Part shown: piece by piece, positions 1-64,000 of the stretch
Layout: the number at the start of each line of letters is the position of its first letter
How positions within the stretch are numbered: position 1 is the stretch's first letter
Source of the DNA: Mesoterricola silvestris
GTDB lineage: Bacteria > Acidobacteriota > Holophagae > Holophagales > Holophagaceae
Assembly: GCF_030295405.1 (NCBI RefSeq)
Contig: NZ_AP027080.1
Span: 1,054,001 to 1,118,000, forward strand
Direction: 5' to 3'
DNA: 64,000 nucleotides
Notes under the pieces: model-generated
Databases searched by the model: none
Told to the model about the DNA's origin: nothing
What the model saw: the letters and a program-made list of their open reading frames with translations, nothing else
Position numbers and translations under genes: made by a program

Positions 1-1
1 C

Positions 2-1348
2 GTCACCATCGTGGCCGTGAATTCCGTGGTGCAGCTCACGAGCCTCGTGTACGTCGTGGGGCTGGGCATCAGCGCCATCTGGATCGGGTACGCCCAGGCC
101 ATTCCGCGCCTGTGGGACGCGCTGGTGGACCCCATCCTGGGCAACCTTTCGGACAACAGCCGCTCCCGCTTCGGCCGGCGCATCCCCTTCCTGGTGGTCG
201 GCGGCATCCTCCTGGGCGTGGCCTTCACGCTCCTGTGGACGGTGCCCAGGGACTGGAGCCGGCCGGCGATGTTCGCGTACTTCATCGCAACGTCGCTGTT
301 CTTCTACACCGTCGTGCCCATCTATTCCATCCCCCACGGGGCGCTGGGCCTGGAGATGACCGAGGACTACCACGAGAAGACCAGCATCTTCGCCTACGCC
401 AGTTTCATCGGCAACGTGGGGGCCTTCTTCCTGCCCTGGGTGTACTACCTGGCCAACCGGCCCGTGTTCCACGGGGACACGGTGGCGGGCATCAAGTGGG
501 TGTGCCTGGGCATGAGCTTCTTCCTCACCGGCTCCGCCCTGGTGTGCGCCCTCGTGTGCAAGGAGGGCAAGCTCCACCAGGCCCGCAAGCAGGAGCACAT
601 CCCCATCCTCAAGGGCTTCCGGGCCACCTACCGCAACGGCGCCTTCCTGAAGCTGGTGGCGGCCTTCACGCTGCTGATCGTGGGGTTCCAGGTGGTGATG
701 GGCTTCAGCAACTTCACGACGATCTTCTACCTCTACGGGGGCGACAAGGACGCCGCCAGCAGCCTCATGGCCCAGAACGGCACCCTCTGGGCCGCGGTGG
801 GCATCGCCGGCGTGTTCCCCATGCTCTGGCTCTCCAGGCACCTGGGGAAGAAGGGCACCGTGATCCTCAGCTTCGCGGTCATCGCCGGCGGCAACCTGCT
901 CAAGCTGGTGTGCTACAACCGCGCCTGGCCCAGGCTCACGTTCATCCCCACCATCTGCCTCTCCCTGGGGATGGTGTTCTGCTTCTCCCTGGTGAACTCC
1001 ATGATCTCGGACATCTGCGACGAGGAGGAGGCGCGGGTGGGCACCCGCCAGGAAGGCGTCTATTTCGCCGTCTACAACTGGTGGTGGAAGGTGGGCGTCT
1101 CCATCGCCTCGGTGGTGGGAGGCTACCTGCTGCGGTGGACGGGCTTCCTGGAGGGCATGGGCACCCAGACGGCTTCCACGATGTTCTGGGTCCGGTTCTG
1201 GGAGATCGGCCTGCCCACGGCGCTGTGCGTGGCGGGCATCCTCCTGCTCGCGGCCTACCCGCTGACGGAGGAGTCGGCTTATGCGACGAAGGCCCTGCTG
1301 GCGGAGCGCAAAGAAGCGGACTCGGGTGTGTCGGCAACCCCTAGGTAA
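2..1348 (+). CDS. MFS sugar-cation symporter (GPH/MFS_2 family), 5' truncated by window edge
   Basis: Inner-membrane secondary transporter of the glycoside-pentoside-hexuronide:cation symporter type (MelB-like fold). The visible part is about 449 residues. It contains the loop motif DPILGNLSDNSRSRFGRR near residues 38-55, which matches the family D-x-x-x-x-R-x-G-R-R signature after the second membrane helix, followed by about ten further hydrophobic segments. The first helix seen in family members is missing and the frame stays open to the window edge, so the true start lies upstream; the internal GTG at 11 is probably not the start. The substrate cannot be told from sequence. The stop at 1348 is followed by a repeat-containing gap and a convergent SDR gene. 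Confidence 0.85.
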   Translation, partial: VTIVAVNSVVQLTSLVYVVGLGISAIWIGYAQAIPRLWDALVDPILGNLSDNSRSRFGRRIPFLVVGGILLGVAFTLLWTVPRDWSRPAMFAYFIATSLFFYTVVPIYSIPHGALGLEMTEDYHEKTSIFAYASFIGNVGAFFLPWVYYLANRPVFHGDTVAGIKWVCLGMSFFLTGSALVCALVCKEGKLHQARKQEHIPILKGFRATYRNGAFLKLVAAFTLLIVGFQVVMGFSNFTTIFYLYGGDKDAASSLMAQNGTLWAAVGIAGVFPMLWLSRHLGKKGTVILSFAVIAGGNLLKLVCYNRAWPRLTFIPTICLSLGMVFCFSLVNSMISDICDEEEARVGTRQEGVYFAVYNWWWKVGVSIASVVGGYLLRWTGFLEGMGTQTASTMFWVRFWEIGLPTALCVAGILLLAAYPLTEESAYATKALLAERKEADSGVSATPR

Positions 1349-1370
1349 TGAATCCCGGGATTGTTCTCGA

Positions 1371-1632
1371 TGGTCTGGCTCCAGCATGGACCTGACGTTC
1401 TTTATCCTGCCTTTTCCCCTGGATCCTGTTTATCCCCGTTTGAATTTCGCCGGGAGTTATCGCCACCTTTGGGTAAAGGACGTCGAGTAACCTGCGCTCC
1501 GATCCCCGCTGCGTCAGCCCTGCGGAAACAGGGATAAACGCCGATCAACGGGATGAACCGGGATACGCTCAACCTGGAACAGCCCCTTCATCACGGGTTC
1601 AAGGCACCTGGGGTTTGCCGACCCATTCTAGA
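1371..1632 (-). repeat. Intergenic repeat element, copy A (262 bp)
   Basis: Read on the minus strand, this gap aligns almost end to end with 34357-34619. Both begin with TCTAGA and GGGTCGGCAAACC, share GGCTGTTCCAGGTTGAG and CCGCAGGGCTGACGCAG, and end with GCTGGAGCCAGA. By eye identity is roughly 80-85 percent. The first bases contain the TAG stop of the SDR gene, and copy B contains the TAG stop of cysE in the same place. No convincing coding frame is present. Function unknown: it may be a terminator-like or mobile palindromic element, or a structured RNA. Confidence 0.8.
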
Positions 1633-2377
1633 GCATCATCCCGCCGCCGCCCGCCGAGAGGTACTGACCCGTGAGATAGCCCGCCTCGTCCGACGCCACC
1701 AGGGCGATGATCCCCGCCACGTCATCGGGCTGCCCGATGCGGCGCAGCGGCAGGCGGCTCCCGGCGGCGGCCTTGGCCGCCTCGGGGAAGTGGGCGGTGG
1801 CGTCGGTCTCGGTGAGGCCGGGGGCCACGACGTTCACGCGGATGCCGTGGGGGCCCAGCTCCAGGGCCAGGGACTTCATGAGGGCGTCCAGGCCCGACTT
1901 GGCGGTGGTGTGGGCGGAGAAGCCCTCCCCGGGCTGGCGGGAGAGGCCGCTGCTCACGGCGATGATGCACCCCTTGCCCCGGGCGATCATGCCCGGCACC
2001 GCGGCCTTGCAGGCGTGGAAGGCCGAGGCCAGCTCGCCCACGAGCTTCTGCTGGAAGCCCTCCCAGGGCATGGCGGTGAAGGGGGCCACGGGAAAGCTCA
2101 TGTTGGCGTTGAGCACCAGGGTGTCCACGGGGCCCAGGGCGGCCTCCACCTCCCGGAACAGGGTCTCCACCTGGCCCGGATCCCGGGCGTCCGCCCTGAA
2201 GGCCGCGGCCCTGCCGCCCGCGGCGGCGATGGCCTCCACGACGCCCTTGGCGGCGGCCTCGTTGGTGGCGTAGCTCACCGCCACGGCCGCGCCGTGGCTG
2301 GCCAGGCGGCGCGCGGTGGCGGCGCCGATGCCCCGGCCTCCGCCGGTGACGAGGATGGTACGGCCCTGGAGAAGCAT
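1628..2377 (-). CDS. SDR family oxidoreductase
   Basis: Short-chain dehydrogenase/reductase of about 249 residues, the usual size for classical FabG-like SDRs. The NAD(P)-binding motif TGGGRGIG lies near residue 10 and the active-site serine segment AVSSGLSR near 135. The catalytic Y-x-x-x-K site reads H-T-T-A-K, so histidine stands where tyrosine is expected. I chose the ATG at 2377 because AAGGAG lies just upstream; the longer in-frame extension to 2425 has no such support. It ends inside repeat copy A, and its 5' end faces the divergent ohr gene. Substrate unknown. Confidence 0.85.
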   Translation of the reverse strand: MLLQGRTILVTGGGRGIGAATARRLASHGAAVAVSYATNEAAAKGVVEAIAAAGGRAAAFRADARDPGQVETLFREVEAALGPVDTLVLNANMSFPVAPFTAMPWEGFQQKLVGELASAFHACKAAVPGMIARGKGCIIAVSSGLSRQPGEGFSAHTTAKSGLDALMKSLALELGPHGIRVNVVAPGLTETDATAHFPEAAKAAAGSRLPLRRIGQPDDVAGIIALVASDEAGYLTGQYLSAGGGGMML

Positions 2378-2531
2378 GGTGGACTCCTTGCCCAAGATCC
2401 TGCCCCGGTCGGCTCCGCCGCGCAACGGACCGCCGCCGGCGGCCGGAGGAAAAAGACCCTTGACGGGAGCCCGGAAAGAGATAAATATATCGCAAGCGAC
2501 ATAATCGTTGCCGACTCAAAAAGGATCAGCC

Positions 2532-2948
2532 ATGAACCCTCTCTACGAAATCAAGGCCTCGGCCAACGGCGGGCGCGCCGGGCGCGTCACCAGCGAAGAC
2601 GGCGTGCTGGACTTCCAGCTGGCGCTCCCCAAGGGGCTGGGCGGGCCCGGGGGCGCCCAGCCCAATCCCGAGATGCTCTTCGCGGCGGGGTACGCCGCGT
2701 GCTTCCAGAGCGCCCTGGGCTTCGTGGCCGGGGGCGCCAAGGTGCGGCTGGGCACCCAGCGCGTGGACGCGACGGTGGGCATCGGACCCAAGGACGGCGG
2801 GGGCTTCCAGCTCGCGGTGAAGCTCGAGGTGTACCTCCCCGACCTGCCCCGGGACCAGGCCCAGGCCTTCATGGAACAGGCCCATCAGGTGTGCCCCTAC
2901 TCCAACGCCGTGCGCGGCAACGTGCCGGTGGAGCTGGTGCTCCTGTGA
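2532..2948 (+). CDS. ohr: Organic hydroperoxide resistance protein Ohr (OsmC/Ohr family)
   Basis: Thiol peroxidase that reduces organic and fatty-acid hydroperoxides in the cytoplasm. The product is 138 residues, the typical Ohr length. Both redox cysteines are present: one in the helix reading YAACFQSAL near residue 58 and one in HQVCPYSNAV near 120. The ATG at 2532 follows an AAGGATC ribosome-binding stretch. The stop overlaps the GTG start of the MarR-type regulator, so the two are translated together. Ohr-OhrR pairs are a standard peroxide-sensing unit, and the pairing supports Ohr rather than generic OsmC. Confidence 0.93.
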   Translation: MNPLYEIKASANGGRAGRVTSEDGVLDFQLALPKGLGGPGGAQPNPEMLFAAGYAACFQSALGFVAGGAKVRLGTQRVDATVGIGPKDGGGFQLAVKLEVYLPDLPRDQAQAFMEQAHQVCPYSNAVRGNVPVELVLL

Positions 2949-3403
2949 GCGGCGCCGGCGCGGACCTCCTGCGCCTGGACCGCCAGCTCTGCTTTCCCCT
3001 CTACGCGGCCTCGCGGCTCGTGACGCGGCTCTACCAGCCGCTTCTCGAGCCGCTGGGGCTCACGTACCCGCAGTACATCATCCTGATGATCCTGTGGGAG
3101 GACGCTCCGTGCCCCGTTTCGCACCTGGGCGACCGGGCCCTGCTCAACACCAACACCCTGACTCCGCTCCTCAAGCGCCTGGAGCAAGCCGGATTCATCA
3201 CCCGGACCCGGAGCCGGAAGGACGAGCGGGTGGTGCGGGTGGACCTCACGCCCCGGGGCGCCGCCCTCAAGGGGGCGTGCGCCTGCGTCCCCGAGACCCT
3301 CGCCGGGGCCCTGGGCATCCCCGAAGGGGCCCTCGCCGACCTCAAATCGAAGCTGGACGCCCTGGTGGGCCACCTCAGGAGGCTGGAACAGCCGTCATGT
3401 TAG
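2945..3403 (+). CDS. ohrR: MarR family peroxide sensor OhrR
   Basis: Winged-helix repressor of 152 residues. The N-terminal DRQLCFPLYAASR carries the reactive cysteine conserved in OhrR near residue 16; oxidation of this residue by organic peroxides releases DNA in characterised members. The recognition region with LNTNTLTPLLKRLEQAGFI and the wing RSRKDERVVRVDLT are clear. The GTG start overlaps the TGA of ohr by four bases. It probably represses the ohr-ohrR promoter in the gap between the SDR gene and ohr. A second cysteine pair (CAC) occurs late in the protein; whether it marks a 2-Cys OhrR type cannot be told here. Confidence 0.9.
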   Translation: MSGAGADLLRLDRQLCFPLYAASRLVTRLYQPLLEPLGLTYPQYIILMILWEDAPCPVSHLGDRALLNTNTLTPLLKRLEQAGFITRTRSRKDERVVRVDLTPRGAALKGACACVPETLAGALGIPEGALADLKSKLDALVGHLRRLEQPSC

Positions 3404-3431
3404 CCTGGGTCCTTTGTTCCAAGGACCACCC

Positions 3432-4373
3432 ATGACGACGCCCGCCGAGATCCGCGCCATCCACGATCTGCCCATTCCCGAGCTGCTCTTCCGGGCCGCC
3501 GCGGCGCACCGGGCCCACTGGGACCCCGAGGAGATCCAGTTCTGCACCCTGGATTCCATCAAGACGGGGGCCTGCCCCGAGGACTGCGCCTACTGCCCCC
3601 AGAGCGCGCGGTACGACACCGGGCTCAAGGTGGAGCCCATGAAGGAGCTGGACGCGGTCCTGGAAGGGGCCCGGGCCGCCCGGGACCAGGGCTCCACCCG
3701 CTACTGCATGGGCGCCTCCTGGCGCGAGGTGCGGGACGACGCGGGGTTCGAGGCCGTGCTGGCCATGGTGCGGGGCGTCGCGGACCTGGGGATGGAGGTG
3801 TGCGTGACCCTGGGCATGCTGGACGCCACCCAGGCCCGGCGCCTCAAGGAGGCCGGCTGCAAGGTCTACAACCACAACATCGACAGCAGCAAGGATTTCT
3901 ACGAAACCATCGTCAGCACCCGGAAGTTCGACCAGCGCCTGCGGACCATCGACGCGGTGCGCCAGGCGGGGCTGGAGGTGTGCTGCGGCGGCATCGTGGG
4001 CATGGGCGAGACCATCGATCACCGGGTGCATTTCCTCCACGAGCTGACCCAGCTGGATCCGCCCCCGGAGAGCATCCCCATCAACCACCTGGTGCCCGTG
4101 GCGGGCACCCCCCTGGCCGATCTGCCCCCGGTGCCGCCCCTGGAGTTCATCCGCATGATCGCCACGGCCCGGATCCTCTTCCCGGCCAGCCGGATCCGCC
4201 TCAGCGCGGGGCGCACCGCCATGAGCGACGAGATGCAGGCCCTGGCCTTCCTGGCGGGGGCCAATTCCCTCTTCACGGGCGATAAGCTCCTCACCACCCC
4301 CAACCCCGGCGAGAACCACGACCGGCGCCTGCTGGCAGCCCTGGGCATGCGCGTGGAAGGCGCCCGGGTCTAG
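3432..4373 (+). CDS. bioB: Biotin synthase
   Basis: Radical-SAM enzyme that inserts sulfur into dethiobiotin, the last biotin step. The 313-residue product has the radical-SAM cluster motif C-P-E-D-C-A-Y-C near residues 49-56, followed by PQSARY. The YNHNIDSS segment and the AGRTAMSDEMQ region, which includes the arginine that ligates the auxiliary [2Fe-2S] cluster in known BioB, are also present. ATG at 3432 was preferred over an upstream in-frame ATG because it begins the conserved domain. It opens the operon bioB-F-H-like-C-D-A, in which nearly all junctions overlap. Confidence 0.96.
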   Translation: MTTPAEIRAIHDLPIPELLFRAAAAHRAHWDPEEIQFCTLDSIKTGACPEDCAYCPQSARYDTGLKVEPMKELDAVLEGARAARDQGSTRYCMGASWREVRDDAGFEAVLAMVRGVADLGMEVCVTLGMLDATQARRLKEAGCKVYNHNIDSSKDFYETIVSTRKFDQRLRTIDAVRQAGLEVCCGGIVGMGETIDHRVHFLHELTQLDPPPESIPINHLVPVAGTPLADLPPVPPLEFIRMIATARILFPASRIRLSAGRTAMSDEMQALAFLAGANSLFTGDKLLTTPNPGENHDRRLLAALGMRVEGARV

Positions 4374-4377
4374 GGGC

Positions 4378-5547
4378 GTGGACGCCTACCGCGATTCCCT
4401 GGTCCGGGCCCTGGACGAGCTGGGCCGCGCCTCCCGGCGCCGCGCGCTGGCGCCCGTCACGCCCCTGGAGGGCATGGCCGTGGAGCGCGGCGGCCGGCGC
4501 CTGGTGAACTTCTCCAGCAACGACTATCTGGGCCTGGCCCGGGATCCGCGCCTGGCCCGGGCCGCCGCGGAGGGGGCGGGGGCCGGCGCCTCGCGCCTGG
4601 TGTGCGGCACCCTGCCGGTGCACGAAAGGCTGGAGGCGGCGCTTGCGTCCCTGAAGGGAACCCAGGCGGCCCTGGTCATGGGCTCCGGCTTCCAGACCAA
4701 CGCCGCGGTGCTGGCGGCGCTGCTGGATCCGCGGGCCGCGGGGGACGCGCCCCGGGTGTTCATCGACCGCCTGGCCCACGCGTCCATGTACGAAGGCCTG
4801 CGCCTGGCCGGGATCCGCGCCCAGCGCTTCCGCCACAACGACGTGGCGCACCTGCGGGAGCTGCTGGAGCGGGGCGGGGGCACCTTCCGCATGATCCTCA
4901 CGGAGAGCGTTTTCAGCATGGACGGGGACAGGGCGGATCTGCCGGCCCTGGCGGACCTGGCCGCCGCGCACGGGGCCTTCCTCTACGTGGACGAGGCCCA
5001 CGCCACGGGGGTGCTGGGCCCCGGCGGCGCGGGGCTCTGCGCCGAGGCGGCGGTGAAGGGGCGCGTGGACCTGGTGATGGGCACCTTCGGAAAGGCCCTG
5101 GGCGGCTACGGGGCCTTCGTGGCCTGCGACGGCGTCCTGGTGGACTGGCTCGTGAACACCTGCCGGGGCTTCATCTTCAGCACCGCCCTGCCGCCCTTCT
5201 CCGCGGCGGCGGCCCTGGCGGCCCTGGGCCTCCTGGAGCACCTGGACGGGGCCCGGGAGCGGCTCCACCGGCATTCCGCCCAGGTGCGGGAGGCCCTGCG
5301 CGGGCTGGGCCTCGACACCCTGGGTTCGGACACCCAGATCATCCCCGCCGTCCTGGGCTCGGACGCGGAAACCCTGGCCGGGTCGCGGTTCCTGGAGGAG
5401 CGGGGCGTGCTCGCGGTGGGAATCCGGCCCCCCACCGTGCCCCCCGGCACCGGGCGGCTGCGCCTGGCCCTGAGCGCGGCCCACACGGAGGAGGACATCG
5501 GCCTGCTCATCGGCGCCCTGCAAGGGCTGGGGAGGGCCGGCGCGTGA
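4378..5547 (+). CDS. bioF: 8-amino-7-oxononanoate synthase
   Basis: PLP enzyme that condenses pimeloyl-ACP (or -CoA) with alanine to give 8-amino-7-oxononanoate (KAPA). The product is 389 residues, typical length. The N-terminal NFSSNDYLGLA, the central VDEAHATGVLG and the PLP-lysine segment GTFGKALGGYG near residue 235 are diagnostic of the alpha-oxoamine synthase family. It starts at a GTG four bases after the bioB stop, and its own stop overlaps the next GTG start. It supplies the substrate for BioA, encoded at the end of the operon. Confidence 0.95.
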   Translation: MDAYRDSLVRALDELGRASRRRALAPVTPLEGMAVERGGRRLVNFSSNDYLGLARDPRLARAAAEGAGAGASRLVCGTLPVHERLEAALASLKGTQAALVMGSGFQTNAAVLAALLDPRAAGDAPRVFIDRLAHASMYEGLRLAGIRAQRFRHNDVAHLRELLERGGGTFRMILTESVFSMDGDRADLPALADLAAAHGAFLYVDEAHATGVLGPGGAGLCAEAAVKGRVDLVMGTFGKALGGYGAFVACDGVLVDWLVNTCRGFIFSTALPPFSAAAALAALGLLEHLDGARERLHRHSAQVREALRGLGLDTLGSDTQIIPAVLGSDAETLAGSRFLEERGVLAVGIRPPTVPPGTGRLRLALSAAHTEEDIGLLIGALQGLGRAGA

Positions 5548-6122
5548 AGCGGATCCTCCTGGTGCACGGCTGGGGCTTCGGCCCGTCCCTGTGGGAGCCC
5601 CTGCGGGAGGCCCTGCCCGGGCCCCGGTGGTTCACCCTGGACCTGGGGTACTTCGGCCCGGCCCGGCTGGAGCTGCCCCCGGCCCTGGACCTGGTGGTGG
5701 GCCATTCCTTCGGGTGCCTCTGGGCCCTGCGGGAGCCCGCCCTGGACGGGGTGCCGCTGGTGGCGGTGAACGGATTCGCGCGGTTTTCCGCCGCGGCGGA
5801 CTATCCGGAGGGCACGCCGGTGCGGGTCCTGGACCGCATGCTGGACCGCCTCCAGGCGGACCCCGGGGGCGTGCTGCGGGCCTTCCACGCCCGCCTCGGC
5901 ACGGAGCCGCCCCCCGGCGAACCCGATGTGGCGCGGCTCCGGGCCGATCTCCTGCGCATGCGCGACGAGGACGCCCGCGGGCTCCGGCAACCGGTGCTCG
6001 CCCTGGGCGCCGCCGACGACCCCCTGGTGCCCATGGCCTTCGGGGGCCGCCCGTGGCCCACCGGCGGGCACGTGCTGCCCCTGACGCGGCCCGGGGATCT
6101 GGCCAGGGCCCTCCCGGCATGA
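5544..6122 (+). CDS. Alpha/beta hydrolase in the BioH position of the biotin operon
   Basis: Small 192-residue alpha/beta hydrolase. Visible features are the oxyanion segment LLVHGWGFGP near the N-terminus, a nucleophile elbow VGHSFG near residue 56, an acid in GAADDPLVP and a terminal histidine in TGGHVLPLT. This is shorter than E. coli BioH (about 256 residues), mainly in the lid region. Its place between bioF and bioC, with four-base overlaps on both sides, strongly suggests it demethylates pimeloyl-ACP methyl ester and so releases the chain made by BioC. A distinct BioG- or BioV-like analogue cannot be excluded; no symbol is assigned. Confidence 0.82.
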   Translation: MKRILLVHGWGFGPSLWEPLREALPGPRWFTLDLGYFGPARLELPPALDLVVGHSFGCLWALREPALDGVPLVAVNGFARFSAAADYPEGTPVRVLDRMLDRLQADPGGVLRAFHARLGTEPPPGEPDVARLRADLLRMRDEDARGLRQPVLALGAADDPLVPMAFGGRPWPTGGHVLPLTRPGDLARALPA

Positions 6123-6865
6123 GCGCCTGGAAGGACACCATCCTCCGGCGCTTCGACGCCGCGGCCGGCACCTACGATGGCCAGGCGGGGCCCCAGCTGC
6201 GGGTGGCGGGGGACCTCGCGGCGGGCATCCTGGCCCTGCCCCCGGGGCCGGCCCCGGAGGTGCTGGAGATCGGCTGCGGCACCGGCTTCCTCACCGCCGC
6301 CCTGGCCCCGGCCCTGCCCGGGTGCCGGTGGCTGGCCACGGACCTGGCCCCGGCCATGGTGGCGGCCTGCGCCCGGCGCGTGCCCAGCGTGGAGGCGCGG
6401 GTCTTGGACGGGGAGGCTCCGGACCTGGGGGGACGGCGCTTCGACCTGATCGTTTCGAGCCTGGCGGTGCAGTGGTTCGGGGACCTGGGGGCCGGCCTCG
6501 CCCGGCTCCATGGCCTGCTGAAACCCGGCGGCGTCCTGGCGGTGACCACCCTGGGGGCCGGCACCTTCCCCGAGTGGCGGGGCCGGTGCCGGGCCGCGGG
6601 GGTGGAGCCGGGCACCCCGGCCTATCCCAGCCCGGAGGCCCTGGCCGCGCTCCTTCCCGGCAGCGCCGTCCAGCGCCGGTCCTACCCCATGCGCTGCGGG
6701 AACCTCCACGGCTTCCTGGATCACCTGAAGCTCACCGGGGCCCGCACCGCCGCGCCGGGCCACGCGGCGCTCTCCCCGGCGGCCCTGGGCCGCCTCCTGC
6801 GCGCCGGGGGCGGCGAGTTCCTGGCCACCTACGATGTGCTGACCGTGATCTGGAGGGCCCCATGA
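6119..6865 (+). CDS. bioC: Malonyl-ACP O-methyltransferase
   Basis: SAM-dependent methyltransferase of 248 residues that caps malonyl-ACP so it can enter fatty-acid synthesis as a pimelate precursor. The SAM-binding motif VLEIGCGTGFLT lies near residue 48, the acidic ATDLAPAMV follows, and the BioC-typical segment LIVSSLAVQWFGDL lies near 110. The start ATG overlaps the preceding stop, and the stop overlaps bioD. Together with the hydrolase upstream it makes up the BioC-BioH route to pimeloyl-ACP. Confidence 0.9.
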   Translation: MSAWKDTILRRFDAAAGTYDGQAGPQLRVAGDLAAGILALPPGPAPEVLEIGCGTGFLTAALAPALPGCRWLATDLAPAMVAACARRVPSVEARVLDGEAPDLGGRRFDLIVSSLAVQWFGDLGAGLARLHGLLKPGGVLAVTTLGAGTFPEWRGRCRAAGVEPGTPAYPSPEALAALLPGSAVQRRSYPMRCGNLHGFLDHLKLTGARTAAPGHAALSPAALGRLLRAGGGEFLATYDVLTVIWRAP

Positions 6866-7488
6866 AAAGCGTCTTCGTGGCGGGGACCGACACCGACGCC
6901 GGCAAGACCGTCGTGGCGGCCGCCCTGGTCCTGGCCCTGGGGGCGCGCTACTGGAAGCCCATCCAGAGCGGCCTGCGGGAGGCCCCGGGGGGCGACACCG
7001 GCGTGGTGGCCCGGCTCACGGGGCGCCGGCCCGGGGACTTCCCGCCCCCCGTCTACGCCTTCATGGCCGCCCTCTCCCCGGACCAGGCCGCCGCCGAGGA
7101 GGGCCTCGGCCTTGATCCCGGGCGCATCGTCCTGCCCGAAGGCCCCCTGGTGGTGGAGGGGGCGGGGGGCCTCCTGGTGCCCCTGGACGGCGGGACCCTC
7201 ATGATCGACCTCGCGGCCCGCCTGGGCCTTCCGGTGGTGCTGGCCGCGCGCACGGGACTGGGCACCCTCAACCACACCCTGCTGTCCCTGGAGGCCCTGC
7301 ACCGGCGGGGGCTGCCGGTGGCGGGGGTGGTCTTCAGCGGGGCGGACCATCCCCGAAACATCGAGACCATCGCCCGGCTTGGGGGGGCCCCCATCCTGGG
7401 CCGCATCCCCTGGCTGGACCCCCTCACCCCCGAAGCCCTGGCCGGGGCCGCGGCGGGGCTCGACCTTTCCTCCCTGGGAGGCCGCTGA
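6862..7488 (+). CDS. bioD: Dethiobiotin synthetase
   Basis: ATP-dependent carboxylase that closes the ureido ring of dethiobiotin from 7,8-diaminononanoate. The 208-residue product carries the P-loop AGTDTDAGKTVV at residues 7-18, YWKPIQSG with the catalytic lysine near 36-43, and VVEGAGGLLVPL near 100-110, which are all BioD signatures. It overlaps bioC upstream, and its stop shares a base with the bioA ATG. It ends at a typical BioD length, so no truncation is apparent. Confidence 0.94.
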   Translation: MKSVFVAGTDTDAGKTVVAAALVLALGARYWKPIQSGLREAPGGDTGVVARLTGRRPGDFPPPVYAFMAALSPDQAAAEEGLGLDPGRIVLPEGPLVVEGAGGLLVPLDGGTLMIDLAARLGLPVVLAARTGLGTLNHTLLSLEALHRRGLPVAGVVFSGADHPRNIETIARLGGAPILGRIPWLDPLTPEALAGAAAGLDLSSLGGR

Positions 7489-8795
7489 TGGACCGCACCA
7501 CGCTCATGGAACGGGACCGCGCCCTGGTGTGGCACCCCTTCACCCAGGCGCACACCGCGCCGCCGCCCATCCCGGTGCGCTCCGCCCGGGGCGCGGTCCT
7601 CACGGATTTCGAGGGGCAGGAGATCCTGGATCTCATCTCCTCCTGGTGGGTGACCCTCCACGGGCACGGCCACCCCGCCATCGCCCGGGCCATCGGCGAG
7701 CAGGCCCTGCGCCTGGAGCAGGTGATCTTCGCGGGCTTCACCCACGAACCGGCGGTGGAGCTCTGCGGGCGGATCACGTCCCTGCTGCCCCCCGGGCTCC
7801 GGCGCTGCTTCTTTTCCGACAACGGCTCCACCGCGGTGGAGGTGGCCCTGAAGATGGCGCTGCAGGCCCGGGGCAACCGCGGGGAGGCCCGGGGCCGCTT
7901 CCTGGCCTTCGATGGCGGGTACCACGGGGACACGGTGGGGGCCATGTCGGTGGGGGTGTCCTCGCGGTTCTTCGAGGCGTGGCGGGCGATGCTGTTCCCC
8001 GTGGACGTGCTGCCCGTGCCGGCCACGTGGGAGGGGGACGGGGACGTGGAGGCCAAGGAGGCCGCGGCCCTGGCCGCCCTGGACCGGCACCTGGACCTGC
8101 ACGGCGCGTCCACGGCCGCGGCCGTCATCGAGCCCCTGGTGCAGGGCGCCAGCGGCATGCGCATGCACCGGCCGGAATTCCTGCGGGGCGCCGTGGAGCG
8201 CCTGAGGGCCCGGGGCATCCTGGTGATCCTGGACGAGGTGATGACGGGCTTCGGGCGGCTGGGGCCGCTCTTCGGGTGCCTGGGGGCGGGGGTGGAGCCG
8301 GATTTCATCTGCCTGTCCAAGGGCCTCACCGGGGGCGCGCTCCCCATGAGCCTGACGGTCACCACCGACGCCGTCCACGACGCCTTCCTGGACGAGGACA
8401 CCGGCAGGGCCTTCCTGCACGGCCACTCCTTCACGGCCAACCCCCTGGGCTGCGCGGCGGCCCTGGCCTCCCTGGACCTGCTGCTGGACCCGGCCTGCGC
8501 CGAGGCCCGGAGCGGGATCGAACACAGGCACCGCACGGACCTGGCGGGGATCGTGGAGGCGAGCCCCAATGCCGCCCGCATGCGGGTGCGGGGCACCCTC
8601 GCGGCCTTCGAGGTCCTGGGGGAGGATCCGCAGCTCAACGCCCGCATGAAGCGGCACTTCCTGCGGCGGGGGCTGCTTCTGCGGCCCCTGGGGAACACGG
8701 TCTACCTGATGCCGCCCTACTGCGTCACCGGGGAGCAACTGGACCGGGCCTACGCGGGCATCGAAGCGGGGCTGGCCACGGGGTTTCCGGAGTGA
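7488..8795 (+). CDS. bioA: Adenosylmethionine-8-amino-7-oxononanoate transaminase
   Basis: PLP aminotransferase of 435 residues that uses SAM to convert KAPA to 7,8-diaminononanoate. Recognisable segments are VWHPFTQ near residue 14, DLISSWWVTLHGHGHP near 48-62, FFSDNGSTAVEVALKMALQ near 110, and the PLP-lysine region CLSKGLTGGALPMSLT near 280. It is the last gene of the biotin operon and starts on the final base of the bioD stop. A small hairpin follows its stop codon. Confidence 0.95.
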   Translation: MDRTTLMERDRALVWHPFTQAHTAPPPIPVRSARGAVLTDFEGQEILDLISSWWVTLHGHGHPAIARAIGEQALRLEQVIFAGFTHEPAVELCGRITSLLPPGLRRCFFSDNGSTAVEVALKMALQARGNRGEARGRFLAFDGGYHGDTVGAMSVGVSSRFFEAWRAMLFPVDVLPVPATWEGDGDVEAKEAAALAALDRHLDLHGASTAAAVIEPLVQGASGMRMHRPEFLRGAVERLRARGILVILDEVMTGFGRLGPLFGCLGAGVEPDFICLSKGLTGGALPMSLTVTTDAVHDAFLDEDTGRAFLHGHSFTANPLGCAAALASLDLLLDPACAEARSGIEHRHRTDLAGIVEASPNAARMRVRGTLAAFEVLGEDPQLNARMKRHFLRRGLLLRPLGNTVYLMPPYCVTGEQLDRAYAGIEAGLATGFPE

Positions 8796-8819
8796 CCTGA
8801 GGCTCACCCACCCCTCAGG
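8796..8819. terminator. Possible bidirectional hairpin between bioA and the convergent gene
   Basis: CCTGAGG at 8796-8802 pairs with CCTCAGG at 8813-8819, a 7-bp stem with a 10-base loop just after the bioA stop. It overlaps the stop of the convergent PEP-synthase-like gene. No run of T follows on either strand, so intrinsic termination is only a suggestion. Confidence 0.35.
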
Positions 8820-11779
8820 CTGCACCCGGGCTTGAGCACCACGCCCCGGTTGCGCCGGCCGTTCAGGGCCACCTCCAGGGGCGCCGCGAAGGCCAGGTGG
8901 CGCAGGTGTTCCGTCTCGTGGGCGGCCTCCTGGGCTTCCAGCCAGGGGAAGTCCAGCAGGTCCTCCCTGCCCTGGGATTCCACCGTGAGGTAGCCCACGC
9001 CGAAGGCCATGAGGTTCTGGAAGAAGTGCGATCCCTGGGAGGGGTCCACGTGCATGTCCCCCATGTCGGTCTCCACGATGCACCGGGCGCCGGCGATCTG
9101 GGACCAGGCCACGGGGATGCCCAGCCAGGGGTCGCCGCTGCCCCACCGGCCAGGGCCCACCAGGAGGTAGGGCCGGCCCTTGAGGCGCCGGTTCAGGTCG
9201 CCCACCTCGGCCGCGATCTCCCGGGTGCGCGCGCGGCTGAAGGTTCCGGGGCGCACGTACACCAGGTCCTGGATGCCCTCCAGGAAGCCGTTGCCCATGG
9301 CCATGCGCGAGGTGCAGATGGCGTCCCCGGGGCGGAGGGCGGCCATGGGGATGTCCTGGGCGTCGGTGCCCAGGACCATGGGCCGGATCTGCAGGAAGTC
9401 GAAGGCGTGGGGTTCGCCCGGGCTCCGGGAGAGGGTGACGGCGAATTCCATCTCCACGGGGCAGGAATTGGCGGCGGCGCCGGCCTTGAGCAGCAGCGTG
9501 AGCACCTCGCCCAGGGGGAAGACCCCGCCCTTGAACACGCCGGCCATGGTCACCAGGGGCACGCCGGGGCGGGAGCAGCCGTCGTAGATGGCGTCGTTGT
9601 CCGGGGAGTAGACGCCCCCCACGGGGTAGAGGGTGCCGTGCTCCCGGGCCGCGGCCAGGTCCAGGGTGGCCAGGTTGAGCATGCCGCCCTGGCCGGATCC
9701 GTGGCTTTCCAGGTCCAGGGCGAGGAACTCCCGCTGGGCGTTCTGCAGGTAGTCCCGGGGCGAGAACCACTGGAGGGGCTTCGCGGGCTGGGCGGGGCAG
9801 AAGCGCGCGCAGCGCCCGCCGTCCACCACCGTCTTGCCCAGGCCCAGGGCCACGGAGCCCACGCCCTCCTCCGGCTTCATGCCGGGCATGGGGTAGAAGT
9901 TCAGGGAGCGGCCCACCCCGGCGAAATCCGGGTACATGTAGCGCCCGTGGCGGCACCCCGCCATCTGCTGGATCACCACCGCCATCTTCTCCTCCTCCAC
10001 GCGGTTGGGCGTGGACTGGAGGTAGGCCTTGGCCTCGGAGTGGAAGGTGGAGGCGTAGACGCGCTTCACCGCGTCGCCCAGCCGGGCCAGGCGCAGCTCG
10101 GGGTCCTCCTCGTTGTTGGGGATCATGTACGTCTCGTAGATCCCCGCGAAGGGCTGGTAGGACGCGTCCTCCAGCAGGCTGGAGGAGCGCACCGCGAGGG
10201 GGTAGCGGATCCAGTCCAGGAAGGTCCACAGGGCGTCCACCGCCTCCCGGGGCAGGTCCGCCGCCAGGAAGGCCCGGGTGATGGCGTCGTTGTCCTGCTC
10301 CTGCTGCGCGAAGGCCCGCAGCCCGGAACCGTCCATGAACTGGTCGAAGACGCTGGTGGCCAGGACCAGGGTGGGGGGCACGGCGATGCGGATGCCCGGG
10401 AAGCGGTTCTCCAGGTGGTACGACGTGATCAGGGAATTCACGAAGGCCAGGCCCCGGCCCTTGCCGCCCAGGGAGCCCGTGCCCAGGCGCACGAAGCGGC
10501 TGCTCCCCTCGAAGCCCGTGGGGGAGAACTCCGCCACGACCCCCGCGCCCACCCGGGCCCGGTGCGCATGGAGGGCCTGGAGGATCCCCCGGCGCAGCTC
10601 CTCCCCGGAGGGGGTGCGGGCGATGATCCGCGCCAGGGTCCCGCTCAGCTCGAATTCCGTGCGCACCCGGAGCCATTTGCTGAAGTCGCCCCGGGCGGCA
10701 TGGAATTCCAGGCTCTCCAGGGGCACCGCCTGCACCGACCATTCCAGGCTGCGGAGGTCGTCGGCCTTGGAGACGACGGTCCCCAGGTTGTCCCGGAAGA
10801 TGAATTCGCCGAAGCCCAGGTAGTCCTGCATGAAGGTGCGCAGCTCCTGGCGGAGGTCCGGGGAGCGCTTGTCCACGAAGGTCACCGCCGAGCCGGGCCC
10901 GGGGCTCCAGAATTCGGAGGTGGACTGCACGAGGATGGGGATGTCCCGGGAGCCCTCCTCCACGATCCGCGCGAAGGCCGGGCCCGCGGCGGGGTCCATG
11001 CGGCCCTCCCGGGGGAAGGCGATGTCCAGGATCACGCCCACCAGGTCCTCCCGGAAGGTGCGGTAGAGCTCCAGGGCCTGCTCGAAGGTGTGGGCCAGGA
11101 GGATCTTGGGCCGGGCGCGGCGCCGGATGATGCGCTGGGAGCGGTTCACCCCCTCGGCCATGAGGGTCAGGGTCTGTTTCATGACCTCGGTGTACAGCTC
11201 GGGCAGGTTGGCGGAATAGAAGGGGACGCTGTCCTCCACCACCAGGATGCACTTCACCCCGGCGAGCCGCGCGTCGTGCCAGGCGTTGAGGTGGTCCTCC
11301 ACCAGCTTGATCATGGCCAGGAACAGGCGCACGTCACCCAGCCACACGAAGACGTCGTGGATGCCCTTGAGGTCCGTGAGGGGCTGCAGCTGCGCCAGTT
11401 CCCGCAGGCTGCTGGCCAGGAGGATCACCGGCAGCCCCGGGGCCCTCTCCTGCACCCGTTCCCCGAATTCCCGGACGTTCATCTCCCCCACCCGGGGCAT
11501 GGAGATCACCAGGTCGAAGTCCATGCGGGTGATGAGGTCCAGGGCCTCCAGGGCCGTGGACACCCGCTGGATATGCGGGGAGTACTGCAGGTTGAGCTCC
11601 ATGAACTCGTTGAGCAGCATTTCCGAGAGCCGTCCGTCCTCGATGAACGTGTAGCTGTCGTAGAGGCTCGTCACCAGGAGCAGGTTGTTGACCCGCTTCG
11701 GGATGAGGGAGTCGTAGAGCGTCTCGGTCTGTTCCGGGATGCCGAGGAGGTCGTCCAGGATCCGGTCACGCATGGTCAT
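8804..11779 (-). CDS. Receiver-PEP synthase-like ATP-grasp protein (PPDK_N domain)
   Basis: Cytoplasmic protein of about 991 residues. Residues 1-150 look like a degenerate receiver (no acceptor aspartate, no lysine). Residues 165-330 look like a full receiver: acidic pair in ILVVEDS, acceptor in VILDIAFP, LVQSTSE, and lysine in VTFVDKRS. A PEP-synthase/PPDK ATP-grasp domain follows, with GSLGGKGRGLAF, RSSSLLEDASYQPFAG, LGLGKTVV and a closing FLQIRPM. The C-terminus carries GPGRWGSGDPWLGIP instead of the phosphohistidine and PEP-binding domains, so classical PEP synthesis looks impossible. I chose ATG 11779; the 5' extension to 12061 would run into the divergent gene. It is divergent from the GAF protein, 79 bp away, which suggests a shared regulatory unit. 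Confidence 0.82.
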   Translation of the reverse strand: MTMRDRILDDLLGIPEQTETLYDSLIPKRVNNLLLVTSLYDSYTFIEDGRLSEMLLNEFMELNLQYSPHIQRVSTALEALDLITRMDFDLVISMPRVGEMNVREFGERVQERAPGLPVILLASSLRELAQLQPLTDLKGIHDVFVWLGDVRLFLAMIKLVEDHLNAWHDARLAGVKCILVVEDSVPFYSANLPELYTEVMKQTLTLMAEGVNRSQRIIRRRARPKILLAHTFEQALELYRTFREDLVGVILDIAFPREGRMDPAAGPAFARIVEEGSRDIPILVQSTSEFWSPGPGSAVTFVDKRSPDLRQELRTFMQDYLGFGEFIFRDNLGTVVSKADDLRSLEWSVQAVPLESLEFHAARGDFSKWLRVRTEFELSGTLARIIARTPSGEELRRGILQALHAHRARVGAGVVAEFSPTGFEGSSRFVRLGTGSLGGKGRGLAFVNSLITSYHLENRFPGIRIAVPPTLVLATSVFDQFMDGSGLRAFAQQEQDNDAITRAFLAADLPREAVDALWTFLDWIRYPLAVRSSSLLEDASYQPFAGIYETYMIPNNEEDPELRLARLGDAVKRVYASTFHSEAKAYLQSTPNRVEEEKMAVVIQQMAGCRHGRYMYPDFAGVGRSLNFYPMPGMKPEEGVGSVALGLGKTVVDGGRCARFCPAQPAKPLQWFSPRDYLQNAQREFLALDLESHGSGQGGMLNLATLDLAAAREHGTLYPVGGVYSPDNDAIYDGCSRPGVPLVTMAGVFKGGVFPLGEVLTLLLKAGAAANSCPVEMEFAVTLSRSPGEPHAFDFLQIRPMVLGTDAQDIPMAALRPGDAICTSRMAMGNGFLEGIQDLVYVRPGTFSRARTREIAAEVGDLNRRLKGRPYLLVGPGRWGSGDPWLGIPVAWSQIAGARCIVETDMGDMHVDPSQGSHFFQNLMAFGVGYLTVESQGREDLLDFPWLEAQEAAHETEHLRHLAFAAPLEVALNGRRNRGVVLKPGCSLRGG

Positions 11780-11858
11780 TTCCGGGAAGGTGACCGCATC
11801 ATAGCATCGAAGTTCGGGCAGAATACTTGCTGGCGACGTCCATTCCGGAGGTTCCGGC

Positions 11859-12896
11859 ATGATCGAGTCCACCCACGACGGCAATCCGCTCCTCACCTGG
11901 GGGGGCGCGCCCCACTTCCGGTTCCGGGACCTGCTCCACCGGCTCTTCTCCATGGCCAACCAGGGCTTCCTGCGCCTGGAGTTCCTCCAGATGGCCACGG
12001 GCTCGATCCTGGAGTTCCTGGCCTGCGATGTGCTGGAAGTGTGCCTGGAGGAGGGCGGCAAACGGTACCGCTGCCGGGCGGAGGCGGGGGAGGGGGGCCT
12101 GCGCTTCTATTCCGGCCTCGATGCGGGGGACCCTGCCCAGCTCCCGGACCAGATCCTGGCCTCGGTGCTGCGGGGGCAGTTCCTGGCCGCCTCCCCCTTC
12201 TCCACCCGGGCCGGGAGCTTCTGGACCAGCGATTCCTCCCGCCCGGTGCTTCTACGGGAGAACGGCCGCCACGACGCCCAGGCGCATTCCGTGGTCATCG
12301 GGGGGGACTACCGTTCCCTGGCCTTCGTGCCCGTGCCCGTGGACGAGCGCATCCGGGGCGTGCTGCACCTGGGGAGCCGCAAGGCGGACCACTTCACTCG
12401 GAACGATGTGCAATTCTTCGAGGGCGTGGGGGAGACCCTGGGCGTGGCGGTGGCCTTCCAGGCCGCCCAGTGGGCCCTGCGGGAACGGGTCAAGGAGCTG
12501 GACTGCCTGTACGGCATCGCCCAGGTTTCCCAGCGGGACGGCGGCACCCTGGACGACCAGATGCAGGCCATCGTGGAGCTCCTGCCACCCGCCTGGCAGT
12601 ACCCCGAGCTCACCTGCGCGCGCATCCTCCTCAATGGCAGGTGCTTCGACACCCCGGGCTTCCAGGAGACCCCCTGGCGCCAGGAGGCGGGCCTGGTGGT
12701 GGCGGGAAAGCTCCGCGGCGCCGTGCGGGTGCATTACCTGCGGGAGATGCCCGCCTTCGACGAGGGCCCCTTCCTGCAGGAGGAGCGCAACCTCATCGAG
12801 GAGGTGGCCCACCAGGTGGGCCTGCTGGTGAACCGCGGCGAGGACGCCCTGGCCAAGGCCAAGCTGTTCCACATGCTGGAACAGCGGCGGGAGTGA
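11859..12896 (+). CDS. Tandem GAF-like domain protein
   Basis: Soluble protein of 345 residues with no signal peptide. The first half (about 20-200) ends in the GAF-like signature SLAFVPVPVDERIRGVLHLGS followed by DVQFFEGVGETLGVAVA. The second half (about 215-335) repeats the pattern, with LLPPAWQYPELTCARILLNG and EERNLIEEVAHQVGLLVN. The same second-domain pattern sits upstream of PAS or kinase modules in many sensor proteins, but here the chain ends without an output domain. It is divergent from the receiver-ATP-grasp gene and may act with it. Ligand unknown. Confidence 0.75.
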   Translation: MIESTHDGNPLLTWGGAPHFRFRDLLHRLFSMANQGFLRLEFLQMATGSILEFLACDVLEVCLEEGGKRYRCRAEAGEGGLRFYSGLDAGDPAQLPDQILASVLRGQFLAASPFSTRAGSFWTSDSSRPVLLRENGRHDAQAHSVVIGGDYRSLAFVPVPVDERIRGVLHLGSRKADHFTRNDVQFFEGVGETLGVAVAFQAAQWALRERVKELDCLYGIAQVSQRDGGTLDDQMQAIVELLPPAWQYPELTCARILLNGRCFDTPGFQETPWRQEAGLVVAGKLRGAVRVHYLREMPAFDEGPFLQEERNLIEEVAHQVGLLVNRGEDALAKAKLFHMLEQRRE

Positions 12897-13544
12897 TCAG
12901 GCCTCCCGGCCCAGGCCGAAGCGCAGGCCGGCCTCCTTCACGATGGCCTCCACGCAGGCCTCGGGGCCCAGGGCCGAGGGGTCCAGCACCAGGTCGAAGT
13001 GCCGGGGATCCCGCCAGTCCGCGCCGGATATGGCCCGGATGAAGCCGGCCCGGCCCCGGTCGGAGTCCTCGATGGCCGCCAGGGCCGCGCGCCGGTCAGC
13101 GACCTTGTGGCGCCGCATCAGGGATTCGATGCGGAATTCCAGGTCCGCGTGGAGGCTCACGTGGAGGGCGTCCGGCCGGTCCTTCAGGGCGATGAAGCCG
13201 CCCCGCCCCACGATCACCGAGGGGGCGTGTTCCACCATGCGCTGCATCACCGCCCGCTGCACGTCGAAGAGATCCCGGCTGTAGATGGGCACCTCCTTCA
13301 GCAGGGTGAATGGCGCCTCCGGCGAACCCAGGGCGAAGATCGTCATGAGCCAGTCCTTGAATCCGCAGGGATGGTCCTCCTGGTGGGCGAGGCTGGCCAC
13401 GGAGTGCCCCATGGCCCCCGCGGCGAGGCGGAGGATCCGCCGGTCGCAGAAGTGCCACCCCAGGCGCCGCGCCACCAGGAAGCCCACTTCCGTGCCGCCG
13501 CTGCCGAGGCTGCGGGAAATCGTGATGGCGGGGTGGCTCGTCAT
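12897..13544 (-). CDS. Cytidylate kinase-like family protein (AAK/PF13189 type)
   Basis: A 215-residue P-loop kinase-fold protein. The N-terminus ITISRSLGSGGTEVG is the lysine-free P-loop of the cytidylate-kinase-like family, and VIVGRGGFIALKDRP near 110 is the second typical block; LHADLEFRIESLMRR and GAD-WRDPRHFDLVLD complete it. ATG 13544 is favoured by GGAGG at the right distance; in-frame codons upstream lack this. A second member of the family lies at 32219-32926. Real substrates of this family are mostly unknown, so I do not call it CMP kinase. Confidence 0.8.
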   Translation of the reverse strand: MTSHPAITISRSLGSGGTEVGFLVARRLGWHFCDRRILRLAAGAMGHSVASLAHQEDHPCGFKDWLMTIFALGSPEAPFTLLKEVPIYSRDLFDVQRAVMQRMVEHAPSVIVGRGGFIALKDRPDALHVSLHADLEFRIESLMRRHKVADRRAALAAIEDSDRGRAGFIRAISGADWRDPRHFDLVLDPSALGPEACVEAIVKEAGLRFGLGREA

Positions 13545-13639
13545 GGACGCCTCCATTCCCAGTTTTCGCCCCTGCGCGCCGGTTGTAAATCGACATTTCA
13601 AATCGCCGGCCTATTCCGATCTCCTTCATCCCCGAGATC

Positions 13640-13771
13640 GGCGTTCATCCCTGTTACGCAGGGCCAAGGCGTGGATGGGTCGGCGCCCGCGGGTGACGAC
13701 TGCGCCGACTCATGCCTTCGCCGGCCCTGCTCAACCGGGATGAACAGGATGTAAAGGATGAACGGGATGGA
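13640..13771. repeat. Palindromic intergenic element C
   Basis: An imperfect inverted repeat. 13643-13665 (GTTCATCCCTGTTACGCAGG plus GCC) pairs with 13723-13745, and GGGTCGGCGC pairs inward with GCGCCGACTC. The core GATCGGCGTTCATCCC also occurs in repeat copy B, in slightly altered form in copy A, and a TTCATCCCTGTT core occurs in element D at 53 kb. The rest of the 273-bp gap between the kinase-like gene and yqhD shows no gene. It may be a REP-like element or the hairpin of a structured RNA. Confidence 0.7.
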
Positions 13772-13817
13772 GTTCCGATGCCCATCGAAGACGGCCGAAA
13801 GGCCTGGGCACGTGCGC

Positions 13818-14957
13818 TTAGAGCGCCCTTTCCAGGACGCGGCGCGACACCTCCAGGGTGACGTCCCTGCGCTCCCCGAGGGCGGTCATGCCGTGGGTTT
13901 TCAGGGCCTCCAGCAGGGCCGGGATGGCGTCGGGGCTGACGCCGTAGTCCTTGAGGCGGGTTTTCACGCCCAGGCTCTCGAAGAAGGTGCGCGTGGCTTC
14001 GATGGCTTCGGCGGGGGATTCCAGGCCCCAGACGCGGTCGGCGTATTGGACGAGCTTGGCCTTCTTGGCCTCGAATCGCTCCTCCAGCATCGCCGGCAGC
14101 ACCACGGCCAGGCTCTGGGCGTGGTCCAGGCCGTGGAGGGCCGTGAGCTCGTGGCCGATCATGTGGGTGGCCCAGTCCTGGGGCACGCCCGCGCCGATGA
14201 GGCCGTTGAGGGCCAGGGTGGCGGCCCACACGAAGGCGGCCCGGGCCTCGTAGTTCTCCGGTTCCGCGAGGGTCCTGGGGCCGACGCGGATCAGCGTGCG
14301 CAGGATGCCCTCGGAGAATTCGTCCTGCATGGGGGCATCGGCGGGATAGGTGAGGTACTGCTCCACGGTGTGCACGAAGGCGTCCACGATGCCGTTGCCG
14401 ATCTGGCGCGGGGGCAGGGAGTAGGTCTTCTCGGGGTCCAGCACGGAGAAGCGCGGGAAGAGCAGGGGGCTTCCGAAGGGCAGCTTGGCCCCGATGGAGC
14501 GGCGCGTGATGACGGCGCCGCTGTTCATTTCGGACCCGGTGGCGGGCATGGTCAGCACCGTGCCGAAGGGCAGGGCCGCCTTCACGGGGGCCTTGCGGGT
14601 GACCAGGTCCCAGGGGTCCTCCCCGGTGAAGGGCACGGCGGCGGCGATGAACTTGGTGCCGTCCATGACGGACCCCCCGCCCACCGCCAGGAGGAATTCC
14701 GCCCCGGTCTCCCGGGCCAGCTTCACCGCCTTGCAGAGGGTCTCGTAGCTGGGATTGGGCTCGATGCCGCCGAATTCGGTCACCACGGCGTGCCGCAGGG
14801 CCTCCCGCACCTCCCCGAGGGTGCCGTTGGCCAGGGCGCTGCCGCCGCCGTAGGTGACGAGCACGCGCTGGCCCGCGGGGATCTCCTTGGCGAGGTCCTG
14901 GATGCGGCCCTTGCCGAAGAGGATCTTCGTGGGATTGCAGAAGGTGAAGTTTTGCAT
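13818..14957 (-). CDS. yqhD: Iron-containing alcohol dehydrogenase, YqhD type
   Basis: NADPH-dependent aldehyde reductase/alcohol dehydrogenase of 379 residues. The N-terminus MQNFTFCNPTKILFG and the segment MPATGSEMNSGAVITR are characteristic of YqhD/butanol dehydrogenase. The dinucleotide site VTYGGGSA lies near residue 38. Metal ligands are visible as GIVDAFVHTVEQYLTY (Asp and His) and MIGHELTALHGLDHAQ (two His). The ATG at 14957 follows AAGGAA. A likely role is detoxifying short aldehydes; the true substrate is not deducible. It is downstream of mobB in the same direction with a 14-bp gap. Confidence 0.9.
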   Translation of the reverse strand: MQNFTFCNPTKILFGKGRIQDLAKEIPAGQRVLVTYGGGSALANGTLGEVREALRHAVVTEFGGIEPNPSYETLCKAVKLARETGAEFLLAVGGGSVMDGTKFIAAAVPFTGEDPWDLVTRKAPVKAALPFGTVLTMPATGSEMNSGAVITRRSIGAKLPFGSPLLFPRFSVLDPEKTYSLPPRQIGNGIVDAFVHTVEQYLTYPADAPMQDEFSEGILRTLIRVGPRTLAEPENYEARAAFVWAATLALNGLIGAGVPQDWATHMIGHELTALHGLDHAQSLAVVLPAMLEERFEAKKAKLVQYADRVWGLESPAEAIEATRTFFESLGVKTRLKDYGVSPDAIPALLEALKTHGMTALGERRDVTLEVSRRVLERAL

Positions 14958-14971
14958 GGGGTTCCTTCGCT

Positions 14972-15469
14972 TCAGGCGAGGCCCGTGTGGGCCAGGATGA
15001 AATCCGCGATGGCCGCGGGGTCGTTCAGGTCCAGCTGGGGCAGGGCCAGGTCCGGGAGGGGCTGGTCCGTGGCCACGGCGACGATGTCCGGGTCCCCGGG
15101 GCAGAGCAGGGGCCGGCCCTCGGACTTCCGGTGGATCTCCAGCTTGGGGTGGGGATGGGTCTTGAAGCCCTCGATGAGCAGGAGGTCCACGGGGGTCATG
15201 CGCTGGATCAGGGATTCGATGGAGGGTTCGGGCTCCTCGCGGGATTCGTGCATGAGCACCCAGCGGCTGGAGGTCACCACCAGCACCTCGGAGGCGCCGG
15301 CCTCCCGGTGCTGGAAGGAGTCCTTGCCGGGGCGGTCCACGTCGAAGCGGTGGTGGGCGTGCTTCATGGTGGAGACCCTGAGGCCCCGGGCCCGCAGGAG
15401 GGGCAGCACCTGCACCAGGAGGCTGGTCTTGCCGCTGCCGCTCCACCCGACGATGCCCATGACCTTCAT
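14972..15469 (-). CDS. mobB: Molybdopterin-guanine dinucleotide biosynthesis protein MobB
   Basis: GTP-binding accessory protein of 165 residues for molybdenum cofactor maturation. It has the P-loop IVGWSGSGKTSL at residues 6-17, the MobB-typical STMKHAHHRFDVDRPGKDS near 33-51, and the downstream LLIEGFKTHPHPKLEIHR. The length is normal for stand-alone MobB. No mobA or moa genes occur in the window, so it is separated from the rest of the pathway. It lies 24 bp after the DUF2249 gene on the same strand. Confidence 0.92.
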   Translation of the reverse strand: MKVMGIVGWSGSGKTSLLVQVLPLLRARGLRVSTMKHAHHRFDVDRPGKDSFQHREAGASEVLVVTSSRWVLMHESREEPEPSIESLIQRMTPVDLLLIEGFKTHPHPKLEIHRKSEGRPLLCPGDPDIVAVATDQPLPDLALPQLDLNDPAAIADFILAHTGLA

Positions 15470-15493
15470 GCCGCCCAGCCTCCGTGGATGATC

Positions 15494-15748
15494 CTAGCCT
15501 GATTTCCGGATGCAGGTGTGGAAGGCCCCGGGCCCCCCCTCGCACCACACCTCCATGCCCAGTCCGCGGAAGACCTCCAGGAGGGGCGCGGGCTCGAAGG
15601 TGCTCCGGAGCTCCACGATGGACCCGGGGGCGCAGGCGTCGAGGGTGTCCCGCACGGCCTGGAGGGGGTGGACCCCCTTGGCCAGCATCGCGGTGACATC
15701 CACGGAAAGGATCACCTGGGCGGGATCGAACCAGGGGGGAAGGGTCAT
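15494..15748 (-). CDS. DUF2249-type small protein
   Basis: An 84-residue protein with the compact alpha/beta pattern of the DUF2249/SirA-like fold: VILSVDVTAMLAKGVHPLQA, then SIVELRSTFEPAPLLEVFRG and a final strand. DUF2249 proteins are often encoded beside hemerythrin or DUF438 proteins in denitrifying or NO-responsive clusters, and that is the case here: its ATG overlaps the stop of the DUF438 gene by four bases. No catalytic residues are evident. It is probably a small ligand- or partner-binding protein in the same response. Confidence 0.75.
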   Translation of the reverse strand: MTLPPWFDPAQVILSVDVTAMLAKGVHPLQAVRDTLDACAPGSIVELRSTFEPAPLLEVFRGLGMEVWCEGGPGAFHTCIRKSG

Positions 15749-16998
15749 AGGGCCTCCACGGTCTCGTCGTACTGGAGGAGCCTGCGCTCCCCGCTCAGGG
15801 CGCGGAGCCGGCTCAGCTCCTGGGTGACCTCCAGGGTCCCCAGGTACTCGCCGGCCTCGTTGCGCACGGCGAAGTAGCGGATGTGGACGAACTTCCCGCC
15901 CATCTGGATCCAGAATTCCGCCACGCTCTGGCGGCCCTCCCGGAAGTCGGCGAGGATTTTCTCCACGATGGCCATGCTCTTGGGCGGATGACAGTTCTGC
16001 ACGTCCCGGCCGATGATGGCCCGGCTGCGGGCGAAGATCCGTTCGGGGCCCTCGCTGAAGAAGCCCACCCGGTCCTGGGCATCCACGAAGGTGAGGTCCA
16101 CGGGCAGGGCGTTGAAGATGCCCAGCAGCTGCTCGAAGGAAAGGGTGCCGCTGGGGAACTGGACGGCCTTGGCCGCGGGCAGGTGGAGCGGGTCCTGGGG
16201 CAGGGTGGACTCGGGGGGCCGCCACCCTTCGGCCGGGGCCACCAGGCACCATCCGTAGGCCTGGCTCTGGCTGAACACCTCCCCCCATTCCTCCTCGGTG
16301 AACAGGTGCAGGGCCATGGGGAAGAGGATCTTCTCCTCCTTGTAGATCATGGATTCCAGGGCATCCAGGGCCGGCGCCACGGCGGACGCGGCCAGGATCT
16401 TGAGCTCGGCCCCGCAGAGGGTCTCCTCCCGCAGGCCCGCCATGGCCCCCTTGAGCTGGGCCCTCACCTCGTCGTCCTTGCCCCACATCACCTTGGAAGG
16501 GCCGGTGTTGCCGTGGCGCTCCAGGATGGTGAAGACGAGGTGCTCCTTGCGGCTGTAGTGCTTCTCCACGTCCATGAGGGGGGCCAGGGCCTCCAGGAGG
16601 GCCAGGCGCTCCGCGGCCGGGGTCCCGGAATCGGGCAGGGCCGCGCAGGCCGCGGCGCGCCGCCGGGCCAGGTCCGCGGCCTGCTCCAGGGCGCGGTTCT
16701 CCCGCTGGAAGGTGTCCACGGGGTGCCCGGGCAGTAGGGCCGGAGGGGCGCTGGGCTTGGCCATGACGTCCTTGAGCACGTCGGCGTGGAGGTCGCACAT
16801 GCTCCGCACCTGCTCCGGGGAGAGCCCTTCGGCCATGAGCTGCTGCTCCATGGCCGCGATCTCGTTGGCGTCCACCTCGGAAACGATCCCCTTGAGCCGT
16901 TCCCGCACCGCCTCGGGGGCCTCGCCCGCGTGGAGGTGGAGGATGACCTCCTTGAGGGTCTTGATTCGCAATTCCTGGTTGTTGATGAGTTCGCTCAT
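15745..16998 (-). CDS. DUF438-hemerythrin-PAS domain protein
   Basis: Cytoplasmic protein of 417 residues. Residues about 10-75 fit the DUF438 domain (LKEVILHLHAGEAPEAVRER). Residues about 100-240 are hemerythrin-like with spaced metal-ligand candidates in HYSRKEHLVFTILERHG and in YKEEKILFPMALHLF. Residues about 290-400 form a PAS domain with VDLTFVDAQDRVGFFSEG. Such proteins are thought to bind O2 or NO through di-iron and sense through the PAS domain. ATG 16998 was chosen because it starts the conserved domain after GGGAAAC. A near-perfect FNR/DNR-type site lies upstream, supporting a role under low oxygen or nitrosative stress. Confidence 0.8.
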   Translation of the reverse strand: MSELINNQELRIKTLKEVILHLHAGEAPEAVRERLKGIVSEVDANEIAAMEQQLMAEGLSPEQVRSMCDLHADVLKDVMAKPSAPPALLPGHPVDTFQRENRALEQAADLARRRAAACAALPDSGTPAAERLALLEALAPLMDVEKHYSRKEHLVFTILERHGNTGPSKVMWGKDDEVRAQLKGAMAGLREETLCGAELKILAASAVAPALDALESMIYKEEKILFPMALHLFTEEEWGEVFSQSQAYGWCLVAPAEGWRPPESTLPQDPLHLPAAKAVQFPSGTLSFEQLLGIFNALPVDLTFVDAQDRVGFFSEGPERIFARSRAIIGRDVQNCHPPKSMAIVEKILADFREGRQSVAEFWIQMGGKFVHIRYFAVRNEAGEYLGTLEVTQELSRLRALSGERRLLQYDETVEAL

Positions 16999-17045
16999 GT
17001 TTCCCGTCCTGGATCCCACTATCGGGCGGCGCCGGGGGGGCCGCC

Positions 17046-17059
17046 TTGACGGAGGTCAA
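17046..17059 (-). promoter_or_regulatory. FNR/DNR-type operator upstream of the DUF438 gene
   Basis: TTGAC-GGAG-GTCAA is a perfect inverted repeat matching the FNR/DNR consensus TTGAY-N4-RTCAA. A possible -10 box GATAGT lies at 17018-17023 on the minus strand. Start at about 17011 would place the site centre 41.5 bases upstream, the standard class II activator position. The site alone is clear; the promoter assignment is inference. Confidence 0.6.
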
Positions 17060-17160
17060 TGGCCCGGTTTTCCCTGGCGGCTGATCAATAAACAATTAAT
17101 ATGGGAAATGGCACCCTGGAATTCCTATACTGGATTGGCGATCTCTGCCGCGGGGGCCCA

Positions 17161-19935
17161 ATGCGACGTTTCCCTTGGACCGGCCTGTTCCTGGCCGGCG
17201 TTGTCCTTCTTCACCCCGGTTGCGGCGGCGGAGGCGGGACGTCCACTCCGCCCGTCAAGAGCCCCGCCGGCCTCGCCTACGCCACCAATCCGGCGGTCTT
17301 CACCGTCGGGCTGGCCATCACCAGCGACCTGCCCTCCTCCACGGGAGGGGCCCCCACCCGATACAGCGTCGCGCCCACCCTGCCGGCGGGCCTGAACCTG
17401 GACGCCACCACCGGGGCGGTGAGCGGAACCCCCAAGGCCGTCACCCCCAGGGCCACCTACACGGTCACGGCCTCCAATTCCGCGGGCGGCACCACCGCCG
17501 ACCTCGTCATCACGGTCAACGACGCCGCGCCCGCGAGCCTGGCGTACACCACCCCGTCGGCCACCTATCCCCGGGGCGCCGCCATAGCCGCCAACGCCCC
17601 GGTCACCACCGGCGGCACGCCCAATGCCTACGCGGTCCAGCCGGCCCTTCCCGCGGGCCTGACCCTCAACCCCGCCACGGGCGTGATCTCCGGCACGCCA
17701 TCAACCGTCACTCCGGCGGCCTCCTATGTCGTGACGGCTTCCAACGATGCCGGCTCCGTGACGACCACCCTCACCCTGGCCGTTGCGGAAGTGGCCCCCG
17801 CCGGCCTCACCTACACGGTTACCTCGGCGGCCTATCCCCTGGGGATCGCCATAGCGCCCAACAGGCCGTCCTTCAGCGGGGGCGCGCCCACGGCCTACGC
17901 CGTCACTCCGCCCCTTCCCGCGGGCCTGGCCCTGGATCCCGCCACCGGCGTCATCACGGGAACCCCGAGGACCGTGACCGCCCCGGCCGCCTATGTCGTC
18001 ACGGGCTCCAACCCCGCCGGCAGCTCCCAGGCCACCCTCACCCTTTCCGTGGTGGATCCGCCGCCCCAGGGCCTGACCTACGCCGTGACCAACGCCTACT
18101 ATGCGGTGGGCACCCCCATCACGCCCAACACGCCTTCGGTCACCGGAGGCACCGTGGCCTCCTACTCGGTCAATCCGGCCCTGCCGGCCGGAATCGGCCT
18201 GGACCCGGTCACCGGCGTCATCAGCGGAACCCCCAGCGCCACCGCGGCCCGGGCGACCTACACCGTCACTGCCTCCAATTCGGGCGGCACCTCCTCCGCG
18301 GCCCTGACCATCGTGGTCTACCCCCCCGGCCCCACCCTGGACCTGTCCGTGGCGGCGATCGAATTCACCCAGAGCACCCAGACCCCCGGCAACACGGTGC
18401 CCATCATCGCGGGCAAGAACGGCCTCGTCCGGGTCTTCGTGGTGGCCAACCAGGCCAATTCCGCGGCGCCCTCGGTGCGGGTCACCCTCACGAACAACGG
18501 AACCGCCGTCGCCGGGTATCCCAAGACCATCCCCGCTCCGGGCACCAGCACCCCCCTGGCCCTGAGCGAGGGCGCCCTGGCCTCCAGCTGGAACCTGGCC
18601 ATCCCCGGCTCGGACCTGACCTCCCCCACCGGCAGCGGCTTCGGGATCCAGGCCACCGTCGACCCCGCTGGGCTCGTGCCCGAGGGGGACACCACCAACA
18701 ACACCTCCCAGGTCGCCTTGGCCCTCAACACGGTGCCCACCTTCCGCACCACGATCTTCCCCGTGGTGCTCACCAGCGGCACCGCCAGCGTCACCGAGAC
18801 CAACAAGAGCACCTGGGTGGCCCGGTTCGCGAAGATGTGGCCGGTCGCCGACGTGGACGTCCAGGTGGGGAGCCCCTTCACCAGTTCGGTGGCCACCCTC
18901 AGCTCCACCGATGACACCACCTGGAGCCGCCTCCTGAGCGACCTCCGCACCAAACACCAGGCGGACGGCGCCACGGACCGGTACTACTACGGGGCCGTGA
19001 CGACCCCGTATGCCAGCGGCACGGCCGGGCTGGGGTACGTCGCCGGGGTCACCTCCGACTACTCCGCGCGCACGGCCATCGGGTGGGACAAGGCTTCCGG
19101 ATACGCCGACGGCGGACTCTATCCCGAAGTCTTCGCCCACGAGGTGGGGCACAACCTGGGGCTTTCCCACGCCCCCTGTGGGGTCACCACCTACGACACC
19201 AGCTACCCGTACTCCAATGCCCTGATCGGCGTCTGGGGCTACGACAGCGTCAAGAACGTCCTGGAATCCCCCACCACGGTGGTGGACGTCATGAGCTACT
19301 GCAGCCCGGTCTGGGTGAGCGACTACAACTACAAGAAGGTCCTCGCGACCCGCACCGCCACCGGCGCCCTGGTGGCCGCCGCCGGCGATGTGGCGCAGGA
19401 ATGCCTGATCGCCCGCGGCATCGTGCACAAGGACGGCACGGTCGAACTGCTCCCCGGATTCCGCACCCGGGCGGTGCCGTCCACCGCGGTTGCCCAAGGG
19501 GATCTGCGGCTGGAGGGCCGGGACGCCGCCGGGAAGGTGGTCCTGACCACCCCCCTGGCCACGGAGGAAGCGGGCTGCGACCCGGGTCCCCACGAACGGC
19601 ACTTCTTCGTGGCCCTGCCCGTGGCCTCGGCCGACCTGGACGCCCTGGCCGACCTCCGGGTCCTGCGGGACGGCAAGGTGGTGGCCACCGGCGTCCCGTC
19701 CGTGGCCGCCGCGGCGGAACCTTCTCTGCGCCGCATCTCGGACGCCGAGGTGGCCCTGACCTGGGACGCCTCCACCCGGCCCGCCGTGATGGTCCGGGAC
19801 GGCGGCACCGGGGAGGTCATCGCCATCCTCCAGGGCGGCCAGCAGACCTTCCGCACCACGGCCCGGTCCCTCGACCTGGTGTGGAGCGACGGCGTCAAGG
19901 GCCATACCACCCGCATGACGCAGGTGGAACCCTAG
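17161..19935 (+). CDS. Lipoprotein with four Ig-like (He_PIG) repeats and a metzincin zinc protease domain
   Basis: Exported protein of 924 residues. The signal peptide ends in the lipobox LLHPGC (Cys about 21), followed by a glycine run. Four repeats of about 87 residues follow (about 35-385), each with an LPAGL-x-LD(N)P-x-TG-V-I-S-GTP core typical of putative Ig domains. A CARDB-like segment (about 395-520) precedes the protease, where HEVGHNLGLSH near residue 662 gives the H-E-x-x-H-x-x-G-x-x-H zinc site and VMSYC supplies the Met-turn. It probably acts on the cell surface. ATG 17161 gives a proper signal peptide; an in-frame ATG at 17101 does not. Substrate unknown. Confidence 0.85.
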   Translation: MRRFPWTGLFLAGVVLLHPGCGGGGGTSTPPVKSPAGLAYATNPAVFTVGLAITSDLPSSTGGAPTRYSVAPTLPAGLNLDATTGAVSGTPKAVTPRATYTVTASNSAGGTTADLVITVNDAAPASLAYTTPSATYPRGAAIAANAPVTTGGTPNAYAVQPALPAGLTLNPATGVISGTPSTVTPAASYVVTASNDAGSVTTTLTLAVAEVAPAGLTYTVTSAAYPLGIAIAPNRPSFSGGAPTAYAVTPPLPAGLALDPATGVITGTPRTVTAPAAYVVTGSNPAGSSQATLTLSVVDPPPQGLTYAVTNAYYAVGTPITPNTPSVTGGTVASYSVNPALPAGIGLDPVTGVISGTPSATAARATYTVTASNSGGTSSAALTIVVYPPGPTLDLSVAAIEFTQSTQTPGNTVPIIAGKNGLVRVFVVANQANSAAPSVRVTLTNNGTAVAGYPKTIPAPGTSTPLALSEGALASSWNLAIPGSDLTSPTGSGFGIQATVDPAGLVPEGDTTNNTSQVALALNTVPTFRTTIFPVVLTSGTASVTETNKSTWVARFAKMWPVADVDVQVGSPFTSSVATLSSTDDTTWSRLLSDLRTKHQADGATDRYYYGAVTTPYASGTAGLGYVAGVTSDYSARTAIGWDKASGYADGGLYPEVFAHEVGHNLGLSHAPCGVTTYDTSYPYSNALIGVWGYDSVKNVLESPTTVVDVMSYCSPVWVSDYNYKKVLATRTATGALVAAAGDVAQECLIARGIVHKDGTVELLPGFRTRAVPSTAVAQGDLRLEGRDAAGKVVLTTPLATEEAGCDPGPHERHFFVALPVASADLDALADLRVLRDGKVVATGVPSVAAAAEPSLRRISDAEVALTWDASTRPAVMVRDGGTGEVIAILQGGQQTFRTTARSLDLVWSDGVKGHTTRMTQVEP

Positions 19936-19945
19936 GATCCCGGCC

Positions 19946-19976
19946 AAGTAATCGTCCGGGACACGGACGATTACTT
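19946..19976. terminator. Strong hairpin, probable bidirectional terminator
   Basis: A perfect 12-bp stem: AAGTAATCGTCC at 19946-19957 and GGACGATTACTT at 19965-19976, with a 7-base loop. It lies between the metalloprotease stop and the stop of the convergent small gene, whose TAA falls inside the right arm. No long T run follows. Confidence 0.6.
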
Positions 19977-20156
19977 CGCCAGGCCCACGGGCTGGAACCG
20001 GGTCAGGAGGGTCTTGAGGTTCGCTTCGCGGACCTCGAGGCCCAGCTTGAAGTCCATGTTCCGGGCGTGGTGGATCTCCACCCGCGTCTCCTCCAGCTCC
20101 TTCACCAGGAGGAGCTTCAGGAGTTCCGCTTCCTGCTCGACAAGTTCCACGTTCAT
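19971..20156 (-). CDS. Small conserved hypothetical protein (61 aa)
   Basis: A 61-residue, mostly helical acidic/basic protein with the pattern ELLKLLLVKELEETRVEIHHA followed by DFKLGLEVREANLKTLLTRF. It resembles the small conserved proteins of about 60-70 residues with LxxLLxxYLxxLRxEIxxTDxxDF patterns that are common in bacteria and lack an assigned function. Its ATG overlaps the stop of the upstream small gene by four bases, indicating translational coupling. No membrane segment or signal is visible. Confidence 0.6.
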   Translation of the reverse strand: MNVELVEQEAELLKLLLVKELEETRVEIHHARNMDFKLGLEVREANLKTLLTRFQPVGLAK

Positions 20157-20353
20157 GGCGCCCCCCTCGAACCGGATGGGCCGGGTTGTGCGGTTCCGGG
20201 GGGAAGCGTACGGTCCCCGTCCGGCTTGCGCAAGGACCCGATCCAGTCACGAACCAGGTCCACGGCCTGGCTCCGGGAGAGGAACACCGACATCCCCCCC
20301 TCCAGGAACGTGTCGAACGGTTCTCGGCTCAAAGGCGTCAAGGGCGGATTCAT
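20153..20353 (-). CDS. Small hypothetical protein (66 aa) coupled to the next gene
   Basis: A 66-residue product whose first 40 residues look helical (SREPFDTFLEGGMSVFLSRS, then AVDLVRDWIGSLRK), followed by a proline- and glycine-rich tail. The stop overlaps the ATG of the following small gene, which is the main reason to believe it; the ribosome site upstream is weak. I do not recognise a family. The AT-richer 176-bp gap before it is shared with the divergent VolA-like gene. Confidence 0.45.
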   Translation of the reverse strand: MNPPLTPLSREPFDTFLEGGMSVFLSRSQAVDLVRDWIGSLRKPDGDRTLPPGTAQPGPSGSRGAP

Positions 20354-20529
20354 TGGGCAGGGATTCTACCAGATATCAATTTGAATCGCGGAGGCGAGAT
20401 TAAAACGACCAATGCATCGTCTTATCGCCTTGAAAAACAAGCCGATTTTCGGGATTTTTTTGTGGAACGGACCCCGGAAGCCGTTTACGCTCGGGACCCA
20501 ATCCATCAACCCGCCTCCCGAGGTGAAGA

Positions 20530-22959
20530 ATGAATTCCCTCCTTCGAACATCGATGATCTGTGCGTTCCTCCTGGCCCTGGCGGGCTGTTCCTCCCGCCA
20601 GGAACCGGTGCCGAACCCGGCTCCGGACGTGAGCACCAACGCGGCGGCTTTCGATCCCTCCACGGGTGACGTGCCCCTGCCCAATATCCTGGCCACGGCG
20701 GCGGCGGCGGACCCCTTGGCCACGCTCACGGCGGGCACGTCCATGGATCCCGCCAAGGCCATGGCCTACATCAACAAGTACGAGGTGGGCGGCACCAACG
20801 CGGTGGCGGGGGTCAACGCGCCCATCTACCTCCACTTCTCGTACCCCCTGCAGGCCTCCACGGTGACGGCGGCCAATATCAAGGTCTTCCAGCTCACCCC
20901 GGACGCGGGGGGCACGGAGAACAATGCGCTGGGCTTCACGGACGTCACGGGCATGTTCACGTTCAAGTACCCCGCGGGCGGAACGGACCTTTGGCTCTTC
21001 CCGTCCTTCCCCCTGACGCCAGGCACCCGCTACCTCTACGTGGTCACCAGCCGCGTGAAGGACGCCGCCACGGGCGGCGCCGTCATCCCCTCCGTCTATT
21101 TCAACTACCTCAAGTCCACGGCGCCCCTGACGGGCGCCACCGCGGCCCTGGAGCCCATCCGGGCCAACGTGACCTCGGGGCCCGCGATCCTCCTGTCGGG
21201 CTACGCCAAGGTCATGGACGACCTCATCGCCGCCGCCGGGACGACCACCATCACCTCCCGGGGCGACATCGCCCTCATGGGCCGCTTCATCACCTCGGGC
21301 GCGGGCTTCATCGCCCCCAACCCCGCCAGCCCCTCGACGCTGATCCCGGTGGAGTCCGCCCTGCGGGCCTTCGCCGCCGGCGCGGCCCTGGGCGGACTTC
21401 CCGGCAAGACCTGGGACAACTCGGTCACCGTCACCGCCACCTTCACCAAGGGCAACGCCAATCCCCTCCTGGACGTGGGGGCCTTCTGGCAGGGCGCCAC
21501 GGGCGCTCCGGCCAGCTCCGTGCCCGCCACCCTCGGGACCGTCGTCCTGGGCACCCTCAAGACCGCCTTCCTCAACATCGACCCCGTGCTGGCCCGGGCC
21601 AACGCCGCTTCCATGGACCTGGGCGCCGTGACCGGCGCCTTCAACCCGGCCTCGGGCGTCGTGCAGCCCTTCCGGGGCGCCGGGGGCGCGCTCACCGGCT
21701 ACTACCACGTGGCCGCCGACATCCCCTTCATCTACATCGCCCCCGACGCCGCCGCCCCCGCCGGCGGGTACCCGGTGGTCCTGTACCAGCACGGCATCAC
21801 CAGCCAGAAGGAGACCGTCGTGGGTCTCGCCCAGACGCTCACGGGCGGCGGCTTCGCGGCCCTGGCCGTGGACCTCCCGCTCCATGGCGCCCTGGCGCCC
21901 CCCGCCCTGGCCATCGCCGCCGGCGACAGCGCCGCGGTGAAGGCCCAGAAGCAGGCCGGATGGGGCCAGGCCTTCATGGCCGTGGGCGCGCCGCTGGCCA
22001 CCCGGTCCAACATCCAGCAGGCCGCCTTCGACCTGCACCGCCTGGAGCTGGTCCTGGCCACCCACGGCTTCGACGTCCTGGGCGCCAAGGCCCCGGCCAC
22101 GACCAAGGCGAAATTCGCGGGCATCAGCCTGGGCTCCATCGTGGGGGCCTACTACCTGGCCGGCAACACCACCCTCTCCACCACCGCCCCCGCCCCCTAC
22201 ACCCAGGCCACCCTCGCGGGCGACATGAAGGGCTTCCTCAGCGTCCCCGGGGCGCGCACCGCCTACCTCATCCAGGCCAGTCCGGCCTTCGGCGCCACCG
22301 TGGACGCGGGCCTGGCCCAGGCGGGCATCGCCAAGGGGAGCGTCACCTACAACGCCTTCTTCCAGGCCACCCAGACCGTGGTGGACACCGCCGATCCGGC
22401 CACCATGACCACCCCCCTGGCGGCGGGATTGCCCAGCCGGCTTTCCGGGCGGGTCCTCATCCAGGAGGCCACCTCCGCCACCTTCGACGCCGGCGGCAAC
22501 CCAACCGACGGCGACCTGGTGATCACCAATCCCTTCACCCGCTACCTGGGCAACGCCCTGGGGGGCCGGGCCGTGCTGGGCACGCCGGCCGCGGCCGCCG
22601 TGGCCCCGGGCTTCTTCCAACTGGGCTACGGCACCGCGGACCGGATCCCCTCGACCTTCCTCTACACCCTCAACGGGACCGCCCCCGCGCCCAAGACCCA
22701 GCCCGCGGCCCAGCTCCCCACGGACACCACCCCCGTCGAGGGGTACTTCCAGTTCGACCAGGCCGGCATCGGCCACGGCGGGCTGCTGGATCCCACCCAC
22801 CCCGCCAACGCGGCCCTCATGCAGAAGCAGATGCTCTTCTTCCTGGGCGTGACCGGGACCTCCATCGCGCTGGATCCCACCCAGACCGCCGCGGGCCTGG
22901 TCCAGGGGATTTCCGCGGATGTCCAGGTGCCGGCCATCTGGACCATCCTCGGCCACTGA
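20530..22959 (+). CDS. VolA-like outer-membrane lipase/lysophospholipase lipoprotein
   Basis: Exported lipoprotein of 809 residues: signal peptide with lipobox LALAGC (Cys about 20), then an N-terminal Ig-like region (about 40-210) resembling the bacterial virulence factor lipase N-terminal domain. An alpha/beta-hydrolase segment follows, with YPVVLYQHGITSQKE near 420 and the nucleophile elbow FAGISLGSIVG near 535; a histidine in GIGHGG near 755 may complete the triad. In Vibrio, VolA is encoded beside FadL and releases fatty acid from lysophospholipids at the surface; the next gene here is FadL-like. The ATG follows GAGGTGAAGA. Confidence 0.82.
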   Translation: MNSLLRTSMICAFLLALAGCSSRQEPVPNPAPDVSTNAAAFDPSTGDVPLPNILATAAAADPLATLTAGTSMDPAKAMAYINKYEVGGTNAVAGVNAPIYLHFSYPLQASTVTAANIKVFQLTPDAGGTENNALGFTDVTGMFTFKYPAGGTDLWLFPSFPLTPGTRYLYVVTSRVKDAATGGAVIPSVYFNYLKSTAPLTGATAALEPIRANVTSGPAILLSGYAKVMDDLIAAAGTTTITSRGDIALMGRFITSGAGFIAPNPASPSTLIPVESALRAFAAGAALGGLPGKTWDNSVTVTATFTKGNANPLLDVGAFWQGATGAPASSVPATLGTVVLGTLKTAFLNIDPVLARANAASMDLGAVTGAFNPASGVVQPFRGAGGALTGYYHVAADIPFIYIAPDAAAPAGGYPVVLYQHGITSQKETVVGLAQTLTGGGFAALAVDLPLHGALAPPALAIAAGDSAAVKAQKQAGWGQAFMAVGAPLATRSNIQQAAFDLHRLELVLATHGFDVLGAKAPATTKAKFAGISLGSIVGAYYLAGNTTLSTTAPAPYTQATLAGDMKGFLSVPGARTAYLIQASPAFGATVDAGLAQAGIAKGSVTYNAFFQATQTVVDTADPATMTTPLAAGLPSRLSGRVLIQEATSATFDAGGNPTDGDLVITNPFTRYLGNALGGRAVLGTPAAAAVAPGFFQLGYGTADRIPSTFLYTLNGTAPAPKTQPAAQLPTDTTPVEGYFQFDQAGIGHGGLLDPTHPANAALMQKQMLFFLGVTGTSIALDPTQTAAGLVQGISADVQVPAIWTILGH

Positions 22960-22995
22960 TCCGATCCCCCCATGCGAACCCGGAGTCCCCTTCCC

Positions 22996-24327
22996 ATGAC
23001 CAAGCGCGTCCTTTCCTCCCTGACCCTCTTCCTCGCCATGGCCTCCACCGCCTCGGCCTCGGGCTTCATGCTCCGGGAGCAGAGCGCCTCCGGCCTGGGA
23101 AACGCCTTCGCCGGCGCCAGCGCGGGCGCCCCGGACATCTCGTCCCTCTTCTGGAACCCGGCGGTCCTGCCGCTCTTCCAGGGGGGGGAAGTCTCCCTGA
23201 GCGGGTCCTGGATCGGCATCCACATGGATCTCTCCGGCGCCGCGGGCTCCCGCTCGCCGGTGTTCCAGCCGTCCTCCCGGCCCATTTCCGGGCCCCCGGA
23301 CCTGCCCAACGCCACCAGCCAGCCCATCCTCCCCGGCATCTACGCCCACTGGGCCCCCAACGACAAGGTCCACCTGGGCCTGTCGGTGAACGTCCCCTTC
23401 GGGCTGGTGACCAACTACCCCGACGACTTCATCGGCCGGTACCACGGCCTGCGCACCGACCTCAAGACCTACGACATCGCCCCCAGCGTGGCCTTCCGGG
23501 CCAACGACGCCTGGACCTTCGGCGTGGCCTTCGTGGCCCGCAAGGCCGACGCCACCCTCAGCAACGCGGTGGACTTCGGGGCCATCGGCAACGCCCTGGG
23601 GGTTCCCGGCTTCACGCCCGGGAGCGCCGATCGGGTCGCCACCCTCAAGGGCGACTGCTGGGCCTACGGCTACAAGGCCGGCTTCACCTACCAGCCGTCC
23701 ACGGACCTGCGCTTCGGGGTGGGCTACCAGGGCAAGACCACCCTGAAGGTGAAGGGCAACATCACCTACGACACCGTCCCCGCCCCCTTCAACACCACCT
23801 TCGTCAACGGCGGCGGGGCCGCGGACGTGAACCTGCCCGCCACGGCCTCCGCGGGCTTCACCTGGCAGGTGACGCCCACCTTCAGCCTCCAGGGCGAGGC
23901 GGCCTGGACCGGGTGGTCGGACTTCAAGGAGCTGCGGGTGAAGTTCGCCTCCGGCCAGCCCGATTCCGCCGTGGACGAGAGCTGGAAGGATTCCTGGTTC
24001 GTGTCCGTGGGCACCCTGTGCAGGATCTCGCCCGAATGGGCCTTCCGCTTCGGGCTGGCCTACGACCGCTCCCCGGTGGACAACGCCCACCGCACCCCCC
24101 GCATCCCCGACGCGGACCGGAAGTGGGTCTCGGCCGGCGTGTCCTGGACGGTCTCGAAAATGACCACCGTGGACTTCGGCGCCACCCAGATCTTCGGGCA
24201 GCAGGTCCCCCTGGGCCAGGTGTCCGGCGTCTCCCAGAGCGATCCCAACTTCTTCCGGGGCGGCCTCACCGGCAGCTACAAGGTGGGGGCCACCATCATC
24301 GCCCTGGGCGCCAAGTTCCGCTTCTGA
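22996..24327 (+). CDS. fadL: FadL/OmpP1/TodX family outer-membrane transporter
   Basis: Outer-membrane beta-barrel of about 443 residues for uptake of long-chain fatty acids or other hydrophobic compounds. The signal peptide ends at TASA-SGF. Mature protein begins GFMLREQSASGLGNAFAG, the FadL hatch-domain signature, and NPA follows in LFWNPAVL. The C-terminus ends in phenylalanine (AKFRF), as expected for barrel insertion. It lies 36 bp after the VolA-like lipase, so released fatty acids could be taken up directly. ATG 22996 gives a compact signal peptide; an in-frame ATG at 22972 is possible. Confidence 0.88.
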   Translation: MTKRVLSSLTLFLAMASTASASGFMLREQSASGLGNAFAGASAGAPDISSLFWNPAVLPLFQGGEVSLSGSWIGIHMDLSGAAGSRSPVFQPSSRPISGPPDLPNATSQPILPGIYAHWAPNDKVHLGLSVNVPFGLVTNYPDDFIGRYHGLRTDLKTYDIAPSVAFRANDAWTFGVAFVARKADATLSNAVDFGAIGNALGVPGFTPGSADRVATLKGDCWAYGYKAGFTYQPSTDLRFGVGYQGKTTLKVKGNITYDTVPAPFNTTFVNGGGAADVNLPATASAGFTWQVTPTFSLQGEAAWTGWSDFKELRVKFASGQPDSAVDESWKDSWFVSVGTLCRISPEWAFRFGLAYDRSPVDNAHRTPRIPDADRKWVSAGVSWTVSKMTTVDFGATQIFGQQVPLGQVSGVSQSDPNFFRGGLTGSYKVGATIIALGAKFRF

Positions 24328-24328
24328 C

Positions 24329-24357
24329 TTGACGGGCAGGTTCCCGTGGCGCAAGAT
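24329..24357 (+). promoter_or_regulatory. Probable his operon promoter
   Basis: TTGACG at 24329-24334 and CAAGAT at 24352-24357 are separated by 17 bases. The -35 box is strong, the -10 box moderate. A start near 24364 would place the first leader peptide almost at the 5' end of the transcript, as expected for an attenuator. The -35 box touches the fadL stop. Confidence 0.45.
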
Positions 24358-24376
24358 GGGACCTTCTGAGGTATCC

Positions 24377-24451
24377 GTGACCGTCCTCGCCCTCCATCAT
24401 CCCCACCATCGCGCCTCCCACGGGGCGGCAGGGGCATGCGGCAGGCGCTGA
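24377..24451 (+). CDS. First His-rich leader peptide (24 aa) of the his operon
   Basis: A GTG-initiated frame with CTGAGG about five bases upstream. The product VTVLALHHPHHRASHG continues to a TGA and contains five histidines (codons 7, 8, 10, 11 and 15), four of them in HHPHH. Such density is very unlikely by chance and marks a sensor of charged tRNA-His. It is followed at 24474-24502 by a GC-rich hairpin. A second His-rich leader follows, so this is either an additional control stage or the vestige of one. Confidence 0.6.
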   Translation: MTVLALHHPHHRASHGAAGACGRR

Positions 24452-24473
24452 ACGAAACAAGGCGACCCAGCAC

Positions 24474-24502
24474 GAACCCCCCGGCCGACCCCCGGGGGGT
24501 TC
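24474..24502 (+). other. Hairpin between the two His leader peptides
   Basis: GAACCCCCC (24474-24482) pairs with GGGGGGTTC (24494-24502), a 9-bp stem with an 11-base loop. The following bases (TCGCATTC) are not T-rich, so it is more likely a pause hairpin or an inactive or factor-dependent terminator than a full intrinsic terminator. Confidence 0.55.
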
Positions 24503-24522
24503 TCGCATTCAAGGGACATTTC

Positions 24523-24570
24523 ATGAACCAGCCCATCCACCATCACGCCCATTCGCCCCATCCGGGCTAG
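24523..24570 (+). CDS. hisL: His operon leader peptide (15 aa)
   Basis: Leader peptide MNQPIHHHAHSPHPG with five histidine codons at 24538, 24541, 24544, 24550 and 24559, preceded by AAGGGAC. It ends 26 bases before an intrinsic terminator. Ribosomes stalled at the first His codons would leave TCCGGG (24561-24566) free to pair with CCCGGA (24599-24604), the 5' half of the terminator stem, giving antitermination; ribosomes that reach the TAG would cover it. The peptide is visible; the mechanism is inferred from classic his attenuation. Confidence 0.85.
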   Translation: MNQPIHHHAHSPHPG

Positions 24571-24596
24571 GCCGGGCCTTGCAAGCCTGAACCCTC

Positions 24597-24627
24597 GCCC
24601 CGGAGAACCTCCGGGGCTTTTTCTTTT
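24597..24627 (+). terminator. his attenuator terminator
   Basis: GCCCCGGA (24597-24604) and TCCGGGGC (24610-24617) form an 8-bp stem with a 5-base loop, followed by TTTTTCTTTT. This is a textbook intrinsic terminator and lies 11 bases before the hisG ATG. Confidence 0.9.
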
Positions 24628-24638
24628 CTGGAGAGAAC

Positions 24639-25478
24639 ATGGACACGATCAACCTGGCGATTCCCAAGGGCCGCATGGCCGAGGGGGTCCTTCGCCTCAT
24701 GGAGGACGCCGGCTTCAAGGTGCTGGCCAACGGCCGCAATTACCGGCCCGCGTGCGCCGATCCCCGCTTCCAGCTCAAGCTGCTCAAGCCCCAGGACATC
24801 GTCCGGATGGTGGAGCTGGGCCGGCACGACCTGGCCTTCGCGGGCCACGACTGGGTGGTGGAACTGGGCGCCGAGGTGGACGATATCCTGGACACGGGCC
24901 TGGACAAGGTGCGCCTGGTGGCCGCCGCGCCCCGCACCGGCCTCTCCACCCTGCGGAGCCGGCGCATCGTGGTGGCCAGCGAGTACGAGCGCATCACCCG
25001 CACCTGGCTGGACAGGGAGGGCTTCGACTACCTCTTCGTGCGCAGCCACGGCGCCACGGAGGTGTTCCCCCCCGAGGACGCCGACATGATCGTGGACAAC
25101 ACCGCCACGGGCAGGACCCTGGTGGAGAACGACCTGGAGATCGTGGACACCCTCCTGACCTCCTCCACCCGGCTCATCGCCAATCCCCGCCTGGGCAAGC
25201 GGGCCGAAGTGGACGAGCTCCTCCTGCTCCTCAATTCCGTCCTGGACGCCCGCAAGCGGGTGATGCTGGAGATGAACGTGGCCGCCTCAAACCTGGACGC
25301 CGTCCTGGGGATCCTGCCCTGCATGCGCATGCCCACCGTGATGCCCCTGGCGGGGGAGGGCGGCTTCGCGGTGAAGTCCGCCGTGCCCGCCAAGGAGGTG
25401 CGCCGCCTCATCCCCCTCCTCAAGGCCGCCGGCGCCACCGATATCCTGGAATTCTCCTTCAGCAAGGTGGTGTCATGA
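24639..25478 (+). CDS. hisG: ATP phosphoribosyltransferase (long form)
   Basis: First enzyme of histidine synthesis, joining ATP and PRPP. The product is 279 residues, the long HisG form, with catalytic domains followed by the C-terminal regulatory domain. N-terminal LAIPKGRMAEGVLRLMEDAG, the AGHDWVVE block and the PRPP-site DNTATGRTLVEND near residue 150 are visible; a C-terminal MPTVMPL and VPAKEVRRLIPLLKAAGA belong to the allosteric domain, so feedback by histidine is expected and HisZ is not needed. ATG follows GGAGAG. The stop overlaps hisC. It is controlled by the upstream attenuator. Confidence 0.95.
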   Translation: MDTINLAIPKGRMAEGVLRLMEDAGFKVLANGRNYRPACADPRFQLKLLKPQDIVRMVELGRHDLAFAGHDWVVELGAEVDDILDTGLDKVRLVAAAPRTGLSTLRSRRIVVASEYERITRTWLDREGFDYLFVRSHGATEVFPPEDADMIVDNTATGRTLVENDLEIVDTLLTSSTRLIANPRLGKRAEVDELLLLLNSVLDARKRVMLEMNVAASNLDAVLGILPCMRMPTVMPLAGEGGFAVKSAVPAKEVRRLIPLLKAAGATDILEFSFSKVVS

Positions 25479-26446
25479 GCGCCGGCGAACGCTACCCCGA
25501 GGGCCGCGGGTCCTTCATCCGCATGGACTTCAACGAGGGGCCCGCGCCCGGGCCGGATCTCCTTTCGGTGGACCTGGGCGACTGCCTTTCCCGCTACCCC
25601 GAGTACGGCGCCCTCAAGGAATGCGCCGCCCGGGCCTACGGGGTGGAACCGGAATGCCTGGTGCCCGTCAACGGGGCCGATGAGGGCATCCTGCTCCTCC
25701 AGAGGATCCTGGCCGGGGGCGGAATGGTGCTGCCGGTGCCCGCCTTCTCCATGTACCGCGTCTACGCGGACCAGCTCGGGGTCCCCATCACCGAGGTTCC
25801 CATGGACGCGGACTGGGACCTGGACGTGGAGGGCGTGCTGGCCGCGGAGGGCTCCATGGTGGCCCTCACCAGCCCCAACAACCCCACGGGGCGCCGCATC
25901 TCCGAGGAGGCCCTCCTGCGGATCCTGGCCCAGGGCCGGCCCGTGCTCCTGGACGAGACCTACGGTCCCTACTGCGGGCAGGACTTCGCCGGGCTCCTGG
26001 GGGCCTGGCCCAACCTGGTGATCGTGAGGACGCTGAGCAAGGCGTACGGCGTCCCGGGCCTTCGCTGCGGGTTCATCCTCGCCTCCCGGGAACTGGCGGA
26101 AAGGCTGGACGCGGTGCGCTCCCCCTTCAACGTCAACGCCGTCGCCGCGGCCCTGGGGGTCCGCCTCCTGGAGCGGGACACCCGGTTCGGGGACCGCGTC
26201 TCCGCCGCCGTGGCCGCGCGGCGCGCCCTGCAGGACCGGCTTGAGGGCGCGGGGTACCGCACCATCCCGTCGGACGCCCATTTCTTCCTGGCGGAGCTCG
26301 GCCCGGGCGCCGCGGCGAGGCTCCGGGAGGCCAACATCCTCGTGCGGGACATGGGCCCGTCCATGGCCGGCTGGTGCCGGGTGAGCGTGGCCTCCACCGC
26401 GGACGCCGCCTGTTTCGAGACCGCATTCCTGGGAGGCCGCCCATGA
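25475..26446 (+). CDS. hisC: Histidinol-phosphate aminotransferase
   Basis: PLP aminotransferase that converts imidazole-acetol phosphate to histidinol phosphate. The product is 323 residues, a little shorter than the usual 340-360. Key blocks: MDFNEGPAPGP near residue 16, SRYPEYGALKE near 38, TSPNNPTGRRIS near 130, LLDETYGPYCG and the PLP-lysine segment TLSKAYGVPGLRCG near 190. The ATG overlaps the hisG stop and the TGA overlaps hisB. A shortened HisC-like region recurs in the gene at 45797. Confidence 0.93.
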   Translation: MSAGERYPEGRGSFIRMDFNEGPAPGPDLLSVDLGDCLSRYPEYGALKECAARAYGVEPECLVPVNGADEGILLLQRILAGGGMVLPVPAFSMYRVYADQLGVPITEVPMDADWDLDVEGVLAAEGSMVALTSPNNPTGRRISEEALLRILAQGRPVLLDETYGPYCGQDFAGLLGAWPNLVIVRTLSKAYGVPGLRCGFILASRELAERLDAVRSPFNVNAVAAALGVRLLERDTRFGDRVSAAVAARRALQDRLEGAGYRTIPSDAHFFLAELGPGAAARLREANILVRDMGPSMAGWCRVSVASTADAACFETAFLGGRP

Positions 26447-27003
26447 CCCGCTTCGAACGCATCACCAAGGAGACCCGGGTCGTCCTGACCCTGGGGTCCG
26501 GGGGCGCCGTTACCACGTCCCTGCCCATGCTCACCCACTTCCTGGACCAGCTCAACCTCTACGGGGGCCTGGGCCTCGCCCTGGAGGCCGAGGACCTCAT
26601 GCCCCTGGGCGACGGCCACCACCTGGCCGAGGACGTGGCCATCGCCCTGGGCCGGGCCCTGGACGCGCACCTGGGGGGCCGGGAGGGCCGGGCCCGCTAC
26701 GGCCAGCGCCTGCTGCCCATGGACGAGACCCTGGCCACCGTGGCCCTGGACATCGGCGGCCGGCCCTACCCCGTGGTGGACATCCCGTTCCCGGCCCCGG
26801 TCCTGGGCGGCCTGGCCACGGAGAACATCATCCACTTCTTCCGCACCCTGGCCCTGGAGGGCCGCTTCACCCTGCACCTCAAGGTCACCGGGGAGAACGC
26901 CCACCACATGGCCGAGGCCGCCTTCAAGGGCGTGGGGTTCGCCCTGCGGGAGGCCATGGGCGAAGGCGACGGCCTGCGCTCCACCAAGGGGGTGCTGCGG
27001 TGA
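26443..27003 (+). CDS. hisB: Imidazoleglycerol-phosphate dehydratase
   Basis: Monofunctional HisB of 186 residues (no N-terminal phosphatase part). It has ERITKETRV at the start, MLTHFLDQLNLYGGLGL near 28, the manganese-ligand segments DGHHLAEDVAIALG near 60 and GENAHHMAEAAFKGVG near 150, and STKGVL at the end, all diagnostic. Since this HisB cannot dephosphorylate histidinol phosphate, a separate phosphatase must exist; none is in this operon, and the HAD protein at 45.8 kb is a candidate. It overlaps hisC upstream and hisH downstream by four bases each. Confidence 0.95.
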   Translation: MTRFERITKETRVVLTLGSGGAVTTSLPMLTHFLDQLNLYGGLGLALEAEDLMPLGDGHHLAEDVAIALGRALDAHLGGREGRARYGQRLLPMDETLATVALDIGGRPYPVVDIPFPAPVLGGLATENIIHFFRTLALEGRFTLHLKVTGENAHHMAEAAFKGVGFALREAMGEGDGLRSTKGVLR

Positions 27004-27584
27004 TCGGCATCGTCGACTACGGCTGCGGGAACCTCCGGAGCCTGGAGAACGCCCTGGAATTCCTGGGCCTGGAATCCCGGCGCGTCTCGGCCCGGGAGGA
27101 CGTCCTGGCCATGGACCGGCTCATCCTGCCGGGTGTGGGGAACTTCGGCCACGCCGGGGCCGAACTGGCCCGGCGGGGCCTGGGCGCCTCCCTGCGGGAA
27201 CGGGCCGGCCTGGGCCGGCCCCTGCTGGGCATCTGCCTGGGCATGCAGCTCCTGTTCGAAGGCTCGGAGGAGGCGCCGGAGACCGAGGGCCTGGGGCTCC
27301 TGCCGGGGCGCAGCGAGCTCTTCGCGGACCCGGCCCTCAAGGTGCCCCACATGGGCTGGAGCGCCGTGGAATTCGGGGAGCTCTCCGGCGCGGCCTACTT
27401 CGTGCACTCCTATTTCCTGCCGGGCCTCTCCGGCGACCGCCCCGCCCAGGTGGCCACGGCCCGGTACGGCCGCCCCTTCCTGGCGGGCTTCCGCAGCGGG
27501 AGCCTCGCCGGCTTCCAGTTCCACCCCGAAAAGAGCGGCGCCTACGGCCTGAACCTGCTCAAGGAGGCGCTCGCATGGTCATGA
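27000..27584 (+). CDS. hisH: Imidazole glycerol phosphate synthase, glutaminase subunit
   Basis: Class I glutamine amidotransferase of 194 residues that feeds ammonia to HisF. The triad is complete: nucleophile Cys in LLGICLGMQLLFEGSEE near residue 80 and the His-Glu pair in FQFHPEKSGAYG near 175. The oxyanion strand LPGVGNFGHA and KVPHMGWSAV are also present. GTG start overlaps the hisB stop; the end overlaps hisF. It is the reference for the degenerate paralogue at 47056. Confidence 0.95.
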   Translation: MIGIVDYGCGNLRSLENALEFLGLESRRVSAREDVLAMDRLILPGVGNFGHAGAELARRGLGASLRERAGLGRPLLGICLGMQLLFEGSEEAPETEGLGLLPGRSELFADPALKVPHMGWSAVEFGELSGAAYFVHSYFLPGLSGDRPAQVATARYGRPFLAGFRSGSLAGFQFHPEKSGAYGLNLLKEALAWS

Positions 27585-28330
27585 AGCGGATCATTCCCTG
27601 CCTGGACGTGAAGAACGGCCGGGTCGTCAAGGGCGTCCAGTTCCAGAACCTCAGGGACAGCGGCGACCCCGTGGAACTGGCGGCGCGCTACGACGCGGAG
27701 GGCGCCGACGAACTGGTGTTCCTGGACATCACGGCGGGCATCGAGAAGCGCGACACCGCGGTGAGGATGGTGGAGGCGGTGGCGCGGGAGGTGTTCATCC
27801 CCTTCACCGTGGGGGGCGGCATCCGCACCGTGGCCGACGCCGAGGCCCTGCTCATGGCGGGCTGCGACAAGGTGGCCGTGAATTCCGCCGCCGTGCGCCG
27901 CCCGGAGCTCATCACCGAACTGGCCACGCGCTTCGGCAGCCAGTGCGTGGTCCTGGCCGTGGACGTGCGGCGCCCGGCCTACGGGATCCTGGTGGCCGTG
28001 GACGCGGGGAGGACCCTCACCCAGCTCACCCTGGGGGCGTGGCTGGCCGAGGCCCAGGACCGGGGCGCCGGCGAGGTCCTGCTCACCAGCATGGACCGGG
28101 ACGGCACCGGATCGGGCTACGACCTGGACGTGCTGCGCCGGGCCTCCCGGGGGCTGCGGGTCCCGCTCATCGCCAGCGGCGGCTTCGGGGAGGCCGCCCA
28201 CGCGGTGGAGGCCTTCGGGGCCGGCGCCGACGCGGTGCTGGCGGCGGGGATCTTCCACACCGGCGGCCTCACGGTGCGCCGGCTCAAGGAACAGCTCGCC
28301 CGGGAGGGCGTGGAGGTGCGCCCATGCTGA
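27575..28330 (+). CDS. hisF: Imidazole glycerol phosphate synthase, cyclase subunit
   Basis: TIM-barrel cyclase of 251 residues, which makes imidazole glycerol phosphate and AICAR from PRFAR and ammonia. It has [15 protein letters not shown] with the catalytic Asp near residue 11, the GGGIRTV phosphate loop near 81, [10 protein letters not shown] with the second catalytic Asp near 130, and [13 protein letters not shown] near 172. Two starts are possible: ATG 27575, or ATG 27581, which overlaps the hisH stop as ATGA and is more like the other junctions. It ends four bases into the hisA fusion gene. Confidence 0.95.
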
Positions 28331-29592
28331 TTCCCAGCATCGATCTCATGGACGGCAAGGCCGTGCAACTGGTGGGGGGCCGCACCAAGGTCCTGGAGGT
28401 GGAGGACGTCCTGGGGCTGGCCCGGCGCTGGCGGGTGTACGGCGACCTGGCCGTCATCGATCTGGACGCCGCCCTGGGCCAGGGCGACAACCTGGGCCTG
28501 GTGAAGGAGCTCTGCGCCGTGGCCCGGTGCCGGGTGGGGGGCGGCGTTCGCACCCCGGAGCGCGCCCACGAGCTGCTCCGGGCGGGCGCGGCCTCCATCA
28601 TCCTGGGCACCGCCGCCTCCGAGGAGCTCCTGAAGAAGCTCCCCCGGGAGCGAACCCTGGTGGCCGTGGACCAGCGGGCCGGAAAGCTCCAGTCCCGGGG
28701 CTGGAAGGAGGACGAGGCCGAGGCCCCCCTGGACCGCCTCCGGCGCCTGGACCCCTTCTGCGGGGGCTTCCTCATGACCGTCGTGGACAAGGAGGGCCGG
28801 CTGGAGGGCGTGGACTGGGAGGCCGCCAAGGCCGCCCGGGCCGCCACGAAGCTCCCCATCGTCTACGCCGGCGGCGTCACCACGGTGGAGGACGTGGCCG
28901 CCCTTGACCGCCTGGGGGTGGACGCCCAGGTGGGCATGGCCCTGTACAAGGGCCTCCTGGATCCCGCCGGGGCCTTCCTGGCCTGCCTGGACTGGGACAA
29001 GCAGGGCGGGCTCATCCCCGCGGCGGTCATGGACGAGGCCGGAAGGCTGCGCATGGTGGCCTACGAGAATCCCCAGTGCCTCCGGGAGGCCCTGGAGCGG
29101 GGCAGGGGCGTCTACTGGTCCCGCTCCCGGGGCGGGCGCTGGGAGAAGGGGGAACAGAGCGGCCACGGGCAGGAGCTCCTGCGGGTGGAGGCGGACTGCG
29201 ACCGGGACACCCTGCGCTTCGTGGTGCGCCAGGAGGGTCCCACCTGCCACACCGGAAGCGGCACCTGCTTCGGCCGGGCCGAATTCGCCCTGGCCGACCT
29301 GGAGGCCACCCTGGGCTCCCGCCTGGAGGAGGCCGCCCCGGGCAGCTACACCGCCCGCCTCTACCGGGAGGAGGGCCTCCTGGCCGCCAAGCTCCAGGAG
29401 GAGGCCGCCGAGATGGCCGAGGCCGCCACGCCCGATGAACTGGTGTGGGAGGGGGCCGATCTGCTCTACTTCCTCATGGTCCGGCTCGCCAAGGGCGGGG
29501 TTCGCATGGAGCAGGTGCTGCGCGAACTGGAACGCCGGGCCACCACCGACACCCGCAAGCCCGGCAACGCCAAAGGAGCGCCCCGATGCTGA
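28324..29592 (+). CDS. hisA: Trifunctional HisA-HisI-HisE fusion
   Basis: A 422-residue protein that seems to fuse three enzymes of consecutive steps. Residues 1-220 are HisA (ProFAR isomerase): [39 protein letters not shown] and a late YAGGVTTVEDVAAL. Residues about 225-320 are HisI (PR-AMP cyclohydrolase): VYWSRSRGGRWEKGEQSGH and the zinc cysteines in DCDRDTL and TCHTGSGTCF. Residues about 325-415 are HisE (PR-ATP pyrophosphatase): KLQEEAAEMAEA and VWEGADLLYFLMV. No stop or frameshift separates them. HisIE fusions are common; joining HisA in front is unusual. Order of domains does not match order of steps (E, I, A). Confidence 0.9.
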   Translation: MLIPSIDLMDGKAVQLVGGRTKVLEVEDVLGLARRWRVYGDLAVIDLDAALGQGDNLGLVKELCAVARCRVGGGVRTPERAHELLRAGAASIILGTAASEELLKKLPRERTLVAVDQRAGKLQSRGWKEDEAEAPLDRLRRLDPFCGGFLMTVVDKEGRLEGVDWEAAKAARAATKLPIVYAGGVTTVEDVAALDRLGVDAQVGMALYKGLLDPAGAFLACLDWDKQGGLIPAAVMDEAGRLRMVAYENPQCLREALERGRGVYWSRSRGGRWEKGEQSGHGQELLRVEADCDRDTLRFVVRQEGPTCHTGSGTCFGRAEFALADLEATLGSRLEEAAPGSYTARLYREEGLLAAKLQEEAAEMAEAATPDELVWEGADLLYFLMVRLAKGGVRMEQVLRELERRATTDTRKPGNAKGAPRC

Positions 29593-30830
29593 AGACCCTC
29601 TCCTTCGCCAAGGCCATGGACCAGGCCGGCACCGTGTTCCCGCCCGTGCCTCCCGAGGTGGGAACCATCCTGGACGATATCCGCCGGCGCGGCAACGAGG
29701 CCGTGTTCGACTGGGCCCGCAAGCTGGACGGCTTCAAGGGCGGCCCCTTCGAAGTGGATCCCCACAAGGTCCGGGAGGCCCCCGGCAAGCTCCACCCCGA
29801 ACTGCGCGGCCACCTGGAGGAGGCCATCCGCCGGGTGGGGATCTTCGCCCGGGCCCAGAAGGAGAGCTTCCGGGACTTCAGCACCGAGGTGGACGGCATG
29901 GAGCTGGGCCAGCGGGTGCTGCCGGTGGGCCGCGCCGCGTGCTACGCCCCCGGGGGCCGCTACCCGCTGCCCAGTTCCGTGATCATGGGCGTGGTCCCCG
30001 CGCGGGTGGCGGGGGTCAAGGAGGTCCTCGTCCTCAGCCCCCGCCTCCACCCCGTGACCCTGGCCGCCGCGGCCCTGGCCGGCGCCGACCGGGTCTTCGA
30101 CCTGGGCGGGGTGCACGGCATGGCCGCCGTGGCCTGGGGCCTGGCGGGGGTCCCCCGGGCCGACCTGGTGGTGGGCCCCGGCAACCGCTTCGTCACCGGC
30201 GCCAAGCGCCTCCTCTACGGCGACGTGGGCATCGACTTCCCCGCGGGCCCCAGCGAACTCCTGGTCATCGCCTCCCAGGGGGCCCGTCCCGCCTGGATCG
30301 CCGCCGACCTCCTGGCCCAGGCCGAGCACGACCCCGACGCCCGCCCCCTGCTGGCCGTCTTCGACGCCGCCCTCATTCCCGCGGTGAACGGCGAGCTCAA
30401 GGGCCAGCTGGCCGCCCTGCCCCCGGATTCCCCCGCCCGGGACAGCCTGCGCAACGGCTTCGCCGTGCTCCTGGCCAACGACGCCGAGGCCGTGGCCCTG
30501 GCCGACGCCCTGGCCCCCGAGCACCTGGAACTCCAGGGGGCCCGGGCCGAGGCCCTGGAGGGGCGCTTCAGCAGCTACGGCAGCCTCTTCGTGGGGGAGG
30601 ACGCCGCCGAGGTCTTCGGGGACTACGGCAGCGGCACCAACCACATCCTCCCCACCTCGGGCGCCGCCCGTTTCACCGGCGGCGTCTCCGTGGCCACCTT
30701 CCTGAAACTCCTCACCTGGCAGCGCACGCTTCCCGGGGGCCGCCAGCCCTTGGCCCGTCAGGCCGCCGCCCTGGCCCGGGCCGAGGGCCTGACGGGGCAC
30801 GCCGCCTCGGCCCTCAAGCGAAGCGAGTGA
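29586..30830 (+). CDS. hisD: Histidinol dehydrogenase
   Basis: Zinc enzyme of 414 residues catalysing the last two oxidations to histidine. Signatures: CYAPGGRYPLPSSVIMG near residue 119, VVGPGNRFVTGAKRLLYG near 196, GIDFPAGPSELLVIA, LLAQAEHDPDAR near 248, and GSGTNHILPTSGAARFTGGVS near 345, which together hold the zinc ligands and catalytic His-Glu. The ATG overlaps the end of the hisA fusion. It closes the operon; no clear intrinsic terminator is visible in the 145 bp that follow. Confidence 0.95.
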   Translation: MLKTLSFAKAMDQAGTVFPPVPPEVGTILDDIRRRGNEAVFDWARKLDGFKGGPFEVDPHKVREAPGKLHPELRGHLEEAIRRVGIFARAQKESFRDFSTEVDGMELGQRVLPVGRAACYAPGGRYPLPSSVIMGVVPARVAGVKEVLVLSPRLHPVTLAAAALAGADRVFDLGGVHGMAAVAWGLAGVPRADLVVGPGNRFVTGAKRLLYGDVGIDFPAGPSELLVIASQGARPAWIAADLLAQAEHDPDARPLLAVFDAALIPAVNGELKGQLAALPPDSPARDSLRNGFAVLLANDAEAVALADALAPEHLELQGARAEALEGRFSSYGSLFVGEDAAEVFGDYGSGTNHILPTSGAARFTGGVSVATFLKLLTWQRTLPGGRQPLARQAAALARAEGLTGHAASALKRSE

Positions 30831-30975
30831 GGCCCCGTCTCGGACGAAATGGATATGAGCTGGAAATAACATCTTTTTTTTACCGTGGCGTCATTGGGGC
30901 TATTGACCTGGCAAGGGGCGGAACCGAATATTGAACTTCCACACGTTCAAAGGCCGGCCACCCCACAGGAACCCC

Positions 30976-32157
30976 ATGACCCCGCCGCTCGCGGCCATCT
31001 TCGCCCTGGACGTCCGAACCGTCCTGGTGCTCCTCTTCACCGGGAACGCCGCCATGGCCGGGCTGATCTTCGTGTTCGAGGGGTTCACGGCGGAATCCGG
31101 CCACCGGCATCCCCTGCGCTGCTATGCCCTGGCCCGGCTCCTGCAGTCCCTGGCCTGGTTGCTGATGCTCCAGCGGGGGGTGCTGCCGGGCGCCTTCACC
31201 GTCCTGGCGGCCAACAACCTGCTCCTGGCGGGCTTCTTCATGGAATCCCTGGTGGCGCTGGAATTGGCCCGCATCCACCACCCCGGTGCGCGCCGGATGC
31301 ATTTCGCCCTTTCCTTCGCGGCGTTCCTGGCGATGAACCTGGCCACCGCCTTCCTGAGGGCCCCGGGCTACCGCACCGCGGCCACGAGCCTGGGGGTCGC
31401 GGTCTGCATGGCGATCCCCTCGGTGCTCTTCGTGGTGGATCCCCGGGAATCGGCGTTCCGCCGGGTGCTGGGGGCGGGCAACCTCACCTTCATCGGGGTC
31501 CTGGCGGCCCGGGGCGTCCTGGCCGGCTTCGACCCTTCCTTCAATCTCTATTCCACGGGCCTGGTGCAGAGCCTCACCTTCTTCCTGCTGATCCTCATGA
31601 TGGTGCTGGGCGGGGCGGTGGTCCTGCTCATCGCCAAGGAGGACGCGGACCGGGAGCTGCGGGAACTGGCCACCCAGGACTCCCTCACCGGGCTATCCAA
31701 CCGCCGCAGCTTCAGCACCCAGGCCGCCCGGGTCCTGGCCTACCACCAGCGGTACGGCCTGGAGGCCTCCCTTCTCTTCATCGACATCGATCACTTCAAG
31801 GCCGTCAATGACCGCCACGGGCACGCCGCCGGGGACCGGGTGATCCTGCACCTGGCCGCGGTGCTGCGCCGCACCATCCGCGAATTCGATCTCCACTGCC
31901 GGTACGGCGGGGAGGAGTTCGTGCTGCTCCTGCCCAATTCCTCGCTGGCCGAGGGCCTCCACGTGGCCGAGCGCATCCGGGAGGAGGTGGGCCATGCGGG
32001 ATCCGCCACGGTGCCCTACACCGTCAGCGTGGGCCTGGCCGCCAGCCGTGCCCAGGCCCGGGATCCCCTGGAGGACCTCCTGGCCCGCAGCGACGCTGCC
32101 CTCTACCGGGCCAAGCAGGGCGGCCGCGACCGGGTGGAGGTGGATGGCGCCGCCTAG
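30976..32157 (+). CDS. Membrane-anchored diguanylate cyclase (GGDEF)
   Basis: Integral membrane signalling protein of 393 residues. Residues 1-225 hold six or seven hydrophobic helices. Residues about 235-390 are a GGDEF domain with DSLTGLSNRRSF, FIDIDHFKAVNDRHGHAAGD and an intact active site R-Y-G-G-E-E-F near residue 312, so it should make cyclic di-GMP. No I-site RxxD five residues before the active site is evident, so product inhibition may be lacking. ATG 30976 follows AGGAACCCC; a TTG at 30931 in frame is less likely. It is not obviously part of the his operon. Confidence 0.87.
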   Translation: MTPPLAAIFALDVRTVLVLLFTGNAAMAGLIFVFEGFTAESGHRHPLRCYALARLLQSLAWLLMLQRGVLPGAFTVLAANNLLLAGFFMESLVALELARIHHPGARRMHFALSFAAFLAMNLATAFLRAPGYRTAATSLGVAVCMAIPSVLFVVDPRESAFRRVLGAGNLTFIGVLAARGVLAGFDPSFNLYSTGLVQSLTFFLLILMMVLGGAVVLLIAKEDADRELRELATQDSLTGLSNRRSFSTQAARVLAYHQRYGLEASLLFIDIDHFKAVNDRHGHAAGDRVILHLAAVLRRTIREFDLHCRYGGEEFVLLLPNSSLAEGLHVAERIREEVGHAGSATVPYTVSVGLAASRAQARDPLEDLLARSDAALYRAKQGGRDRVEVDGAA

Positions 32158-32218
32158 GAGCCTATAATAGCGGTGGTCCTACGGAACGAGTCCCTGCCTG
32201 CATCCCAGGAGGCGCGCC

Positions 32219-32926
32219 ATGAAGCCCGGATCCAACCTGCCTTCCAGCGTGGAAGAACGCATGTCGGGATGGGTGGCCATCCAGGAGCGCCGCATGCGCG
32301 CCCCCCTCCCGGTGCGGTGCGGGCCGGTCATCACCCTGTCCCGGTCCTACGGGTGCGAAGCCTTCGCCGTGGCGCAGCGCCTGCAGGAGCTGTTCGCGGA
32401 AGGGGGCGGCGAGCCCTGGAGCGTGTTCGACAAGGCCCTCCTGGACAAGGTGGCCCAGGACGAGGGCATCGCCCTGGCCCTGCTGGACGACCTGGGGGAC
32501 GCGACCCGGTCCCTGGAGGCCTTCGGTTTCCATCCCCGGGGCGGCATCACCCACGACGAGCTGTTCGACAAGGTGGCCGCGGCGGTCCTGGCCATCGCCC
32601 GCCAGGGCAACGCCATCATCGTGGGGCGGGGCGGGGCCATCCTGTGCCGGGGCCTGGACAACGCGTTCCACTTCAGGCTGGACGCCAGCCACGGGTGGCG
32701 GGTGGAATCCCTGGTGCGCCGCACGGGCATCAGCCGGGCGGAAGCGGAACACCTCATGAAGCAGGAATCCCGGCAGCGGGAGCAGTTCATCGCGGAGCGC
32801 CTGGGCGCCAATGTGGCCGATCCCGCCTACTATGATGCGGTGTTCAACAACGAACGGCATACCGCCCGCCAGGTGGCCGCGGCCATCCATGCCTATGTGC
32901 TGAGCGCCCGGCCCGTAAGCGCCTGA
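32219..32926 (+). CDS. Cytidylate kinase-like family protein, second copy
   Basis: A 235-residue paralogue of the protein at 12897-13544. The family blocks are ITLSRSYGCEAFAVAQRL near residue 38 and NAIIVGRGGAILCRGLD near 132, followed by ESLVRRTGISRAEAEHLMK. The P-loop is more degenerate than in the first copy (no G-S-G-G and no lysine), so kinase activity is doubtful. The ATG follows GGAGG, and TATAAT at 32163-32168 may be its -10 box. It stands alone between the GGDEF gene and a small minus-strand gene. Function unknown. Confidence 0.75.
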   Translation: MKPGSNLPSSVEERMSGWVAIQERRMRAPLPVRCGPVITLSRSYGCEAFAVAQRLQELFAEGGGEPWSVFDKALLDKVAQDEGIALALLDDLGDATRSLEAFGFHPRGGITHDELFDKVAAAVLAIARQGNAIIVGRGGAILCRGLDNAFHFRLDASHGWRVESLVRRTGISRAEAEHLMKQESRQREQFIAERLGANVADPAYYDAVFNNERHTARQVAAAIHAYVLSARPVSA

Positions 32927-33175
32927 TCAGAACCGGAACCCGCCCGGGGGGCCGGAAAGGTCCCGGGGGGACCTCTGGAGGCCCGGGAGGATGAGGTGGA
33001 AGGCCTCCCCCGGCTTCTCCGGGCGCCGGAGTTCCCCATGGCCCTGGGTGAGGGCGATGGGGCGTTGGGCCGGGGTCGGCCGCAGGTCCCCCCAGGGCGG
33101 GCCGTTGCGGAGGTGGGGGTGGAGCATCCACGTGGTGGTGAGGTAGAGCATGATCCACCCGGTGCGCATGGGCAT
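32927..33175 (-). CDS. Small hypothetical protein with strong ribosome site (82 aa)
   Basis: I do not recognise a family. The 82-residue product begins with a short hydrophobic stretch (GWIMLYLTTTWML) and continues as a proline-rich, basic sequence ending GGFRF. AGGAGG lies five bases before the ATG at 33175, better than at most genes nearby, which is the main evidence that it is translated. It faces the AT-rich 223-bp gap shared with cysE. It may be a small exported or membrane-associated protein. Confidence 0.5.
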   Translation of the reverse strand: MPMRTGWIMLYLTTTWMLHPHLRNGPPWGDLRPTPAQRPIALTQGHGELRRPEKPGEAFHLILPGLQRSPRDLSGPPGGFRF

Positions 33176-33398
33176 GGTTCCTCCTGGAGCCGATGGGGTC
33201 CTGCCTGGGGACTTAATAAACCAATAATAGTCTCCCCGCAAAAATTGGCGAGGGGCAGGGAACAAAATATCTTCTGGATGCACCTTTGCCGCTATTGCTG
33301 AATTTCGAAATAATATGATTTTCATAATCGCGAAGGCCCGCCCCGGTGTTCCTTGGCGCGTTGTGTATTCTGGATCCTCAACTTCCCCGAGGATCCCC

Positions 33399-34356
<958 letters not shown>

Positions 34357-34361
<5 letters not shown>

Positions 34362-34619
34362 AGTGGGTCGGCAAACCCTAGCTGCCCTGAAACCGTGATG
34401 AAGGGGCTGTTCCAGGTTGAGGGGATCCCAGTTCATCCCCTCGATCGGCGTTCATCCCGGTTTCCGCAGGGCTGACGCAGAGGTGTGTCGGAGCGCATGT
34501 CCCTCGACGTCCTCGACCCAAAGGTGGCGACAACTCCCAGCGAGGTTCAAACGGGGATAAACAGGATCCAGGGGAAAAGGCAGGATAAGGAACGTCAGGT
34601 CAGAGCTGGAGCCAGATCA
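34357..34619 (+). repeat. Intergenic repeat element, copy B (263 bp)
   Basis: The counterpart of 1371-1632 in opposite orientation on the chromosome but in the same orientation relative to the preceding gene. It starts at TCTAGA holding the cysE stop and includes GATCGGCGTTCATCCC, CCGCAGGGCTGACGCAG, CGACGTCCT, CCAAAGGTGGCGA and AAACGGGGATAAACAGGATC. The remaining bases up to the MarC stop at 34640 show no gene. Confidence 0.8.
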
Positions 34620-34639
34620 CTAGCGATTCAGGACCTAGG

Positions 34640-35296
34640 TTAACTTTCCGCCGTCACAACGGGATTCCGGATCTCCTTGGCGACTTCCTTTACGCCGTTG
34701 ATGAGGAACTGCATGGCCACCGCGGCCAGGATCAGTCCCATCAGCTTGGTGACGATCTTGGTGCCGGTGGGGCCCAGCCTGTCGGTGATCCAGCGGGCCT
34801 GCAGGAGGAACAGGTGGATCAGCCATCCGTTGACGAGGATCGCGGCCAGGAGCACCAGGGCCTCGGAGATGCTCAGGCCGGCGATGAAGCCCATCACGGT
34901 GGAGATGGTGCCGGGGCCGGCCAGCATGGGGATGCCCAGGGGGATGATGGCGATGTCCTCGCGGGCGGTGCCTTCGGCGTCCTTCACGTGGGGGTCCTCG
35001 CCGTAGAGCATGCCGAAGGCGGACCACATCACCAGGAAGCCCCCCACGAACCGCATGGCCAGGGAGGTGAAGCCGAAGACCCCGAAGACCACCTTGCCCA
35101 GCAGGGCGAAGCCCACCATGACGCAGGTGGCCGTGAAGCTGGCCCGGAACGCGGTCTGGCGCACCCGCGCCCGGTCCCACCCGGCGGTGAGCCCGGAGAA
35201 GATGACGGCGGCGCTGGTGGGGTTGATCACCGAGAAAAGCGACGTGAACACCCCCAGGGCGAAGGCCAGCGTGGGGAAGGGGCGAAGGTGGAACAT
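34640..35296 (-). CDS. MarC family integral membrane protein
   Basis: Inner-membrane protein of 218 residues with about six transmembrane helices. Family markers are FTSLFSVINPTSAAVIFSGL near residue 18, an IPLGIPMLAGPGTISTVM block near 123, and the final helix ILAAVAMQFLINGVK. MarC/NAAT proteins have no firmly established transport substrate; a role in antibiotic resistance was withdrawn for E. coli MarC. It is encoded alone, between repeat copy B and a strong hairpin. Confidence 0.88.
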   Translation of the reverse strand: MFHLRPFPTLAFALGVFTSLFSVINPTSAAVIFSGLTAGWDRARVRQTAFRASFTATCVMVGFALLGKVVFGVFGFTSLAMRFVGGFLVMWSAFGMLYGEDPHVKDAEGTAREDIAIIPLGIPMLAGPGTISTVMGFIAGLSISEALVLLAAILVNGWLIHLFLLQARWITDRLGPTGTKIVTKLMGLILAAVAMQFLINGVKEVAKEIRNPVVTAES

Positions 35297-35322
35297 GGGG
35301 GGATTCTACCCTGGATACGGCA

Positions 35323-35352
35323 GGCGCCCGCGGCGGGCTTGCCGCGGGCGCC
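35323..35352. terminator. Strong GC hairpin downstream of the S9 peptidase gene
   Basis: GGCGCCCGCGG (35323-35333) and CCGCGGGCGCC (35342-35352) form a perfect 11-bp stem. It lies between the S9 peptidase stop and the marC start on the same strand. No T run follows, so termination is inferred from stem strength only. Confidence 0.5.
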
Positions 35353-35383
35353 AAGGGTGGGCCGGCCCTACCTGTTGGAACAC

Positions 35384-37876
35384 CTATGGGCGGGGCGGGG
35401 CGTTCTTCACGTAGGTGTCGAACCAGGTGAGCATCTCGTAGACCAGGTGCTCGTTGGATTCCCGGGCGGTGTACCAGTGGGGCTCGTGGGGGAGCATGAC
35501 GAGGCGGGTGGTGCCGCCGTTGCCGCGGATGGCTTCGTAGAGTTTGGTGGCCTGCAGGGGGGTGGTGCCGGGGTTGGCGTCGTCGGCGCCGTGGACGATG
35601 AGGAGGGGGGTCTTGAGCTTGTCGGCGAAGAAGAAGGTGGACACCTGGCGGTACACCTCCGGGGCCTCCCACACGGAGCGGCGCTCGTTCTGGAAGCCGA
35701 AGGGGGTCAGGGTCTTGTTGTAGGAGCCGCTGGTGGCCACGCCGGCGCGGAAGAGGCCGGAGTGGGCCACGAGGTTGGCGGTCATCAGGGCGCCGTGGCT
35801 GTGGCCGGTGACGCCGATGCGCGCGGGGTCGGCCACGCCCAGTTCCACGGCCTTGTCCACGGCGGCCTTGGCGTCGGCCACCAGCTGCTCCAGGTAGGTG
35901 TCGTAGGCCTTTTTCGGATCGCCCACCACGGGGAAGGACGCGTCGTCGATGATGGCGTAGCCGGCCATGAGCAGGAGGCGGTAGTCCCGCAGGCGGGTGA
36001 AGGTGTACTGGGATCCGGTGATCTGCCCGGCCTTGGAGGGGTCGGCGTAGTCCAGGGGGTAGGCGTAGAGGATGGTGGGCACCCGGGTGCCCTCTTTGTA
36101 CCCCGGGGGCGTGTAGAGGGTGAAGGAGAGGTCCAGGCCGTCGGCGCGCTTGTAGGTCACCAGGCGCTTCTTGATCTCCCGGACGGCGGGGGTGGGATCG
36201 GGGATGTGGGTGAAGGGCCGGGACGTGGACTCGAAGGCCGCTTCGCCCGCGGGGGCCTTGCGGGCGGCGCCCAGGGTGCGCAGGAAGGCGTTGGGGGGAT
36301 CGGCCGGGGTCTGGTGCCAGGTGAGGAAGGTCCGGGAGCCCGGGCCCGTGAACGCCAGGAAGCGCTCGAATTCCGTCTTGCCGCTGCGGAAGAGGCGCTC
36401 GGTCTTCAGGGTGCGGAGATCCAGGCGGTCCAGGAAGGGCCGTTCCCCGGCGGGGGAGGCGCCGGCCCCGGCCAGGAAGATGGAATCCCCCTCCTGCCGC
36501 AGCACGGAGGTTCCGTTGGGCAGCTGGCGCCACACGGGGTTGCCGGGGTCTCCGTACTGCTCGTCGGAGGAGAGGTCCCACAACAGGCGGGGCGCCTGCT
36601 TCGGCGCATCGAAATTGACGATGAAGGTGCGGGTCCAATGGCGGTTGTTGTCGTATTCGTGCAGCAGGGCGGTGCCGGGGCGTTCACCCCAGGCGAGGCC
36701 CGCGTACCGCTGCTCGGTGCGGAAGACCTCCGCGGGCGGGGCGGTGAAGGGGGCCCTCTGGGTCATGATCCGGTCCCGGTGGGGCACCTTCACGTCCCAG
36801 TCGCCGCCGTCCAGGACCTCGGCCCACACCAGGGTGGCGGGGTCCGTGGGGCGCCACATGAAGTGGCGCGGCCCCAGGGGCTCCCCGTGGATGGGAACCC
36901 GATCGGCCAGGGGCAGGGACGCGATGGGATGGGTCGCCGCCGCGGCGCGGCCTTCCAGGTCCCACACCTCCACCTTCCGGGGGAAGCGCTGGAAGGTGGT
37001 CTGGTAGGAATAGGGCTTCTGGAGGGTGGTCACCAGGATGTGGGCGCCGTCCGGGGACGGGCTCAGGCCCAGGTGGCGGTCCGCCTTGCCCAGGGGGGTG
37101 ATGGCGCCGGATTGGGTGTCCACCAGGGCGATCTGGGCCGTTCCGTAGTAATCGAAGAGGTCCTCGTCGTGGGCGTTGGCGAGGGTGTCCCGGTTCTCGT
37201 AGGTGCTGCTCTGCCCCTTTCCGCCGATGGACTGCTGGATGCTGGGACCCGCGGGGATCACGGGTTCCCTGGGGGGCGCGCCGAGGCCCTCGGGGACCAG
37301 CTTGACCAGGAGGGTCTTCTGGTCGGGCATCCACTGGAGCTCACTGCCCAGCATGGGATTGAGGCGGGCGCCGGCGATGCGGCGCACGGCGCCGGTGGCA
37401 CCGTCGCCCACCCACAGCTCCACCGAATCCTCGGCGACGTTCTGAAAGGCGAAGCGCTTCCCGTCGGCGCTCCAGGCGGGCCCGCCCGGGCAGCCCCCCT
37501 TGGGCAGGTCCACGTGGATGGAGACGCCGTCGGAAAGGCGCACCAGGTCGTAGCTGGTGGCCGAGGGCGTGATGCCGTAGCCGCCGGGGGTGTCGTGGCG
37601 GCTGTGGTTCTTCGGCTCCACCCGCACCCCCGCCAGGCGCAGGAAGGGCGTCGCCACCCGGCCGATGGAGGGGTAGGCCTCCCAGGCCACCAGGAGCATG
37701 TGGTCCCGGGTGGGGTTGAGGTACGGCACCGGGGCCGAGGGCGCCCGCATGACGTCCAGGATGGTTTTGGGGGGCTGCCGGTAGCCCGATGCGGGCGTCT
37801 GCGCAAAGGCGGAGAAGGGCAGGGTGGTGCCGACCAGGACGATCCTGCCGGCCAGTTCGATCCTTCCAAGGGGCAT
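35384..37876 (-). CDS. Secreted S9 family peptidase, glutamyl endopeptidase-like (S9D)
   Basis: Exported prolyl-oligopeptidase-fold serine peptidase of 830 residues. A signal peptide ends at PFSAFA. The middle (about 50-560) is a beta-propeller-like region. The C-terminal hydrolase domain has GVTGHSHGALMTANLVAHS with the nucleophile Ser near residue 690, an acid in IVHGADDANPGT, and a terminal His in PHEPHWYTARESNEH. Blocks SGSYNKTLTPFGFQNERR and NPGTTPLQA fit the plant/bacterial glutamyl endopeptidase (S9D) group. The ATG follows GAGG. Likely periplasmic peptide degradation; substrate preference is inferred from family resemblance. Confidence 0.87.
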   Translation of the reverse strand: MPLGRIELAGRIVLVGTTLPFSAFAQTPASGYRQPPKTILDVMRAPSAPVPYLNPTRDHMLLVAWEAYPSIGRVATPFLRLAGVRVEPKNHSRHDTPGGYGITPSATSYDLVRLSDGVSIHVDLPKGGCPGGPAWSADGKRFAFQNVAEDSVELWVGDGATGAVRRIAGARLNPMLGSELQWMPDQKTLLVKLVPEGLGAPPREPVIPAGPSIQQSIGGKGQSSTYENRDTLANAHDEDLFDYYGTAQIALVDTQSGAITPLGKADRHLGLSPSPDGAHILVTTLQKPYSYQTTFQRFPRKVEVWDLEGRAAAATHPIASLPLADRVPIHGEPLGPRHFMWRPTDPATLVWAEVLDGGDWDVKVPHRDRIMTQRAPFTAPPAEVFRTEQRYAGLAWGERPGTALLHEYDNNRHWTRTFIVNFDAPKQAPRLLWDLSSDEQYGDPGNPVWRQLPNGTSVLRQEGDSIFLAGAGASPAGERPFLDRLDLRTLKTERLFRSGKTEFERFLAFTGPGSRTFLTWHQTPADPPNAFLRTLGAARKAPAGEAAFESTSRPFTHIPDPTPAVREIKKRLVTYKRADGLDLSFTLYTPPGYKEGTRVPTILYAYPLDYADPSKAGQITGSQYTFTRLRDYRLLLMAGYAIIDDASFPVVGDPKKAYDTYLEQLVADAKAAVDKAVELGVADPARIGVTGHSHGALMTANLVAHSGLFRAGVATSGSYNKTLTPFGFQNERRSVWEAPEVYRQVSTFFFADKLKTPLLIVHGADDANPGTTPLQATKLYEAIRGNGGTTRLVMLPHEPHWYTARESNEHLVYEMLTWFDTYVKNAPPRP

Positions 37877-37981
37877 GGGAACCTCGCGTGGGCTGGGTTG
37901 CGGTTGGGAATTCCCCCAGTTTCACACCGGCCCCGCCCCTTTTCCAGGCGGAACTGAAAAGCCCTCCGGAGAGGGCTGATC

Positions 37982-38056
<75 letters not shown>

Positions 38057-38188
38057 TGGTCCTGTCGGACAGGACGATCAGCTTAGCGCGCCGCGGCCCG
38101 GCATTTCAAGCGTCCAATTGGGCGGCACTCCCAAGCGCGGACAGTGCTAGGCTTCACCTGAGCAGCCCGAACTGATGGAGGTTCCTTG

Positions 38189-39517
38189 ATGGTCGCGTCC
38201 AGCAAGAAAGTGTTCGTCCTGGATACCAACGTCCTCCTGCACGATCCCACGGCGATCTTCCACTTCCAGGAACATGAAGTGGTCATCCCCATCGTGGTCA
38301 TCGAGGAGATCGACACCTTCAAGAAGGACCAGACGGAGATCGGCCGGAACGCCCGCAACGTCTCGCGCCAGCTGGACAAGCTCCGGGCCGGGGGGAACCT
38401 GGCCGCCGGGGTGCCCCTGGAAGGGGGCGGGTCCCTGAAGGTGGACGTGGCCCACCACCCCCTGGACCTGACCATCACGACCCTGGACAAGCACAAGGCC
38501 GACAACCAGATCCTCGCCTGCGCCCTGGCGCTGCTGGGCACGCGCAAGGAGAAGGTGGTCATGGTGTCCAAGGACACCAACCTGCGCATCAAGGCCGATG
38601 CCCTGGGCCTTTCGGCCGAGGACTACACCACCGACCGCGTGGCCCTGGACGAGCTCTACACGGGCACCTGCACCTGGACCGTGGAGCCCGTGAAGGTGGA
38701 CCAGCTCTTTGACGGCGGGCTCCTGCCCGAGGCGGACCAGACCCTGAACCCCAACCAGTTCGTGACCCTGGTGGACGCCACCAACGAGACCCACACGGCC
38801 CTGGGCCGCTTCTACGCCTCCGACGGGCGGGTGCATCCCCTCAAGCGCCTGGAGATGCCCCCCTGGGGGGTGAAGCCCCGCAACCGGGAGCAGCAGTTCG
38901 CCCTGGACCTGCTCCTGGACGATTCCATCCAGGTCATCACCCTCATGGGCAAGGCCGGCACCGGCAAGACCCTCCTGGCCATCGCCGCCGGCCTCCAGCA
39001 GGTGGTGGACGAGGAGCGCTTCAACAAGCTCCTGGTGAGCCGGCCCGTCATGCCCCTGGGCCGCGACCTGGGCTTCCTCCCGGGGGACATCAGCGAGAAG
39101 CTGCGGCCCTACATGCAGCCCATCTACGACAACCTCGACTTCATCGTGGCCGCCAACATGGAGCAGCGCCGCCGCTCCTCCATGACCCCCGCCCAGCTGG
39201 AGGAGGGCGGCTACATGGCCGTGGAGCCCCTCACCTACATCCGCGGGCGCAGCATCCCCAACCAGTACATCATCGTGGACGAGGCCCAGAACCTCACCCC
39301 CCACGAGGTGAAGACCATCCTCACCCGGGCCGGGGACGGCACCAAGATCGTGTTCACCGGGGACCCCTTCCAGATCGACAACCCGTACGTGGACGCCTCC
39401 AGCAACGGCCTCAGCTACCTGGCGGAGCACTTCAAGCACCTGGAGCTCTCCGGCCACGTCACCCTGGTGAAGGGCGAGCGGAGCAGGATGGCCGAACTGG
39501 CCAGCAATCTTCTGTAG
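38189..39517 (+). CDS. PhoH family protein (PIN domain plus ATPase)
   Basis: PhoH2-type protein of 442 residues. The N-terminal PIN domain (about 1-150) has KVFVLDTNVLLHDP, VVIEEIDTFKK and VSKDTNLRIKA with the acidic nuclease residues. The C-terminal PhoH ATPase has the Walker A LMGKAGTGKTLLAIAAG near residue 250, Walker B YIIVDEAQNLTPHEVK near 365, and FTGDPFQIDNPY. Known PhoH2 proteins combine RNase and RNA-helicase activity. ATG 38189 follows GGAGG. It is followed by a small membrane protein gene and tyrS. Confidence 0.9.
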   Translation: MVASSKKVFVLDTNVLLHDPTAIFHFQEHEVVIPIVVIEEIDTFKKDQTEIGRNARNVSRQLDKLRAGGNLAAGVPLEGGGSLKVDVAHHPLDLTITTLDKHKADNQILACALALLGTRKEKVVMVSKDTNLRIKADALGLSAEDYTTDRVALDELYTGTCTWTVEPVKVDQLFDGGLLPEADQTLNPNQFVTLVDATNETHTALGRFYASDGRVHPLKRLEMPPWGVKPRNREQQFALDLLLDDSIQVITLMGKAGTGKTLLAIAAGLQQVVDEERFNKLLVSRPVMPLGRDLGFLPGDISEKLRPYMQPIYDNLDFIVAANMEQRRRSSMTPAQLEEGGYMAVEPLTYIRGRSIPNQYIIVDEAQNLTPHEVKTILTRAGDGTKIVFTGDPFQIDNPYVDASSNGLSYLAEHFKHLELSGHVTLVKGERSRMAELASNLL

Positions 39518-39527
39518 GAGCCTGGAC

Positions 39528-40031
39528 ATGCCCGATTCCGCCTGGGACCAAGCGGCACCCCCACCCCGCAAGAAGGGCCTTTCCCTCCTGGGCAAGGTGG
39601 CCATCGGCTGCGGCGGGGCGATGCTCTGCTTCCTCCTGGCCATCGGGGCCATGGCCTGGATCGTCTTCAGCAAGGCCACCAAGGCGCTGGACCAGGGCTG
39701 GGCCGAGCTGCACACCGAGCTGCGGAGCCTGCGCACCGAAGAGGGGGCCCGGGCCCTCTACCGGGAGAACCCCGGCCTCGCCCAGAACTACCCCACGGAG
39801 GAGGATTTCGTGAAGGCCTCCGCGGAGTGGCGGGGCAAGCTGGGCGACATCCCCGAAAAGCGCCCCGAGCTCAAGCAGCTCTTCGAAGGCAAGGGCCCCG
39901 GGGGGATCAACATCCGGCGCCGGGACGCCGGCGGGCGCAAGTCGCTCACCGTCAGCATGCGCATGTCCACCGGCGCCACGCTGACCGTGGAACTGGAGAA
40001 CGACAGGCTCACGGATATCCAGGTGGACTGA
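39528..40031 (+). CDS. Hypothetical single-pass membrane protein (167 aa)
   Basis: Unrecognised protein. A basic start ([17 protein letters not shown]) leads into one transmembrane helix (residues about 22-47), followed by a charged domain of about 120 residues predicted outside the cytoplasm or at the membrane. Two predicted helices ([17 protein letters not shown] and [19 protein letters not shown]) precede a beta-rich end ([20 protein letters not shown]). It is 10 bp after phoH and 13 bp before tyrS, so probably co-transcribed. No enzyme motif is seen. Confidence 0.65.
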
Positions 40032-40044
40032 ACCGCTGGAGAAA

Positions 40045-41262
40045 ATGGGCTGGATAAGCCAATATGCTTGCATGGTAAATGCTTCTCCCCTGGATGCCCT
40101 GGACCTGCTCAAGAAAGGCACGGTGACGTGCCACACGGAGGAACTGCTCCTGGCGCGCCTGCGCGCCGGAAAGCCCCTGCGGGTGAAGGCGGGCTTCGAC
40201 CCCACCGCCCCCGACCTGCACCTGGGCCACGGCGTCCTCCTTCGCAAGATGGCCCAGTTCCAGGAACTGGGGCACACGGTCATCTTCCTCATCGGGGATT
40301 TCACGGGCCTGATCGGCGACCCCACCGGCAAGAAGGCCACCCGCCCCCCCCTCACCCGGGAGGAGGTCCTGGCCAACGCCGAGACCTACAAGACCCAGGT
40401 CTTCAAGGTGCTGGACCCCGCCCTCACCGAGATCCGCTTCAACAGCGAATGGATGGGCGGCCTCCACGGCGAGGACTGGATCCGCCTCGCCAGCCGGTTC
40501 ACCCTGGCCCAGATGCTCGAAAGAAACGACTTCCAAAAGCGCATGAACGCCAATGAGCCCATCGCCCTGCACGAACTGCTGTACCCCCTGGTGCAGGCCT
40601 ACGATTCCGTGGCCCTGGAATGCGACGTGGAACTGGGGGGCAACGACCAGCTCTTCAACCTCATGAAGGGCCGCGACCTGCAGGCCGCCCTGGGCCAGCC
40701 CCCCCAGGTGGTGCTCACGGTGCCCCTGCTGCTGGGCCTGGACGGCGTGGAGAAGATGTCCAAGTCCCTGGGCAACTACATCGGCTTCATGGAGGACGCC
40801 GACACCCAGTTCGGCAAGGCCATGAGCATCTCCGACGAGAACATGTGGAGCTGGTGGCTGCTCCTCACGGACCTGCTGCCCCGGGAGATCGAGGTCCTCA
40901 AGCAGGGCCACCCCATGGACGCCAAGAAGGGGCTGGCCCGTGAGATCGTGTCGCAGTTCCACGGCCGGGAGGAGGGCCTGGCCGCCCAGGAGCGGTGGGT
41001 GAAGCGCTTCTCCGAGCGCCGCACCGACGACGCCCCCGAGGTGGAGGTGGCGGCCTTCCGGGGCGAGAGCCTGGCCAAGCTCCTGGCGGAGCGGGGCATG
41101 GCCCCCTCCCGCAAGGAGGCCGAGCGCCTCATCCAGCAGGGGGCCGTGAGCCTGGACGGCGTCAAGGTGCAGGATCCCCGGCTGGCCGTTGACCTGGCCG
41201 CGGGCCAATCCCTCCTGGTGAAGGCGGGCAAACTGAAACTTCAGAGGTGGGTGGTGCGATGA
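40045..41262 (+). CDS. tyrS: Tyrosyl-tRNA synthetase
   Basis: Class I aminoacyl-tRNA synthetase of 405 residues. HIGH-like motif [14 protein letters not shown] near residue 53, [12 protein letters not shown] near 84, the [16 protein letters not shown] tyrosine-site block near 192, and the KMSKS motif in [14 protein letters not shown] near 233 are all present. A C-terminal S4 RNA-binding domain is seen in [23 protein letters not shown] 40045 is preferred for its GGAG at five bases; ATG 40072 is an alternative that keeps the whole core. The stop overlaps the next gene. Confidence 0.94.
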
Positions 41263-43004
41263 GCTTGCTGGCCCTCCAGGATCTTTTCCGGCGGTACCGA
41301 GACAGGGCGACGGGGGTCTGGAAGCTGGGCCAGGAGCCGAGCCGCACCATCTATTTCGACTACGGCGACACCGTCTTCGCCCAGAGCACCCACTTGGCGG
41401 ACCGGCTCACCACCATCCTGGTGGAGCGGGGCCGCATCACCCAGGCGCAGATGGACTACGCCCTGGCCAACCTCAAGCCCGGCATCAGCATCGGCAAGAA
41501 CCTCATCGAGATGGGTTTCATCACCCAGCGGGACCTGCTGGACGTGGCCAAGATCCAGGTGGAGCGCATCATCTTCGGCTGCCTGGGCCAACCGGACGTG
41601 CTACCGGTCTTCGAGGCCCGGGAACTGGACGCCCACGTGGTCCGCCTGCCCCTGAACACGGCCCAGCTCCTCCTGGGCGGCATGCTGGCCATCCAGAACC
41701 GGGAATCCCTCCTGGAACTGCTGGGCCCCCTCAACCAGGTGGTGGTCCTCCAGGGCAGGAGCCTCCTGGACCTCTCCCTGCCGCCGGACCTCGGTCGCCT
41801 GACCTCCCTTTTGGACGGCACCCACACGCTGCTGGAACTGAGCCGCGAGGCCCAGGCCGAACCCATGCGGGTGGGGGCCTTCGCCCTGTTCCTGCGGGAG
41901 ATGGGCTGGGCCCGCCTCCACGAGATGCCCCCCGTGGACCGCCAGGCCCTGGACCTGGCCCTGTCCCCGGAACCCGAGCCCCTCTCCGAACCCCTTCCCG
42001 AGCCCCCGGCGGAAGTGGCCCCCTCCCTCTTCGAGACCATCCAGGAAGCCGCAAGGCCGACCACGAACCTGGAGCACCTTTCCCAGGCCCTGGACGAGGT
42101 GCCGCCCCCGGCCCCCGAACCCCTGTACCTGCCCGACAACCTGCAGCTTCCCGGCATCCCCGACCCGGCGCCCGAACCGGACGTCCACGCGGAAACCGGC
42201 CAGGCCGAACTCCCCACCCCCTCCGTGGAACTGCCCCCCCTGCCCGAGGCGGTGGAGGAGGCTCCCCGGGTCCTGCTGACGGTCCCCCCGGGGGAGGCCC
42301 CGGAGGAACTGCCGCCCCCCGAACCGGAAATGCCGGCCTCCTCCAGCCTCCGTTGGCCGGTGGTGGGCCTGGTTTTGGCCGCTTGTCTTCTGGGCGGCTT
42401 TTTCCTCATGCGCCGCCGGGGCCGCGCCTCCGTCCCCAAGCCCCTGCCCGGCGAACCGGTGAAGGCGGAGCCCGCCAAGCCTCCGGTCGAGCCGGCCCCC
42501 TCCATCGCCGTGCCGCCCGCCCCGGAGCCCCCCAAGGCCGAGCCGGCCGAACCCCCCAAAGCTGAGCCCAAGGCCGAGCCCAAACCCGAGCTCAAGCCCG
42601 CCGCCAAGCCGGAACCCAAGCCTGAGCCCAAGGCCAAACCCATCGGCGCCTCCATTTCCGAGCGGCTGGAGGCCCTGCGCAAGGGCGACCTGACCCGGGC
42701 GGTGGCCCAGGGCGCCCAGCGGGTCAAGGAAGCGCCGGCCGGCCACTTCTCCCTGCGCCTGGAAATCGCCTGCCAGGGGGAGACCATCCGCCGGGTCCCC
42801 GACCTTTTCCGGGACGGCAAGCCCGACCTGTTCCTCCTGCCCATGACCCTGCGGGACGGGAGGACCTGCTACCAGATCCTCTACGGCAACTTCCCCAGCA
42901 AGGAGGCGGCCGAGAGGGAGGCGAAGCGCCTCCCCCCCGCCTTCCAGGCCGAAAAGGACCGTCCCAGGGTCTTCCGCTTCACCGAAATCCCGAAGGAGCA
43001 GTAG
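41259..43004 (+). CDS. DUF4388-like/MshEN-like membrane protein with Pro-Glu linkers and SPOR-like C-terminus
   Basis: A 581-residue protein. Residues 1-120 resemble the DUF4388 domain ([20 protein letters not shown]) joined to an MshEN-like helix set ([20 protein letters not shown], then [15 protein letters not shown]). Residues 220-365 are rich in proline and glutamate, a single transmembrane helix lies near 370-388, and a second linker of repeated KAEP/KPEP units (about 395-470) leads to a C-terminal domain with [20 protein letters not shown] and [12 protein letters not shown], close to a SPOR fold. SPOR binds denuded peptidoglycan, which fits the RlpA gene that follows. ATG overlaps the tyrS stop. 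Confidence 0.7.
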
Positions 43005-43051
43005 AAAACTTTCTGCAGTATATTACGCAACATACTGGAATAAGGCGGGGA

Positions 43052-43097
43052 ATTTGTAAATTAGATACCTCGGCCGGCCGGATGTCAATTTACAAAT
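43052..43097. promoter_or_regulatory. Inverted repeat upstream of rlpA
   Basis: ATTTGTAAATT (43052-43062) and AATTTACAAAT (43087-43097) form a perfect 11-bp AT-rich inverted repeat around a 24-base spacer that itself contains CGGCCGGCCGG. A smaller pair CAGTAT/ATACTG lies just upstream (about 43016-43038). It is the most AT-rich intergenic stretch nearby and probably holds the promoter and an operator; the factor is unknown. Confidence 0.45.
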
Positions 43098-43160
43098 GGG
43101 GGAAAATGGTTATTATGGAAGCTTGGGCTGGAAACCACCCCACGATCTTTCCGGAGAACC

Positions 43161-44027
43161 ATGGACTTCAATGCGCTGTGCACTCAGAACTGGAGCAGGC
43201 ATTTCAGCATCTGGATCGAAGACATCCAGGTGGTCTGCCACCCCGTCGTCACGGCGCCCTTCCAGATCCAGGTGAACGTCCTGCGAAAGGCCCGCTCCCT
43301 GAGCCGCTACACGGCCATGGTGGTGGTGCTCCTCTTCTCCCTGCACTGCACCCGGCCCCAGGCCACCCCGGTGGTCACCGTCCCCGAGGCGGAGGCGCCG
43401 GAGGCGGCCGATGAGCCTAACGAACATTCGGACGCCAAGGTCTACACCGAAACCGGCGAGGCCAGCTGGTACGGGGCCGGCGACGGGTTCACCGGCCGGG
43501 CCACCGCCAACGGGGAGACCTTCGACCCCATGGACCTCACCTGCGCCCACCGGACCCTGCCCTTCGGCACCAAGCTCGAGGTCCGGAACCTGGACACGGG
43601 CAAGCGCGCCATCCTGCGGGTGAACGACCGCGGGCCCTTCATCCGGGGACGCATGCTGGACGTGTCCGAGAAGGCGGCCAAGGAACTGGGCATGCACGGC
43701 CGGGGCACCTCCCGGGTGCGCATCCGCTCCGTGGACACCAAGGGCAAGCCGGCCCCCATCGACCCCGCCGCCATGGTGGGCGACGCCTACACGGTCCAGG
43801 TGGCCGCTCTTACGGATCCCGCCAATATCGCCCGCATTTCCAAGGAATTGCAATCCGCCGTGGGGCCCGTGAACCTGGTGGAGGCCCGGACCCGGGGCGG
43901 CGTGACCGTCAAGCGGGTGCGGGTGGGCAGCTACGCCACCCAGGACGAGGCCCAGAAGGCCTCGGACCTCATCTCCAAGCTGTTCCGGGACCGGGGCCTG
44001 GAGCCCTTCATCACCCGTGAGAACTGA
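43161..44027 (+). CDS. rlpA: RlpA-like septal lytic transglycosylase with SPOR domain
   Basis: Cell-wall protein of 288 residues. A double-psi beta-barrel domain (about 95-190) has EASWYGAGDGFTGRATANGE, CAHRTLPFGTKLEVRNL and VNDRGPFIRGRMLDVSEKAA, the RlpA signature with catalytic Asp and His. A C-terminal SPOR-like domain (about 210-285) has YTVQVAALTDPANIARISKE. A hydrophobic segment ending in LHC near residue 63 looks like a lipobox, but it lies behind an unusual 50-residue N-terminal extension; GGAG before 43161 supports the long start, while ATG 43317 would give a normal lipoprotein signal. Confidence 0.85.
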   Translation: MDFNALCTQNWSRHFSIWIEDIQVVCHPVVTAPFQIQVNVLRKARSLSRYTAMVVVLLFSLHCTRPQATPVVTVPEAEAPEAADEPNEHSDAKVYTETGEASWYGAGDGFTGRATANGETFDPMDLTCAHRTLPFGTKLEVRNLDTGKRAILRVNDRGPFIRGRMLDVSEKAAKELGMHGRGTSRVRIRSVDTKGKPAPIDPAAMVGDAYTVQVAALTDPANIARISKELQSAVGPVNLVEARTRGGVTVKRVRVGSYATQDEAQKASDLISKLFRDRGLEPFITREN

Positions 44028-44754
44028 ACGGCCCTTCCTGGTGATCCCCGCCGGCGGGCGGGGAGTGCGCATGGGCGGCGGCACGCCCAAGCAGTTCAGG
44101 GATTGGGGGGGCGTCACCCTCCTGGAGGCGACCCTGAGGGCCTTCCTGGCCCCGGGCATGCCGGACCTGGCGGGCATCGCCCTGGCCGTGCCGGAGGATC
44201 GCCTGGCGGAAGTTCGGGCCTGGCGCTTCCCCGTCCCCCACTGGGCCGTGGCGGGCGGCGCCACCCGGCAGGCCTCGGTGGCCCTGGCCCTGGCCGCCCT
44301 GCCCGACGTGCCTTCGGCCCCCGTGCTCATCCATGACGCCGTGCGCCCCTTTCCTCCCGCCCTCCCGGTGCACGGGGCGCTGGCCGCCCTGGAAACCTGG
44401 GACGGGGCGGTGCTGGGCGAGCCCTCCACCGATACCTTGAAGCGGGTGGACGCCCAGGGCCTGATCCTGGGCACCGAACCCCGGGAAGGCATCTTCCGGG
44501 CCCAGACCCCCCAGGTCGCCCGGCTCGGCCTTTGGCGGGAGGCCTTCCGCTGGGCGGAGGCGAGGGGCTTCGCCGCCACCGACGATGTGTCCCTGCTGGA
44601 AGCCATGGGCCTGCGGGTGAAGCTCGTCCCCTCGCCCCCCACCAACCTCAAGCTGACCACCCCGGAGGACTGGGACCGCTGGCACCCCGGGACCACAGGG
44701 TGTGGTGGATCGGCCCACAGTCAGGGCGCCTCGAATGGAAATCAAGTCGTTTAA
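44017..44754 (+). CDS. ispD: 2-C-methyl-D-erythritol 4-phosphate cytidylyltransferase
   Basis: MEP-pathway enzyme that forms CDP-ME from MEP and CTP. The 245-residue product has the nucleotide-binding LVIPAGGRGVRMGGGTPKQF at residues 8-27, LIHDAVRPF near 109, and the late TDDVSLLEAMG near 190. GTG start lies inside the end of rlpA. The final 20 residues run past the usual IspD end. No ispF is adjacent. Together with lpxC it makes a small envelope/isoprenoid stretch of housekeeping genes. Confidence 0.9.
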   Translation: MRTERPFLVIPAGGRGVRMGGGTPKQFRDWGGVTLLEATLRAFLAPGMPDLAGIALAVPEDRLAEVRAWRFPVPHWAVAGGATRQASVALALAALPDVPSAPVLIHDAVRPFPPALPVHGALAALETWDGAVLGEPSTDTLKRVDAQGLILGTEPREGIFRAQTPQVARLGLWREAFRWAEARGFAATDDVSLLEAMGLRVKLVPSPPTNLKLTTPEDWDRWHPGTTGCGGSAHSQGASNGNQVV

Positions 44755-44808
44755 TTTCATGCAATAACGATAAGGCATGGTTCTTGCTCTATTCCGGTCG
44801 AGGAATTT

Positions 44809-45729
44809 ATGCACCGGAATCGCCACGCCCAGACGCTTCGCCAGCCCGCCACCTTGTCGGGCCGGGGGCTCCACGGCGATCTTCCCTGCACCGTGGTGCT
44901 GCGGCCTGCCGAGCGGGCTTCCGGCATCACCTTCCTGCACACCCCCTCCGGCGTGGAGATCCCCGCCCGGGCCGAGTTCGTGGGGGACTGCAGCCTGGCC
45001 ACCTCCCTGACCCGGGACGGCATCCGCCTCCAGACCGTGGAGCACCTGCTTTCCGCCCTGGCGGGCCTGGGCATCGACCACGTCACCGTCGAGGTGGACG
45101 GCGAAGAGCTCCCCATCCTGGACGGCAGCGCCGAGCCCTGGGTGCGCCTCATCCTGGAAGCCGGCATCCGCCCCATGGCCATCTGGCCCCGGGCCCTGCG
45201 GATCCTCAAGCCCGTGGAAGTGCGCATGGGCGACAAGTGGATGCGCGTATCCCCCTGGAACGGGCTGCGCCTGGCCTACACCATCGTCTACGACAACCCC
45301 TACATCGGGCGCCAGAGCCGGGAGCTGACCCTCACCGCCGAGAAGTACGTGCGCGAACTGGGCCTGGCCCGCACCTTCTGCCTGGAGAGCGACATCACCT
45401 TCATGCGTTCCCGGGGGCTCGCCAAGGGCGGCAGCCTGGACAACGCGGTGGTGTTCGGGGCCGAGGGCCCCCTCAACGAATCCCTGCGCTTCGAGGACGA
45501 AGCCGTGCGCCACAAGATGATGGACCTGGTGGGCGACCTGGTCCTCCTGGGCGCGCCCCTGGAAGGCTTCGTGGAGGCCCACTGCGCCGGCCACGCCGTG
45601 CACGTGGCGCTGGCCAAGGCCATCCTCGCCGATCCCTCCGCCTGGACCTGGGCGGATTCCGAGCCGGAAACCCGGCCCCGGAAGCTTTTTGCCCAGGGGC
45701 TCCCCGCCGCCCACCCCATCCCCGCCTGA
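44809..45729 (+). CDS. lpxC: UDP-3-O-acyl-N-acetylglucosamine deacetylase
   Basis: Zinc deacetylase for the committed step of lipid A synthesis, so the cell makes LPS. The 306-residue protein has LSGRGLHGD near residue 17, zinc ligands in QTVEHLLSALAGLG near 80 and in RHKMMDLVGDL near 235, ELPILDGSAEPWV near 103, and the general acid in AHCAGHAVH near 260. The ATG follows GAGGA. Length is normal. Confidence 0.94.
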   Translation: MHRNRHAQTLRQPATLSGRGLHGDLPCTVVLRPAERASGITFLHTPSGVEIPARAEFVGDCSLATSLTRDGIRLQTVEHLLSALAGLGIDHVTVEVDGEELPILDGSAEPWVRLILEAGIRPMAIWPRALRILKPVEVRMGDKWMRVSPWNGLRLAYTIVYDNPYIGRQSRELTLTAEKYVRELGLARTFCLESDITFMRSRGLAKGGSLDNAVVFGAEGPLNESLRFEDEAVRHKMMDLVGDLVLLGAPLEGFVEAHCAGHAVHVALAKAILADPSAWTWADSEPETRPRKLFAQGLPAAHPIPA

Positions 45730-45796
45730 TTTCCCCGCACCCGTCCCCGCGGCCCTGGGCTAAGCTGGAGGGGTGAAGGCTACCGGAGGAGGCGCA

Positions 45797-47059
45797 GTGG
45801 AGGTTCGGGAAGCGGCGGCGCTGGGCGCGCCCCGGGGCGGGGCCCTGGCGGGCGTCTCCCTGGATGCCATGCTCGAGGCCCTCCTGCGGGAAAGGACCCC
45901 CCAGCGGGTGTGGGTGGCCGAATCCCTCTGCGCCGCCTGGGGGGACCGGATCCGGGCCGCGGGCGCCGAATGCCGCTCCCTCCGGCTGGAAGGCCGGGAC
46001 GTGCTGAACACCCTCATGGACGCCTCCTCCCAGTGCGGTCCCCAGGAACAGATATGGCTGAACCTGGATCGGAGTCCGGCCCTGGACCACATGGATCTGC
46101 TGAGCCTGGACGCTTTCCTGGCCTACGCCGCCACCCGGCCCCACCCCCCCCTGGCTGTCTTTCTGCACGATGACGCCCCGGGCCTGCCGCGCACCCTGCG
46201 CCTGGCGGTGGACCGGCACGGCATCGCCCTGCTGCTGCGGGAAGGCCCCTGGGGCGCCTGCGCCCTGGGCAAGCCGGAGGTGCTGGCGGCCCTGGCGGGC
46301 GCGGCGGGGGGTTCCCTCCCCGGGACCTTCGCCACCGCCACCCGGGGCCGCCAGCTCCTGGCCCTGGACGTGGACGGCGTGCTCATCGATCCGGGCCGTT
46401 CCTTTTCCGAGGCGGTGGCGGCCGCCCTGGCGGAGCTGGCCCCGAACCTCCCCTGGGACGACGACCACTTCGCCGCCTTCAAGCGGGTGGGGGGCTTCAA
46501 CAACGATTTCCGCCTCACCGCCGGGGCCCTGGCCCTGGCCGAGATCGGGGGACTGGACGGGCTCCGGCACGCCACCGGCAAGGGCTTCCCCCACCTGGAA
46601 CCCCGCATCCGGGAACTGGAGCCCCGGTGCCGGGAGGTGGTGCAGAAGCACTACGCCCGCACCCGGCGCATGGAGCGCCCCATGGTCACCCGGGAGGACC
46701 TGGACGCCTTCCCCGGCGATCTGGCCATCTTCACCGGGCGTCCCCCGGACGAGCTGACCCTGGCCTTCCAGGTGCTGGGTTTCCGCATCCCCGCCGTGGC
46801 CGACAGCGCTCCCCACCTGCGCAAGCCCCGGGCCGAGGGGCTCCTCCAGCTGGCCGACGCCTTCCGGTCCACCCGGGTGGTCTTCGTGGGGGACACCTGC
46901 GACGACGCCACGGCCCTGCGGGAGGCCCGGGCCCTGTGCCCCGGCGTGGAGTGGGTGTTCGCCGCCGTGGGCCCCGACCGCCAGTGGATCGCCGGGGAGG
47001 GCGACCTCCAGGCCCCCCGCCTCAAGGACCTCCTCCCCGCCCTGGGCCCGGCCCGGTGA
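45797..47059 (+). CDS. Degenerate HisC-like region fused to a TIGR01548-like HAD phosphatase
   Basis: A 420-residue protein. Residues about 20-185 look like a shortened histidinol-phosphate aminotransferase without the PLP lysine domain: EQIWLNLDRSPALDHMDLLS sits where HisC has its NPNNPTG block, and LLLREGPWGACALGKPEVL resembles the HisC end. Residues 188-418 form a complete HAD hydrolase: LALDVDGVLIDPGRSF (nucleophile Asp), VGGFNNDFRLTAG typical of the TIGR01548 group, IFTGRPPDE, KPR and VFVGDTCDDATAL. GTG 45797 follows AGGAGG. It overlaps the HisH-like gene. I infer a possible histidinol-phosphatase role, because the HisB in this window lacks one. Confidence 0.72.
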   Translation: MEVREAAALGAPRGGALAGVSLDAMLEALLRERTPQRVWVAESLCAAWGDRIRAAGAECRSLRLEGRDVLNTLMDASSQCGPQEQIWLNLDRSPALDHMDLLSLDAFLAYAATRPHPPLAVFLHDDAPGLPRTLRLAVDRHGIALLLREGPWGACALGKPEVLAALAGAAGGSLPGTFATATRGRQLLALDVDGVLIDPGRSFSEAVAAALAELAPNLPWDDDHFAAFKRVGGFNNDFRLTAGALALAEIGGLDGLRHATGKGFPHLEPRIRELEPRCREVVQKHYARTRRMERPMVTREDLDAFPGDLAIFTGRPPDELTLAFQVLGFRIPAVADSAPHLRKPRAEGLLQLADAFRSTRVVFVGDTCDDATALREARALCPGVEWVFAAVGPDRQWIAGEGDLQAPRLKDLLPALGPAR

Positions 47060-47682
47060 TCACCCTCCTGGAGCCCGGCGCCGGAACCCTGCACACCCTG
47101 GAGGGGGCCCTGGACCACCTGGGCTTCCGCCACCTGCGGGCCCCCGGCCCCGGGGCCGCGGCCCCCGCGGGCCCCCTGGTGCTCCTGGGTTCCGGCCCCT
47201 TCGACGCGGCCTGCGCCGCCCTGAAGGCCAGCGGCTGGTGGTACGAACTGCCCCAGATGGCCGCCGCGGGCCGGCCCGTCCTGGGCATCGGCCTGGGCCT
47301 CCACCTCCTGGCCGAAGGCAGCGAGGAATGCCCCCGGGGCGCCGGCCTGGGCCTCATCCCCGGCATCGTCCGGAGCCTGGGCCCCGGCGTCAAGCTCCCC
47401 CACGAGGGCTGGACGGTCATCACCCGGCACCGGTCCCACCCCGCCATCCCCGAAGCCCGGGGGGCCTGGATGTACTTCAAGCACACCCACGCCCTGGAAC
47501 CCGGCACCCTCACCTTCCACACCGCCGTCCACGGCCGCCCCTTCTCGGTGCTGGAGATGCGCGGCCAGACCCTGGGCCTCCAGGCCCACCCGGAAAAGTC
47601 CGGGTCCTTCGGCCTGGCCTTCCTGGAAAAGCTCCTGGCCGGCCTGGGCGAATACCCCGCCGCCCCCCCGGGGTCGAACTGA
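47056..47682 (+). CDS. HisH-like protein lacking the nucleophilic cysteine
   Basis: A 208-residue homologue of HisH. Its LVLLGSGPFDAACAAL and VLGIGLGLHLLAEGSEE line up with the true HisH LPGVGNFGHAG and LLGICLGMQLLFEGSEE, but the catalytic Cys is replaced by Gly. The His-Glu pair survives in LQAHPEKSGSFGLAFL, and LGLIPG and VKLPHEGWTVI are kept. It should therefore be unable to hydrolyse glutamine, yet the fold is conserved. GTG start overlaps the upstream stop and its TGA overlaps the HisF-like ATG, a tightly coupled cassette. Confidence 0.82.
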   Translation: MITLLEPGAGTLHTLEGALDHLGFRHLRAPGPGAAAPAGPLVLLGSGPFDAACAALKASGWWYELPQMAAAGRPVLGIGLGLHLLAEGSEECPRGAGLGLIPGIVRSLGPGVKLPHEGWTVITRHRSHPAIPEARGAWMYFKHTHALEPGTLTFHTAVHGRPFSVLEMRGQTLGLQAHPEKSGSFGLAFLEKLLAGLGEYPAAPPGSN

Positions 47683-48293
47683 TGGACGCCCGGCGCGTGG
47701 TTCCCACGCTCCTCGTCCAGGAAGGCCGCGTGGTGGACCCCGCCGACGCCGCCGACCTGGGCGCCCCCGCGGACTGGGCCCGGCGCCTGGAACTGGAGGG
47801 CGCCGACGGCATCCTCTTCGTGGAACGGGGCCGGCGCCTCCGCCGGGGCTGGATGCTGGACGTGGCCCGGACCCTCTTCATCCCCTTCGCCCTGGAGGCG
47901 TCCTTCGCCGACGCCGGCGAGATCCGGGAGGCCCTGGAGGACGGGGCCGACCGGGTGGTGCTGGGGGACCTGGAAGCCCTGGAGGCGGCGCGCTTCGGCC
48001 GCGCCCGCGTCACCGCCCTCCTGAAGGCCGGCGGATCCACCACCCTGGAGGACCTGCGGACCCTGGACGGGGCAGGGGAGATCCTCCTGGACGGCGAGGG
48101 GCCGGGGATGGCCGGCCTTTGCGCCGGCGCGGCCCACCTGCCGACCCCCATCCTCCTGCGCTGCGCCGACCCCGCGCGGGCCGCGGAGGCCCTGGCCAGC
48201 GGGGCCGACGGCATCGCCTACCCCGCCGGGCTCATGCCGCCCGGGGCCTTCAAGGACCTTCTGGGCACCGCGGGAATCCCCCTCCGGCGGTAG
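47682..48293 (+). CDS. Shortened HisF-like protein lacking catalytic residues
   Basis: A 203-residue homologue of HisF (true HisF here 251). RRVVPTLLVQEGRVVDP aligns with [16 protein letters not shown], so the first catalytic Asp has become Leu. ARRLELEGADGILFVERG matches [18 protein letters not shown], and the end ASGADGIAYPAGLMPPGAF matches [17 protein letters not shown]. The central part holding the second catalytic Asp and [11 protein letters not shown] is missing or unrecognisable. It probably keeps a TIM-barrel-like binding surface and could pair with the HisH-like protein. Function unknown. Confidence 0.8.
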   Translation: MDARRVVPTLLVQEGRVVDPADAADLGAPADWARRLELEGADGILFVERGRRLRRGWMLDVARTLFIPFALEASFADAGEIREALEDGADRVVLGDLEALEAARFGRARVTALLKAGGSTTLEDLRTLDGAGEILLDGEGPGMAGLCAGAAHLPTPILLRCADPARAAEALASGADGIAYPAGLMPPGAFKDLLGTAGIPLRR

Positions 48294-48301
48294 ACTGGGG
48301 C

Positions 48302-50470
48302 ATGCAAAAAGCGCTTCGTGCCCTGGCCCTGGTGAGCCTGCTGCCCGGCCCTGCGCGCGCCCAGGACACGGTGGAAGCGGCCCTCCGGCGCCTGAATCCG
48401 GGGGCCTGCGCCGTCCTGGTCCGCCAGGAGGACACGGCCGCCTTGGCCGCCCTGTGGGACGAGGACGCCCTGCGGCTGCGCTTGGAGAACCAGGCACCGC
48501 GGATCCCCCTGGGGCCCCGGGCCGCCGCGGGGCTCTGGAAGGACCACGGCTGGGGCACCGGCCCCGGCTGGATCCTGGTGGATTCCCGGGGCGGGGAACT
48601 GGACGCCGGCCTCGGGCTCGGGTACGGCGCCCGGGTCCTGGCCGCCCTGCGGGAAAAGGGCGTGGTGCCCCGCTGGGAGGCGCGCCGGGCCTTCCTGAAG
48701 GAGCATCCGGAAAACGGCGAAGCCTGGTGGGAGGAGCTGTACCGGGCCTACCGGCTGGCCCATGCCCACATGCTCGTCCTGGCCGCCCAGGGCAGGGCCT
48801 CCCGATCCGGGGCCGAATCCCTGGACTTCCCCGGGAAGGCCATGGCCTTCGCCGAAGCCGATCCCGAAGCCGCGGAGCGCCTGGCGGACCAGGTCTTCGG
48901 GGAGGTGGCGTCGGCCCTGGAAGGCGCGTTTTCCGTGGAAGGCTGGTGGAGGACCTGGTTCAACGCGGCGGGGCCCCTGGTGATGGAGGGGGCCCAGGCC
49001 TCCCCCCGGATCCGGGAGGTGTGTGCCCGGCTCGCCGCGGACCTGGAAGGGACCCTCGCCCAGGGGGGAAGGGGCTTCCCGATGGAGGAATGGCTGCCCA
49101 GCCTCCGGGTGCTGGCGGGGCGGCCCCTGCGCGAACTTCCCGGGCAGGTGGTGATCCGCGACCTGGAACGGCCGTCCTTCGGCCTCGTGCGGGGGTGCCT
49201 CAACACCCTGGCGGTCGAAAAGGATTGGCTGGGGATGCTGGCCTTCCTGGACGACCTGGGTCTGCGCGAGGACGCGTGGTTTTCGGCCGAGGGCTGGGAG
49301 CAGCGGTGCCTTTTCAGGGGCTACATCGAGGCCTGGAAAGCCCGTCCCCTGGTGGAGCTGGGCCGGATCCGGGAGGCCCGGGATGCGGTCAACCAAGCGC
49401 GCTTCTGGGGGCTCGACGGCGGCCTGGATGGAATCCTGGGCTTCCTCCTCGGCGCCAAGGCCCTGGGGGACCCCACGATCCGGGAGGCCCTGAAGGAGCC
49501 CGCCCGGCCCCGGCCGCCCCGGCCGCCCTTGCCCCCGCCGCCGCGCCTGGCCCTGCTGGGGGCTCCCCCCTGGCGCCGGGACTGGGAAGCCCTTCGGGCT
49601 TCCGGGGCCCTGCTTCCGTGGTCCCCGGCCGAACTGGGCTGGACCGAACTGGCCCCCGCCCCGGCCGAGGCCCTGAGGGCCCGCATGGGGTGGGGTCCGG
49701 AGCCCCGGTGGGCCCTCCTCCTGGGAGACGCACCGGTGGCCTCGGGCACCCGGTGCCCCGCGCCGGCCCTGGTGGCGGGCATCCTCCAGCGGGAGCGCCC
49801 GTCCAAGCTCATGGAACTGGACGGGATCCTGGAACGCCACCCCGGGCACCTGGGGGCGCGCCAGGCCCGGCTGGGCCTGCTCAAGGCCCGCATGCCCGAC
49901 AAGCGCCTGGAGCCCCTCCTGGCCGAGGATGCCCGGGCCGCCCACCTGCCGGGGATGTCGGGCTCTTCCCCCTACGGCCTGGATTTCGGCCCGGACGCGG
50001 CCTGGAAGCCCGACCCGGCCCTCTGGCAGTGGTCCGCCCAGCAGGTGCTGCCCGGCCTGGAGCGGCTGCTGCGCTCCTGGCCCAGCGCTCCGGATCCCTG
50101 GAAAGCCTGGTTGGCCTGGGCCCGCTTCCACCCCGACCGCCCTTCGGTGGTGGCCCTGGCCCGGACCCTGGTCCTGTGGACCCCGGAGGAGCGCTGGATG
50201 GGCCAGCTCCCCCTGGACGTGCTCCAGGCCGTCACCGAAGAACTGCGCCGGGACCGCAACTACCCCGAACTCGCCCGGTGGCTGGGCGCGGCCTGGGAGG
50301 CCCGCTCAGCCACCGTCGGAAGGGGCCTCCCGTCCTGGCAGCGGCCGGAGTGGCAGGCCATGGGGCCAGCCCTGGTCCAACCCCTCGCGGAGACCCTGCG
50401 CCTGCTGGGACTCCGGGAAAAAGCCCTCGAGGTCGAAAAAACCTACCGGAACGCCCTGTCCCCCGAATGA
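48302..50470 (+). CDS. Large exported hypothetical protein (722 aa)
   Basis: A signal peptide (ALVSLLPGPARAQ) opens a 722-residue protein that I cannot assign to a family. It is mostly helical and rich in Trp, Leu and Ala, with helix-turn-helix repeats reminiscent of TPR-like scaffolds (for example DKRLEPLLAEDARAAHLPG and LRLLGLREKALEVEKTY near the end) and a proline-rich linker near residue 400 (RPRPPRPPLPPPPR). It starts 9 bp after the HisF-like gene and may be in the same transcript. No catalytic motif is visible. Confidence 0.65.
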   Translation: MQKALRALALVSLLPGPARAQDTVEAALRRLNPGACAVLVRQEDTAALAALWDEDALRLRLENQAPRIPLGPRAAAGLWKDHGWGTGPGWILVDSRGGELDAGLGLGYGARVLAALREKGVVPRWEARRAFLKEHPENGEAWWEELYRAYRLAHAHMLVLAAQGRASRSGAESLDFPGKAMAFAEADPEAAERLADQVFGEVASALEGAFSVEGWWRTWFNAAGPLVMEGAQASPRIREVCARLAADLEGTLAQGGRGFPMEEWLPSLRVLAGRPLRELPGQVVIRDLERPSFGLVRGCLNTLAVEKDWLGMLAFLDDLGLREDAWFSAEGWEQRCLFRGYIEAWKARPLVELGRIREARDAVNQARFWGLDGGLDGILGFLLGAKALGDPTIREALKEPARPRPPRPPLPPPPRLALLGAPPWRRDWEALRASGALLPWSPAELGWTELAPAPAEALRARMGWGPEPRWALLLGDAPVASGTRCPAPALVAGILQRERPSKLMELDGILERHPGHLGARQARLGLLKARMPDKRLEPLLAEDARAAHLPGMSGSSPYGLDFGPDAAWKPDPALWQWSAQQVLPGLERLLRSWPSAPDPWKAWLAWARFHPDRPSVVALARTLVLWTPEERWMGQLPLDVLQAVTEELRRDRNYPELARWLGAAWEARSATVGRGLPSWQRPEWQAMGPALVQPLAETLRLLGLREKALEVEKTYRNALSPE

Positions 50471-50528
50471 CCGAACCGGCCCGAAGGGCCCGGGTCCCGG
50501 ACGGGCCGAATATTACTTGGACAGGCTC

Positions 50529-50939
50529 CTAGAAGATCGGGTCGCCCGGCTTGCGGCGCCAGGCCTCGGCGCGGTTCTTCCCGCCCTCGTTCTTGGTCTT
50601 GGCGTCCTTGGCGGCGTTGGCGAGGCTCTCCAGGAGGCTGCCGCCCACACGGGTGGCCGCTGCCTTGGTCATGCCGGGGGTGTGGACGCGCTCGGGGCCC
50701 TTGGGGGTCTCGACGCTCTCGGTGGCCGCTTCGGCCTGTTCCCGGAGACGCTTCTCGTACCAGAGCTTGCGCTTGGGATCCAGGACGCGCACCTGCTTGA
50801 CGCCGCCCCCCTTGCGCGTGGCCGTGGGCTTGGGTTTCAACTCCCTCTTATCCTCCCGATGATCGGATTCAGGATCGGAGGCTTCTTCCAGGATCTTGGC
50901 GAGGTCCGCCAGGCTTCCAAGGCCGCGCTGCTTGCTCAT
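50529..50939 (-). CDS. Hypothetical charged protein (136 aa)
   Basis: An unrecognised soluble, highly charged and probably partly disordered protein. The start MSKQRGLGSLADLAKILEEA is helical; the middle is rich in Lys/Arg/Glu with RVLDPKRKLWYEKRLREQ, and the end is basic. No membrane segment, signal or domain is seen. It is convergent with the large exported protein across 58 bp containing a GGCCCGAAGGGCC hairpin that may end transcription. Codon use fits its neighbours. Confidence 0.55.
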   Translation of the reverse strand: MSKQRGLGSLADLAKILEEASDPESDHREDKRELKPKPTATRKGGGVKQVRVLDPKRKLWYEKRLREQAEAATESVETPKGPERVHTPGMTKAAATRVGGSLLESLANAAKDAKTKNEGGKNRAEAWRRKPGDPIF

Positions 50940-51055
50940 GTGTCGACACGACTCCCAAAGGGCCTCATCCGGGCCCAGTCCTCAAGCCTACCCCCGTACG
51001 AAAGCGCGGCCAAGGCCAATTACGGCCCCGGCCGCGAATATCCGGGTTTTTCCAA

Positions 51056-52111
51056 TCAGAGGGCGCTGGCGATGGCCTTGCCCATTTCCACGGTGGTGGC
51101 CTTGCCGCCCACGTCGGGGGTGCGGGGGCCTTCGGCCAGCACGGTCTCGATGGCGCGCATGATGGCCGCGGCGGCCTCGGGCTGGCCCAGGTGGTCCAGC
51201 ATCATGGATCCGGCCCAGATCTGGCCCACGGGGTTGGCGATGCCCTTGCCGGCGATGTCCGGGGCCGAGCCGTGCACGGGCTCGAACATGGAGGGGTGGA
51301 TGCGCTCGGGGTTCAGGTTGGCCGAGGGGGCGATGGCGATGGTGCCCGCGCAGGCCGGGGCCAGGTCCGAGAGGATGTCCCCGAAGAGATTGGAGCCCAC
51401 CACCACGTCGAACCAGTCGGGGTTGCGCACGAACTGGGCCGTGAGGATATCGATGTGGAACTGGTCCGTGCGCACTTCGGGGTAGTTCCGGGCCATGAGG
51501 GCGAAGCGCTCGTCCCAGTAGGGCATGGTGATGGCCAGGCCGTTGGACTTGGTGGCCGAGGTCACGTGCCGGCCGCGGGTCATGGCCTGCTCGAAGGCGT
51601 AGCGCAGGATGCGGTCCACCCCCTTGCGGGTGAAGGTGGCCTCGCCGATGACGCGCTCGTCCTCGGTGCCCCTGTTCTCGAAGCGCCCCTGGGTGCCGTA
51701 CTCCCCTTCGGTGTTCTCCCGGACGATCATCATGTTGATGCTCCCGGGCTCCCGCCCCGCCAGGGGGGACTTCACCCCGGGCATGAGGTACACGGGCCGG
51801 ATGTTGGCGTACTGATCGAATTCGCGGCGGATGGGGATGAGCAGCCCCCACAGGGAGATGTGGTCGGGCACCCCCGGAAAGCCCACCGCGCCCAGGTACA
51901 CGGAATCGAAGTCCCGCAGCTGGTCGATGCCGTCGGCGGGCATCATGGCGCCGTGCCTGGCGTAGTACTCGCAGGACCAGTCGAAGTGCTTCCAGTCCAT
52001 GCGGAAACCGAACTTCGTGGCGGCGGCGTCCAGGACCCGGATGCCCTCGACCATGACATCCTTGCCGATGCCGTCCCCAGGGATGGACGCGATGCGGATT
52101 GTTGTGGACAT
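51056..52111 (-). CDS. Tartrate/D-malate dehydrogenase-like decarboxylating dehydrogenase
   Basis: Isocitrate/isopropylmalate dehydrogenase superfamily member of 351 residues. It has IASIPGDGIGKDVMVEG at the start, the segment VPDHISLWGLLIPIRREFDQ near 95 that marks the tartrate dehydrogenase/D-malate dehydrogenase group, VRENTEGEYG near 141, the metal-site GSNLFGDILSDLAPA near 242, and FEPVHGSAPDIAGKGIANP near 280. Likely reaction: NAD-dependent oxidation and decarboxylation of D-malate or tartrate. ATG 52111 follows GGAGG. It is divergent from the alpha/beta hydrolase. Confidence 0.87.
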   Translation of the reverse strand: MSTTIRIASIPGDGIGKDVMVEGIRVLDAAATKFGFRMDWKHFDWSCEYYARHGAMMPADGIDQLRDFDSVYLGAVGFPGVPDHISLWGLLIPIRREFDQYANIRPVYLMPGVKSPLAGREPGSINMMIVRENTEGEYGTQGRFENRGTEDERVIGEATFTRKGVDRILRYAFEQAMTRGRHVTSATKSNGLAITMPYWDERFALMARNYPEVRTDQFHIDILTAQFVRNPDWFDVVVGSNLFGDILSDLAPACAGTIAIAPSANLNPERIHPSMFEPVHGSAPDIAGKGIANPVGQIWAGSMMLDHLGQPEAAAAIMRAIETVLAEGPRTPDVGGKATTVEMGKAIASAL

Positions 52112-52152
52112 GGCGGGCCTCCGGGGTGAGGTTGGACGTGGGAGGATCCAGT

Positions 52153-53196
52153 ATGATCCCAATTCGCGCGTCCCTGCTCTGCCTGGTTGCGGCTTTCTGC
52201 TGCGCGGAACCGCCCCGGGAGCCGGTGTACGGTCCGGAGCTGGAGGGCTTCGAGTACGCCTTCCCCGTCCAGCGCTTCGCCTTCACCAGCCAGGGCGAGG
52301 CCCTGCGCATGGCCTACCTGGACGTGGCCCCGGAAAAGCCCAATGGCCGCACCGTCGTCCTCCTCCACGGGAAGAACTTCACCGCCGGCACCTGGGAGGC
52401 CACCATCCGGGTCCTGGCCAAGGCCGGCTACCGGGTGGTGGCCCCCGACCAGATCGGCTTCGGGAAATCCACCAAGCCCGCCCACTACCAGTACAGCTTC
52501 CAGGAACTGGCCCGGAACACCCGGGCCCTCCTGGCCTCCCTGGGCGTGAAGAAGGCCGCCTTCGTGGCCCACTCCACCGGGGGCATGCTCGCGGTGCGCT
52601 ACGCCCTGATGTTCCCCGCCGAGGTGGACCAGCTGGTGCTGGTGAACCCCATCGGCCTGGAGGACTGGAAGGCCGAAGGGGTCCCGTCCCTGTCCGTGGA
52701 CCAGTGGTACCAGCGGGAACGGGGCGTCACCGCCCAGCGCATCCGCGCCTACGAGCAGGCCACCTACTACGCCGGCCAGTGGCGCCCCGAATTCGAGGCC
52801 CCCGTGACCATGCTGGCGGGCCTCTTCCGGGGCCCCGGCCGGGAACGGGTGGCCTGGAATTCCGCCCTGATCTACGACATGATCTTCACCCAGCCGGTGT
52901 TCTACGAATTCGGGAAGGTGGCGGTCCCCACGCTCCTCCTCATCGGCCAGAAGGACACCACCGCCATCGGCAAGGACGCCGCCCCCCCCGAGGTGGCCGC
53001 GCGCATCGGCCACTACCCCGAGCTGGGACGGCGCGCCGCGAAGCTGATCCCCGGAGCCCGGCTGGTGGAGTTCCCCGCCCTGGGCCACGCCCCCCAGTAC
53101 CAGGACCCCGAGGCCTTCCACCGGGAACTGCTCAAGGGACTCGCCGGCGTCGCGTTCCGTCCCACCCACGCGGACGCCGCCGATCCCGGAAGGTAG
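52153..53196 (+). CDS. Exported alpha/beta-fold hydrolase
   Basis: A 347-residue protein with an N-terminal signal (SLLCLVAAFCCA) and a full alpha/beta-hydrolase domain: oxyanion VVLLHGKNFTAGTWE near 71, nucleophile elbow FVAHSTGGMLAVRYA near 137, acid in LLIGQKDTTAIGK near 262 and His in FPALGHAPQYQDPEAFH near 318. It is probably an esterase or related periplasmic hydrolase; substrate unknown. ATG 52153 follows GGAGG, and the start lies 41 bp from the divergent dehydrogenase start. Confidence 0.83.
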   Translation: MIPIRASLLCLVAAFCCAEPPREPVYGPELEGFEYAFPVQRFAFTSQGEALRMAYLDVAPEKPNGRTVVLLHGKNFTAGTWEATIRVLAKAGYRVVAPDQIGFGKSTKPAHYQYSFQELARNTRALLASLGVKKAAFVAHSTGGMLAVRYALMFPAEVDQLVLVNPIGLEDWKAEGVPSLSVDQWYQRERGVTAQRIRAYEQATYYAGQWRPEFEAPVTMLAGLFRGPGRERVAWNSALIYDMIFTQPVFYEFGKVAVPTLLLIGQKDTTAIGKDAAPPEVAARIGHYPELGRRAAKLIPGARLVEFPALGHAPQYQDPEAFHRELLKGLAGVAFRPTHADAADPGR

Positions 53197-53217
53197 CGCC
53201 CGGCATCATCCTGCTTT

Positions 53218-53361
53218 TTCCCCTTAATCCCTTTCATCCCTGTTCCAGCAGGGCCGGGGATGGATTAGGTAGGCGCGGTCAGTACCTGTCCCTGAAGACC
53301 CATCCATGCCTTGGCCCTGCGGAACGGGGATGAAGGGCGATGAAAGGGATGAAGGGGATGA
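53218..53361. repeat. Palindromic intergenic element D
   Basis: Imperfect inverted repeat. TTCATCCCTGTTCCAGCAGG plus GCC at 53233-53255 pairs with 53313-53334, with the inner arms CGGGGATGGA and TCCATGCCTTG. It shares its core with element C and with copies A and B. Its right end touches the stop codon of the OsmC gene, again placing the element directly at a gene end. No coding frame is seen. Confidence 0.7.
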
Positions 53362-53362
53362 A

Positions 53363-53917
53363 CTAGTATTTCATTTTGATTTCCACCGGGTTCTTGAAGG
53401 TATCCATGAGCGGCGACGTGCGCGCCACGGCTTCGTGGAGCTCCTTCACCTGCTGCGGCGTCCCGTTGCAGGTGAGGTTCACCTTCACCCGGATCTGGGA
53501 AAGCCCCGGCCGGATCTTCTTGTCCAGCTCCATGAAGCCCCGCAGGTCGGTATCGGCCTCCAGCTCGAAGCTGAGGCTGTGGATGTCGATGCCCATGGCC
53601 GTTGCGTTGTAGGCGTAGGTGACGTTCAGGCAGCTGGTGAGGGCGTGCAGGGCGGCCTCGGCGGCGTTGGCGGCCACGTCGGTGCCCAGGAGGGTGGCGG
53701 GCTCGTCCCCCTCCAGGAAGATGGGGGTGGCGCGCTTGTGTTCCTTCCCCAGCGCGAAGTGCGAATCGAAGGTGCTCTGGGAATGGGCGCCGTTGATCCA
53801 TTTCGACTTGGACCTGAACTGCAGCTTGCCCATGGAGGGCGTGGCCTTGACCTTGTCCATGAGGGCCGTGAGTTCGTCCACGGAAACACCGTTGTGGGTC
53901 GCTTGCATCGTGCTCAT
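53363..53917 (-). CDS. OsmC family protein
   Basis: A 184-residue OsmC-like protein, distinct from the Ohr at 2.5 kb. Core segments are FDSHFALGKEHKRATPIFLE, LLGTDVAANAAEAALHALTSC with the first redox Cys near residue 93, and the late KVNLTCNGTPQQVKELHEAV with a second Cys near 147. It probably reduces hydroperoxides, but this longer OsmC group is poorly characterised. GAGGAGG precedes the ATG at 53917. It ends against element D. Confidence 0.85.
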   Translation of the reverse strand: MSTMQATHNGVSVDELTALMDKVKATPSMGKLQFRSKSKWINGAHSQSTFDSHFALGKEHKRATPIFLEGDEPATLLGTDVAANAAEAALHALTSCLNVTYAYNATAMGIDIHSLSFELEADTDLRGFMELDKKIRPGLSQIRVKVNLTCNGTPQQVKELHEAVARTSPLMDTFKNPVEIKMKY

Positions 53918-54098
53918 TTCGCCTCCTCGGGGGCGGCCGGTCCATGGGTACGCGCCCTGGCCGCCCCGCATGGATGGGGTGCGCGCGCCGGTCCGATGGG
54001 GGGTCACGTTCGTGCCCTCGCTGGTAAACCGAGGCCAAGGTAGGTCAAACCGGAGTTGCGTCAAGGTCGCAGCGGAAGCCCGTCTCCGGCTCCCATGA

Positions 54099-55367
54099 TC
54101 AGCGCATGGCTTCCATGGGGCTGAGGCGCATGGCGCGGAAGGCCGGATACATGCCGAACACCAGGGAGAGGGCCAGCGCCACGGCCCAGGCCATGAGAAG
54201 GCCATACATATTCACCACCAGCCCGTAGGGGAAGTTGGCGGACAGGGCCTTGCACAGGGCCGCGCCTGCCAGTGTGCCCGTCAGGGCGCCGAGAGCCGCC
54301 AGCACGGCCGCTTCCAGCAGGAACTGCACGAAGATCTCCTGGTCCGAGGCCCCCAGGGCCTTGCGCAGGCCGATCTCGTAGCGGCGGTCCGAGAAGGAGA
54401 TGAGCATCACCGACAGCACCCCCACGCCCCCCACCAGGAGCACGGTGCCCGCCAGGCTCATGAGGACGATGGTCCAGCCCCGCATCTGCTGCATGAAGTT
54501 CTGCCAGGAGCGCGCGGCCTCGGCGTCCAGGTCCAGGATCTCCACGTCCTCGATGCCGTGGTGGGCCTGCTTGGCCCGGCCCAGCACCAGGGCGGTGACG
54601 TCCTTGGCGTCCCGCTTGGCCTTGAGCTTCACCCCCAGCTGGGCCAGCTTGTGGGTGGGGTCCAGGCGGTCCATGTAGGCTTCCAGGGGGATGAGCATGC
54701 CGTTGGCGTCCACCCAGGAGTCCTCGTTGAAGATCATGAGGGGGGCCAGCACGCCCACCACCCGGAAGGGGATGCCGTCCACCATGATGTCCTTGCCCAC
54801 GGGGTCCGCGCCCCCCAGGAACTTGGAGGCCAGGCTGGCGCCCAGCACCGCCACCGTGGAGCGGCGCTTCTGGTCGTCCTCCGTGAGGCCGCGGCCGGAG
54901 GCGATCTTGCGGTTCATGACGGGGATGTAGTCCGGCACGTTGCCGGAGACCATGATCCGCTCGTTGCCGCCGGCCACACGCACGCTTGTCTGTTTCACGG
55001 ACCGGGGCATGAAGGCCATCACCTTGTCGTAGGGGGCGGTGAGGCGCGGCACGTCCTCCATGCGCAGGCCCGGGCTCATGGCGAAGCGCTTCTGCTCGTC
55101 GGAGGTCTCGGGGGTCTTGGGGGCCATGACGAGGGTGCCGTCCCAGCTCATGCCGGAGAACCCGGTGCCGATCTTGTCCAGGATGCCGTCCAGCACCGAG
55201 GTCATCACCACCAGGGCGAAGACCCCGAGCATGAGGAGCGTGAGGGTGAGGATGGACCGCATCTTGTGGGCCCACAGCTCCGTGAGGCCGCTGACCACCA
55301 CCTCCCAGGCCAGGGCGGCCTGGTGCCCCAGTCCCCGGGCGGCCACGGGCGTCGTCGATTCACTCAT
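54099..55367 (-). CDS. ABC transporter permease, MacB-like (second)
   Basis: Inner-membrane permease of 422 residues with the MacB/FtsX pattern: one N-terminal helix (ILTLTLLMLGVFALVVM), a long periplasmic domain (about 65-285) and three C-terminal helices, ending in the family motif LSPMEAMR. DRRYEIGLRKALGASDQEIF is the usual FtsX coupling-helix segment. Its start overlaps the other permease gene by eight bases. It forms the end of the operon membrane fusion protein-ATPase-permease-permease. Substrate unknown. Confidence 0.88.
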   Translation of the reverse strand: MSESTTPVAARGLGHQAALAWEVVVSGLTELWAHKMRSILTLTLLMLGVFALVVMTSVLDGILDKIGTGFSGMSWDGTLVMAPKTPETSDEQKRFAMSPGLRMEDVPRLTAPYDKVMAFMPRSVKQTSVRVAGGNERIMVSGNVPDYIPVMNRKIASGRGLTEDDQKRRSTVAVLGASLASKFLGGADPVGKDIMVDGIPFRVVGVLAPLMIFNEDSWVDANGMLIPLEAYMDRLDPTHKLAQLGVKLKAKRDAKDVTALVLGRAKQAHHGIEDVEILDLDAEAARSWQNFMQQMRGWTIVLMSLAGTVLLVGGVGVLSVMLISFSDRRYEIGLRKALGASDQEIFVQFLLEAAVLAALGALTGTLAGAALCKALSANFPYGLVVNMYGLLMAWAVALALSLVFGMYPAFRAMRLSPMEAMR

Positions 55368-56610
55368 AGCGCAGCGCCTCCATGGGGGAGAGCCGGCTGG
55401 CCTTCCACGCCGGATACAGGGCGAAGGCGAAGCCGAAGACGGCCGCCAGCAGGAAGGCCCACACGAAGCTGGAGGCCCGCATGTAGAGGGGCACGCCCAG
55501 GCTCAGGGTGATGGACCAGGAGAAGAGGACGCCCGCCGTCAGGCCCAGGAAGGCGCCCAGGAGCGTCAGCAGCAGGGCCTCGGTCATGAAGCCCTTGAAG
55601 ACCTCCCGGCCCGAGGCGCCGATGGCCATCTTGACGCCCACCTCCCGCACGCGCTCCTTGAGGGAGGCCATCTGGATGTTCACGTTCACGATGCCCCCGC
55701 CCAGCAGGGCCAGGATGCCCGAAAGCAGGAAGATGATGTTGTACACGTCCCCCTGGCTGCGCCGCTTGGCCATGCGCGCGGCCACGTCGTCCAGGCGGAA
55801 GTCCTCCTGCTGGCGGTGGCTGGCCTTGAGGAAGGCGGTGAGGTTCTTGGCGAAGCCCTGGATGGCGTTGACCTCGGGCAGGCGGAACGTGACCCGGTCC
55901 GTGCGGCGGTACTGGTCGCCCTGCATGCGCTTCTGCACGAAGGAGGAGGGCAGGGCGATGATTCGGTTGCGCCACTGGAAGATGTTGCCCTGGCCCTCCC
56001 TGAAGCGGAACACGCGCTCCTGGAAGGTGCCGATGACGGTCACGGGGATGTCGCCGATGGTGAGGACCGATCCCAGCGCGTCGCCCGACGGGAAGAAGGT
56101 CTGGGCCGCCTCGGCGCCGAGGATGGCCACGGCCTCGCCCTGGTCCATGTCCGATGCGCTGAAGGAGCGGCCCGTGGCCACGGCGTAGCCTTCCATGGGG
56201 ATGAAGTCCGCGCCGATGCCCGTGAGCTGGCGGTCCTGGTCCGCGTAGGGCGACTTGGTGCGGGCCCGGGCATTCTTGCGCACGCTCACCCCGGCCACGG
56301 CCTTGGTGTCCAGGTCGGACCCCGCCTCCGCGTCGTCGTTGCGCAGGCCGCGGTTGGCGGTCTGGAGCGCCGTGGCCTGGCCGTCCTTGACGATGGCGTT
56401 GGGCTGGACGTTGAGCTTGTCCAGGCCCCCCAGCTTCACGAAGAGCCGGTCGCTCTGGGCCCGCTGGCTGTCGGAGATGGAGAAGCCCCCCAGCACCGAG
56501 GCCACGCCCAGGATCACGCCCAGGGCCTGGAGCACGGAGCGGCCCAGGTTCTCCCGGATCTCCACCCAGGATTCCAGGAGCCGTTCGCGGAAGGCGCCCG
56601 AGCCGCTCAT
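55360..56610 (-). CDS. ABC transporter permease, MacB-like (first)
   Basis: A 416-residue paralogue of the next gene: N-terminal helix ALGVILGVASVLGGFSI, a periplasmic MacB-type domain (about 60-290), three C-terminal helices and the end SPMEALRYE. The segment SLKERVREVGVKMAIGASGREVF is the coupling region. Two different permease genes instead of one suggest a heterodimeric transporter. The start overlaps the ATPase stop and the end overlaps the second permease. Confidence 0.88.
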   Translation of the reverse strand: MSGSGAFRERLLESWVEIRENLGRSVLQALGVILGVASVLGGFSISDSQRAQSDRLFVKLGGLDKLNVQPNAIVKDGQATALQTANRGLRNDDAEAGSDLDTKAVAGVSVRKNARARTKSPYADQDRQLTGIGADFIPMEGYAVATGRSFSASDMDQGEAVAILGAEAAQTFFPSGDALGSVLTIGDIPVTVIGTFQERVFRFREGQGNIFQWRNRIIALPSSFVQKRMQGDQYRRTDRVTFRLPEVNAIQGFAKNLTAFLKASHRQQEDFRLDDVAARMAKRRSQGDVYNIIFLLSGILALLGGGIVNVNIQMASLKERVREVGVKMAIGASGREVFKGFMTEALLLTLLGAFLGLTAGVLFSWSITLSLGVPLYMRASSFVWAFLLAAVFGFAFALYPAWKASRLSPMEALRYE

Positions 56611-57290
56611 TCCGGCGCGCCCGTGGCGATGAGGCCGTCGCGGATCTCCACCTTGCGCTGGGCCATGGCCGCGATGCCCAGGTCGTGGGTGACGAGGATG
56701 ACGGTGTTGCCCTGGCGGTTGAGCTCCTTGAAGAGTTCGAGGATCTCGGCGCCGGTGTGGGAATCCAGGGCCCCGGTGGGCTCGTCGGCCAGGAGGATGG
56801 TGGGGCGGTTGGCCAGGGACCTGGCGATGGACACGCGCTGCTTCTGGCCCCCGGAGAGCTCCCCGGGGAGCTTCAGGGCCTTGTCGGCGATGCCCACCCG
56901 GTCCAGCAGCTCCAGGGCCCGGGCCCGGCGCTCCTTGCGGCCCACGCCGGCGTAGAGCATGGGCAGCTCCACGTTGCGCACCACCGAGGCCTTGGGCAGA
57001 AGGTTGTAGGCCTGGAAAACGAAGCCGATCTTGGTGTTGCGGATGCGGGCCAGGTCCGAGCCCGAGAGGCCCTGGACGGGGTGGCCGTCCAGCTCGTAGC
57101 TTCCGGCGGTGGGGCGGTCCAGGCAGCCCAGGATGGCCATGAGGGTGGATTTCCCGGAACCGCTGGGGCCGATGAGGGCGATGAATTCGCCGGCTTCCAC
57201 CTCCAGGTCGATGCCGCGCAGGGCATGGACGGCGGTGCCGTTGGCGCCGAAGACCTTCTTGATCTCCCGCGTTTCGATGACGAGCGGCAT
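56607..57290 (-). CDS. ABC transporter ATP-binding protein, MacB/LolD type
   Basis: Cytoplasmic ATPase of 227 residues: Walker A LIGPSGSGKSTLMAILG near residue 39, Q-loop FVFQAYNLLPKASV near 91, signature LSGGQKQRVSIARSLA near 143, Walker B ILLADEPTGALDSHTG near 165 and the H-loop VTHDLG near 200. The short length and sequence are those of the LolD/MacB exporter branch. It lies 11 bp after the membrane fusion protein gene and overlaps the first permease. Confidence 0.93.
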   Translation of the reverse strand: MPLVIETREIKKVFGANGTAVHALRGIDLEVEAGEFIALIGPSGSGKSTLMAILGCLDRPTAGSYELDGHPVQGLSGSDLARIRNTKIGFVFQAYNLLPKASVVRNVELPMLYAGVGRKERRARALELLDRVGIADKALKLPGELSGGQKQRVSIARSLANRPTILLADEPTGALDSHTGAEILELFKELNRQGNTVILVTHDLGIAAMAQRKVEIRDGLIATGAPE

Positions 57291-57301
57291 GGCGGCTCCA
57301 G

Positions 57302-58516
57302 CTAGAAGTTGTCTTCGTCCTTTTCCACCTTCTTGCGGGTGGGGTCCTCGAGGCAGACCTGCTCGTCCTTGTTCAGCCCGGAGAGGATCTCCACCCGCTC
57401 CAGGGTGGCGATGCCGGCCTTCACGGGGACCACGTCGAAGTAGTCGCGCCAGTGGTCCGAGAGCCACACGAACTTGGAGCGTCCGGAGAGCCCTTCCTTG
57501 GCGGCGGCCATCTTCTCGGGGGCGAGGTTCGGCTTCAGGCGGAAGACGACGGTCTGGCCATCGCGGCGCTGCAGGGCCTCCAGGGGCACGCTCACGGCCT
57601 TGTCGCGCTTCTCGCCCAGGATCTCCACATTGGCGCTCATGCCGGTGCGGTAGGCCTCGCTCAGCTCGTCCAGCTTGACCTCGACCTTGAAGACCTTGAT
57701 CTTGTCCACGAGTTCGGCGGCGGGGGACACGAAGCGCACCCGGCCGTTGAAGGTCCGCTGGGGGAAGGCGTCCAGGGTGATGCGCACGGGCTGGCCCACC
57801 TGGACCTTGGCCACGTCCACCTCGTTGACGTTGACCTTGATGATCAGGGACTTGAGGTCGGCGACGGTGTAGACGACGGTTCCGGAATTGAAGCTGTTCA
57901 CGCCCGACATGATGGTGTCGCCCAGTTCCACGCCCTTCTTGATGATCATGCCGCTCATGGGACTGATGACCTTGGCGTGCTGGGTGGAGGCGTTGCCGGC
58001 GATGGGGATGCCCCGGTCCTCCACGATCTGGTACCGGGTCTGGGCGGACTTGAGGGTCTCCTGGGCCATGTCCCGGACGGTGCGGGAGGCCCGGAAGGAC
58101 TGCTCGGACACGAGGCCGTCCTTGTAGAGGGCCTCCTGCTGCTTGAAGTCCTTGTCGGCGTTCAGGAAGGACACCTTGGCTGTGGAGACGCTGCCCTGCA
58201 CGTCCGAGAGGGTCTGGGCCTGGTTCACGTCGGGCTCCACCTCGGCCAGCACCTCGCCGGCGGTGACCATGTCGCCTTCGCGCACCTTGTAGGAGAGGAC
58301 CCGGCCGGAAACCGTGGACTTGATGTCCACCTTCACGAAGGGATCCACCACGCCCACTTCCCGGACGCTCACCTGGAGGTCCTCGGCCTGCACCTTGCCC
58401 AGCCGGAAGGGGGTTTCCTGGTTCCCCTTGGGCTTGTGGGTGCTCTTGGCCGCCACGAGCAAGCCGCCCGCGACCACGAAGCCCGCGACGCCGACGATCC
58501 ACCAGAGCTTTCTCAT
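57302..58516 (-). CDS. MacA-like periplasmic membrane fusion protein
   Basis: HlyD/MacA family adaptor of 404 residues with an N-terminal membrane anchor (WWIVGVAGFVVAGGLLVA). The barrel-sandwich halves are GRVLSYKVREGDMVTAGEVL near 80 and MSGMIIKKGVELGD near 190, with a helical hairpin between them, and a beta-barrel part VNEVDVAKVQVGQPVRITLD follows. ATG 58516 has GGAGAGG upstream. It should link the ABC exporter to an outer-membrane channel, but no TolC-like gene is present in the window. Confidence 0.9.
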   Translation of the reverse strand: MRKLWWIVGVAGFVVAGGLLVAAKSTHKPKGNQETPFRLGKVQAEDLQVSVREVGVVDPFVKVDIKSTVSGRVLSYKVREGDMVTAGEVLAEVEPDVNQAQTLSDVQGSVSTAKVSFLNADKDFKQQEALYKDGLVSEQSFRASRTVRDMAQETLKSAQTRYQIVEDRGIPIAGNASTQHAKVISPMSGMIIKKGVELGDTIMSGVNSFNSGTVVYTVADLKSLIIKVNVNEVDVAKVQVGQPVRITLDAFPQRTFNGRVRFVSPAAELVDKIKVFKVEVKLDELSEAYRTGMSANVEILGEKRDKAVSVPLEALQRRDGQTVVFRLKPNLAPEKMAAAKEGLSGRSKFVWLSDHWRDYFDVVPVKAGIATLERVEILSGLNKDEQVCLEDPTRKKVEKDEDNF

Positions 58517-58764
58517 GACCTCTCCCACGTATCCATGAACTTGGAACTGTTTGAACTACGGGCCAAGTCTGCCCCCGTTTAGGGGGCAGGGAACCGTCCA
58601 TTCGGCAGCCACGGGGGGGGAATCGGCCAACGGGCCCGAATTGCCGGGGAATGGCCCGTGGGGGCTGGGGTGTCGGCAAACCCAAGTGAAGGCCGCCAGA
58701 AAAACCTTTAACAATTTAGAAAACGGCTTGTCCTGGGCGGATCGGAAGGCCCATCGAAAAACTC

Positions 58765-58948
58765 AAACGCTGGGACGCTGGGGACTCGCTGGGGCGCTGG
58801 GAAAAGAAGGTGCGTTTCTCCGGTCTCGAGGGCGGCCTGCTTTTGAACGTTCGCGCCTGGCCCCTCAAGGATGGCGGGACCCGCCGGGTCGTTCACACCC
58901 GGCCTTGAACCCCCAGCGCCCCAGCGAGATCTCTGCGCCCCAGCGTTT
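58765..58948. repeat. Inverted repeat with 37-bp arms in the macA-ackA gap
   Basis: 58765-58801 begins AAACGCTGGG and ends CTCGCTGGGGCGCTGGG; 58912-58948 is its near-exact reverse complement, with about five mismatches and a 110-base loop. The arms themselves are built of repeated GCTGGG units. The rest of the 556-bp gap between 58517 and 59072 shows no gene; TGTCGGCAAACCCA at about 58671 recalls the start of repeats A and B. Confidence 0.75.
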
Positions 58949-59072
58949 CATCTTTTCGCCTGGATTCTCCGGCGCACCAGGTTCGTACGTTGCCAGGACA
59001 CCCACCTTCCAGGCACCCTACCCCGGGAGGATCGGGTATAAGCCATCCTTGTCCACAGATTCCGAACAGGCC

Positions 59073-60260
59073 CTAATTGTTGGAGGTCAGACGCTTGGCT
59101 TCCCGGGCGATCATCAGTTCTTCATTGGTCGGCACCACCACCACCGCCACCTTGGAATCGGGGGTGGAAATGAAGCGATCGGCCTTGCTGCGGGTGCCGT
59201 TGATCTCCTCATTGATGGCGACGCCCAGGAAGCCCAGGCGGTCGCAGATCCAGCTGCGCAGGCCCGGGGAGTTCTCGCCGATGCCGGCGGTGAAGCAGAT
59301 GGCGTCCACGCCGTTCATGGCCGCGGCGTAGCTGCCCACGTACTTCAGGACGCCGTAGCAGAGCACGTCGTGGGCGAGCTTGGCGCGCTTGTTCTTGTCC
59401 ATGGCCTCCTCCACCTCGCGGCAGTCGGAGGACACGCCGGAGATGCCCAGCAGGCCGGATTTCTTGTTGAGCAGGGCGGAGAGGGCGGGGCCGTCCAGCT
59501 TCTCCTGCTCCATGAGGGTGGTGAGGACCCCCGGATCCAGGTTGCCGCTGCGGGTGCCCATGACGACGCCTTCCAGGGGCGTGAGGCCCATGGAGGTGTC
59601 CACGCTGTGCCCGTTGTGCACGGCCGTGATGCTGGAGCCGTTGCCCAGGTGGCAGGTGATGATCTTGGAGGCCTCCAGGGGCTTGCCGATGAGGGCGGCG
59701 GTGCGTTCGGCCACGTAGCGGTGGCTGGTGCCGTGGAAGCCGTAGCGGCGGAGCCCCAGGCGCTGGCAGAGCTCGTAGGGGAGGCCGTAGGTGTAGGCGT
59801 ACTCGGGCATGCTGTGGTGGAAGGCGGTGTCGAACACCGCCACCTGGGGCACGCCGGGGAAGAGCTCCTGGGCGGTGCGGATGCCCGAGGCCGAGGCCGG
59901 GTTGTGCAGGGGGGCGTAGAAGGCCAGCTCCTCGATCTCCTTGAGCACCGCGGGGGTGATCACCTCCGAATCCCCGAAGTTGGGACCCCCGTGGGCCACG
60001 CGGTGCCCCACGGCGTCCACGTCCTGGTCCTCGCCCAGCACGGTGTGCTTGAGCTGCTCCATGATGGCGGCCAGGGCCTTCTTGTGGTTGGCCATGTCCA
60101 GTTCCAGGCGCCCCTTCTCGCCCTGGATGGTCCAGCGGATGAAGCCCTCGGAGATGCCGATGCGCTCGGCGATGCCCTCCGCCAGGGTCTTCTCTTCCTC
60201 CATATCGACCAGGTTGAACTTCAGGGAGGACGAGCCGGCATTCAGGACCAGGATCAACAC
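59073..60260 (-). CDS. ackA: Acetate kinase
   Basis: Cytoplasmic kinase of 395 residues that interconverts acetyl phosphate and ADP with acetate and ATP. It has LVLNAGSSSLKFNLVD at the start, HRVAHGG near 87, the catalytic FDTAFHHSMPE near 143, the GFHGTSHRYV nucleotide-site block near 173, ITCHLGNGSSITAVHNG near 200 and the late FTAGIGENSP near 320. The start is a GTG at 60260 with AGGAG six bases upstream. No phosphotransacetylase gene is adjacent. Confidence 0.95.
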   Translation of the reverse strand: MLILVLNAGSSSLKFNLVDMEEEKTLAEGIAERIGISEGFIRWTIQGEKGRLELDMANHKKALAAIMEQLKHTVLGEDQDVDAVGHRVAHGGPNFGDSEVITPAVLKEIEELAFYAPLHNPASASGIRTAQELFPGVPQVAVFDTAFHHSMPEYAYTYGLPYELCQRLGLRRYGFHGTSHRYVAERTAALIGKPLEASKIITCHLGNGSSITAVHNGHSVDTSMGLTPLEGVVMGTRSGNLDPGVLTTLMEQEKLDGPALSALLNKKSGLLGISGVSSDCREVEEAMDKNKRAKLAHDVLCYGVLKYVGSYAAAMNGVDAICFTAGIGENSPGLRSWICDRLGFLGVAINEEINGTRSKADRFISTPDSKVAVVVVPTNEELMIAREAKRLTSNN

Positions 60261-60348
60261 AAGACACTCCTATCGTTAATTCGATTCTCCTAAGTCTAAA
60301 CCGAATAGGGGCCCGAACCCCACCCGGCCGGCCCACTTTTGAGCAAGA

Positions 60349-61212
60349 TCACCCGCCCGCTCGGCACAGGTCCACCAGGGGGCACGCCGCGCATCCCGGG
60401 AGGCGCCTCACCCCGGGGCAGTCCCCCAGGATCCCCAGGTGGGCGATGGGGAAGTCGTAGCGCAGGGGGTCCTCCGGGCACATGGCCTTGAGGGCCTCGG
60501 TGATCTCCCGGGCCAGCTTCCCGTCGGGGGTCCTGCGCCCCGCCAGGCCGATGAACCCCGAGATGCGCGCCACGTGGGTGTCCAGGGGCATGACCAGGTC
60601 CCCGCGGGGGTAGTCCCGCCAGAGGCCCAGGTCGGGCCATTCGTCCCGCACCATCCACCTGAGGAACATGCGCCAGCGCTTGCAGGCGGCGCCCTGGAGG
60701 GGGTCCGGCAGATTGAATCTCAGTCCGGGGGTCTCCGGCAGCTCCCGGCGCAGGCGCAGCACCAGGGCCGAAAGCCGCTGGTCGGCGGTGGCGCCGTCCC
60801 CGGGGACCAGGTGGGGCTCCAGGCCCCGGCCCCCGGATTCCCGGTCCAGGCGCACCCAGGCGAGGATCCACTGGGCCAGGTCCTCCCCCGTGTGGAAGCG
60901 CCAGGCCCAGCCCCCCAGGGCGGCCCGGAGCCTGTCCAGGGCCCCGGGCTCCGCGGCCCAGGCCGCGGGATGGTCCCCCAGGGGCGCCAGGGCGGCCTCG
61001 ATGGCGGTGAGCATGGGCGCCACCCGGCCGTAGGCCAGGTGCGCGGCCACGAAGGCCGCCAGTTCCCGGTCCGCGGCGCCCGGGTACCGGCGGGGGATCA
61101 GCAGGGGGTCCAGGGCCAGGGAGGCCTGGCCCACGTACCGGTCGTGGAGTTCGTCCAGCCGGGTGCGGAGCCGGTGATCGCGTTTCTTTCTGGGGCCGGG
61201 CGAAGGGGTCAA
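60349..61212 (-). CDS. TIGR02757/DUF2400 family protein with C-terminal Fe-S-type cysteines
   Basis: A 287-residue protein of the TIGR02757 type: LHDRYVGQASLALDPLLIPR, ELAAFVAAHLAYGRVAPML near 50, RWRMFLRWMVR near 182 and VMPLDTHVARISGF near 212. The end has four cysteines (C-x8-C-x2-C-x5-C) in GDCPGVRRLPGCAACPLVDL. LDTHV followed by a cysteine cluster recalls HhH-GPD DNA glycosylases such as Nth and MutY, so a DNA-repair-like fold is possible; function is unproven. The likely start is TTG 61212, overlapping the upstream stop as TTGA; no ATG or GTG keeps the conserved N-terminus. Confidence 0.75.
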   Translation of the reverse strand: MTPSPGPRKKRDHRLRTRLDELHDRYVGQASLALDPLLIPRRYPGAADRELAAFVAAHLAYGRVAPMLTAIEAALAPLGDHPAAWAAEPGALDRLRAALGGWAWRFHTGEDLAQWILAWVRLDRESGGRGLEPHLVPGDGATADQRLSALVLRLRRELPETPGLRFNLPDPLQGAACKRWRMFLRWMVRDEWPDLGLWRDYPRGDLVMPLDTHVARISGFIGLAGRRTPDGKLAREITEALKAMCPEDPLRYDFPIAHLGILGDCPGVRRLPGCAACPLVDLCRAGG

Positions 61213-61811
61213 GGTCGGGGAACCTGCAGCGACAGGATTCCATCTTGGCAGGTCGGGGTCACGCCCAGGGCCTGTCCCGCGGTCTTGGCCCACCGGCTCG
61301 TGATGTCGCCCGGGTGATCGTCGGCCAGAAAGACCAGGCCTTCCGGAAGGAGGCTGACGGGATCCATGCGGATGGACCAGCCGGAGGGTTCGGACGCGCA
61401 CCGCAGGTTCAGGACGTGCCCCTGGGCGTAGGGCAGGGCCTGGCGCACGGCGGAGCGCACGTAGGAACGCAGGAGGGCGCCGGGCCACCGGTCGGGACCG
61501 CCCCGGTCCTCGAAGGTGAGCACGAACTCGCACTTGAACAGGAGGCCCATGGCCTTGAGTTCGTCCAGCACCTGGGCGCGCCAGTCCGGGCCCTCCTGGA
61601 GCCCGGCTTCGGGCAGGGTGCCCATGGCCAGGTGGCGGGCCCGCACCAGCGTGGCCATGCCCTCCTCCACCACGGCGTCCAGGCGGTCCTTGTCCCGGGT
61701 GCCCAGGGGCCGGGCGGGATCCGCCAGTTCCAGAACCCCCTGGATGCCGGCGAGGACGTTGGCCATGTCATGAAGGGCGGCCCGGATGAGAAGTTCCGCT
61801 TGTTTTTCCAT
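61209..61811 (-). CDS. Histidine phosphotransferase-like protein (DHp plus vestigial ATPase fold)
   Basis: A 200-residue soluble protein. LIRAALHDMANVLAGIQGVL near residues 8-27 looks like the H-box of a histidine-kinase dimerisation domain, with a second helix (DRLDAVVEEGMATLVRARHL). The C-terminal part resembles a HATPase fold (LRSYVRSAVRQALPYAQGH) but lacks clear N, G1 and G2 boxes. This is the architecture of ChpT-type phosphotransferases or degenerate kinases. ATG 61811 was chosen; a TTG two codons upstream is unneeded. It is coupled to the TIGR02757 gene. Confidence 0.6.
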   Translation of the reverse strand: MEKQAELLIRAALHDMANVLAGIQGVLELADPARPLGTRDKDRLDAVVEEGMATLVRARHLAMGTLPEAGLQEGPDWRAQVLDELKAMGLLFKCEFVLTFEDRGGPDRWPGALLRSYVRSAVRQALPYAQGHVLNLRCASEPSGWSIRMDPVSLLPEGLVFLADDHPGDITSRWAKTAGQALGVTPTCQDGILSLQVPRP

Positions 61812-61885
61812 GTTCAAACTTTCTGGGCAACGGGGCAGACTGCGATTAAACTTCTGGGATAGTAACCTGGAAAGGCTCGAACCCG

Positions 61886-62749
61886 ATGCACTCCGACACC
61901 AAGAAGTTGGGAGAACTCCTCGTTGACGCCGGCCTCATGACGCCGGCCCAACTGCTGGAGGCCCTGCGCTACCAGAAGGCCGCGGGGGGGCGCATGGGCA
62001 GCAACCTGGTGGCCATGGGCATCATCAGCGACGATTCCCTGATGGATTTCCTGGCCCAGCAGACGGGGGTGCCCCGCCTGGACGTGAAGCACCTGGACGT
62101 GCTCCCCTCGGTGCTGGAGCGCATTCCGCGCCGTCTGGCCGAGCAGATGACGATCCTCCCCGTGGCCTTCAAGGAGCCCAAGTCCCTGGTGCTGGCCATG
62201 GCCGATCCGTCGGACCTGAACGCGGTGGACAGCGCGCGGTTCGCCTCGGGGCTCACCATCGAGCCCATGGTGGCCTCCCATTCCGCCCTGCGCCTGGCCA
62301 TCGCGGACCAGTACCGCAAGCTGGAATCCGGCACCCTGGGCGTGACCATCGACGTGAACCGGACCCCCGTGGACGAGAGCCTGCCGGTGAATTTCGAGCT
62401 GCCCTCCTCCGTCCCGACCCTCAAGCTGCCCGCCCCCGCCTTCCCCCGGGACCCCTTCTTCGACGGCCTCCCCTTCAAGGCCGACCCTCCCCCGGCCGGC
62501 CCCTTCGAGTTCTTCGTGGATCCGGAGGCCGCCCCATCCCCCGACCCCCACCAGATCATCCACGCCCGCTCCGCCATGGGCGAACAGATCCAGCCCATCG
62601 ACCGCATCCCCTCCCGGGCCCTCCTCCTGGGCCTCATCCGCCTCCTCCAGCGCCGGGGCATCCTGGGCACCGACGAACTCCAGCGCTACATCGCCAACCT
62701 CGTAGAAGCCGGCGAACTCCCCGGGGGGAGTACCAGTCAGCAGCTCTAA
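61886..62749 (+). CDS. MshEN (GspE N-terminal-like) domain protein
   Basis: A 287-residue protein. Residues 1-145 match the MshEN/T2SSE N-terminal fold: KLGELLVDAGLMTPAQLLEA, VAMGIISDDSLMDFLAQQTG, LPVAFKEPKSLVLAMADPSD. The fold often binds cyclic di-GMP in type II secretion and MshE ATPases, but no ATPase domain follows. Instead there is a proline-rich linker (about 165-220) and a helical C-terminus (PSRALLLGLIRLLQRRGILG). A GGDEF protein occurs elsewhere in the window. It probably acts as a small adaptor or receptor. Confidence 0.7.
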   Translation: MHSDTKKLGELLVDAGLMTPAQLLEALRYQKAAGGRMGSNLVAMGIISDDSLMDFLAQQTGVPRLDVKHLDVLPSVLERIPRRLAEQMTILPVAFKEPKSLVLAMADPSDLNAVDSARFASGLTIEPMVASHSALRLAIADQYRKLESGTLGVTIDVNRTPVDESLPVNFELPSSVPTLKLPAPAFPRDPFFDGLPFKADPPPAGPFEFFVDPEAAPSPDPHQIIHARSAMGEQIQPIDRIPSRALLLGLIRLLQRRGILGTDELQRYIANLVEAGELPGGSTSQQL

Positions 62750-62760
62750 TTAATCGCCCT

Positions 62761-63229
62761 TGTCCCGGACCGGCGCCAGGGATTCGCTGACGCAGGCAAG
62801 CTGCGTCAGCGGAAAGCCCACGGCATGGGGGGGATCGGGAGTGTTGGCACACTCCGGCTTCGATGGACGCTGGGGTCTGGGGCGGTTAGCTGGGCTCCCC
62901 TCCAGGGCCTATGCCCCAGCGGCCCGCTTCAAGTTAAAGGGATGGGAGCGGCTTCGCGCCGACGTTGATCTGTTTGCATCGTCCGCAAGCTCCCTATCCA
63001 TGTGGCTCTCACGGTAGGCGTTCAGCGTCGGCGCGACCCGGTGACCTTTTCGGGGAACTTGAAGCGTGTCGCAGGGCCATAGGCCCACCCGGGGAGCCCC
63101 CATCTTCCAACGGGCGGCAAGCCCCATCGAAGCCGGAGCGTGGCAACACTCCCGCTCAACCCCGCGCCGTGAGCCCTGCGCTGACGCAGCTTGCCTGCGT
63201 CAGCGAATCCCTGGCGCAGGTCCGGGACA
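62761..63229. repeat. 469-bp long inverted repeat with 204-bp arms
   Basis: 62761-62964 and 63026-63229 are reverse complements of each other with scattered mismatches. Outer ends are TGTCCCGGACC...; near-identical stretches include GCCAGGGATTCGCTGACGCA with GGCAAGCTGCGTCAGCG, CTCCGGCTTCGATGG, GGGCCTAT, GCTTCAAGTT and CGCGCCGACG. The loop is 61 bases. Each arm also contains its own small palindrome CGCTGACGCA-N7-TGCGTCAGCG. No protein frame looks real. The gap lies between the MshEN gene and the feo genes. Confidence 0.85.
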
Positions 63230-63241
63230 CGTACCATCCAC

Positions 63242-63421
63242 CTAAACCTCCGAGTGCGAGTCCTCCAGCCGCACCCGGATGGCCTCCAGCTTTTTCGCGG
63301 GGCATTGGCCGGACTTGCAGGAACCGCAGCCGGAACCGCAGGCGGATTTGAAGAAGCCCCGGGCCATGTAGGCGCCCGCGAGGGTGGTGAGGACGAGCAT
63401 GAGCCAATGTTGAATCGTCAT
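63242..63421 (-). CDS. FeoB-associated Cys-rich membrane protein (59 aa)
   Basis: A small protein with one transmembrane helix at the start (HWLMLVLTTLAGAYMARGFF), followed by a cysteine cluster (SACGSGCGSCKSGQCP, four Cys) and a charged helical tail. This matches the small FeoB-associated Cys-rich proteins that accompany ferrous iron transporters. It starts seven bases after the feoB stop on the same strand. It was found by reading the sequence directly and is shorter than most gene callers' cut-off. Confidence 0.85.
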   Translation of the reverse strand: MTIQHWLMLVLTTLAGAYMARGFFKSACGSGCGSCKSGQCPAKKLEAIRVRLEDSHSEV

Positions 63422-63428
63422 GGCAACC

Positions 63429-64000
63429 TCACGCGAAGCCCAGCAGGTGGCCGCCCAGGACCGTGAGCCAGGCCATGAGCCAGGCCAGTCCGGAGCCGTA
63501 GAGGATGGTGAAGCCGGCCCACAGGAAGCTGCGGGTCTCCTTGATGATCATGCCCACCGTGCCCAGGCAGGGGGTGTAGATGAGGGTGAAGACCATGAAG
63601 GCCAGGGCGGTGAGGGGGGTGAGGCCCGAGCGCTGCTTGAGGGCCTCCTGCAGGGCGCTGGCCTCCCCGCGCTCCCCGGGCTGGGCCTGGTGGATGACGG
63701 CCATGGTGCTCACGACGATCTCCTTGGCCACGAACCCGGCGGTGAGGGCCACCGTGTCCTTCCAGGCCTCGGCGCGGGTGTGGTACGGGTCGAGGATGGG
63801 GGCCAGGGTGGGCTCCATGATCTTGCCAAAGCGGGCGGCGAGGCTGGAGTTCACCACGCGGCTTTCGTGGGCCAGGTCCAGGGAGGCCAGCCGGGCGTCC
63901 CGGTCCGCCTCGGGCAGGTTCAGGGCCTGGACGGCGGCGTGCTGGGACTGAAGTTCGGCGCTCCAGGAACTGTTGGCGATCCCCGGGTAGTGGGACAGGA
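63429..64000 (-). CDS. feoB: Ferrous iron transporter FeoB, C-terminal part (5' end outside window)
   Basis: The last 190 or so residues of FeoB. Visible are LSHYPGIANSSW, the gate-region ARFGKIMEPTLAPILDPY, LTAGFVAKEIVVSTMAVIHQ and the helix LTALAFMVFTLIYTPCLGTV with the conserved Cys, followed by two more transmembrane helices. The G domain lies beyond the window edge. Together with the Cys-rich protein downstream this is the end of a feo operon for Fe(II) uptake. Confidence 0.92.
   Translation of the reverse strand, partial: LSHYPGIANSSWSAELQSQHAAVQALNLPEADRDARLASLDLAHESRVVNSSLAARFGKIMEPTLAPILDPYHTRAEAWKDTVALTAGFVAKEIVVSTMAVIHQAQPGERGEASALQEALKQRSGLTPLTALAFMVFTLIYTPCLGTVGMIIKETRSFLWAGFTILYGSGLAWLMAWLTVLGGHLLGFA

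Follow-up and report, generated by a model that had tools for sequence, protein, structure and literature searches.

Our analyses of a 64,000 nucleotide stretch of the Mesoterricola silvestris genome (hereafter the window; G000:C1:1054001-1118000 of the 4.99-Mb genome) have identified a 991 amino acid (aa) protein in which two receiver domains precede a PPDK_N ATP-grasp domain and a C-terminal domain whose predicted fold is that of the swivelling phosphohistidine domains. The commonest neighbour of the protein family to which it belongs (family A) is glutamate dehydrogenase (GDH), a linkage which does not prove regulation of GDH. We propose, with about even confidence in the proposal being correct, that the 991 aa protein resembles VadK in being an autophosphorylating switch, gated by its receiver and operating at the GDH node. 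The protein is encoded by an open reading frame (ORF) with an ATG start, divergent from the gene of a partner protein, and the features of the two genes are given below.

8804..11779, minus strand: REC-REC-PPDK_N-swivel protein (family A), 991 aa (ORF, Pfam, structure model, structure comparison)
11294..11692, minus strand: receiver 1, about aa 30-162, degenerate, the phospho-acceptor position not being Asp (Pfam, conservation, structure)
10814..11257, minus strand: receiver 2, about aa 175-322, with the full set of acidic pair, D252, S286 and K304 (conservation, structure)
11024..11026, minus strand: D252, predicted phospho-acceptor, in 69 of 69 homologues (conservation)
9374..10501, minus strand: PPDK_N ATP-grasp domain, about aa 427-802 (Pfam, conservation, structure)
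8807..9373, minus strand: putative diverged swivelling (phosphohistidine-type) domain, aa 803-991 (conservation, model, structure comparison; sequence methods negative)
9026..9028, minus strand: H918, invariant His at a predicted helix N-terminus, in the motif S-Q-G-[ST]-H-F-F (conservation, model)
11780..11858, no strand: intergenic region between the divergent genes, 79 bp (ORF limits)
11859..12896, plus strand: partner protein, 345 aa, GAF and ERV domains without an output domain (ORF, Pfam, homologue search, locus comparison)
11931..12458, plus strand: GAF domain of the partner, about aa 25-200 (best Pfam stretch aa 113-198; N-terminal limit by eye)
12474..12848, plus strand: ERV domain (a label coined here), aa 206-330, GAF-like (homologue and fusion comparison)

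Receiver and ATP-Grasp Domains of the 991 aa Protein

An AlphaFold2 model of the protein, built on 69 homologues (mean pLDDT 84.2; model residue n is protein residue n+1), is laid out as receiver 1, receiver 2, a helical linker, the ATP-grasp domain and the C-terminal domain. Pfam assigns Response_reg to the first receiver (1.4e-5, under the curated cut-off), while the second was detected by structure, model residues 174-322 aligning with many receivers; both receiver regions score Z values of about 11-12.8 against known receivers. The residues E182, D252, K304 and S/T286 of receiver 2 are each present in all 69 homologues, and D183 in 64 (N in the other 5), giving this domain the acidic pair, phospho-Asp, Ser/Thr and Lys of a response regulator. 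The phospho-acceptor position of receiver 1 is S/T in 53 of the 69 homologues, and Asp is not among its commonest residues. Next to the 991 aa gene, we saw no kinase that could phosphorylate D252.

The PPDK_N domain of PEP synthase and PPDK was identified both by Pfam (E 3.9e-33, residues 436-802) and by structure comparison, in which the full model aligned with RPH (5hv1; Z 26.8, 286 residues), PEP synthase (2ols; Z 26.7, 363 residues, model 412-986) and PPDK (1dik; Z 18.5, 349 residues, model 426-983 to 7-510). Seven residues of this domain (viz. K440, R531, E776, E778, Q797, R799, and P800), which we take to correspond by motif to the PPDK/PEPS set, are each found in 69 of 69 homologues, and the position that is presumably the Glu of the GLGE motif is replaced by Lys or Arg in 64 of the 69. 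In RPH, Lys22 and the ATP-binding Arg117 are essential, and Glu297 coordinates Mg yet is dispensable (PMC4844700); hence, the loss of one acidic residue need not abolish activity.

The PEP/pyruvate-binding C-terminal TIM-barrel domain has no Pfam match anywhere in the 991 aa, and the protein stops about 190 aa past the ATP-grasp domain. NCBIfam matches are confined to the ATP-grasp part, including a match to RPH that covers that part alone and falls far below the cut-off, and the model has no room for a rifampin-binding domain between the ATP-grasp and His domains. These results from Pfam, structure, and residue conservation bear out a first-pass annotation of the window, which had described two receivers, one degenerate and one complete, together with a PPDK_N ATP-grasp domain, and had noted that the PEP/pyruvate domain is missing; the ORFs and the Pfam GAF_2 and GAF matches likewise agree with its description of a divergent GAF gene, 79 bp away, without an output domain.

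Two other genes of the window may be mentioned here. A Cytidylate_kin2 gene (12897-13535, minus strand) and the gene of the GAF partner are arranged tail to tail, their stop codons adjoining; such a gene is also near the partner in genomes G077 and G074 and beside a family A gene in L081. A 616 aa ORF (1553-3403, plus strand) has a MarR-type domain (aa 492-570) as its only Pfam match, the first 490 residues having none.

The C-Terminal Domain and H918

The same annotation held that the protein lacks a phosphohistidine domain, and here our results differ from it. Residues 805-991 at the C-terminus form a folded domain in which one His is invariant, and G877, R878, G880, L886, G887, E903, S914, G916, H918, F919, and N922 are each conserved in 69 of 69 homologues. 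Modelled alone on 66 sequences, the domain reached a pLDDT of 90.5, and H918 opens a helix (116-123 of this model) that comes after a strand-helix-strand order as in a phosphoryl-carrier domain. The model has a swivelling beta/beta/alpha fold with a His at a helix N-terminus, where the residue equivalence follows the order of elements and not coordinates. In a structure search with this model, the top 16 of 50 rows were phosphohistidine-type domains (Z 6.0-7.6, 104-129 residues). They come from PPDK (one being the isolated carrier domain 2fm4), from RPH (residues 756-867), from Enzyme I, and from a Bacillus pyruvate kinase, whose extra domain we take to be kin of the phosphohistidine domains. 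The rows that follow are other swivelling-fold proteins, presumably of one swivelling-fold class, with a Z of 5.9 that is level with the lowest of the 16, and all Z values against phosphohistidine-type domains are below 8.

Sequence-based comparisons gave no such link. PF00391 was found by Pfam in 0 of 66 members at E<=10, hhalign against 10 and 20 true phosphohistidine domains returned probabilities <1%, and a profile search of the PDB gave no connection to a phosphohistidine domain. Foldseek on the C-terminal model returned nothing at E<=0.001 (the best hit, at 9e-3, being an unrelated protein), and the classical GG.TSHA motif has left no sequence trace in the domain. The structure prediction that the annotation had itself suggested for the C-terminus finds a swivelling fold with an invariant His (H918, 69 of 69) and no PEP domain, and the sequence profiles do not confirm homology. 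That the domain has a swivelling phosphohistidine-type fold is well supported by the models, and it is likely that it descends from and functions as a phosphohistidine carrier.

Distribution of Family A

Within the class, 70 of 93 genomes contain a match to the 991 aa protein at E<=1e-20, some of these matches being to a paralogue (family B, described below) only. A pattern scan of 84,980 species genomes identified at least 586 encoded relatives, and the best 80 of these, which were taken for locus analysis, span the Acidobacteriota, Bacteroidota, Ignavibacteria, Gemmatimonadota, Zixibacteria, Desulfobacterales, Desulfosporosinus, and others. Plasmid records yielded 3 relatives, one of them annotated, as a "PEP/pyruvate-binding domain-containing protein". 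This receiver-PPDK_N family is widespread and is uncharacterised in the literature searched, where we found nothing in print on either the protein or its GDH link (the search covered open-access literature, which leaves absence unproven).

The lengths of the homologues' open frames vary widely inside one genus. Some frames of 1200-1400 codons raised the possibility of a GDH/REC-PPDK gene fusion, which was set aside, the two genes being in different frames in L140. Adjacent family A genes were observed in tandem (L059:3663-9676) and face to face (L149:5242-11424), which suggests paralogous pairs, possibly cooperating.

Linkage of Family A to Glutamate Dehydrogenase

All-against-all comparison of the ORFs flanking family A revealed one outstanding neighbour family, recognised by eye as NADP-type GDH; the Pfam name for the GDHs encoded in the window's genome is ELFV dehydrogenase. 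A GDH gene is located within 1.2 kb of family A in 48 of the 80 loci (within 600 bp in 46) and at 1.2-10 kb in 5, and was not found in 27, some of which merely end at a contig edge. The fraction with GDH within 1.2 kb is 35/51 for loci with at least 1.5 kb known on both sides and 18/27 for those with at least 9 kb on both sides; for the latter loci, GDH is at 1.2-10 kb in 1 and absent nearby in 8. The 48 closely linked GDH genes are mostly upstream and co-directional (29 loci), with 14 downstream and co-directional and 5 convergent. As a control, 20 regions around other PEP-utilizers genes (PPDK, PEPS, and the like) in the window's and related genomes were examined with flanks of at most about 5 kb each, 3 of them stopping at a contig end or start, and GDH was present in none. 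An earlier control with PF00391-match loci (GDH in 0 of 28) was dropped, because these loci barely exceed the gene and 3 overlap others. Several neighbour "families" that proved to be shadow ORFs on the opposite strand were also disregarded.

Among the class loci, GDH is directly upstream in family-1 genomes (L138-L140, L153, L154, and partial L155) and family-2 genomes (L141-L143) and is downstream and convergent in L144; it was not seen in the stretches of L145-L147 and L152. In a tree built by a quick method with no bootstrap, in which rows marked "-" include loci without GDH assessment and L113 and L147 are long branches, GDH-linked members occur in all large clades, and hence the association, judged from these sequences, looks old. 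The gdhA gene of the window's genome is located at G000:C1:3510882 and does not adjoin the 991 aa gene. Upstream of this main gdhA is a gene for a 1258 aa protein (L216:6677-10453, minus strand, equal to G000:C1:3512676-3516452), whose sole match is weak and cytidylyltransferase-like (4.8e-4).

Recurrent neighbours other than GDH and families A and B are limited to a handful of loci at most. A SudB/NfnA-like and GltD-like pair, identified by eye near the REC-PPDK gene in seven loci (viz. L061, L073, L080, L095, L130, L132, and L136), is another pointer to glutamate metabolism. Look-alikes of GTP cyclohydrolase I and 6-pyruvoyl-tetrahydropterin synthase, also recognised by eye, are found near this gene in L079, L116, and L122.

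The GAF-ERV Partner

The 345 aa partner is matched by the Pfam families GAF_2 (2.5e-10) and GAF (8e-9) and by no output domain. The ERV domain in its second half has no Pfam family of its own; its motif (ERVKELxCLYxIS...LPPAWQYP...EGPFLxEER) recurs in histidine kinases and PPDK_N proteins (window, L041, L045, L049, and L050). A full-length partner (53-100% identical) is present in 5 of the 31 genomes searched, all 5 of which also hold an orthologue of the 991 aa protein that is at least 65% identical. Of the 6 genomes from the genus, 4 contain both genes and 2 contain neither. The two genes are divergent and 79-163 bp apart in 4 of the 5 genomes, and in the fifth, from a sister genus (L149), GDH lies in between, in the order GAF-ERV (minus), GDH (minus, with a run of N inside it) and REC-PPDK (plus).

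In the Bacteroidales, a receiver-receiver-PPDK protein carries the ERV domain as an N-terminal fusion (L115, full sequence), and ERV matches occur at the same place in L106, L114, L116, L117, L118, L122, L123, and L127. The domain is also fused to family B, and in L041 a GAF domain accompanies it in a fusion to HisKA-HATPase. In view of these fusions, the partner looks like the sensor half of a histidine kinase minus the kinase, functionally attached to the REC-PPDK protein. The first-pass annotation had suggested that the two divergent genes encode a sensor and its effector and had called for a neighbourhood survey of the GAF gene; the clade-wide co-occurrence in 5 of 5 genomes, together with the ERV fusions in homologues, supports this pairing.

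Family B

The genome of the window also encodes a 913 aa paralogue (family B). Its N-terminal domain is a homologue of the GAF partner's second half, and this is followed by PPDK_N and by a C-terminal GPGRWG...S-x-G-T-H-F-F domain that is shared with family A. The gene of this paralogue is located 385 bp downstream of another ELFV dehydrogenase. A search of the phylum for family B gave 41 matches in 38 of 149 genomes, and 30 loci were examined, all of which have the GPGRWG and S-F-G-T-H motifs. GDH was present in the 1.5-kb flanks of 22 of these loci, 4 more have family A instead, and the remaining 4, of which one lies at a contig end, lack both. Two longer family B proteins (L120:1185-4367, plus strand; L067:12909-16109, minus strand) carry a nucleotidyltransferase domain at the C-terminus (NTP_transf_2, 6.4e-7 and 2.3e-5), which is possibly a second covalent-modification activity beside GDH.

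Proposed Role and Alternative Explanations

The 991 aa protein has the same two modules as VadK, behind a complete receiver and in a family linked to GDH, and it is on these grounds that we propose a receiver-gated autophosphorylating switch. Such a response regulator would have as its output a two-domain core of the PEP-synthase type, with an ATP-grasp domain and a swivelling His carrier and without the PEP/pyruvate domain. Phosphate from ATP would be placed on H918, a step that phosphorylation of D252 in receiver 2 would gate, and the phosphorylated or ATP-bound form may then act on an enzyme of the glutamate node, ancestrally GDH, by binding or by phosphate transfer, as proposed for VadK and the enzymes of the methylcitrate cycle. 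In this lineage, in which gdhA has ceased to be a neighbour and the gene is paired with that of the GAF-ERV protein, the latter probably supplies a metabolite or redox signal, presumably by direct contact.

The main rival to this proposal, which we consider unlikely, is a non-catalytic switch in which the ATP-grasp domain senses ATP or AMP, the C-terminal arm docks on GDH or another partner, and H918 is structural or binds a ligand, an idea that the first-pass annotation had raised as a phosphorylation-gated ATP-binding switch. Replacement of the GLGE Glu by a basic residue, seen in 64 of 69 homologues, and the missing trace of GG.TSHA are consistent with such a switch, as is the invariant set of R878, G880, E903, S914, H918, and N922, which exceeds the needs of a simple carrier domain. 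However, the strict conservation (69/69) of K440, R531, E776, E778, Q797, and R799 is unusual for a pseudo-enzyme, and the Mg-coordinating Glu297 is dispensable in RPH (PMC4844700). A metabolic phosphotransferase, in which a small molecule (a 2-oxo acid or glutamate) is phosphorylated while bound by a separate protein, possibly GDH, has a precedent in split dikinases such as HpeHI (PMC12167813), whose HpeI is among the top matches of the ATP-grasp domain. The two receivers and the fusions to a sensor domain better suit a regulator, and apart from GDH, itself a binder of 2-oxo acid, no third-domain protein recurs in the neighbourhoods; we regard this reading as improbable.

We attach a similarly low probability to the view that the GDH adjacency is accidental or reflects shared transcription only, the true target being another protein such as the GAF partner. 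GDH is indeed not adjacent in the genus of the window and is absent near 8 of the 27 fully flanked homologues, but an accident would have to account for three orientations in many phyla, two paralogous families beside GDH and a control of 0/20. That the protein is a degenerate or true PEP synthase or PPDK for gluconeogenesis, with its receivers as regulatory additions, is scarcely credible: the PPDK_N homology and overall fold would agree with this role, but it is largely refuted by the lack of a PEP/pyruvate domain in the 991 aa, and a separate protein with PPDK_N and PF00391, apparently a bona fide PPDK, is encoded at G000:C1:3140107-3141606.

Returning to the receiver-gated switch, GDH is a meeting point of carbon and nitrogen metabolism, and to our knowledge few bacterial ways of controlling it have been described. 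The adjacency to GDH suggests an unrecognised route of carbon-nitrogen control, and a receiver-controlled module of the PEP-synthase type beside GDH would be a common and overlooked control layer in the Acidobacteriota, Bacteroidota, Ignavibacteria, Gemmatimonadota, and many other groups. On that view, VadK-like dikinases lacking a PEP domain would have become regulators more than once. More tentatively, and with considerable doubt, families A (receiver-gated) and B (ERV-fused, in some cases with a nucleotidyltransferase) may together form a bacteria-wide system of covalent GDH control, in which A would phosphorylate or grip GDH via H918~P and B would modify or release it, both in response to two-component and GAF-type signals. 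The role of such a system would be like that of the proteins which modify glutamine synthetase and PII.

Comparison with Known Systems

In PPDK, PEPS, and RPH, phosphate from ATP is transferred to a His which swings to a third domain (PMC4844700). The 991 aa protein shares with RPH, PEP synthase and PPDK the ATP-grasp fold, the ATP-site residues and the fold of the swivel-type domain, and differs from them in having no substrate-binding third domain, two receivers in front, and a C-terminal domain without detectable sequence homology to PF00391. VadK (Rv1127c) of Mycobacterium tuberculosis autophosphorylates His422 without a PEP domain and contacts metabolic enzymes, its first two PPDK-type domains sufficing for autophosphorylation and for regulation of these enzymes (PMC13400623). 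Both proteins have a PPDK-derived ATP-binding domain and a phosphohistidine domain (for the 991 aa protein at the level of fold only) and no PEP domain, and by analogy we propose autophosphorylation and binding of metabolic enzymes for the 991 aa protein. In contrast to it, VadK has no receivers and a classical phosphohistidine domain that overlays that of PPDK, and it acts on the methylcitrate cycle rather than on GDH and in other lineages (PMC13400623). The two-component dikinase HpeHI, whose ATP-grasp component HpeI is among the best matches, differs in being a small-molecule kinase with the swivel and substrate domains on a second protein and with no receivers (PMC12167813).

Like the response regulators with enzymatic output, such as PleD and PorX, the 991 aa protein has receivers, one of them complete, ahead of an output domain; its output is an ATP-grasp/swivel core of the PEP-synthase type. 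PPDK-derived regulatory kinases and enzymatic response regulators are known kinds nearby, and we did not find the present architecture, or its link to GDH, in the open-access literature. GarA/OdhI-PknG and Thermus APRTh are known regulators of GDH and are proteins unrelated to the 991 aa protein; the post-translational control of GDH that they exert is the role that we propose for it.

Follow-up and report, generated by a model that had tools for sequence, protein, structure and literature searches.

The hisG leader of Mesoterricola silvestris

The genome of Mesoterricola silvestris (4.99 Mb, a single contig) carries two short His-rich reading frames in series in front of hisG, the first gene of its his operon; hisC, hisB, and hisH lie downstream in the same operon. 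In the window, the 64,000-nt stretch of DNA that was analysed and whose positions are used throughout, the parts between 24329 and 24639 follow in the order promoter, Shine-Dalgarno (SD) sequence, leader 1, hairpin 1, leader 2, terminator 2, and hisG:

24327 (end): FadL-type gene, upstream of the promoter and leader 1
24329–24357, plus strand: promoter sequence TTGACG-17 nt-CAAGAT, immediately following the FadL-type stop codon
24368–24371, plus strand: SD sequence GAGG of leader 1, five bases 5′ of the GTG at 24377
24377–24451, plus strand: leader peptide 1, MTVLALHHPHHRASHGAAGACGRR, GTG start, five His codons
24431–24441, plus strand: proposed antiterminator strand 1, GGGGCATGCGG, paired with the 5′ arm of hairpin 1 in the predicted stalled-state fold
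24474–24502, plus strand: hairpin 1, a perfect 11-bp GC-rich stem with a 7-nt loop and a U-poor tail, TCGCATTC
24523–24570, plus strand: leader peptide 2 (hisL), MNQPIHHHAHSPHPG, five His codons, found in 12 of 12 genomes
24560–24568, plus strand: putative antiterminator strand 2, at and around ATCCGGGCT; it shares bases with the end of the leader 2 frame and could form a duplex with the 5′ arm of terminator 2
24597–24627, plus strand: terminator 2, a 9-bp stem (GCCCCGGAG/CTCCGGGGC, 24597–24617) followed by TTTTTCTTTT
24639–25478, plus strand: hisG, ATP phosphoribosyltransferase, ATG at 24639, long form with a HisG_C domain

A sequence-only reading of the window had proposed tandem His-rich leaders before hisG; they are real, and the order of parts agrees with that proposal. 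In a six-frame scan of the window, at least four His among five codons occur at four places only, and two of these are leaders 1 and 2, whose His clusters are separated by 143 bases on one strand. When the whole window was shuffled ten times under a Markov model, four such positions appeared in the ten shuffles combined. The stop codon of leader 1 (24451) and the start of leader 2 (24523) are ∼70 nt apart, with hairpin 1 between them.

Elsewhere in the window, a repeated perfect hairpin of the form CGCTGACGCAG-(5 nt)-CTGCGTCAGCG occurs at 62785–62811 and 63179–63205, with a further copy in neighbouring stretches. Two copies lie just 3′ of predicted genes, and the hairpin is perhaps a dispersed palindromic element.

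Conservation of the tandem arrangement

HisG searches covered the genus, family, class, and phylum of the window's genome, together with named genomes. The tandem set comprises 12 genomes including that of the window: five from its own genus (g1), three from a second Holophagaceae genus (g8), and four from another Acidobacteriota family (f18), among them G107, the MAG Zod_Metabat.850. The HisG proteins of these genomes form one clade, and the order of parts from promoter to hisG is the same in 12 of 12. The sequence-only reading had staked its proposal on conservation of the first His frame and its start codon: leader 1, the position of its start codon, its SD, and the promoter are kept in every genome of the set. 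The comparison of hisG leaders that it had suggested likewise finds both leaders 1 and 2 in all 12. Judged from this comparison, leader 1 is more than a fortuitous frame.

Placed on the HisG tree, the tandem arrangement calls for a single change (support 81/94, 84% of bootstraps), and it perhaps originated once in this Acidobacteriota clade. One row of the tree, L085, was cut in the wrong frame and stands alone on a long branch, away from the tandem clade. A single His leader only is found in f2, a family of the same class as the window's (L058–L063), and in other Acidobacteriota (L070, L071, L077, L083, and L084). The window's family (f1) shares its class with f2, whereas f18 is in another class; hisG may therefore have passed between f1 and f18 together with its leader.

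Other Acidobacteriota show different arrangements before hisG. Four loci (L072, L075, L076, and L081) have no His-rich leader within the ≤250 bases 5′ of hisG and have a conserved small frame instead, YIKYCLxKTCLH-like (e.g., MRYATAYYIKYCLIKTCLH). In L076 and L081 this frame is followed by CTAACCTCC, which is complementary to the hisG SD region GGAGGTTAG; by sequence, the frame possibly encodes an unfamiliar kind of leader peptide belonging to a translational attenuator. Three further loci (L073, L078, and L082) contain one His leader whose conserved tail, like HHGHRHHAHRCVRAPREMAGRHSR, is unusually long, and no clear U-tracted terminator comes after it.

A single Trp leader attenuator with a terminator precedes the trp operon in the M. 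silvestris genome and in G001, which suggests that the lineage uses leader-peptide attenuation; with one leader there, doubling is not general in the lineage. The trpE leaders L092 (in M. silvestris itself, C1 near 2.936 Mb) and L093 contain STWNWCWWPQGSG and LTWNWSWWPQGSG, followed by a hairpin and then TTTTTCG or TTTTCGCG. Nothing attenuator-like was seen in the region upstream of ilvB.

Promoter, leader 1, and hairpin 1

The promoter boxes, TTGACG (24329–24334) and CAAGAT (24352–24357), are separated by a 17-nt spacer, as the sequence-only reading had them. A consensus promoter scan did not flag the window copy, whose −10 box is poor, though all 12 genomes have TTGAC[A/G] with a 17-nt spacer, 46–53 bases 5′ of the start codon of leader 1. 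The SD of leader 1 is GAGG or AAGG at the same place in 11 genomes and GAAGGA in the twelfth.

Leader 1 had been described as a GTG frame encoding HHPHH plus one more His, and it does encode five His in total, with the start-codon position kept throughout the set. Its orthologous frames contain 4–6 His codons, mostly in one cluster, while their other residues vary widely. The clusters read HHPHH, HHPHFH, HHRHSH, HHSHRH, and HHHRHH in g1, where the start codon is GTG or TTG, and HHASHHVAH, HHHHHH, and HHHPHH outside g1.

The GC-rich hairpin noted earlier between the leaders is present, with a stem of 11 bp rather than the 9 bp claimed for it. What follows the stem divides the set. Five to eight T among eight bases form a U-tract after hairpin 1 in G066, G068, G069, G107, G120, G132, and G155, as against two to three in all five g1 genomes. 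Because of this U-tract, unit 1 in the seven g8 and f18 genomes is, by its anatomy, a full attenuator. In the window and the rest of g1 it is an attenuator-like unit, and we file unit 1 as an attenuator for the g8 and f18 genomes only. Lacking the U-tract, hairpin 1 may terminate poorly in g1, and unit 1 termination in that genus is the weakest link of the tandem reading; we give about even chances that the unit still terminates in the window's own species.

Two other accounts of hairpin 1 were considered. TTTTCGC as a genome-specific terminator tail, which would explain the U-poor hairpin, is not supported, as 2 of 20 sites follow a hairpin (terminator statistics for the M. silvestris genome are based on 424 kb). 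Nor is hairpin 1 a dispersed repeat, its exact pattern being present once in the genome.

Leader 2 and terminator 2

Both a hisL with clustered His codons before hisG and a textbook terminator behind it had been called from the sequence, and both calls hold: leader 2 (24523–24570) contains five His codons, and terminator 2 (24597–24627) is of the intrinsic type, its tail carrying 6–7 T among eight bases in all 12 genomes. Hairpin 1 does not include the SD of leader 2, which is unclear in three f18 genomes. The C-terminal end of the peptide is P-P-G, L-P-G, P-S-G, or H-P-G in 12 of 12, and the terminal codons constitute the strand that pairs with the terminator 2 arm. The proposed pairing of TCCGGG in leader 2 with the 5′ half of the terminator was indeed found in the predicted folds, and the CCGGG of this putative antiterminator strand is kept in all five g1 genomes.

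One g1 genome is irregular here. In G003 (L034) a TTG replaces the TAG stop codon of leader 2, and the frame continues through the terminator region; this is a mutation or an assembly error.

Predicted folding and antitermination

To compare the two ribosome positions, the RNA of each unit was folded up to the terminator loop with a ribosome placed at the stop codon or, for the stalled state, at codon two of the His cluster. In 24 of 24 units the predicted upstream sequestration of the terminator 5′ arm is greater in the stalled state (0.51–1.00 vs 0–0.55), a contrast that is partly built in because less upstream RNA is free with the ribosome at the stop codon. Compared with shuffles over eight related, non-independent genomes, the stalled fold does better than chance, with Fisher values of 0.014 for unit 1 and 0.022 for unit 2, and the excess is carried mostly by genomes outside g1.

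Individual duplexes follow the same division. The unit 1 antiterminator duplex exceeds shuffles in G066, G068, G120, G132, and G155 (p 0.002–0.004; the value for G107, where the wrong hairpin was taken as unit 1, is left out). In the window p is 0.07 and the other g1 genomes are not significant, although four of the five g1 genomes retain the candidate duplex itself (GGGGCATGCGG with GCACGAACCCC). The window's unit 2 antiterminator is no better than dinucleotide shuffles, and across composition-matched and dinucleotide shuffles neither antiterminator of the window stands out.

Equilibrium folds of the complete RNA with a masked ribosome favour the terminator in most states, without discrimination, so the switch would have to be kinetic and operate during transcription, as in classical attenuators. 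There is little covariation: the 12-row alignment of the unit 2 antiterminator is too gappy, and unit 1 varies too little within g1. Searched against Rfam, the hisG leader has no His_leader, T-box, or riboswitch match up to E=1. Sub-threshold Rfam sRNA matches are look-alikes of the terminator and were rejected.

A model of serial attenuation and its alternatives

In our view the leader of this clade is probably a ribosome-mediated his attenuator of a homotypic tandem type, with two putative checkpoints in series that read charged tRNA-His. From the parts and their order we infer that the leaders are translated, that transcription terminates and responds to histidine, and that unit 1 still terminates in g1; derepression at low charged tRNA-His is a predicted feature of the leader. 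Transcription would start just 5′ of leader 1. With ample charged tRNA-His, a ribosome would reach the leader 1 stop codon and cover the G-rich strand, and hairpin or terminator 1 would form; polymerases that pass unit 1 would meet leader 2 and terminator 2 under the same logic. With charged tRNA-His scarce, the ribosome would stall while translating the His codons, the 5′ arm of the terminator would be captured by the G-rich strand upstream of it, and the polymerase would read through. hisG would be reached only by a polymerase that escapes both checkpoints, so that expression would follow Q1 × Q2, the product of the two escape probabilities. In such a series basal leaks would multiply, giving a lower leak, and logarithmic sensitivities would add, giving a steeper response.

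Most of the leaders fall short of the seven His codons of E. coli hisL, and with a second checkpoint sensitivity and a low leak could be recovered despite this lower count. The sensitivity of an attenuator has been linked to how many regulatory codons it has and to what fraction they make up (Elf and Ehrenberg, PMC1183508). We hold the fullest version of the model more tentatively, at somewhat below an even chance: a two-checkpoint attenuator that perhaps evolved once, with a multiplicative and steeper response, in which hairpin 1 of g1 acts by pausing or in a factor-dependent manner.

The sequence-only reading had left a choice between a tandem attenuator and the relic of a duplicated leader. 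Conservation in 12 of 12 genomes and the complete unit 1 of g8 and f18 favour the tandem attenuator; the relic survives for the window's genus only, because it is there that the U-tract after hairpin 1 is absent. A related alternative, which we think unlikely but worth keeping in view, is that unit 1 is decaying or demoted in g1: leader 1 would be translated and hairpin 1 would form, yet without a U-tract it would only pause the polymerase, and unit 2 alone would control hisG. In a variant, hairpin 1 would time the arrival of a ribosome at leader 2. The U-tract missing in all five g1 species and present in the seven other genomes, the GTG or TTG start of leader 1 in g1, and the strong tail of terminator 2 everywhere (6–7 T among eight) are all consistent with such a demotion. 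Against it, the hairpin arms, the His cluster, and the SD are kept across the five g1 species while spacers diverge; all 10 columns of the hairpin 1 3′ arm core are invariant, compared with 7 of 34 in the upstream spacer. Such retention is unlike the expectation for a mere relic. A demoted unit 1 in g1 is, moreover, compatible with a tandem attenuator in the other genomes.

Coupling of the two leaders is a good deal less probable. Here a single leader system would have two read-outs, as when a ribosome on leader 1 alters translation of leader 2, and the short distance between the units in the window, with hairpin 1 between them, would suit it. However, neither unit shares its hairpin or its possible antiterminator with the other, the inter-unit distance varies widely over the 12 genomes (about 70–120 nt), and the leader 2 SD is not enclosed by hairpin 1. 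Least probable of all, and in our view very improbable, is that hairpin 1 serves the FadL-type gene as its 3′ end or as a stabiliser, with leader 1 a chance or unrelated frame and leader 2 the sole regulator of hisG: in g1 that gene does end just 5′ with no other hairpin after it, but g8 and f18 keep leader 1 and hairpin 1 without such a FadL end upstream, a TTGAC[A/G] promoter lies between gene and leader 1 in all, and the His cluster is conserved.

Relation to known leader systems and significance

The tandem attenuator proposed here shares with the enterobacterial his attenuator (hisL; Rfam His_leader) a leader with His codons, a competing antiterminator (a putative one here), and an intrinsic terminator before hisG. 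It differs in having two leaders and terminators in series where the enterobacterial system has one of each, in its shorter His runs, and in giving no match to Rfam His_leader. The single his leader attenuators of other Acidobacteriota (the f2 family and the five further loci named above) belong to the same phylum and operon and, by anatomy, the same mechanism, with one leader.

Tandem leader-peptide attenuation is known from Salmonella mgtCBR, where one leader RNA carries tandem attenuators with the leader ORFs mgtM and mgtP (PMC3641672). These sense different signals, ATP and proline, and their stems are unlike intrinsic terminators (PMC3641672). By anatomy the hisG leader resembles this system in having two leader ORFs on one RNA, each with a putative attenuator, although the U-tract of unit 1 is present in seven relatives and lacking in the window. 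In the hisG leader, by contrast, both leaders are His-enriched, and the intrinsic type of terminator is seen in unit 2 and, among relatives, in unit 1 as well. Serial sensor-terminator units before one operon also occur as tandem riboswitches, such as that of B. clausii metE (PMC3641672), and as tandem T-boxes; there the RNA itself senses the ligand or tRNA, whereas the hisG leader would rely on ribosome stalling. The rimP leader of some Gammaproteobacteria has a second tandem terminator upstream and a possible antiterminator (PMC2965389), but it serves another operon and is not reported as a leader-peptide pair (PMC2965389). We found no published homotypic tandem leader-peptide attenuator in a search that covered few subscription papers.

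Almost none of the Acidobacteriota attenuators in one survey has an assigned function (PMC2965389), and the present analysis proposes one. Leader-peptide attenuation is the textbook case of sensing by the ribosome, and the single tandem version that we found in the literature, mgtCBR, serves two signals. A conserved homotypic pair would make it possible to test whether bacteria stack ribosome sensors for a lower leak and a sharper response, as they stack riboswitches, and sister lineages with a single leader would provide natural controls.

Follow-up and report, generated by a model that had tools for sequence, protein, structure and literature searches.

A remnant of the native histidine operon in Mesoterricola silvestris encodes a probable phosphatase and a HisH–HisF pair lacking catalytic residues

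We analysed a 64,000-nucleotide stretch of Mesoterricola silvestris contig NZ_AP027080.1 (positions 1,054,001–1,118,000, hereafter the window) and found that a three-gene cassette at 45797–48293 is the remainder of the family's own his operon, still at its ancestral site. Its HisH and HisF homologues (HisH' and HisF') have lost catalytic residues, yet neutral evolution was rejected for every part of the cassette. We propose, with a probability of roughly 0.6, that the cassette is a survivor of the native operon in which a HAD domain is kept as a phosphatase and HisH'–HisF' as a maintained non-catalytic pair with a structural or regulatory role.

Results

The cassette lies on the forward strand behind lpxC (44809–45729, + strand), the gene that immediately precedes the native his site and serves as its syntenic marker. 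It comprises C'-HAD (45797–47059, 420 aa), whose GTG start is preceded by GGAGGAGG, HisH' (47056–47682, 208 aa), and HisF' (47682–48293, 203 aa). C'-HAD and HisH' share a 4-nt GTGA overlap, and HisH' and HisF' meet at TGATG. Cassettes with identical losses were found in five species of the window's genus (G000, G002, G003, G004, and G005), in which every reading frame was open and no indel shifted the frame. HAD and HisH' overlapped by 4 nt in all five species; HisH' and HisF' overlapped in two, were 9 nt apart in two, and were separated by 175 nt in G003. Another member of the genus, G001, carries C'-HAD without HisH' and HisF'; within the genus, these two proteins were either both present or both absent. 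A scan of named genomes with C'-HAD gave matches only in two Holophagaceae MAGs, UBA692 and UBA706. The sharing by five species, the open frames, and the invariant 4-nt overlap confirmed that the cassette is real and beyond chance. The original prediction of three translationally coupled genes with the losses described below was borne out by the open reading frames, profile searches, and residue alignments; the proposed survey of related genomes found the cassette conserved in the genus, and frameshifts in close relatives, which had been named as a sign of decay, were not seen in the five species. The cassette-bearing group consists of soil and sediment bacteria.

The origin of the cassette was traced by searching 100 related genomes with HisH' and then examining the loci as DNA. 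In most of the family's other genera, the relatives of HisH' (47–60% identity) were ordinary Cys-bearing HisH proteins, and the operon read hisD-[HisC-HAD fusion]-hisB-hisH-hisA-hisF-hisIE-hisG with a full-length HisF. This native operon stood directly behind spor-ispD-lpxC in most of the relatives' loci with a long enough contig, and in the five genus members spor-ispD-lpxC was followed at the same position by the cassette. In the HisH tree, the HisH' clade (support 100/100) was nested within the native HisH clade, and the HisH proteins of a second operon type, type B (window, G001, G004, G005, G019, and G031), formed a separate clade (99/98) beside other Acidobacteriota. A tree of HisF alone, with its long branches, gave no placement of HisF'. 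Because of the synteny and of the nesting of HisH' among native HisH proteins, we concluded that the cassette is what remains of the native operon. It had been taken for an ancient partial duplication of the operon at 25–28 kb of the window; the synteny and the HisH tree rejected this origin, as the operon at 25–31 kb belongs to another lineage.

Besides the cassette, G003 has a second his operon, complete and of the native type, which lies on another contig and not beside lpxC (L041, G003:C87:12000-30000, 4607–12448); a type-B operon was not found in this genome. Foreign contamination was considered as the source of the second operon, and the contamination of the genome is 8%, but the flanking DNA was closest to its own genus (79% vs 73%), and the operon is thus not clearly foreign. 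The native operon may therefore also have been duplicated within the genus.

The working set of histidine genes in the window is the type-B operon (24639–30830, + strand; hisG-hisC-hisB-hisH-hisF-hisA/hisIE-hisD), which lies 20 kb from the cassette and differs from the native operon in gene order and in its long HisG. No phosphatase gene was present in this operon (25–31 kb). At 28327–29592, it encodes HisA fused to HisI-HisE in one protein of 421 aa. In G004, assembled as one contig, the type-B hisC has been lost (L034, 14830–14847; G004:C1, about 2.265 Mb), and the nearest HisC-like protein, at 2.686 Mb, shows 31% identity. Several genomes encode a further HisH-HisF-like pair (L038, L040, L047, and L049) that is 35–40% identical to the working proteins, possibly of the sugar-amidating WbuY/WbuZ kind.

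The N-terminal part of C'-HAD, C' (45797–46336, + strand), is what is left of a HisC large domain, the one that binds PLP, and is fused to the HAD domain. Native HisC-HAD fusions of relatives are single proteins of approximately 600 aa with an intact lysine segment, RTFSKALASAAWRLG. Alignment with these fusions indicated that C' lacks the N-terminal arm, the small domain, and the catalytic lysine segment (FSKALASA in relatives), the last as predicted, so that it has neither the PLP lysine nor both domains of a HisC. In the C' model, residues 1–173 aligned with the HisC structure 3ffh in its large domain (Z 15.9), in agreement with a HisC fold, which is partly imposed here because the AF2 input alignment included native HisC sequences.

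The HAD-IA phosphatase domain (46337–47059, + strand) retains motifs I–IV intact (DVDGVLID, TGR, K, and GDTCDD), as had been noticed from the sequence. It matched PF00702 (E 8e-9) and also TIGR01548 (51.4 bits, E 1e-13), the latter below the family cut-off of 140.2, and HAD phosphatases headed the fold list of its model (Z 21.1 to 6iah). Its location had been read as the place of HisB, which was incorrect: in relatives, hisB comes after a gene in which HisC and HAD are fused.

HAD was present in 57 of the 61 family genomes, including all type-B genomes searched (G000, G001, G004, G005, G019, and G031). It is associated with histidine genes in relatives, as a fusion to HisC between hisD and hisB, and similar HADs of other Acidobacteriota families adjoin hisC inside his operons. 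A bare HAD lies near the hisD end of the type-B operon in g7, and g2 also keeps a bare HAD. Since the product of HisC is histidinol phosphate, the fusion places HAD on this compound; together with the intact motifs, it makes HAD a probable histidinol-phosphate phosphatase, as the original prediction had suggested. Exclusivity did not stand: HAD was also kept in four g2 genomes (G006, G016, G024, and G029; L096–L099) and in G011 (L100) without detectable hisD and hisF, and it is thus not confined to genomes that make histidine. Because of the g2 genomes, histidinol-phosphate dephosphorylation is unlikely to be its sole function. Moreover, the window's genome encodes one SuhB/HisN-like protein of the IMPase family (169 bits against the HisN model, cut-off 275), which might perform the histidinol-phosphate step. 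A PHP-type histidinol-phosphate phosphatase was rejected, as the sole other PHP protein, leaving aside a 1232-aa open frame taken as a polymerase, best matched a nucleoside bisphosphate phosphatase or RNase AM and not HisJ. In G016, the gene next after the stand-alone HAD is homologous to a small gene of the window (50529–50939), and homologues of this small gene also occur downstream of the native his operon in some relatives.

These data bear on a different reading, in which HAD acts on another metabolite, the SuhB-like protein acts on histidinol phosphate, and the cassette is unlinked from histidine. The g2 genomes and the IMPase-family match would suit it, but the fusion of HAD to HisC or its location beside hisC and hisB in complete operons, also in other families, and its retention in every type-B genome searched render it somewhat unlikely.

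HisH' (47056–47682, + strand) is a homologue of class-I glutamine amidotransferases and was assigned to HisH, as expected, by its match to TIGR01855 (101 bits, E 7e-29), just under the cut-off of 105.4. The position of the nucleophile Cys84 is occupied by Gly in four species and Asn in one, leaving the catalytic triad incomplete with His178 and Glu180 kept; the predicted change of Cys to Gly beside a retained His-Glu was thus seen in the alignments. The oxyanion strand PGVG is replaced by LGSG or MGTG. Of 80 sites invariant in native HisH, 54 were kept in all five species and 11 were lost in all five, the latter including N12, P49, C84, Q88, and V140 (T. maritima numbers). Judging from the alignments, the losses fall mostly on catalytic positions of the glutaminase machinery, and HisH' is predicted to be incapable of hydrolysing glutamine by the known mechanism. 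The Trp and Lys docking residues, W123 and K181, are retained along with H178 and E180.

HisF' (47682–48293, + strand) matched TIGR00735 only over residues 3–96 (34 bits, E 1.5e-8; cut-off 294.55). Its AF2 model (pLDDT 90.2, pTM 0.89) nevertheless contained all eight strands of a (βα)8 barrel, and the best PDB matches were HisF chains (6rtz, Z 24.6, 202 of 203 residues, rmsd 2.3), consistent with the expected HisF fold. The first catalytic Asp is replaced by Leu (Asp11), as predicted, and Asp130 is replaced by Lys. The catalytic and phosphate-binding loops are erased or deleted: D11, K19, G80–G82, D130, G177, S201, G202–203, and A223–224, all invariant in the working HisF proteins compared, were lost in all five species. 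Most of the β-α loops have become shorter or have changed in sequence, and they vary from species to species among the five. HisF' is accordingly predicted to be unable to bind its phosphorylated substrate.

The bottom face of HisF', which faces HisH in the working enzyme, was better preserved. All five species kept 22 of the 44 native-HisF invariant sites located in the loops and strand halves of the bottom, compared with 5 of the 45 at the top (Fisher p 7e-5). Conservation of the bottom loops was not clearly higher than that of the helices (p 0.07), and the bottom-face signal thus partly reflects loss of the top face. R5, D98, K/R99, E167, D219, and R249 were kept in all five species, and E46 was Gly in four of the five. 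In T. maritima, the E167A mutation of HisF raises the Kd for HisH tenfold, i.e. weakens binding, and R249 of HisF forms with W123 of HisH a hinge at the interface (PMC9032424). HisF D98 moves to HisH N12 upon activation, making a contact of the active complex (PMC8115485); the loss of N12 from HisH' counts against docking, as does the Gly at E46 of HisF'.

The retained docking residues (D98, E167, and R249 of HisF'; W123 and K181 of HisH') and the short distance to the working operon would also fit a decoy role, in which HisH' would dimerise with the type-B HisF, or HisF' with the type-B HisH, and modulate the activity of the working imidazole-glycerol-phosphate (IGP) synthase. We regard this as unlikely, because the joint retention or loss of HisH' and HisF' suits pairing with each other better.

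Selection on the cassette was estimated with codon models in G000, G004, and G005, the closest species, all of which follow the loss of the Cys. The ω value of HisH' was 0.078, compared with 0.103 for working HisH; that of HisF' was 0.152, five times higher than the 0.029 of working HisF; and those of C' and HAD were 0.150 and 0.058, respectively. Neutrality (ω = 1) was rejected for each part, with 2ΔlnL of 151 for HisH', 87 for HisF', 91 for C', and 158 for HAD, and pairwise substitution counts agreed with the codon-model estimates. All four parts are under purifying selection, and plain decay of the cassette was rejected. The suggestion that the pseudo-enzymes are retained for something other than their original catalysis gained support, since the catalytic residues are gone and yet neutrality was rejected.

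It has to be weighed whether HAD alone is functional, with C', HisH', and HisF' as slowly decaying passengers translated through coupling. The deletion of the other operon genes, the complete loss of HisH' and HisF' from G001, and the raised ω of HisF' would agree with such passengers. However, neutrality was rejected gene by gene after the catalytic loss, the ω of HisH' does not exceed that of working HisH, the frames stay open with in-frame indels in five species, and derived residues such as Q88H are common to all five; the passenger reading is consequently improbable.

The five relics have certain derived residues in common, namely His in place of Gln88 and Tyr143 of HisH', as well as Cys147 and Cys161 of HisF'; these may form metal or disulphide sites. 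That the pair gained new chemistry, with such invariant residues (the histidines near His178 among them) binding a metal or building another active site, is very doubtful, because the β-α loops of HisF', the usual location of a barrel active site, are mostly shortened or rewritten and variable among the five species.

Discussion

We return to the reading of the cassette as a selected survivor of the native operon. The type-B operon would have taken over histidine synthesis without bringing a histidinol-phosphate phosphatase, so that selection continued to act on the HAD portion of the former HisC-HAD fusion, probably as a phosphatase. HisC would have been reduced to a structural PLP-fold domain on HAD, and the redundant hisD, hisB, hisA, hisIE, and hisG would have been deleted, with HisH and HisF kept as a dead pair. 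HisH' and HisF' may still pair as a heterodimer of the HisH-HisF type whose role lies in binding; most likely, it would scaffold or regulate either the C'-HAD translated along with it or the working histidine enzymes. The docking of HisH' with HisF', the binding partner, and the substrate of HAD are what we infer from the sequences.

A complex working by binding is suggested by the folds, the docking face of HisF', the joint presence or loss, and the purifying selection. The conserved coupling of HisH' to C'-HAD makes the phosphatase the first candidate partner and the working IGP synthase the second. As G001, g7, and g2 keep HAD without the pair, the pair could only modulate HAD and not enable it. 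We see an even chance that HisH'–HisF' is a pseudo-imidazole-glycerol-phosphate synthase, i.e. a dead pair selected throughout the genus as a binding complex, with HisH' translationally coupled to the phosphatase.

Histidinol-phosphate phosphatase is among the steps most commonly missing from GapMind reconstructions, being of low confidence in 42 of 148 (28%) prototrophs (PMC7311316). In Acidobacteriota, the HAD of the HisC fusion offers a concrete candidate for this missing enzyme. The literature searched contained no paper on a HisH without its Cys or on a pair of dead HisH and HisF, and TIGR01548 appeared in a single unrelated paper. Nor did that literature describe a doubly dead HisH-HisF pair with a working ancestor state in sister genera.

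Among known systems, the cassette HAD resembles the TIGR01548 HAD-IA hydrolases in its motifs, length, and E-value (1e-13), but its score of 51 bits falls short of the cut-off of 140, and it is fused to a HisC remnant. The native HisC-HAD operon (G018, G046, G053, and others) shares with the cassette the site behind lpxC, the order of the surviving genes, and 47–60% identity in HisH; unlike the cassette, it is complete and has intact active sites. HisH-HisF IGP synthase (1GPW and 6RTZ) is matched by the barrel of HisF', the profile of HisH', the neighbouring of the two genes, the docking residues on the bottom face of HisF, and W123, H178, E180, and K181 of HisH, whereas the cassette has no nucleophilic Cys, PGVG strand, D11/D130, or phosphate-binding loops. 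As a well-studied allosteric pair, this synthase provides the structural vocabulary for testing a dead one. Selection is already known to preserve enzymes that have lost their activity, and pseudo-enzymes are mostly attributed to old duplications. The mammalian ammonia-dependent carbamoyl-phosphate synthetase I keeps a dead glutaminase domain for structure or allostery; like HisH', this domain has the fold of class-I amidotransferases but no nucleophilic Cys, and it is retained by selection. Its partner synthase, however, is active, whereas HisF' has lost its catalytic residues as well. As the working ancestor state is found at the same site in sister genera, the stepwise route from an operon to a dead, selected pair can be read in this family.
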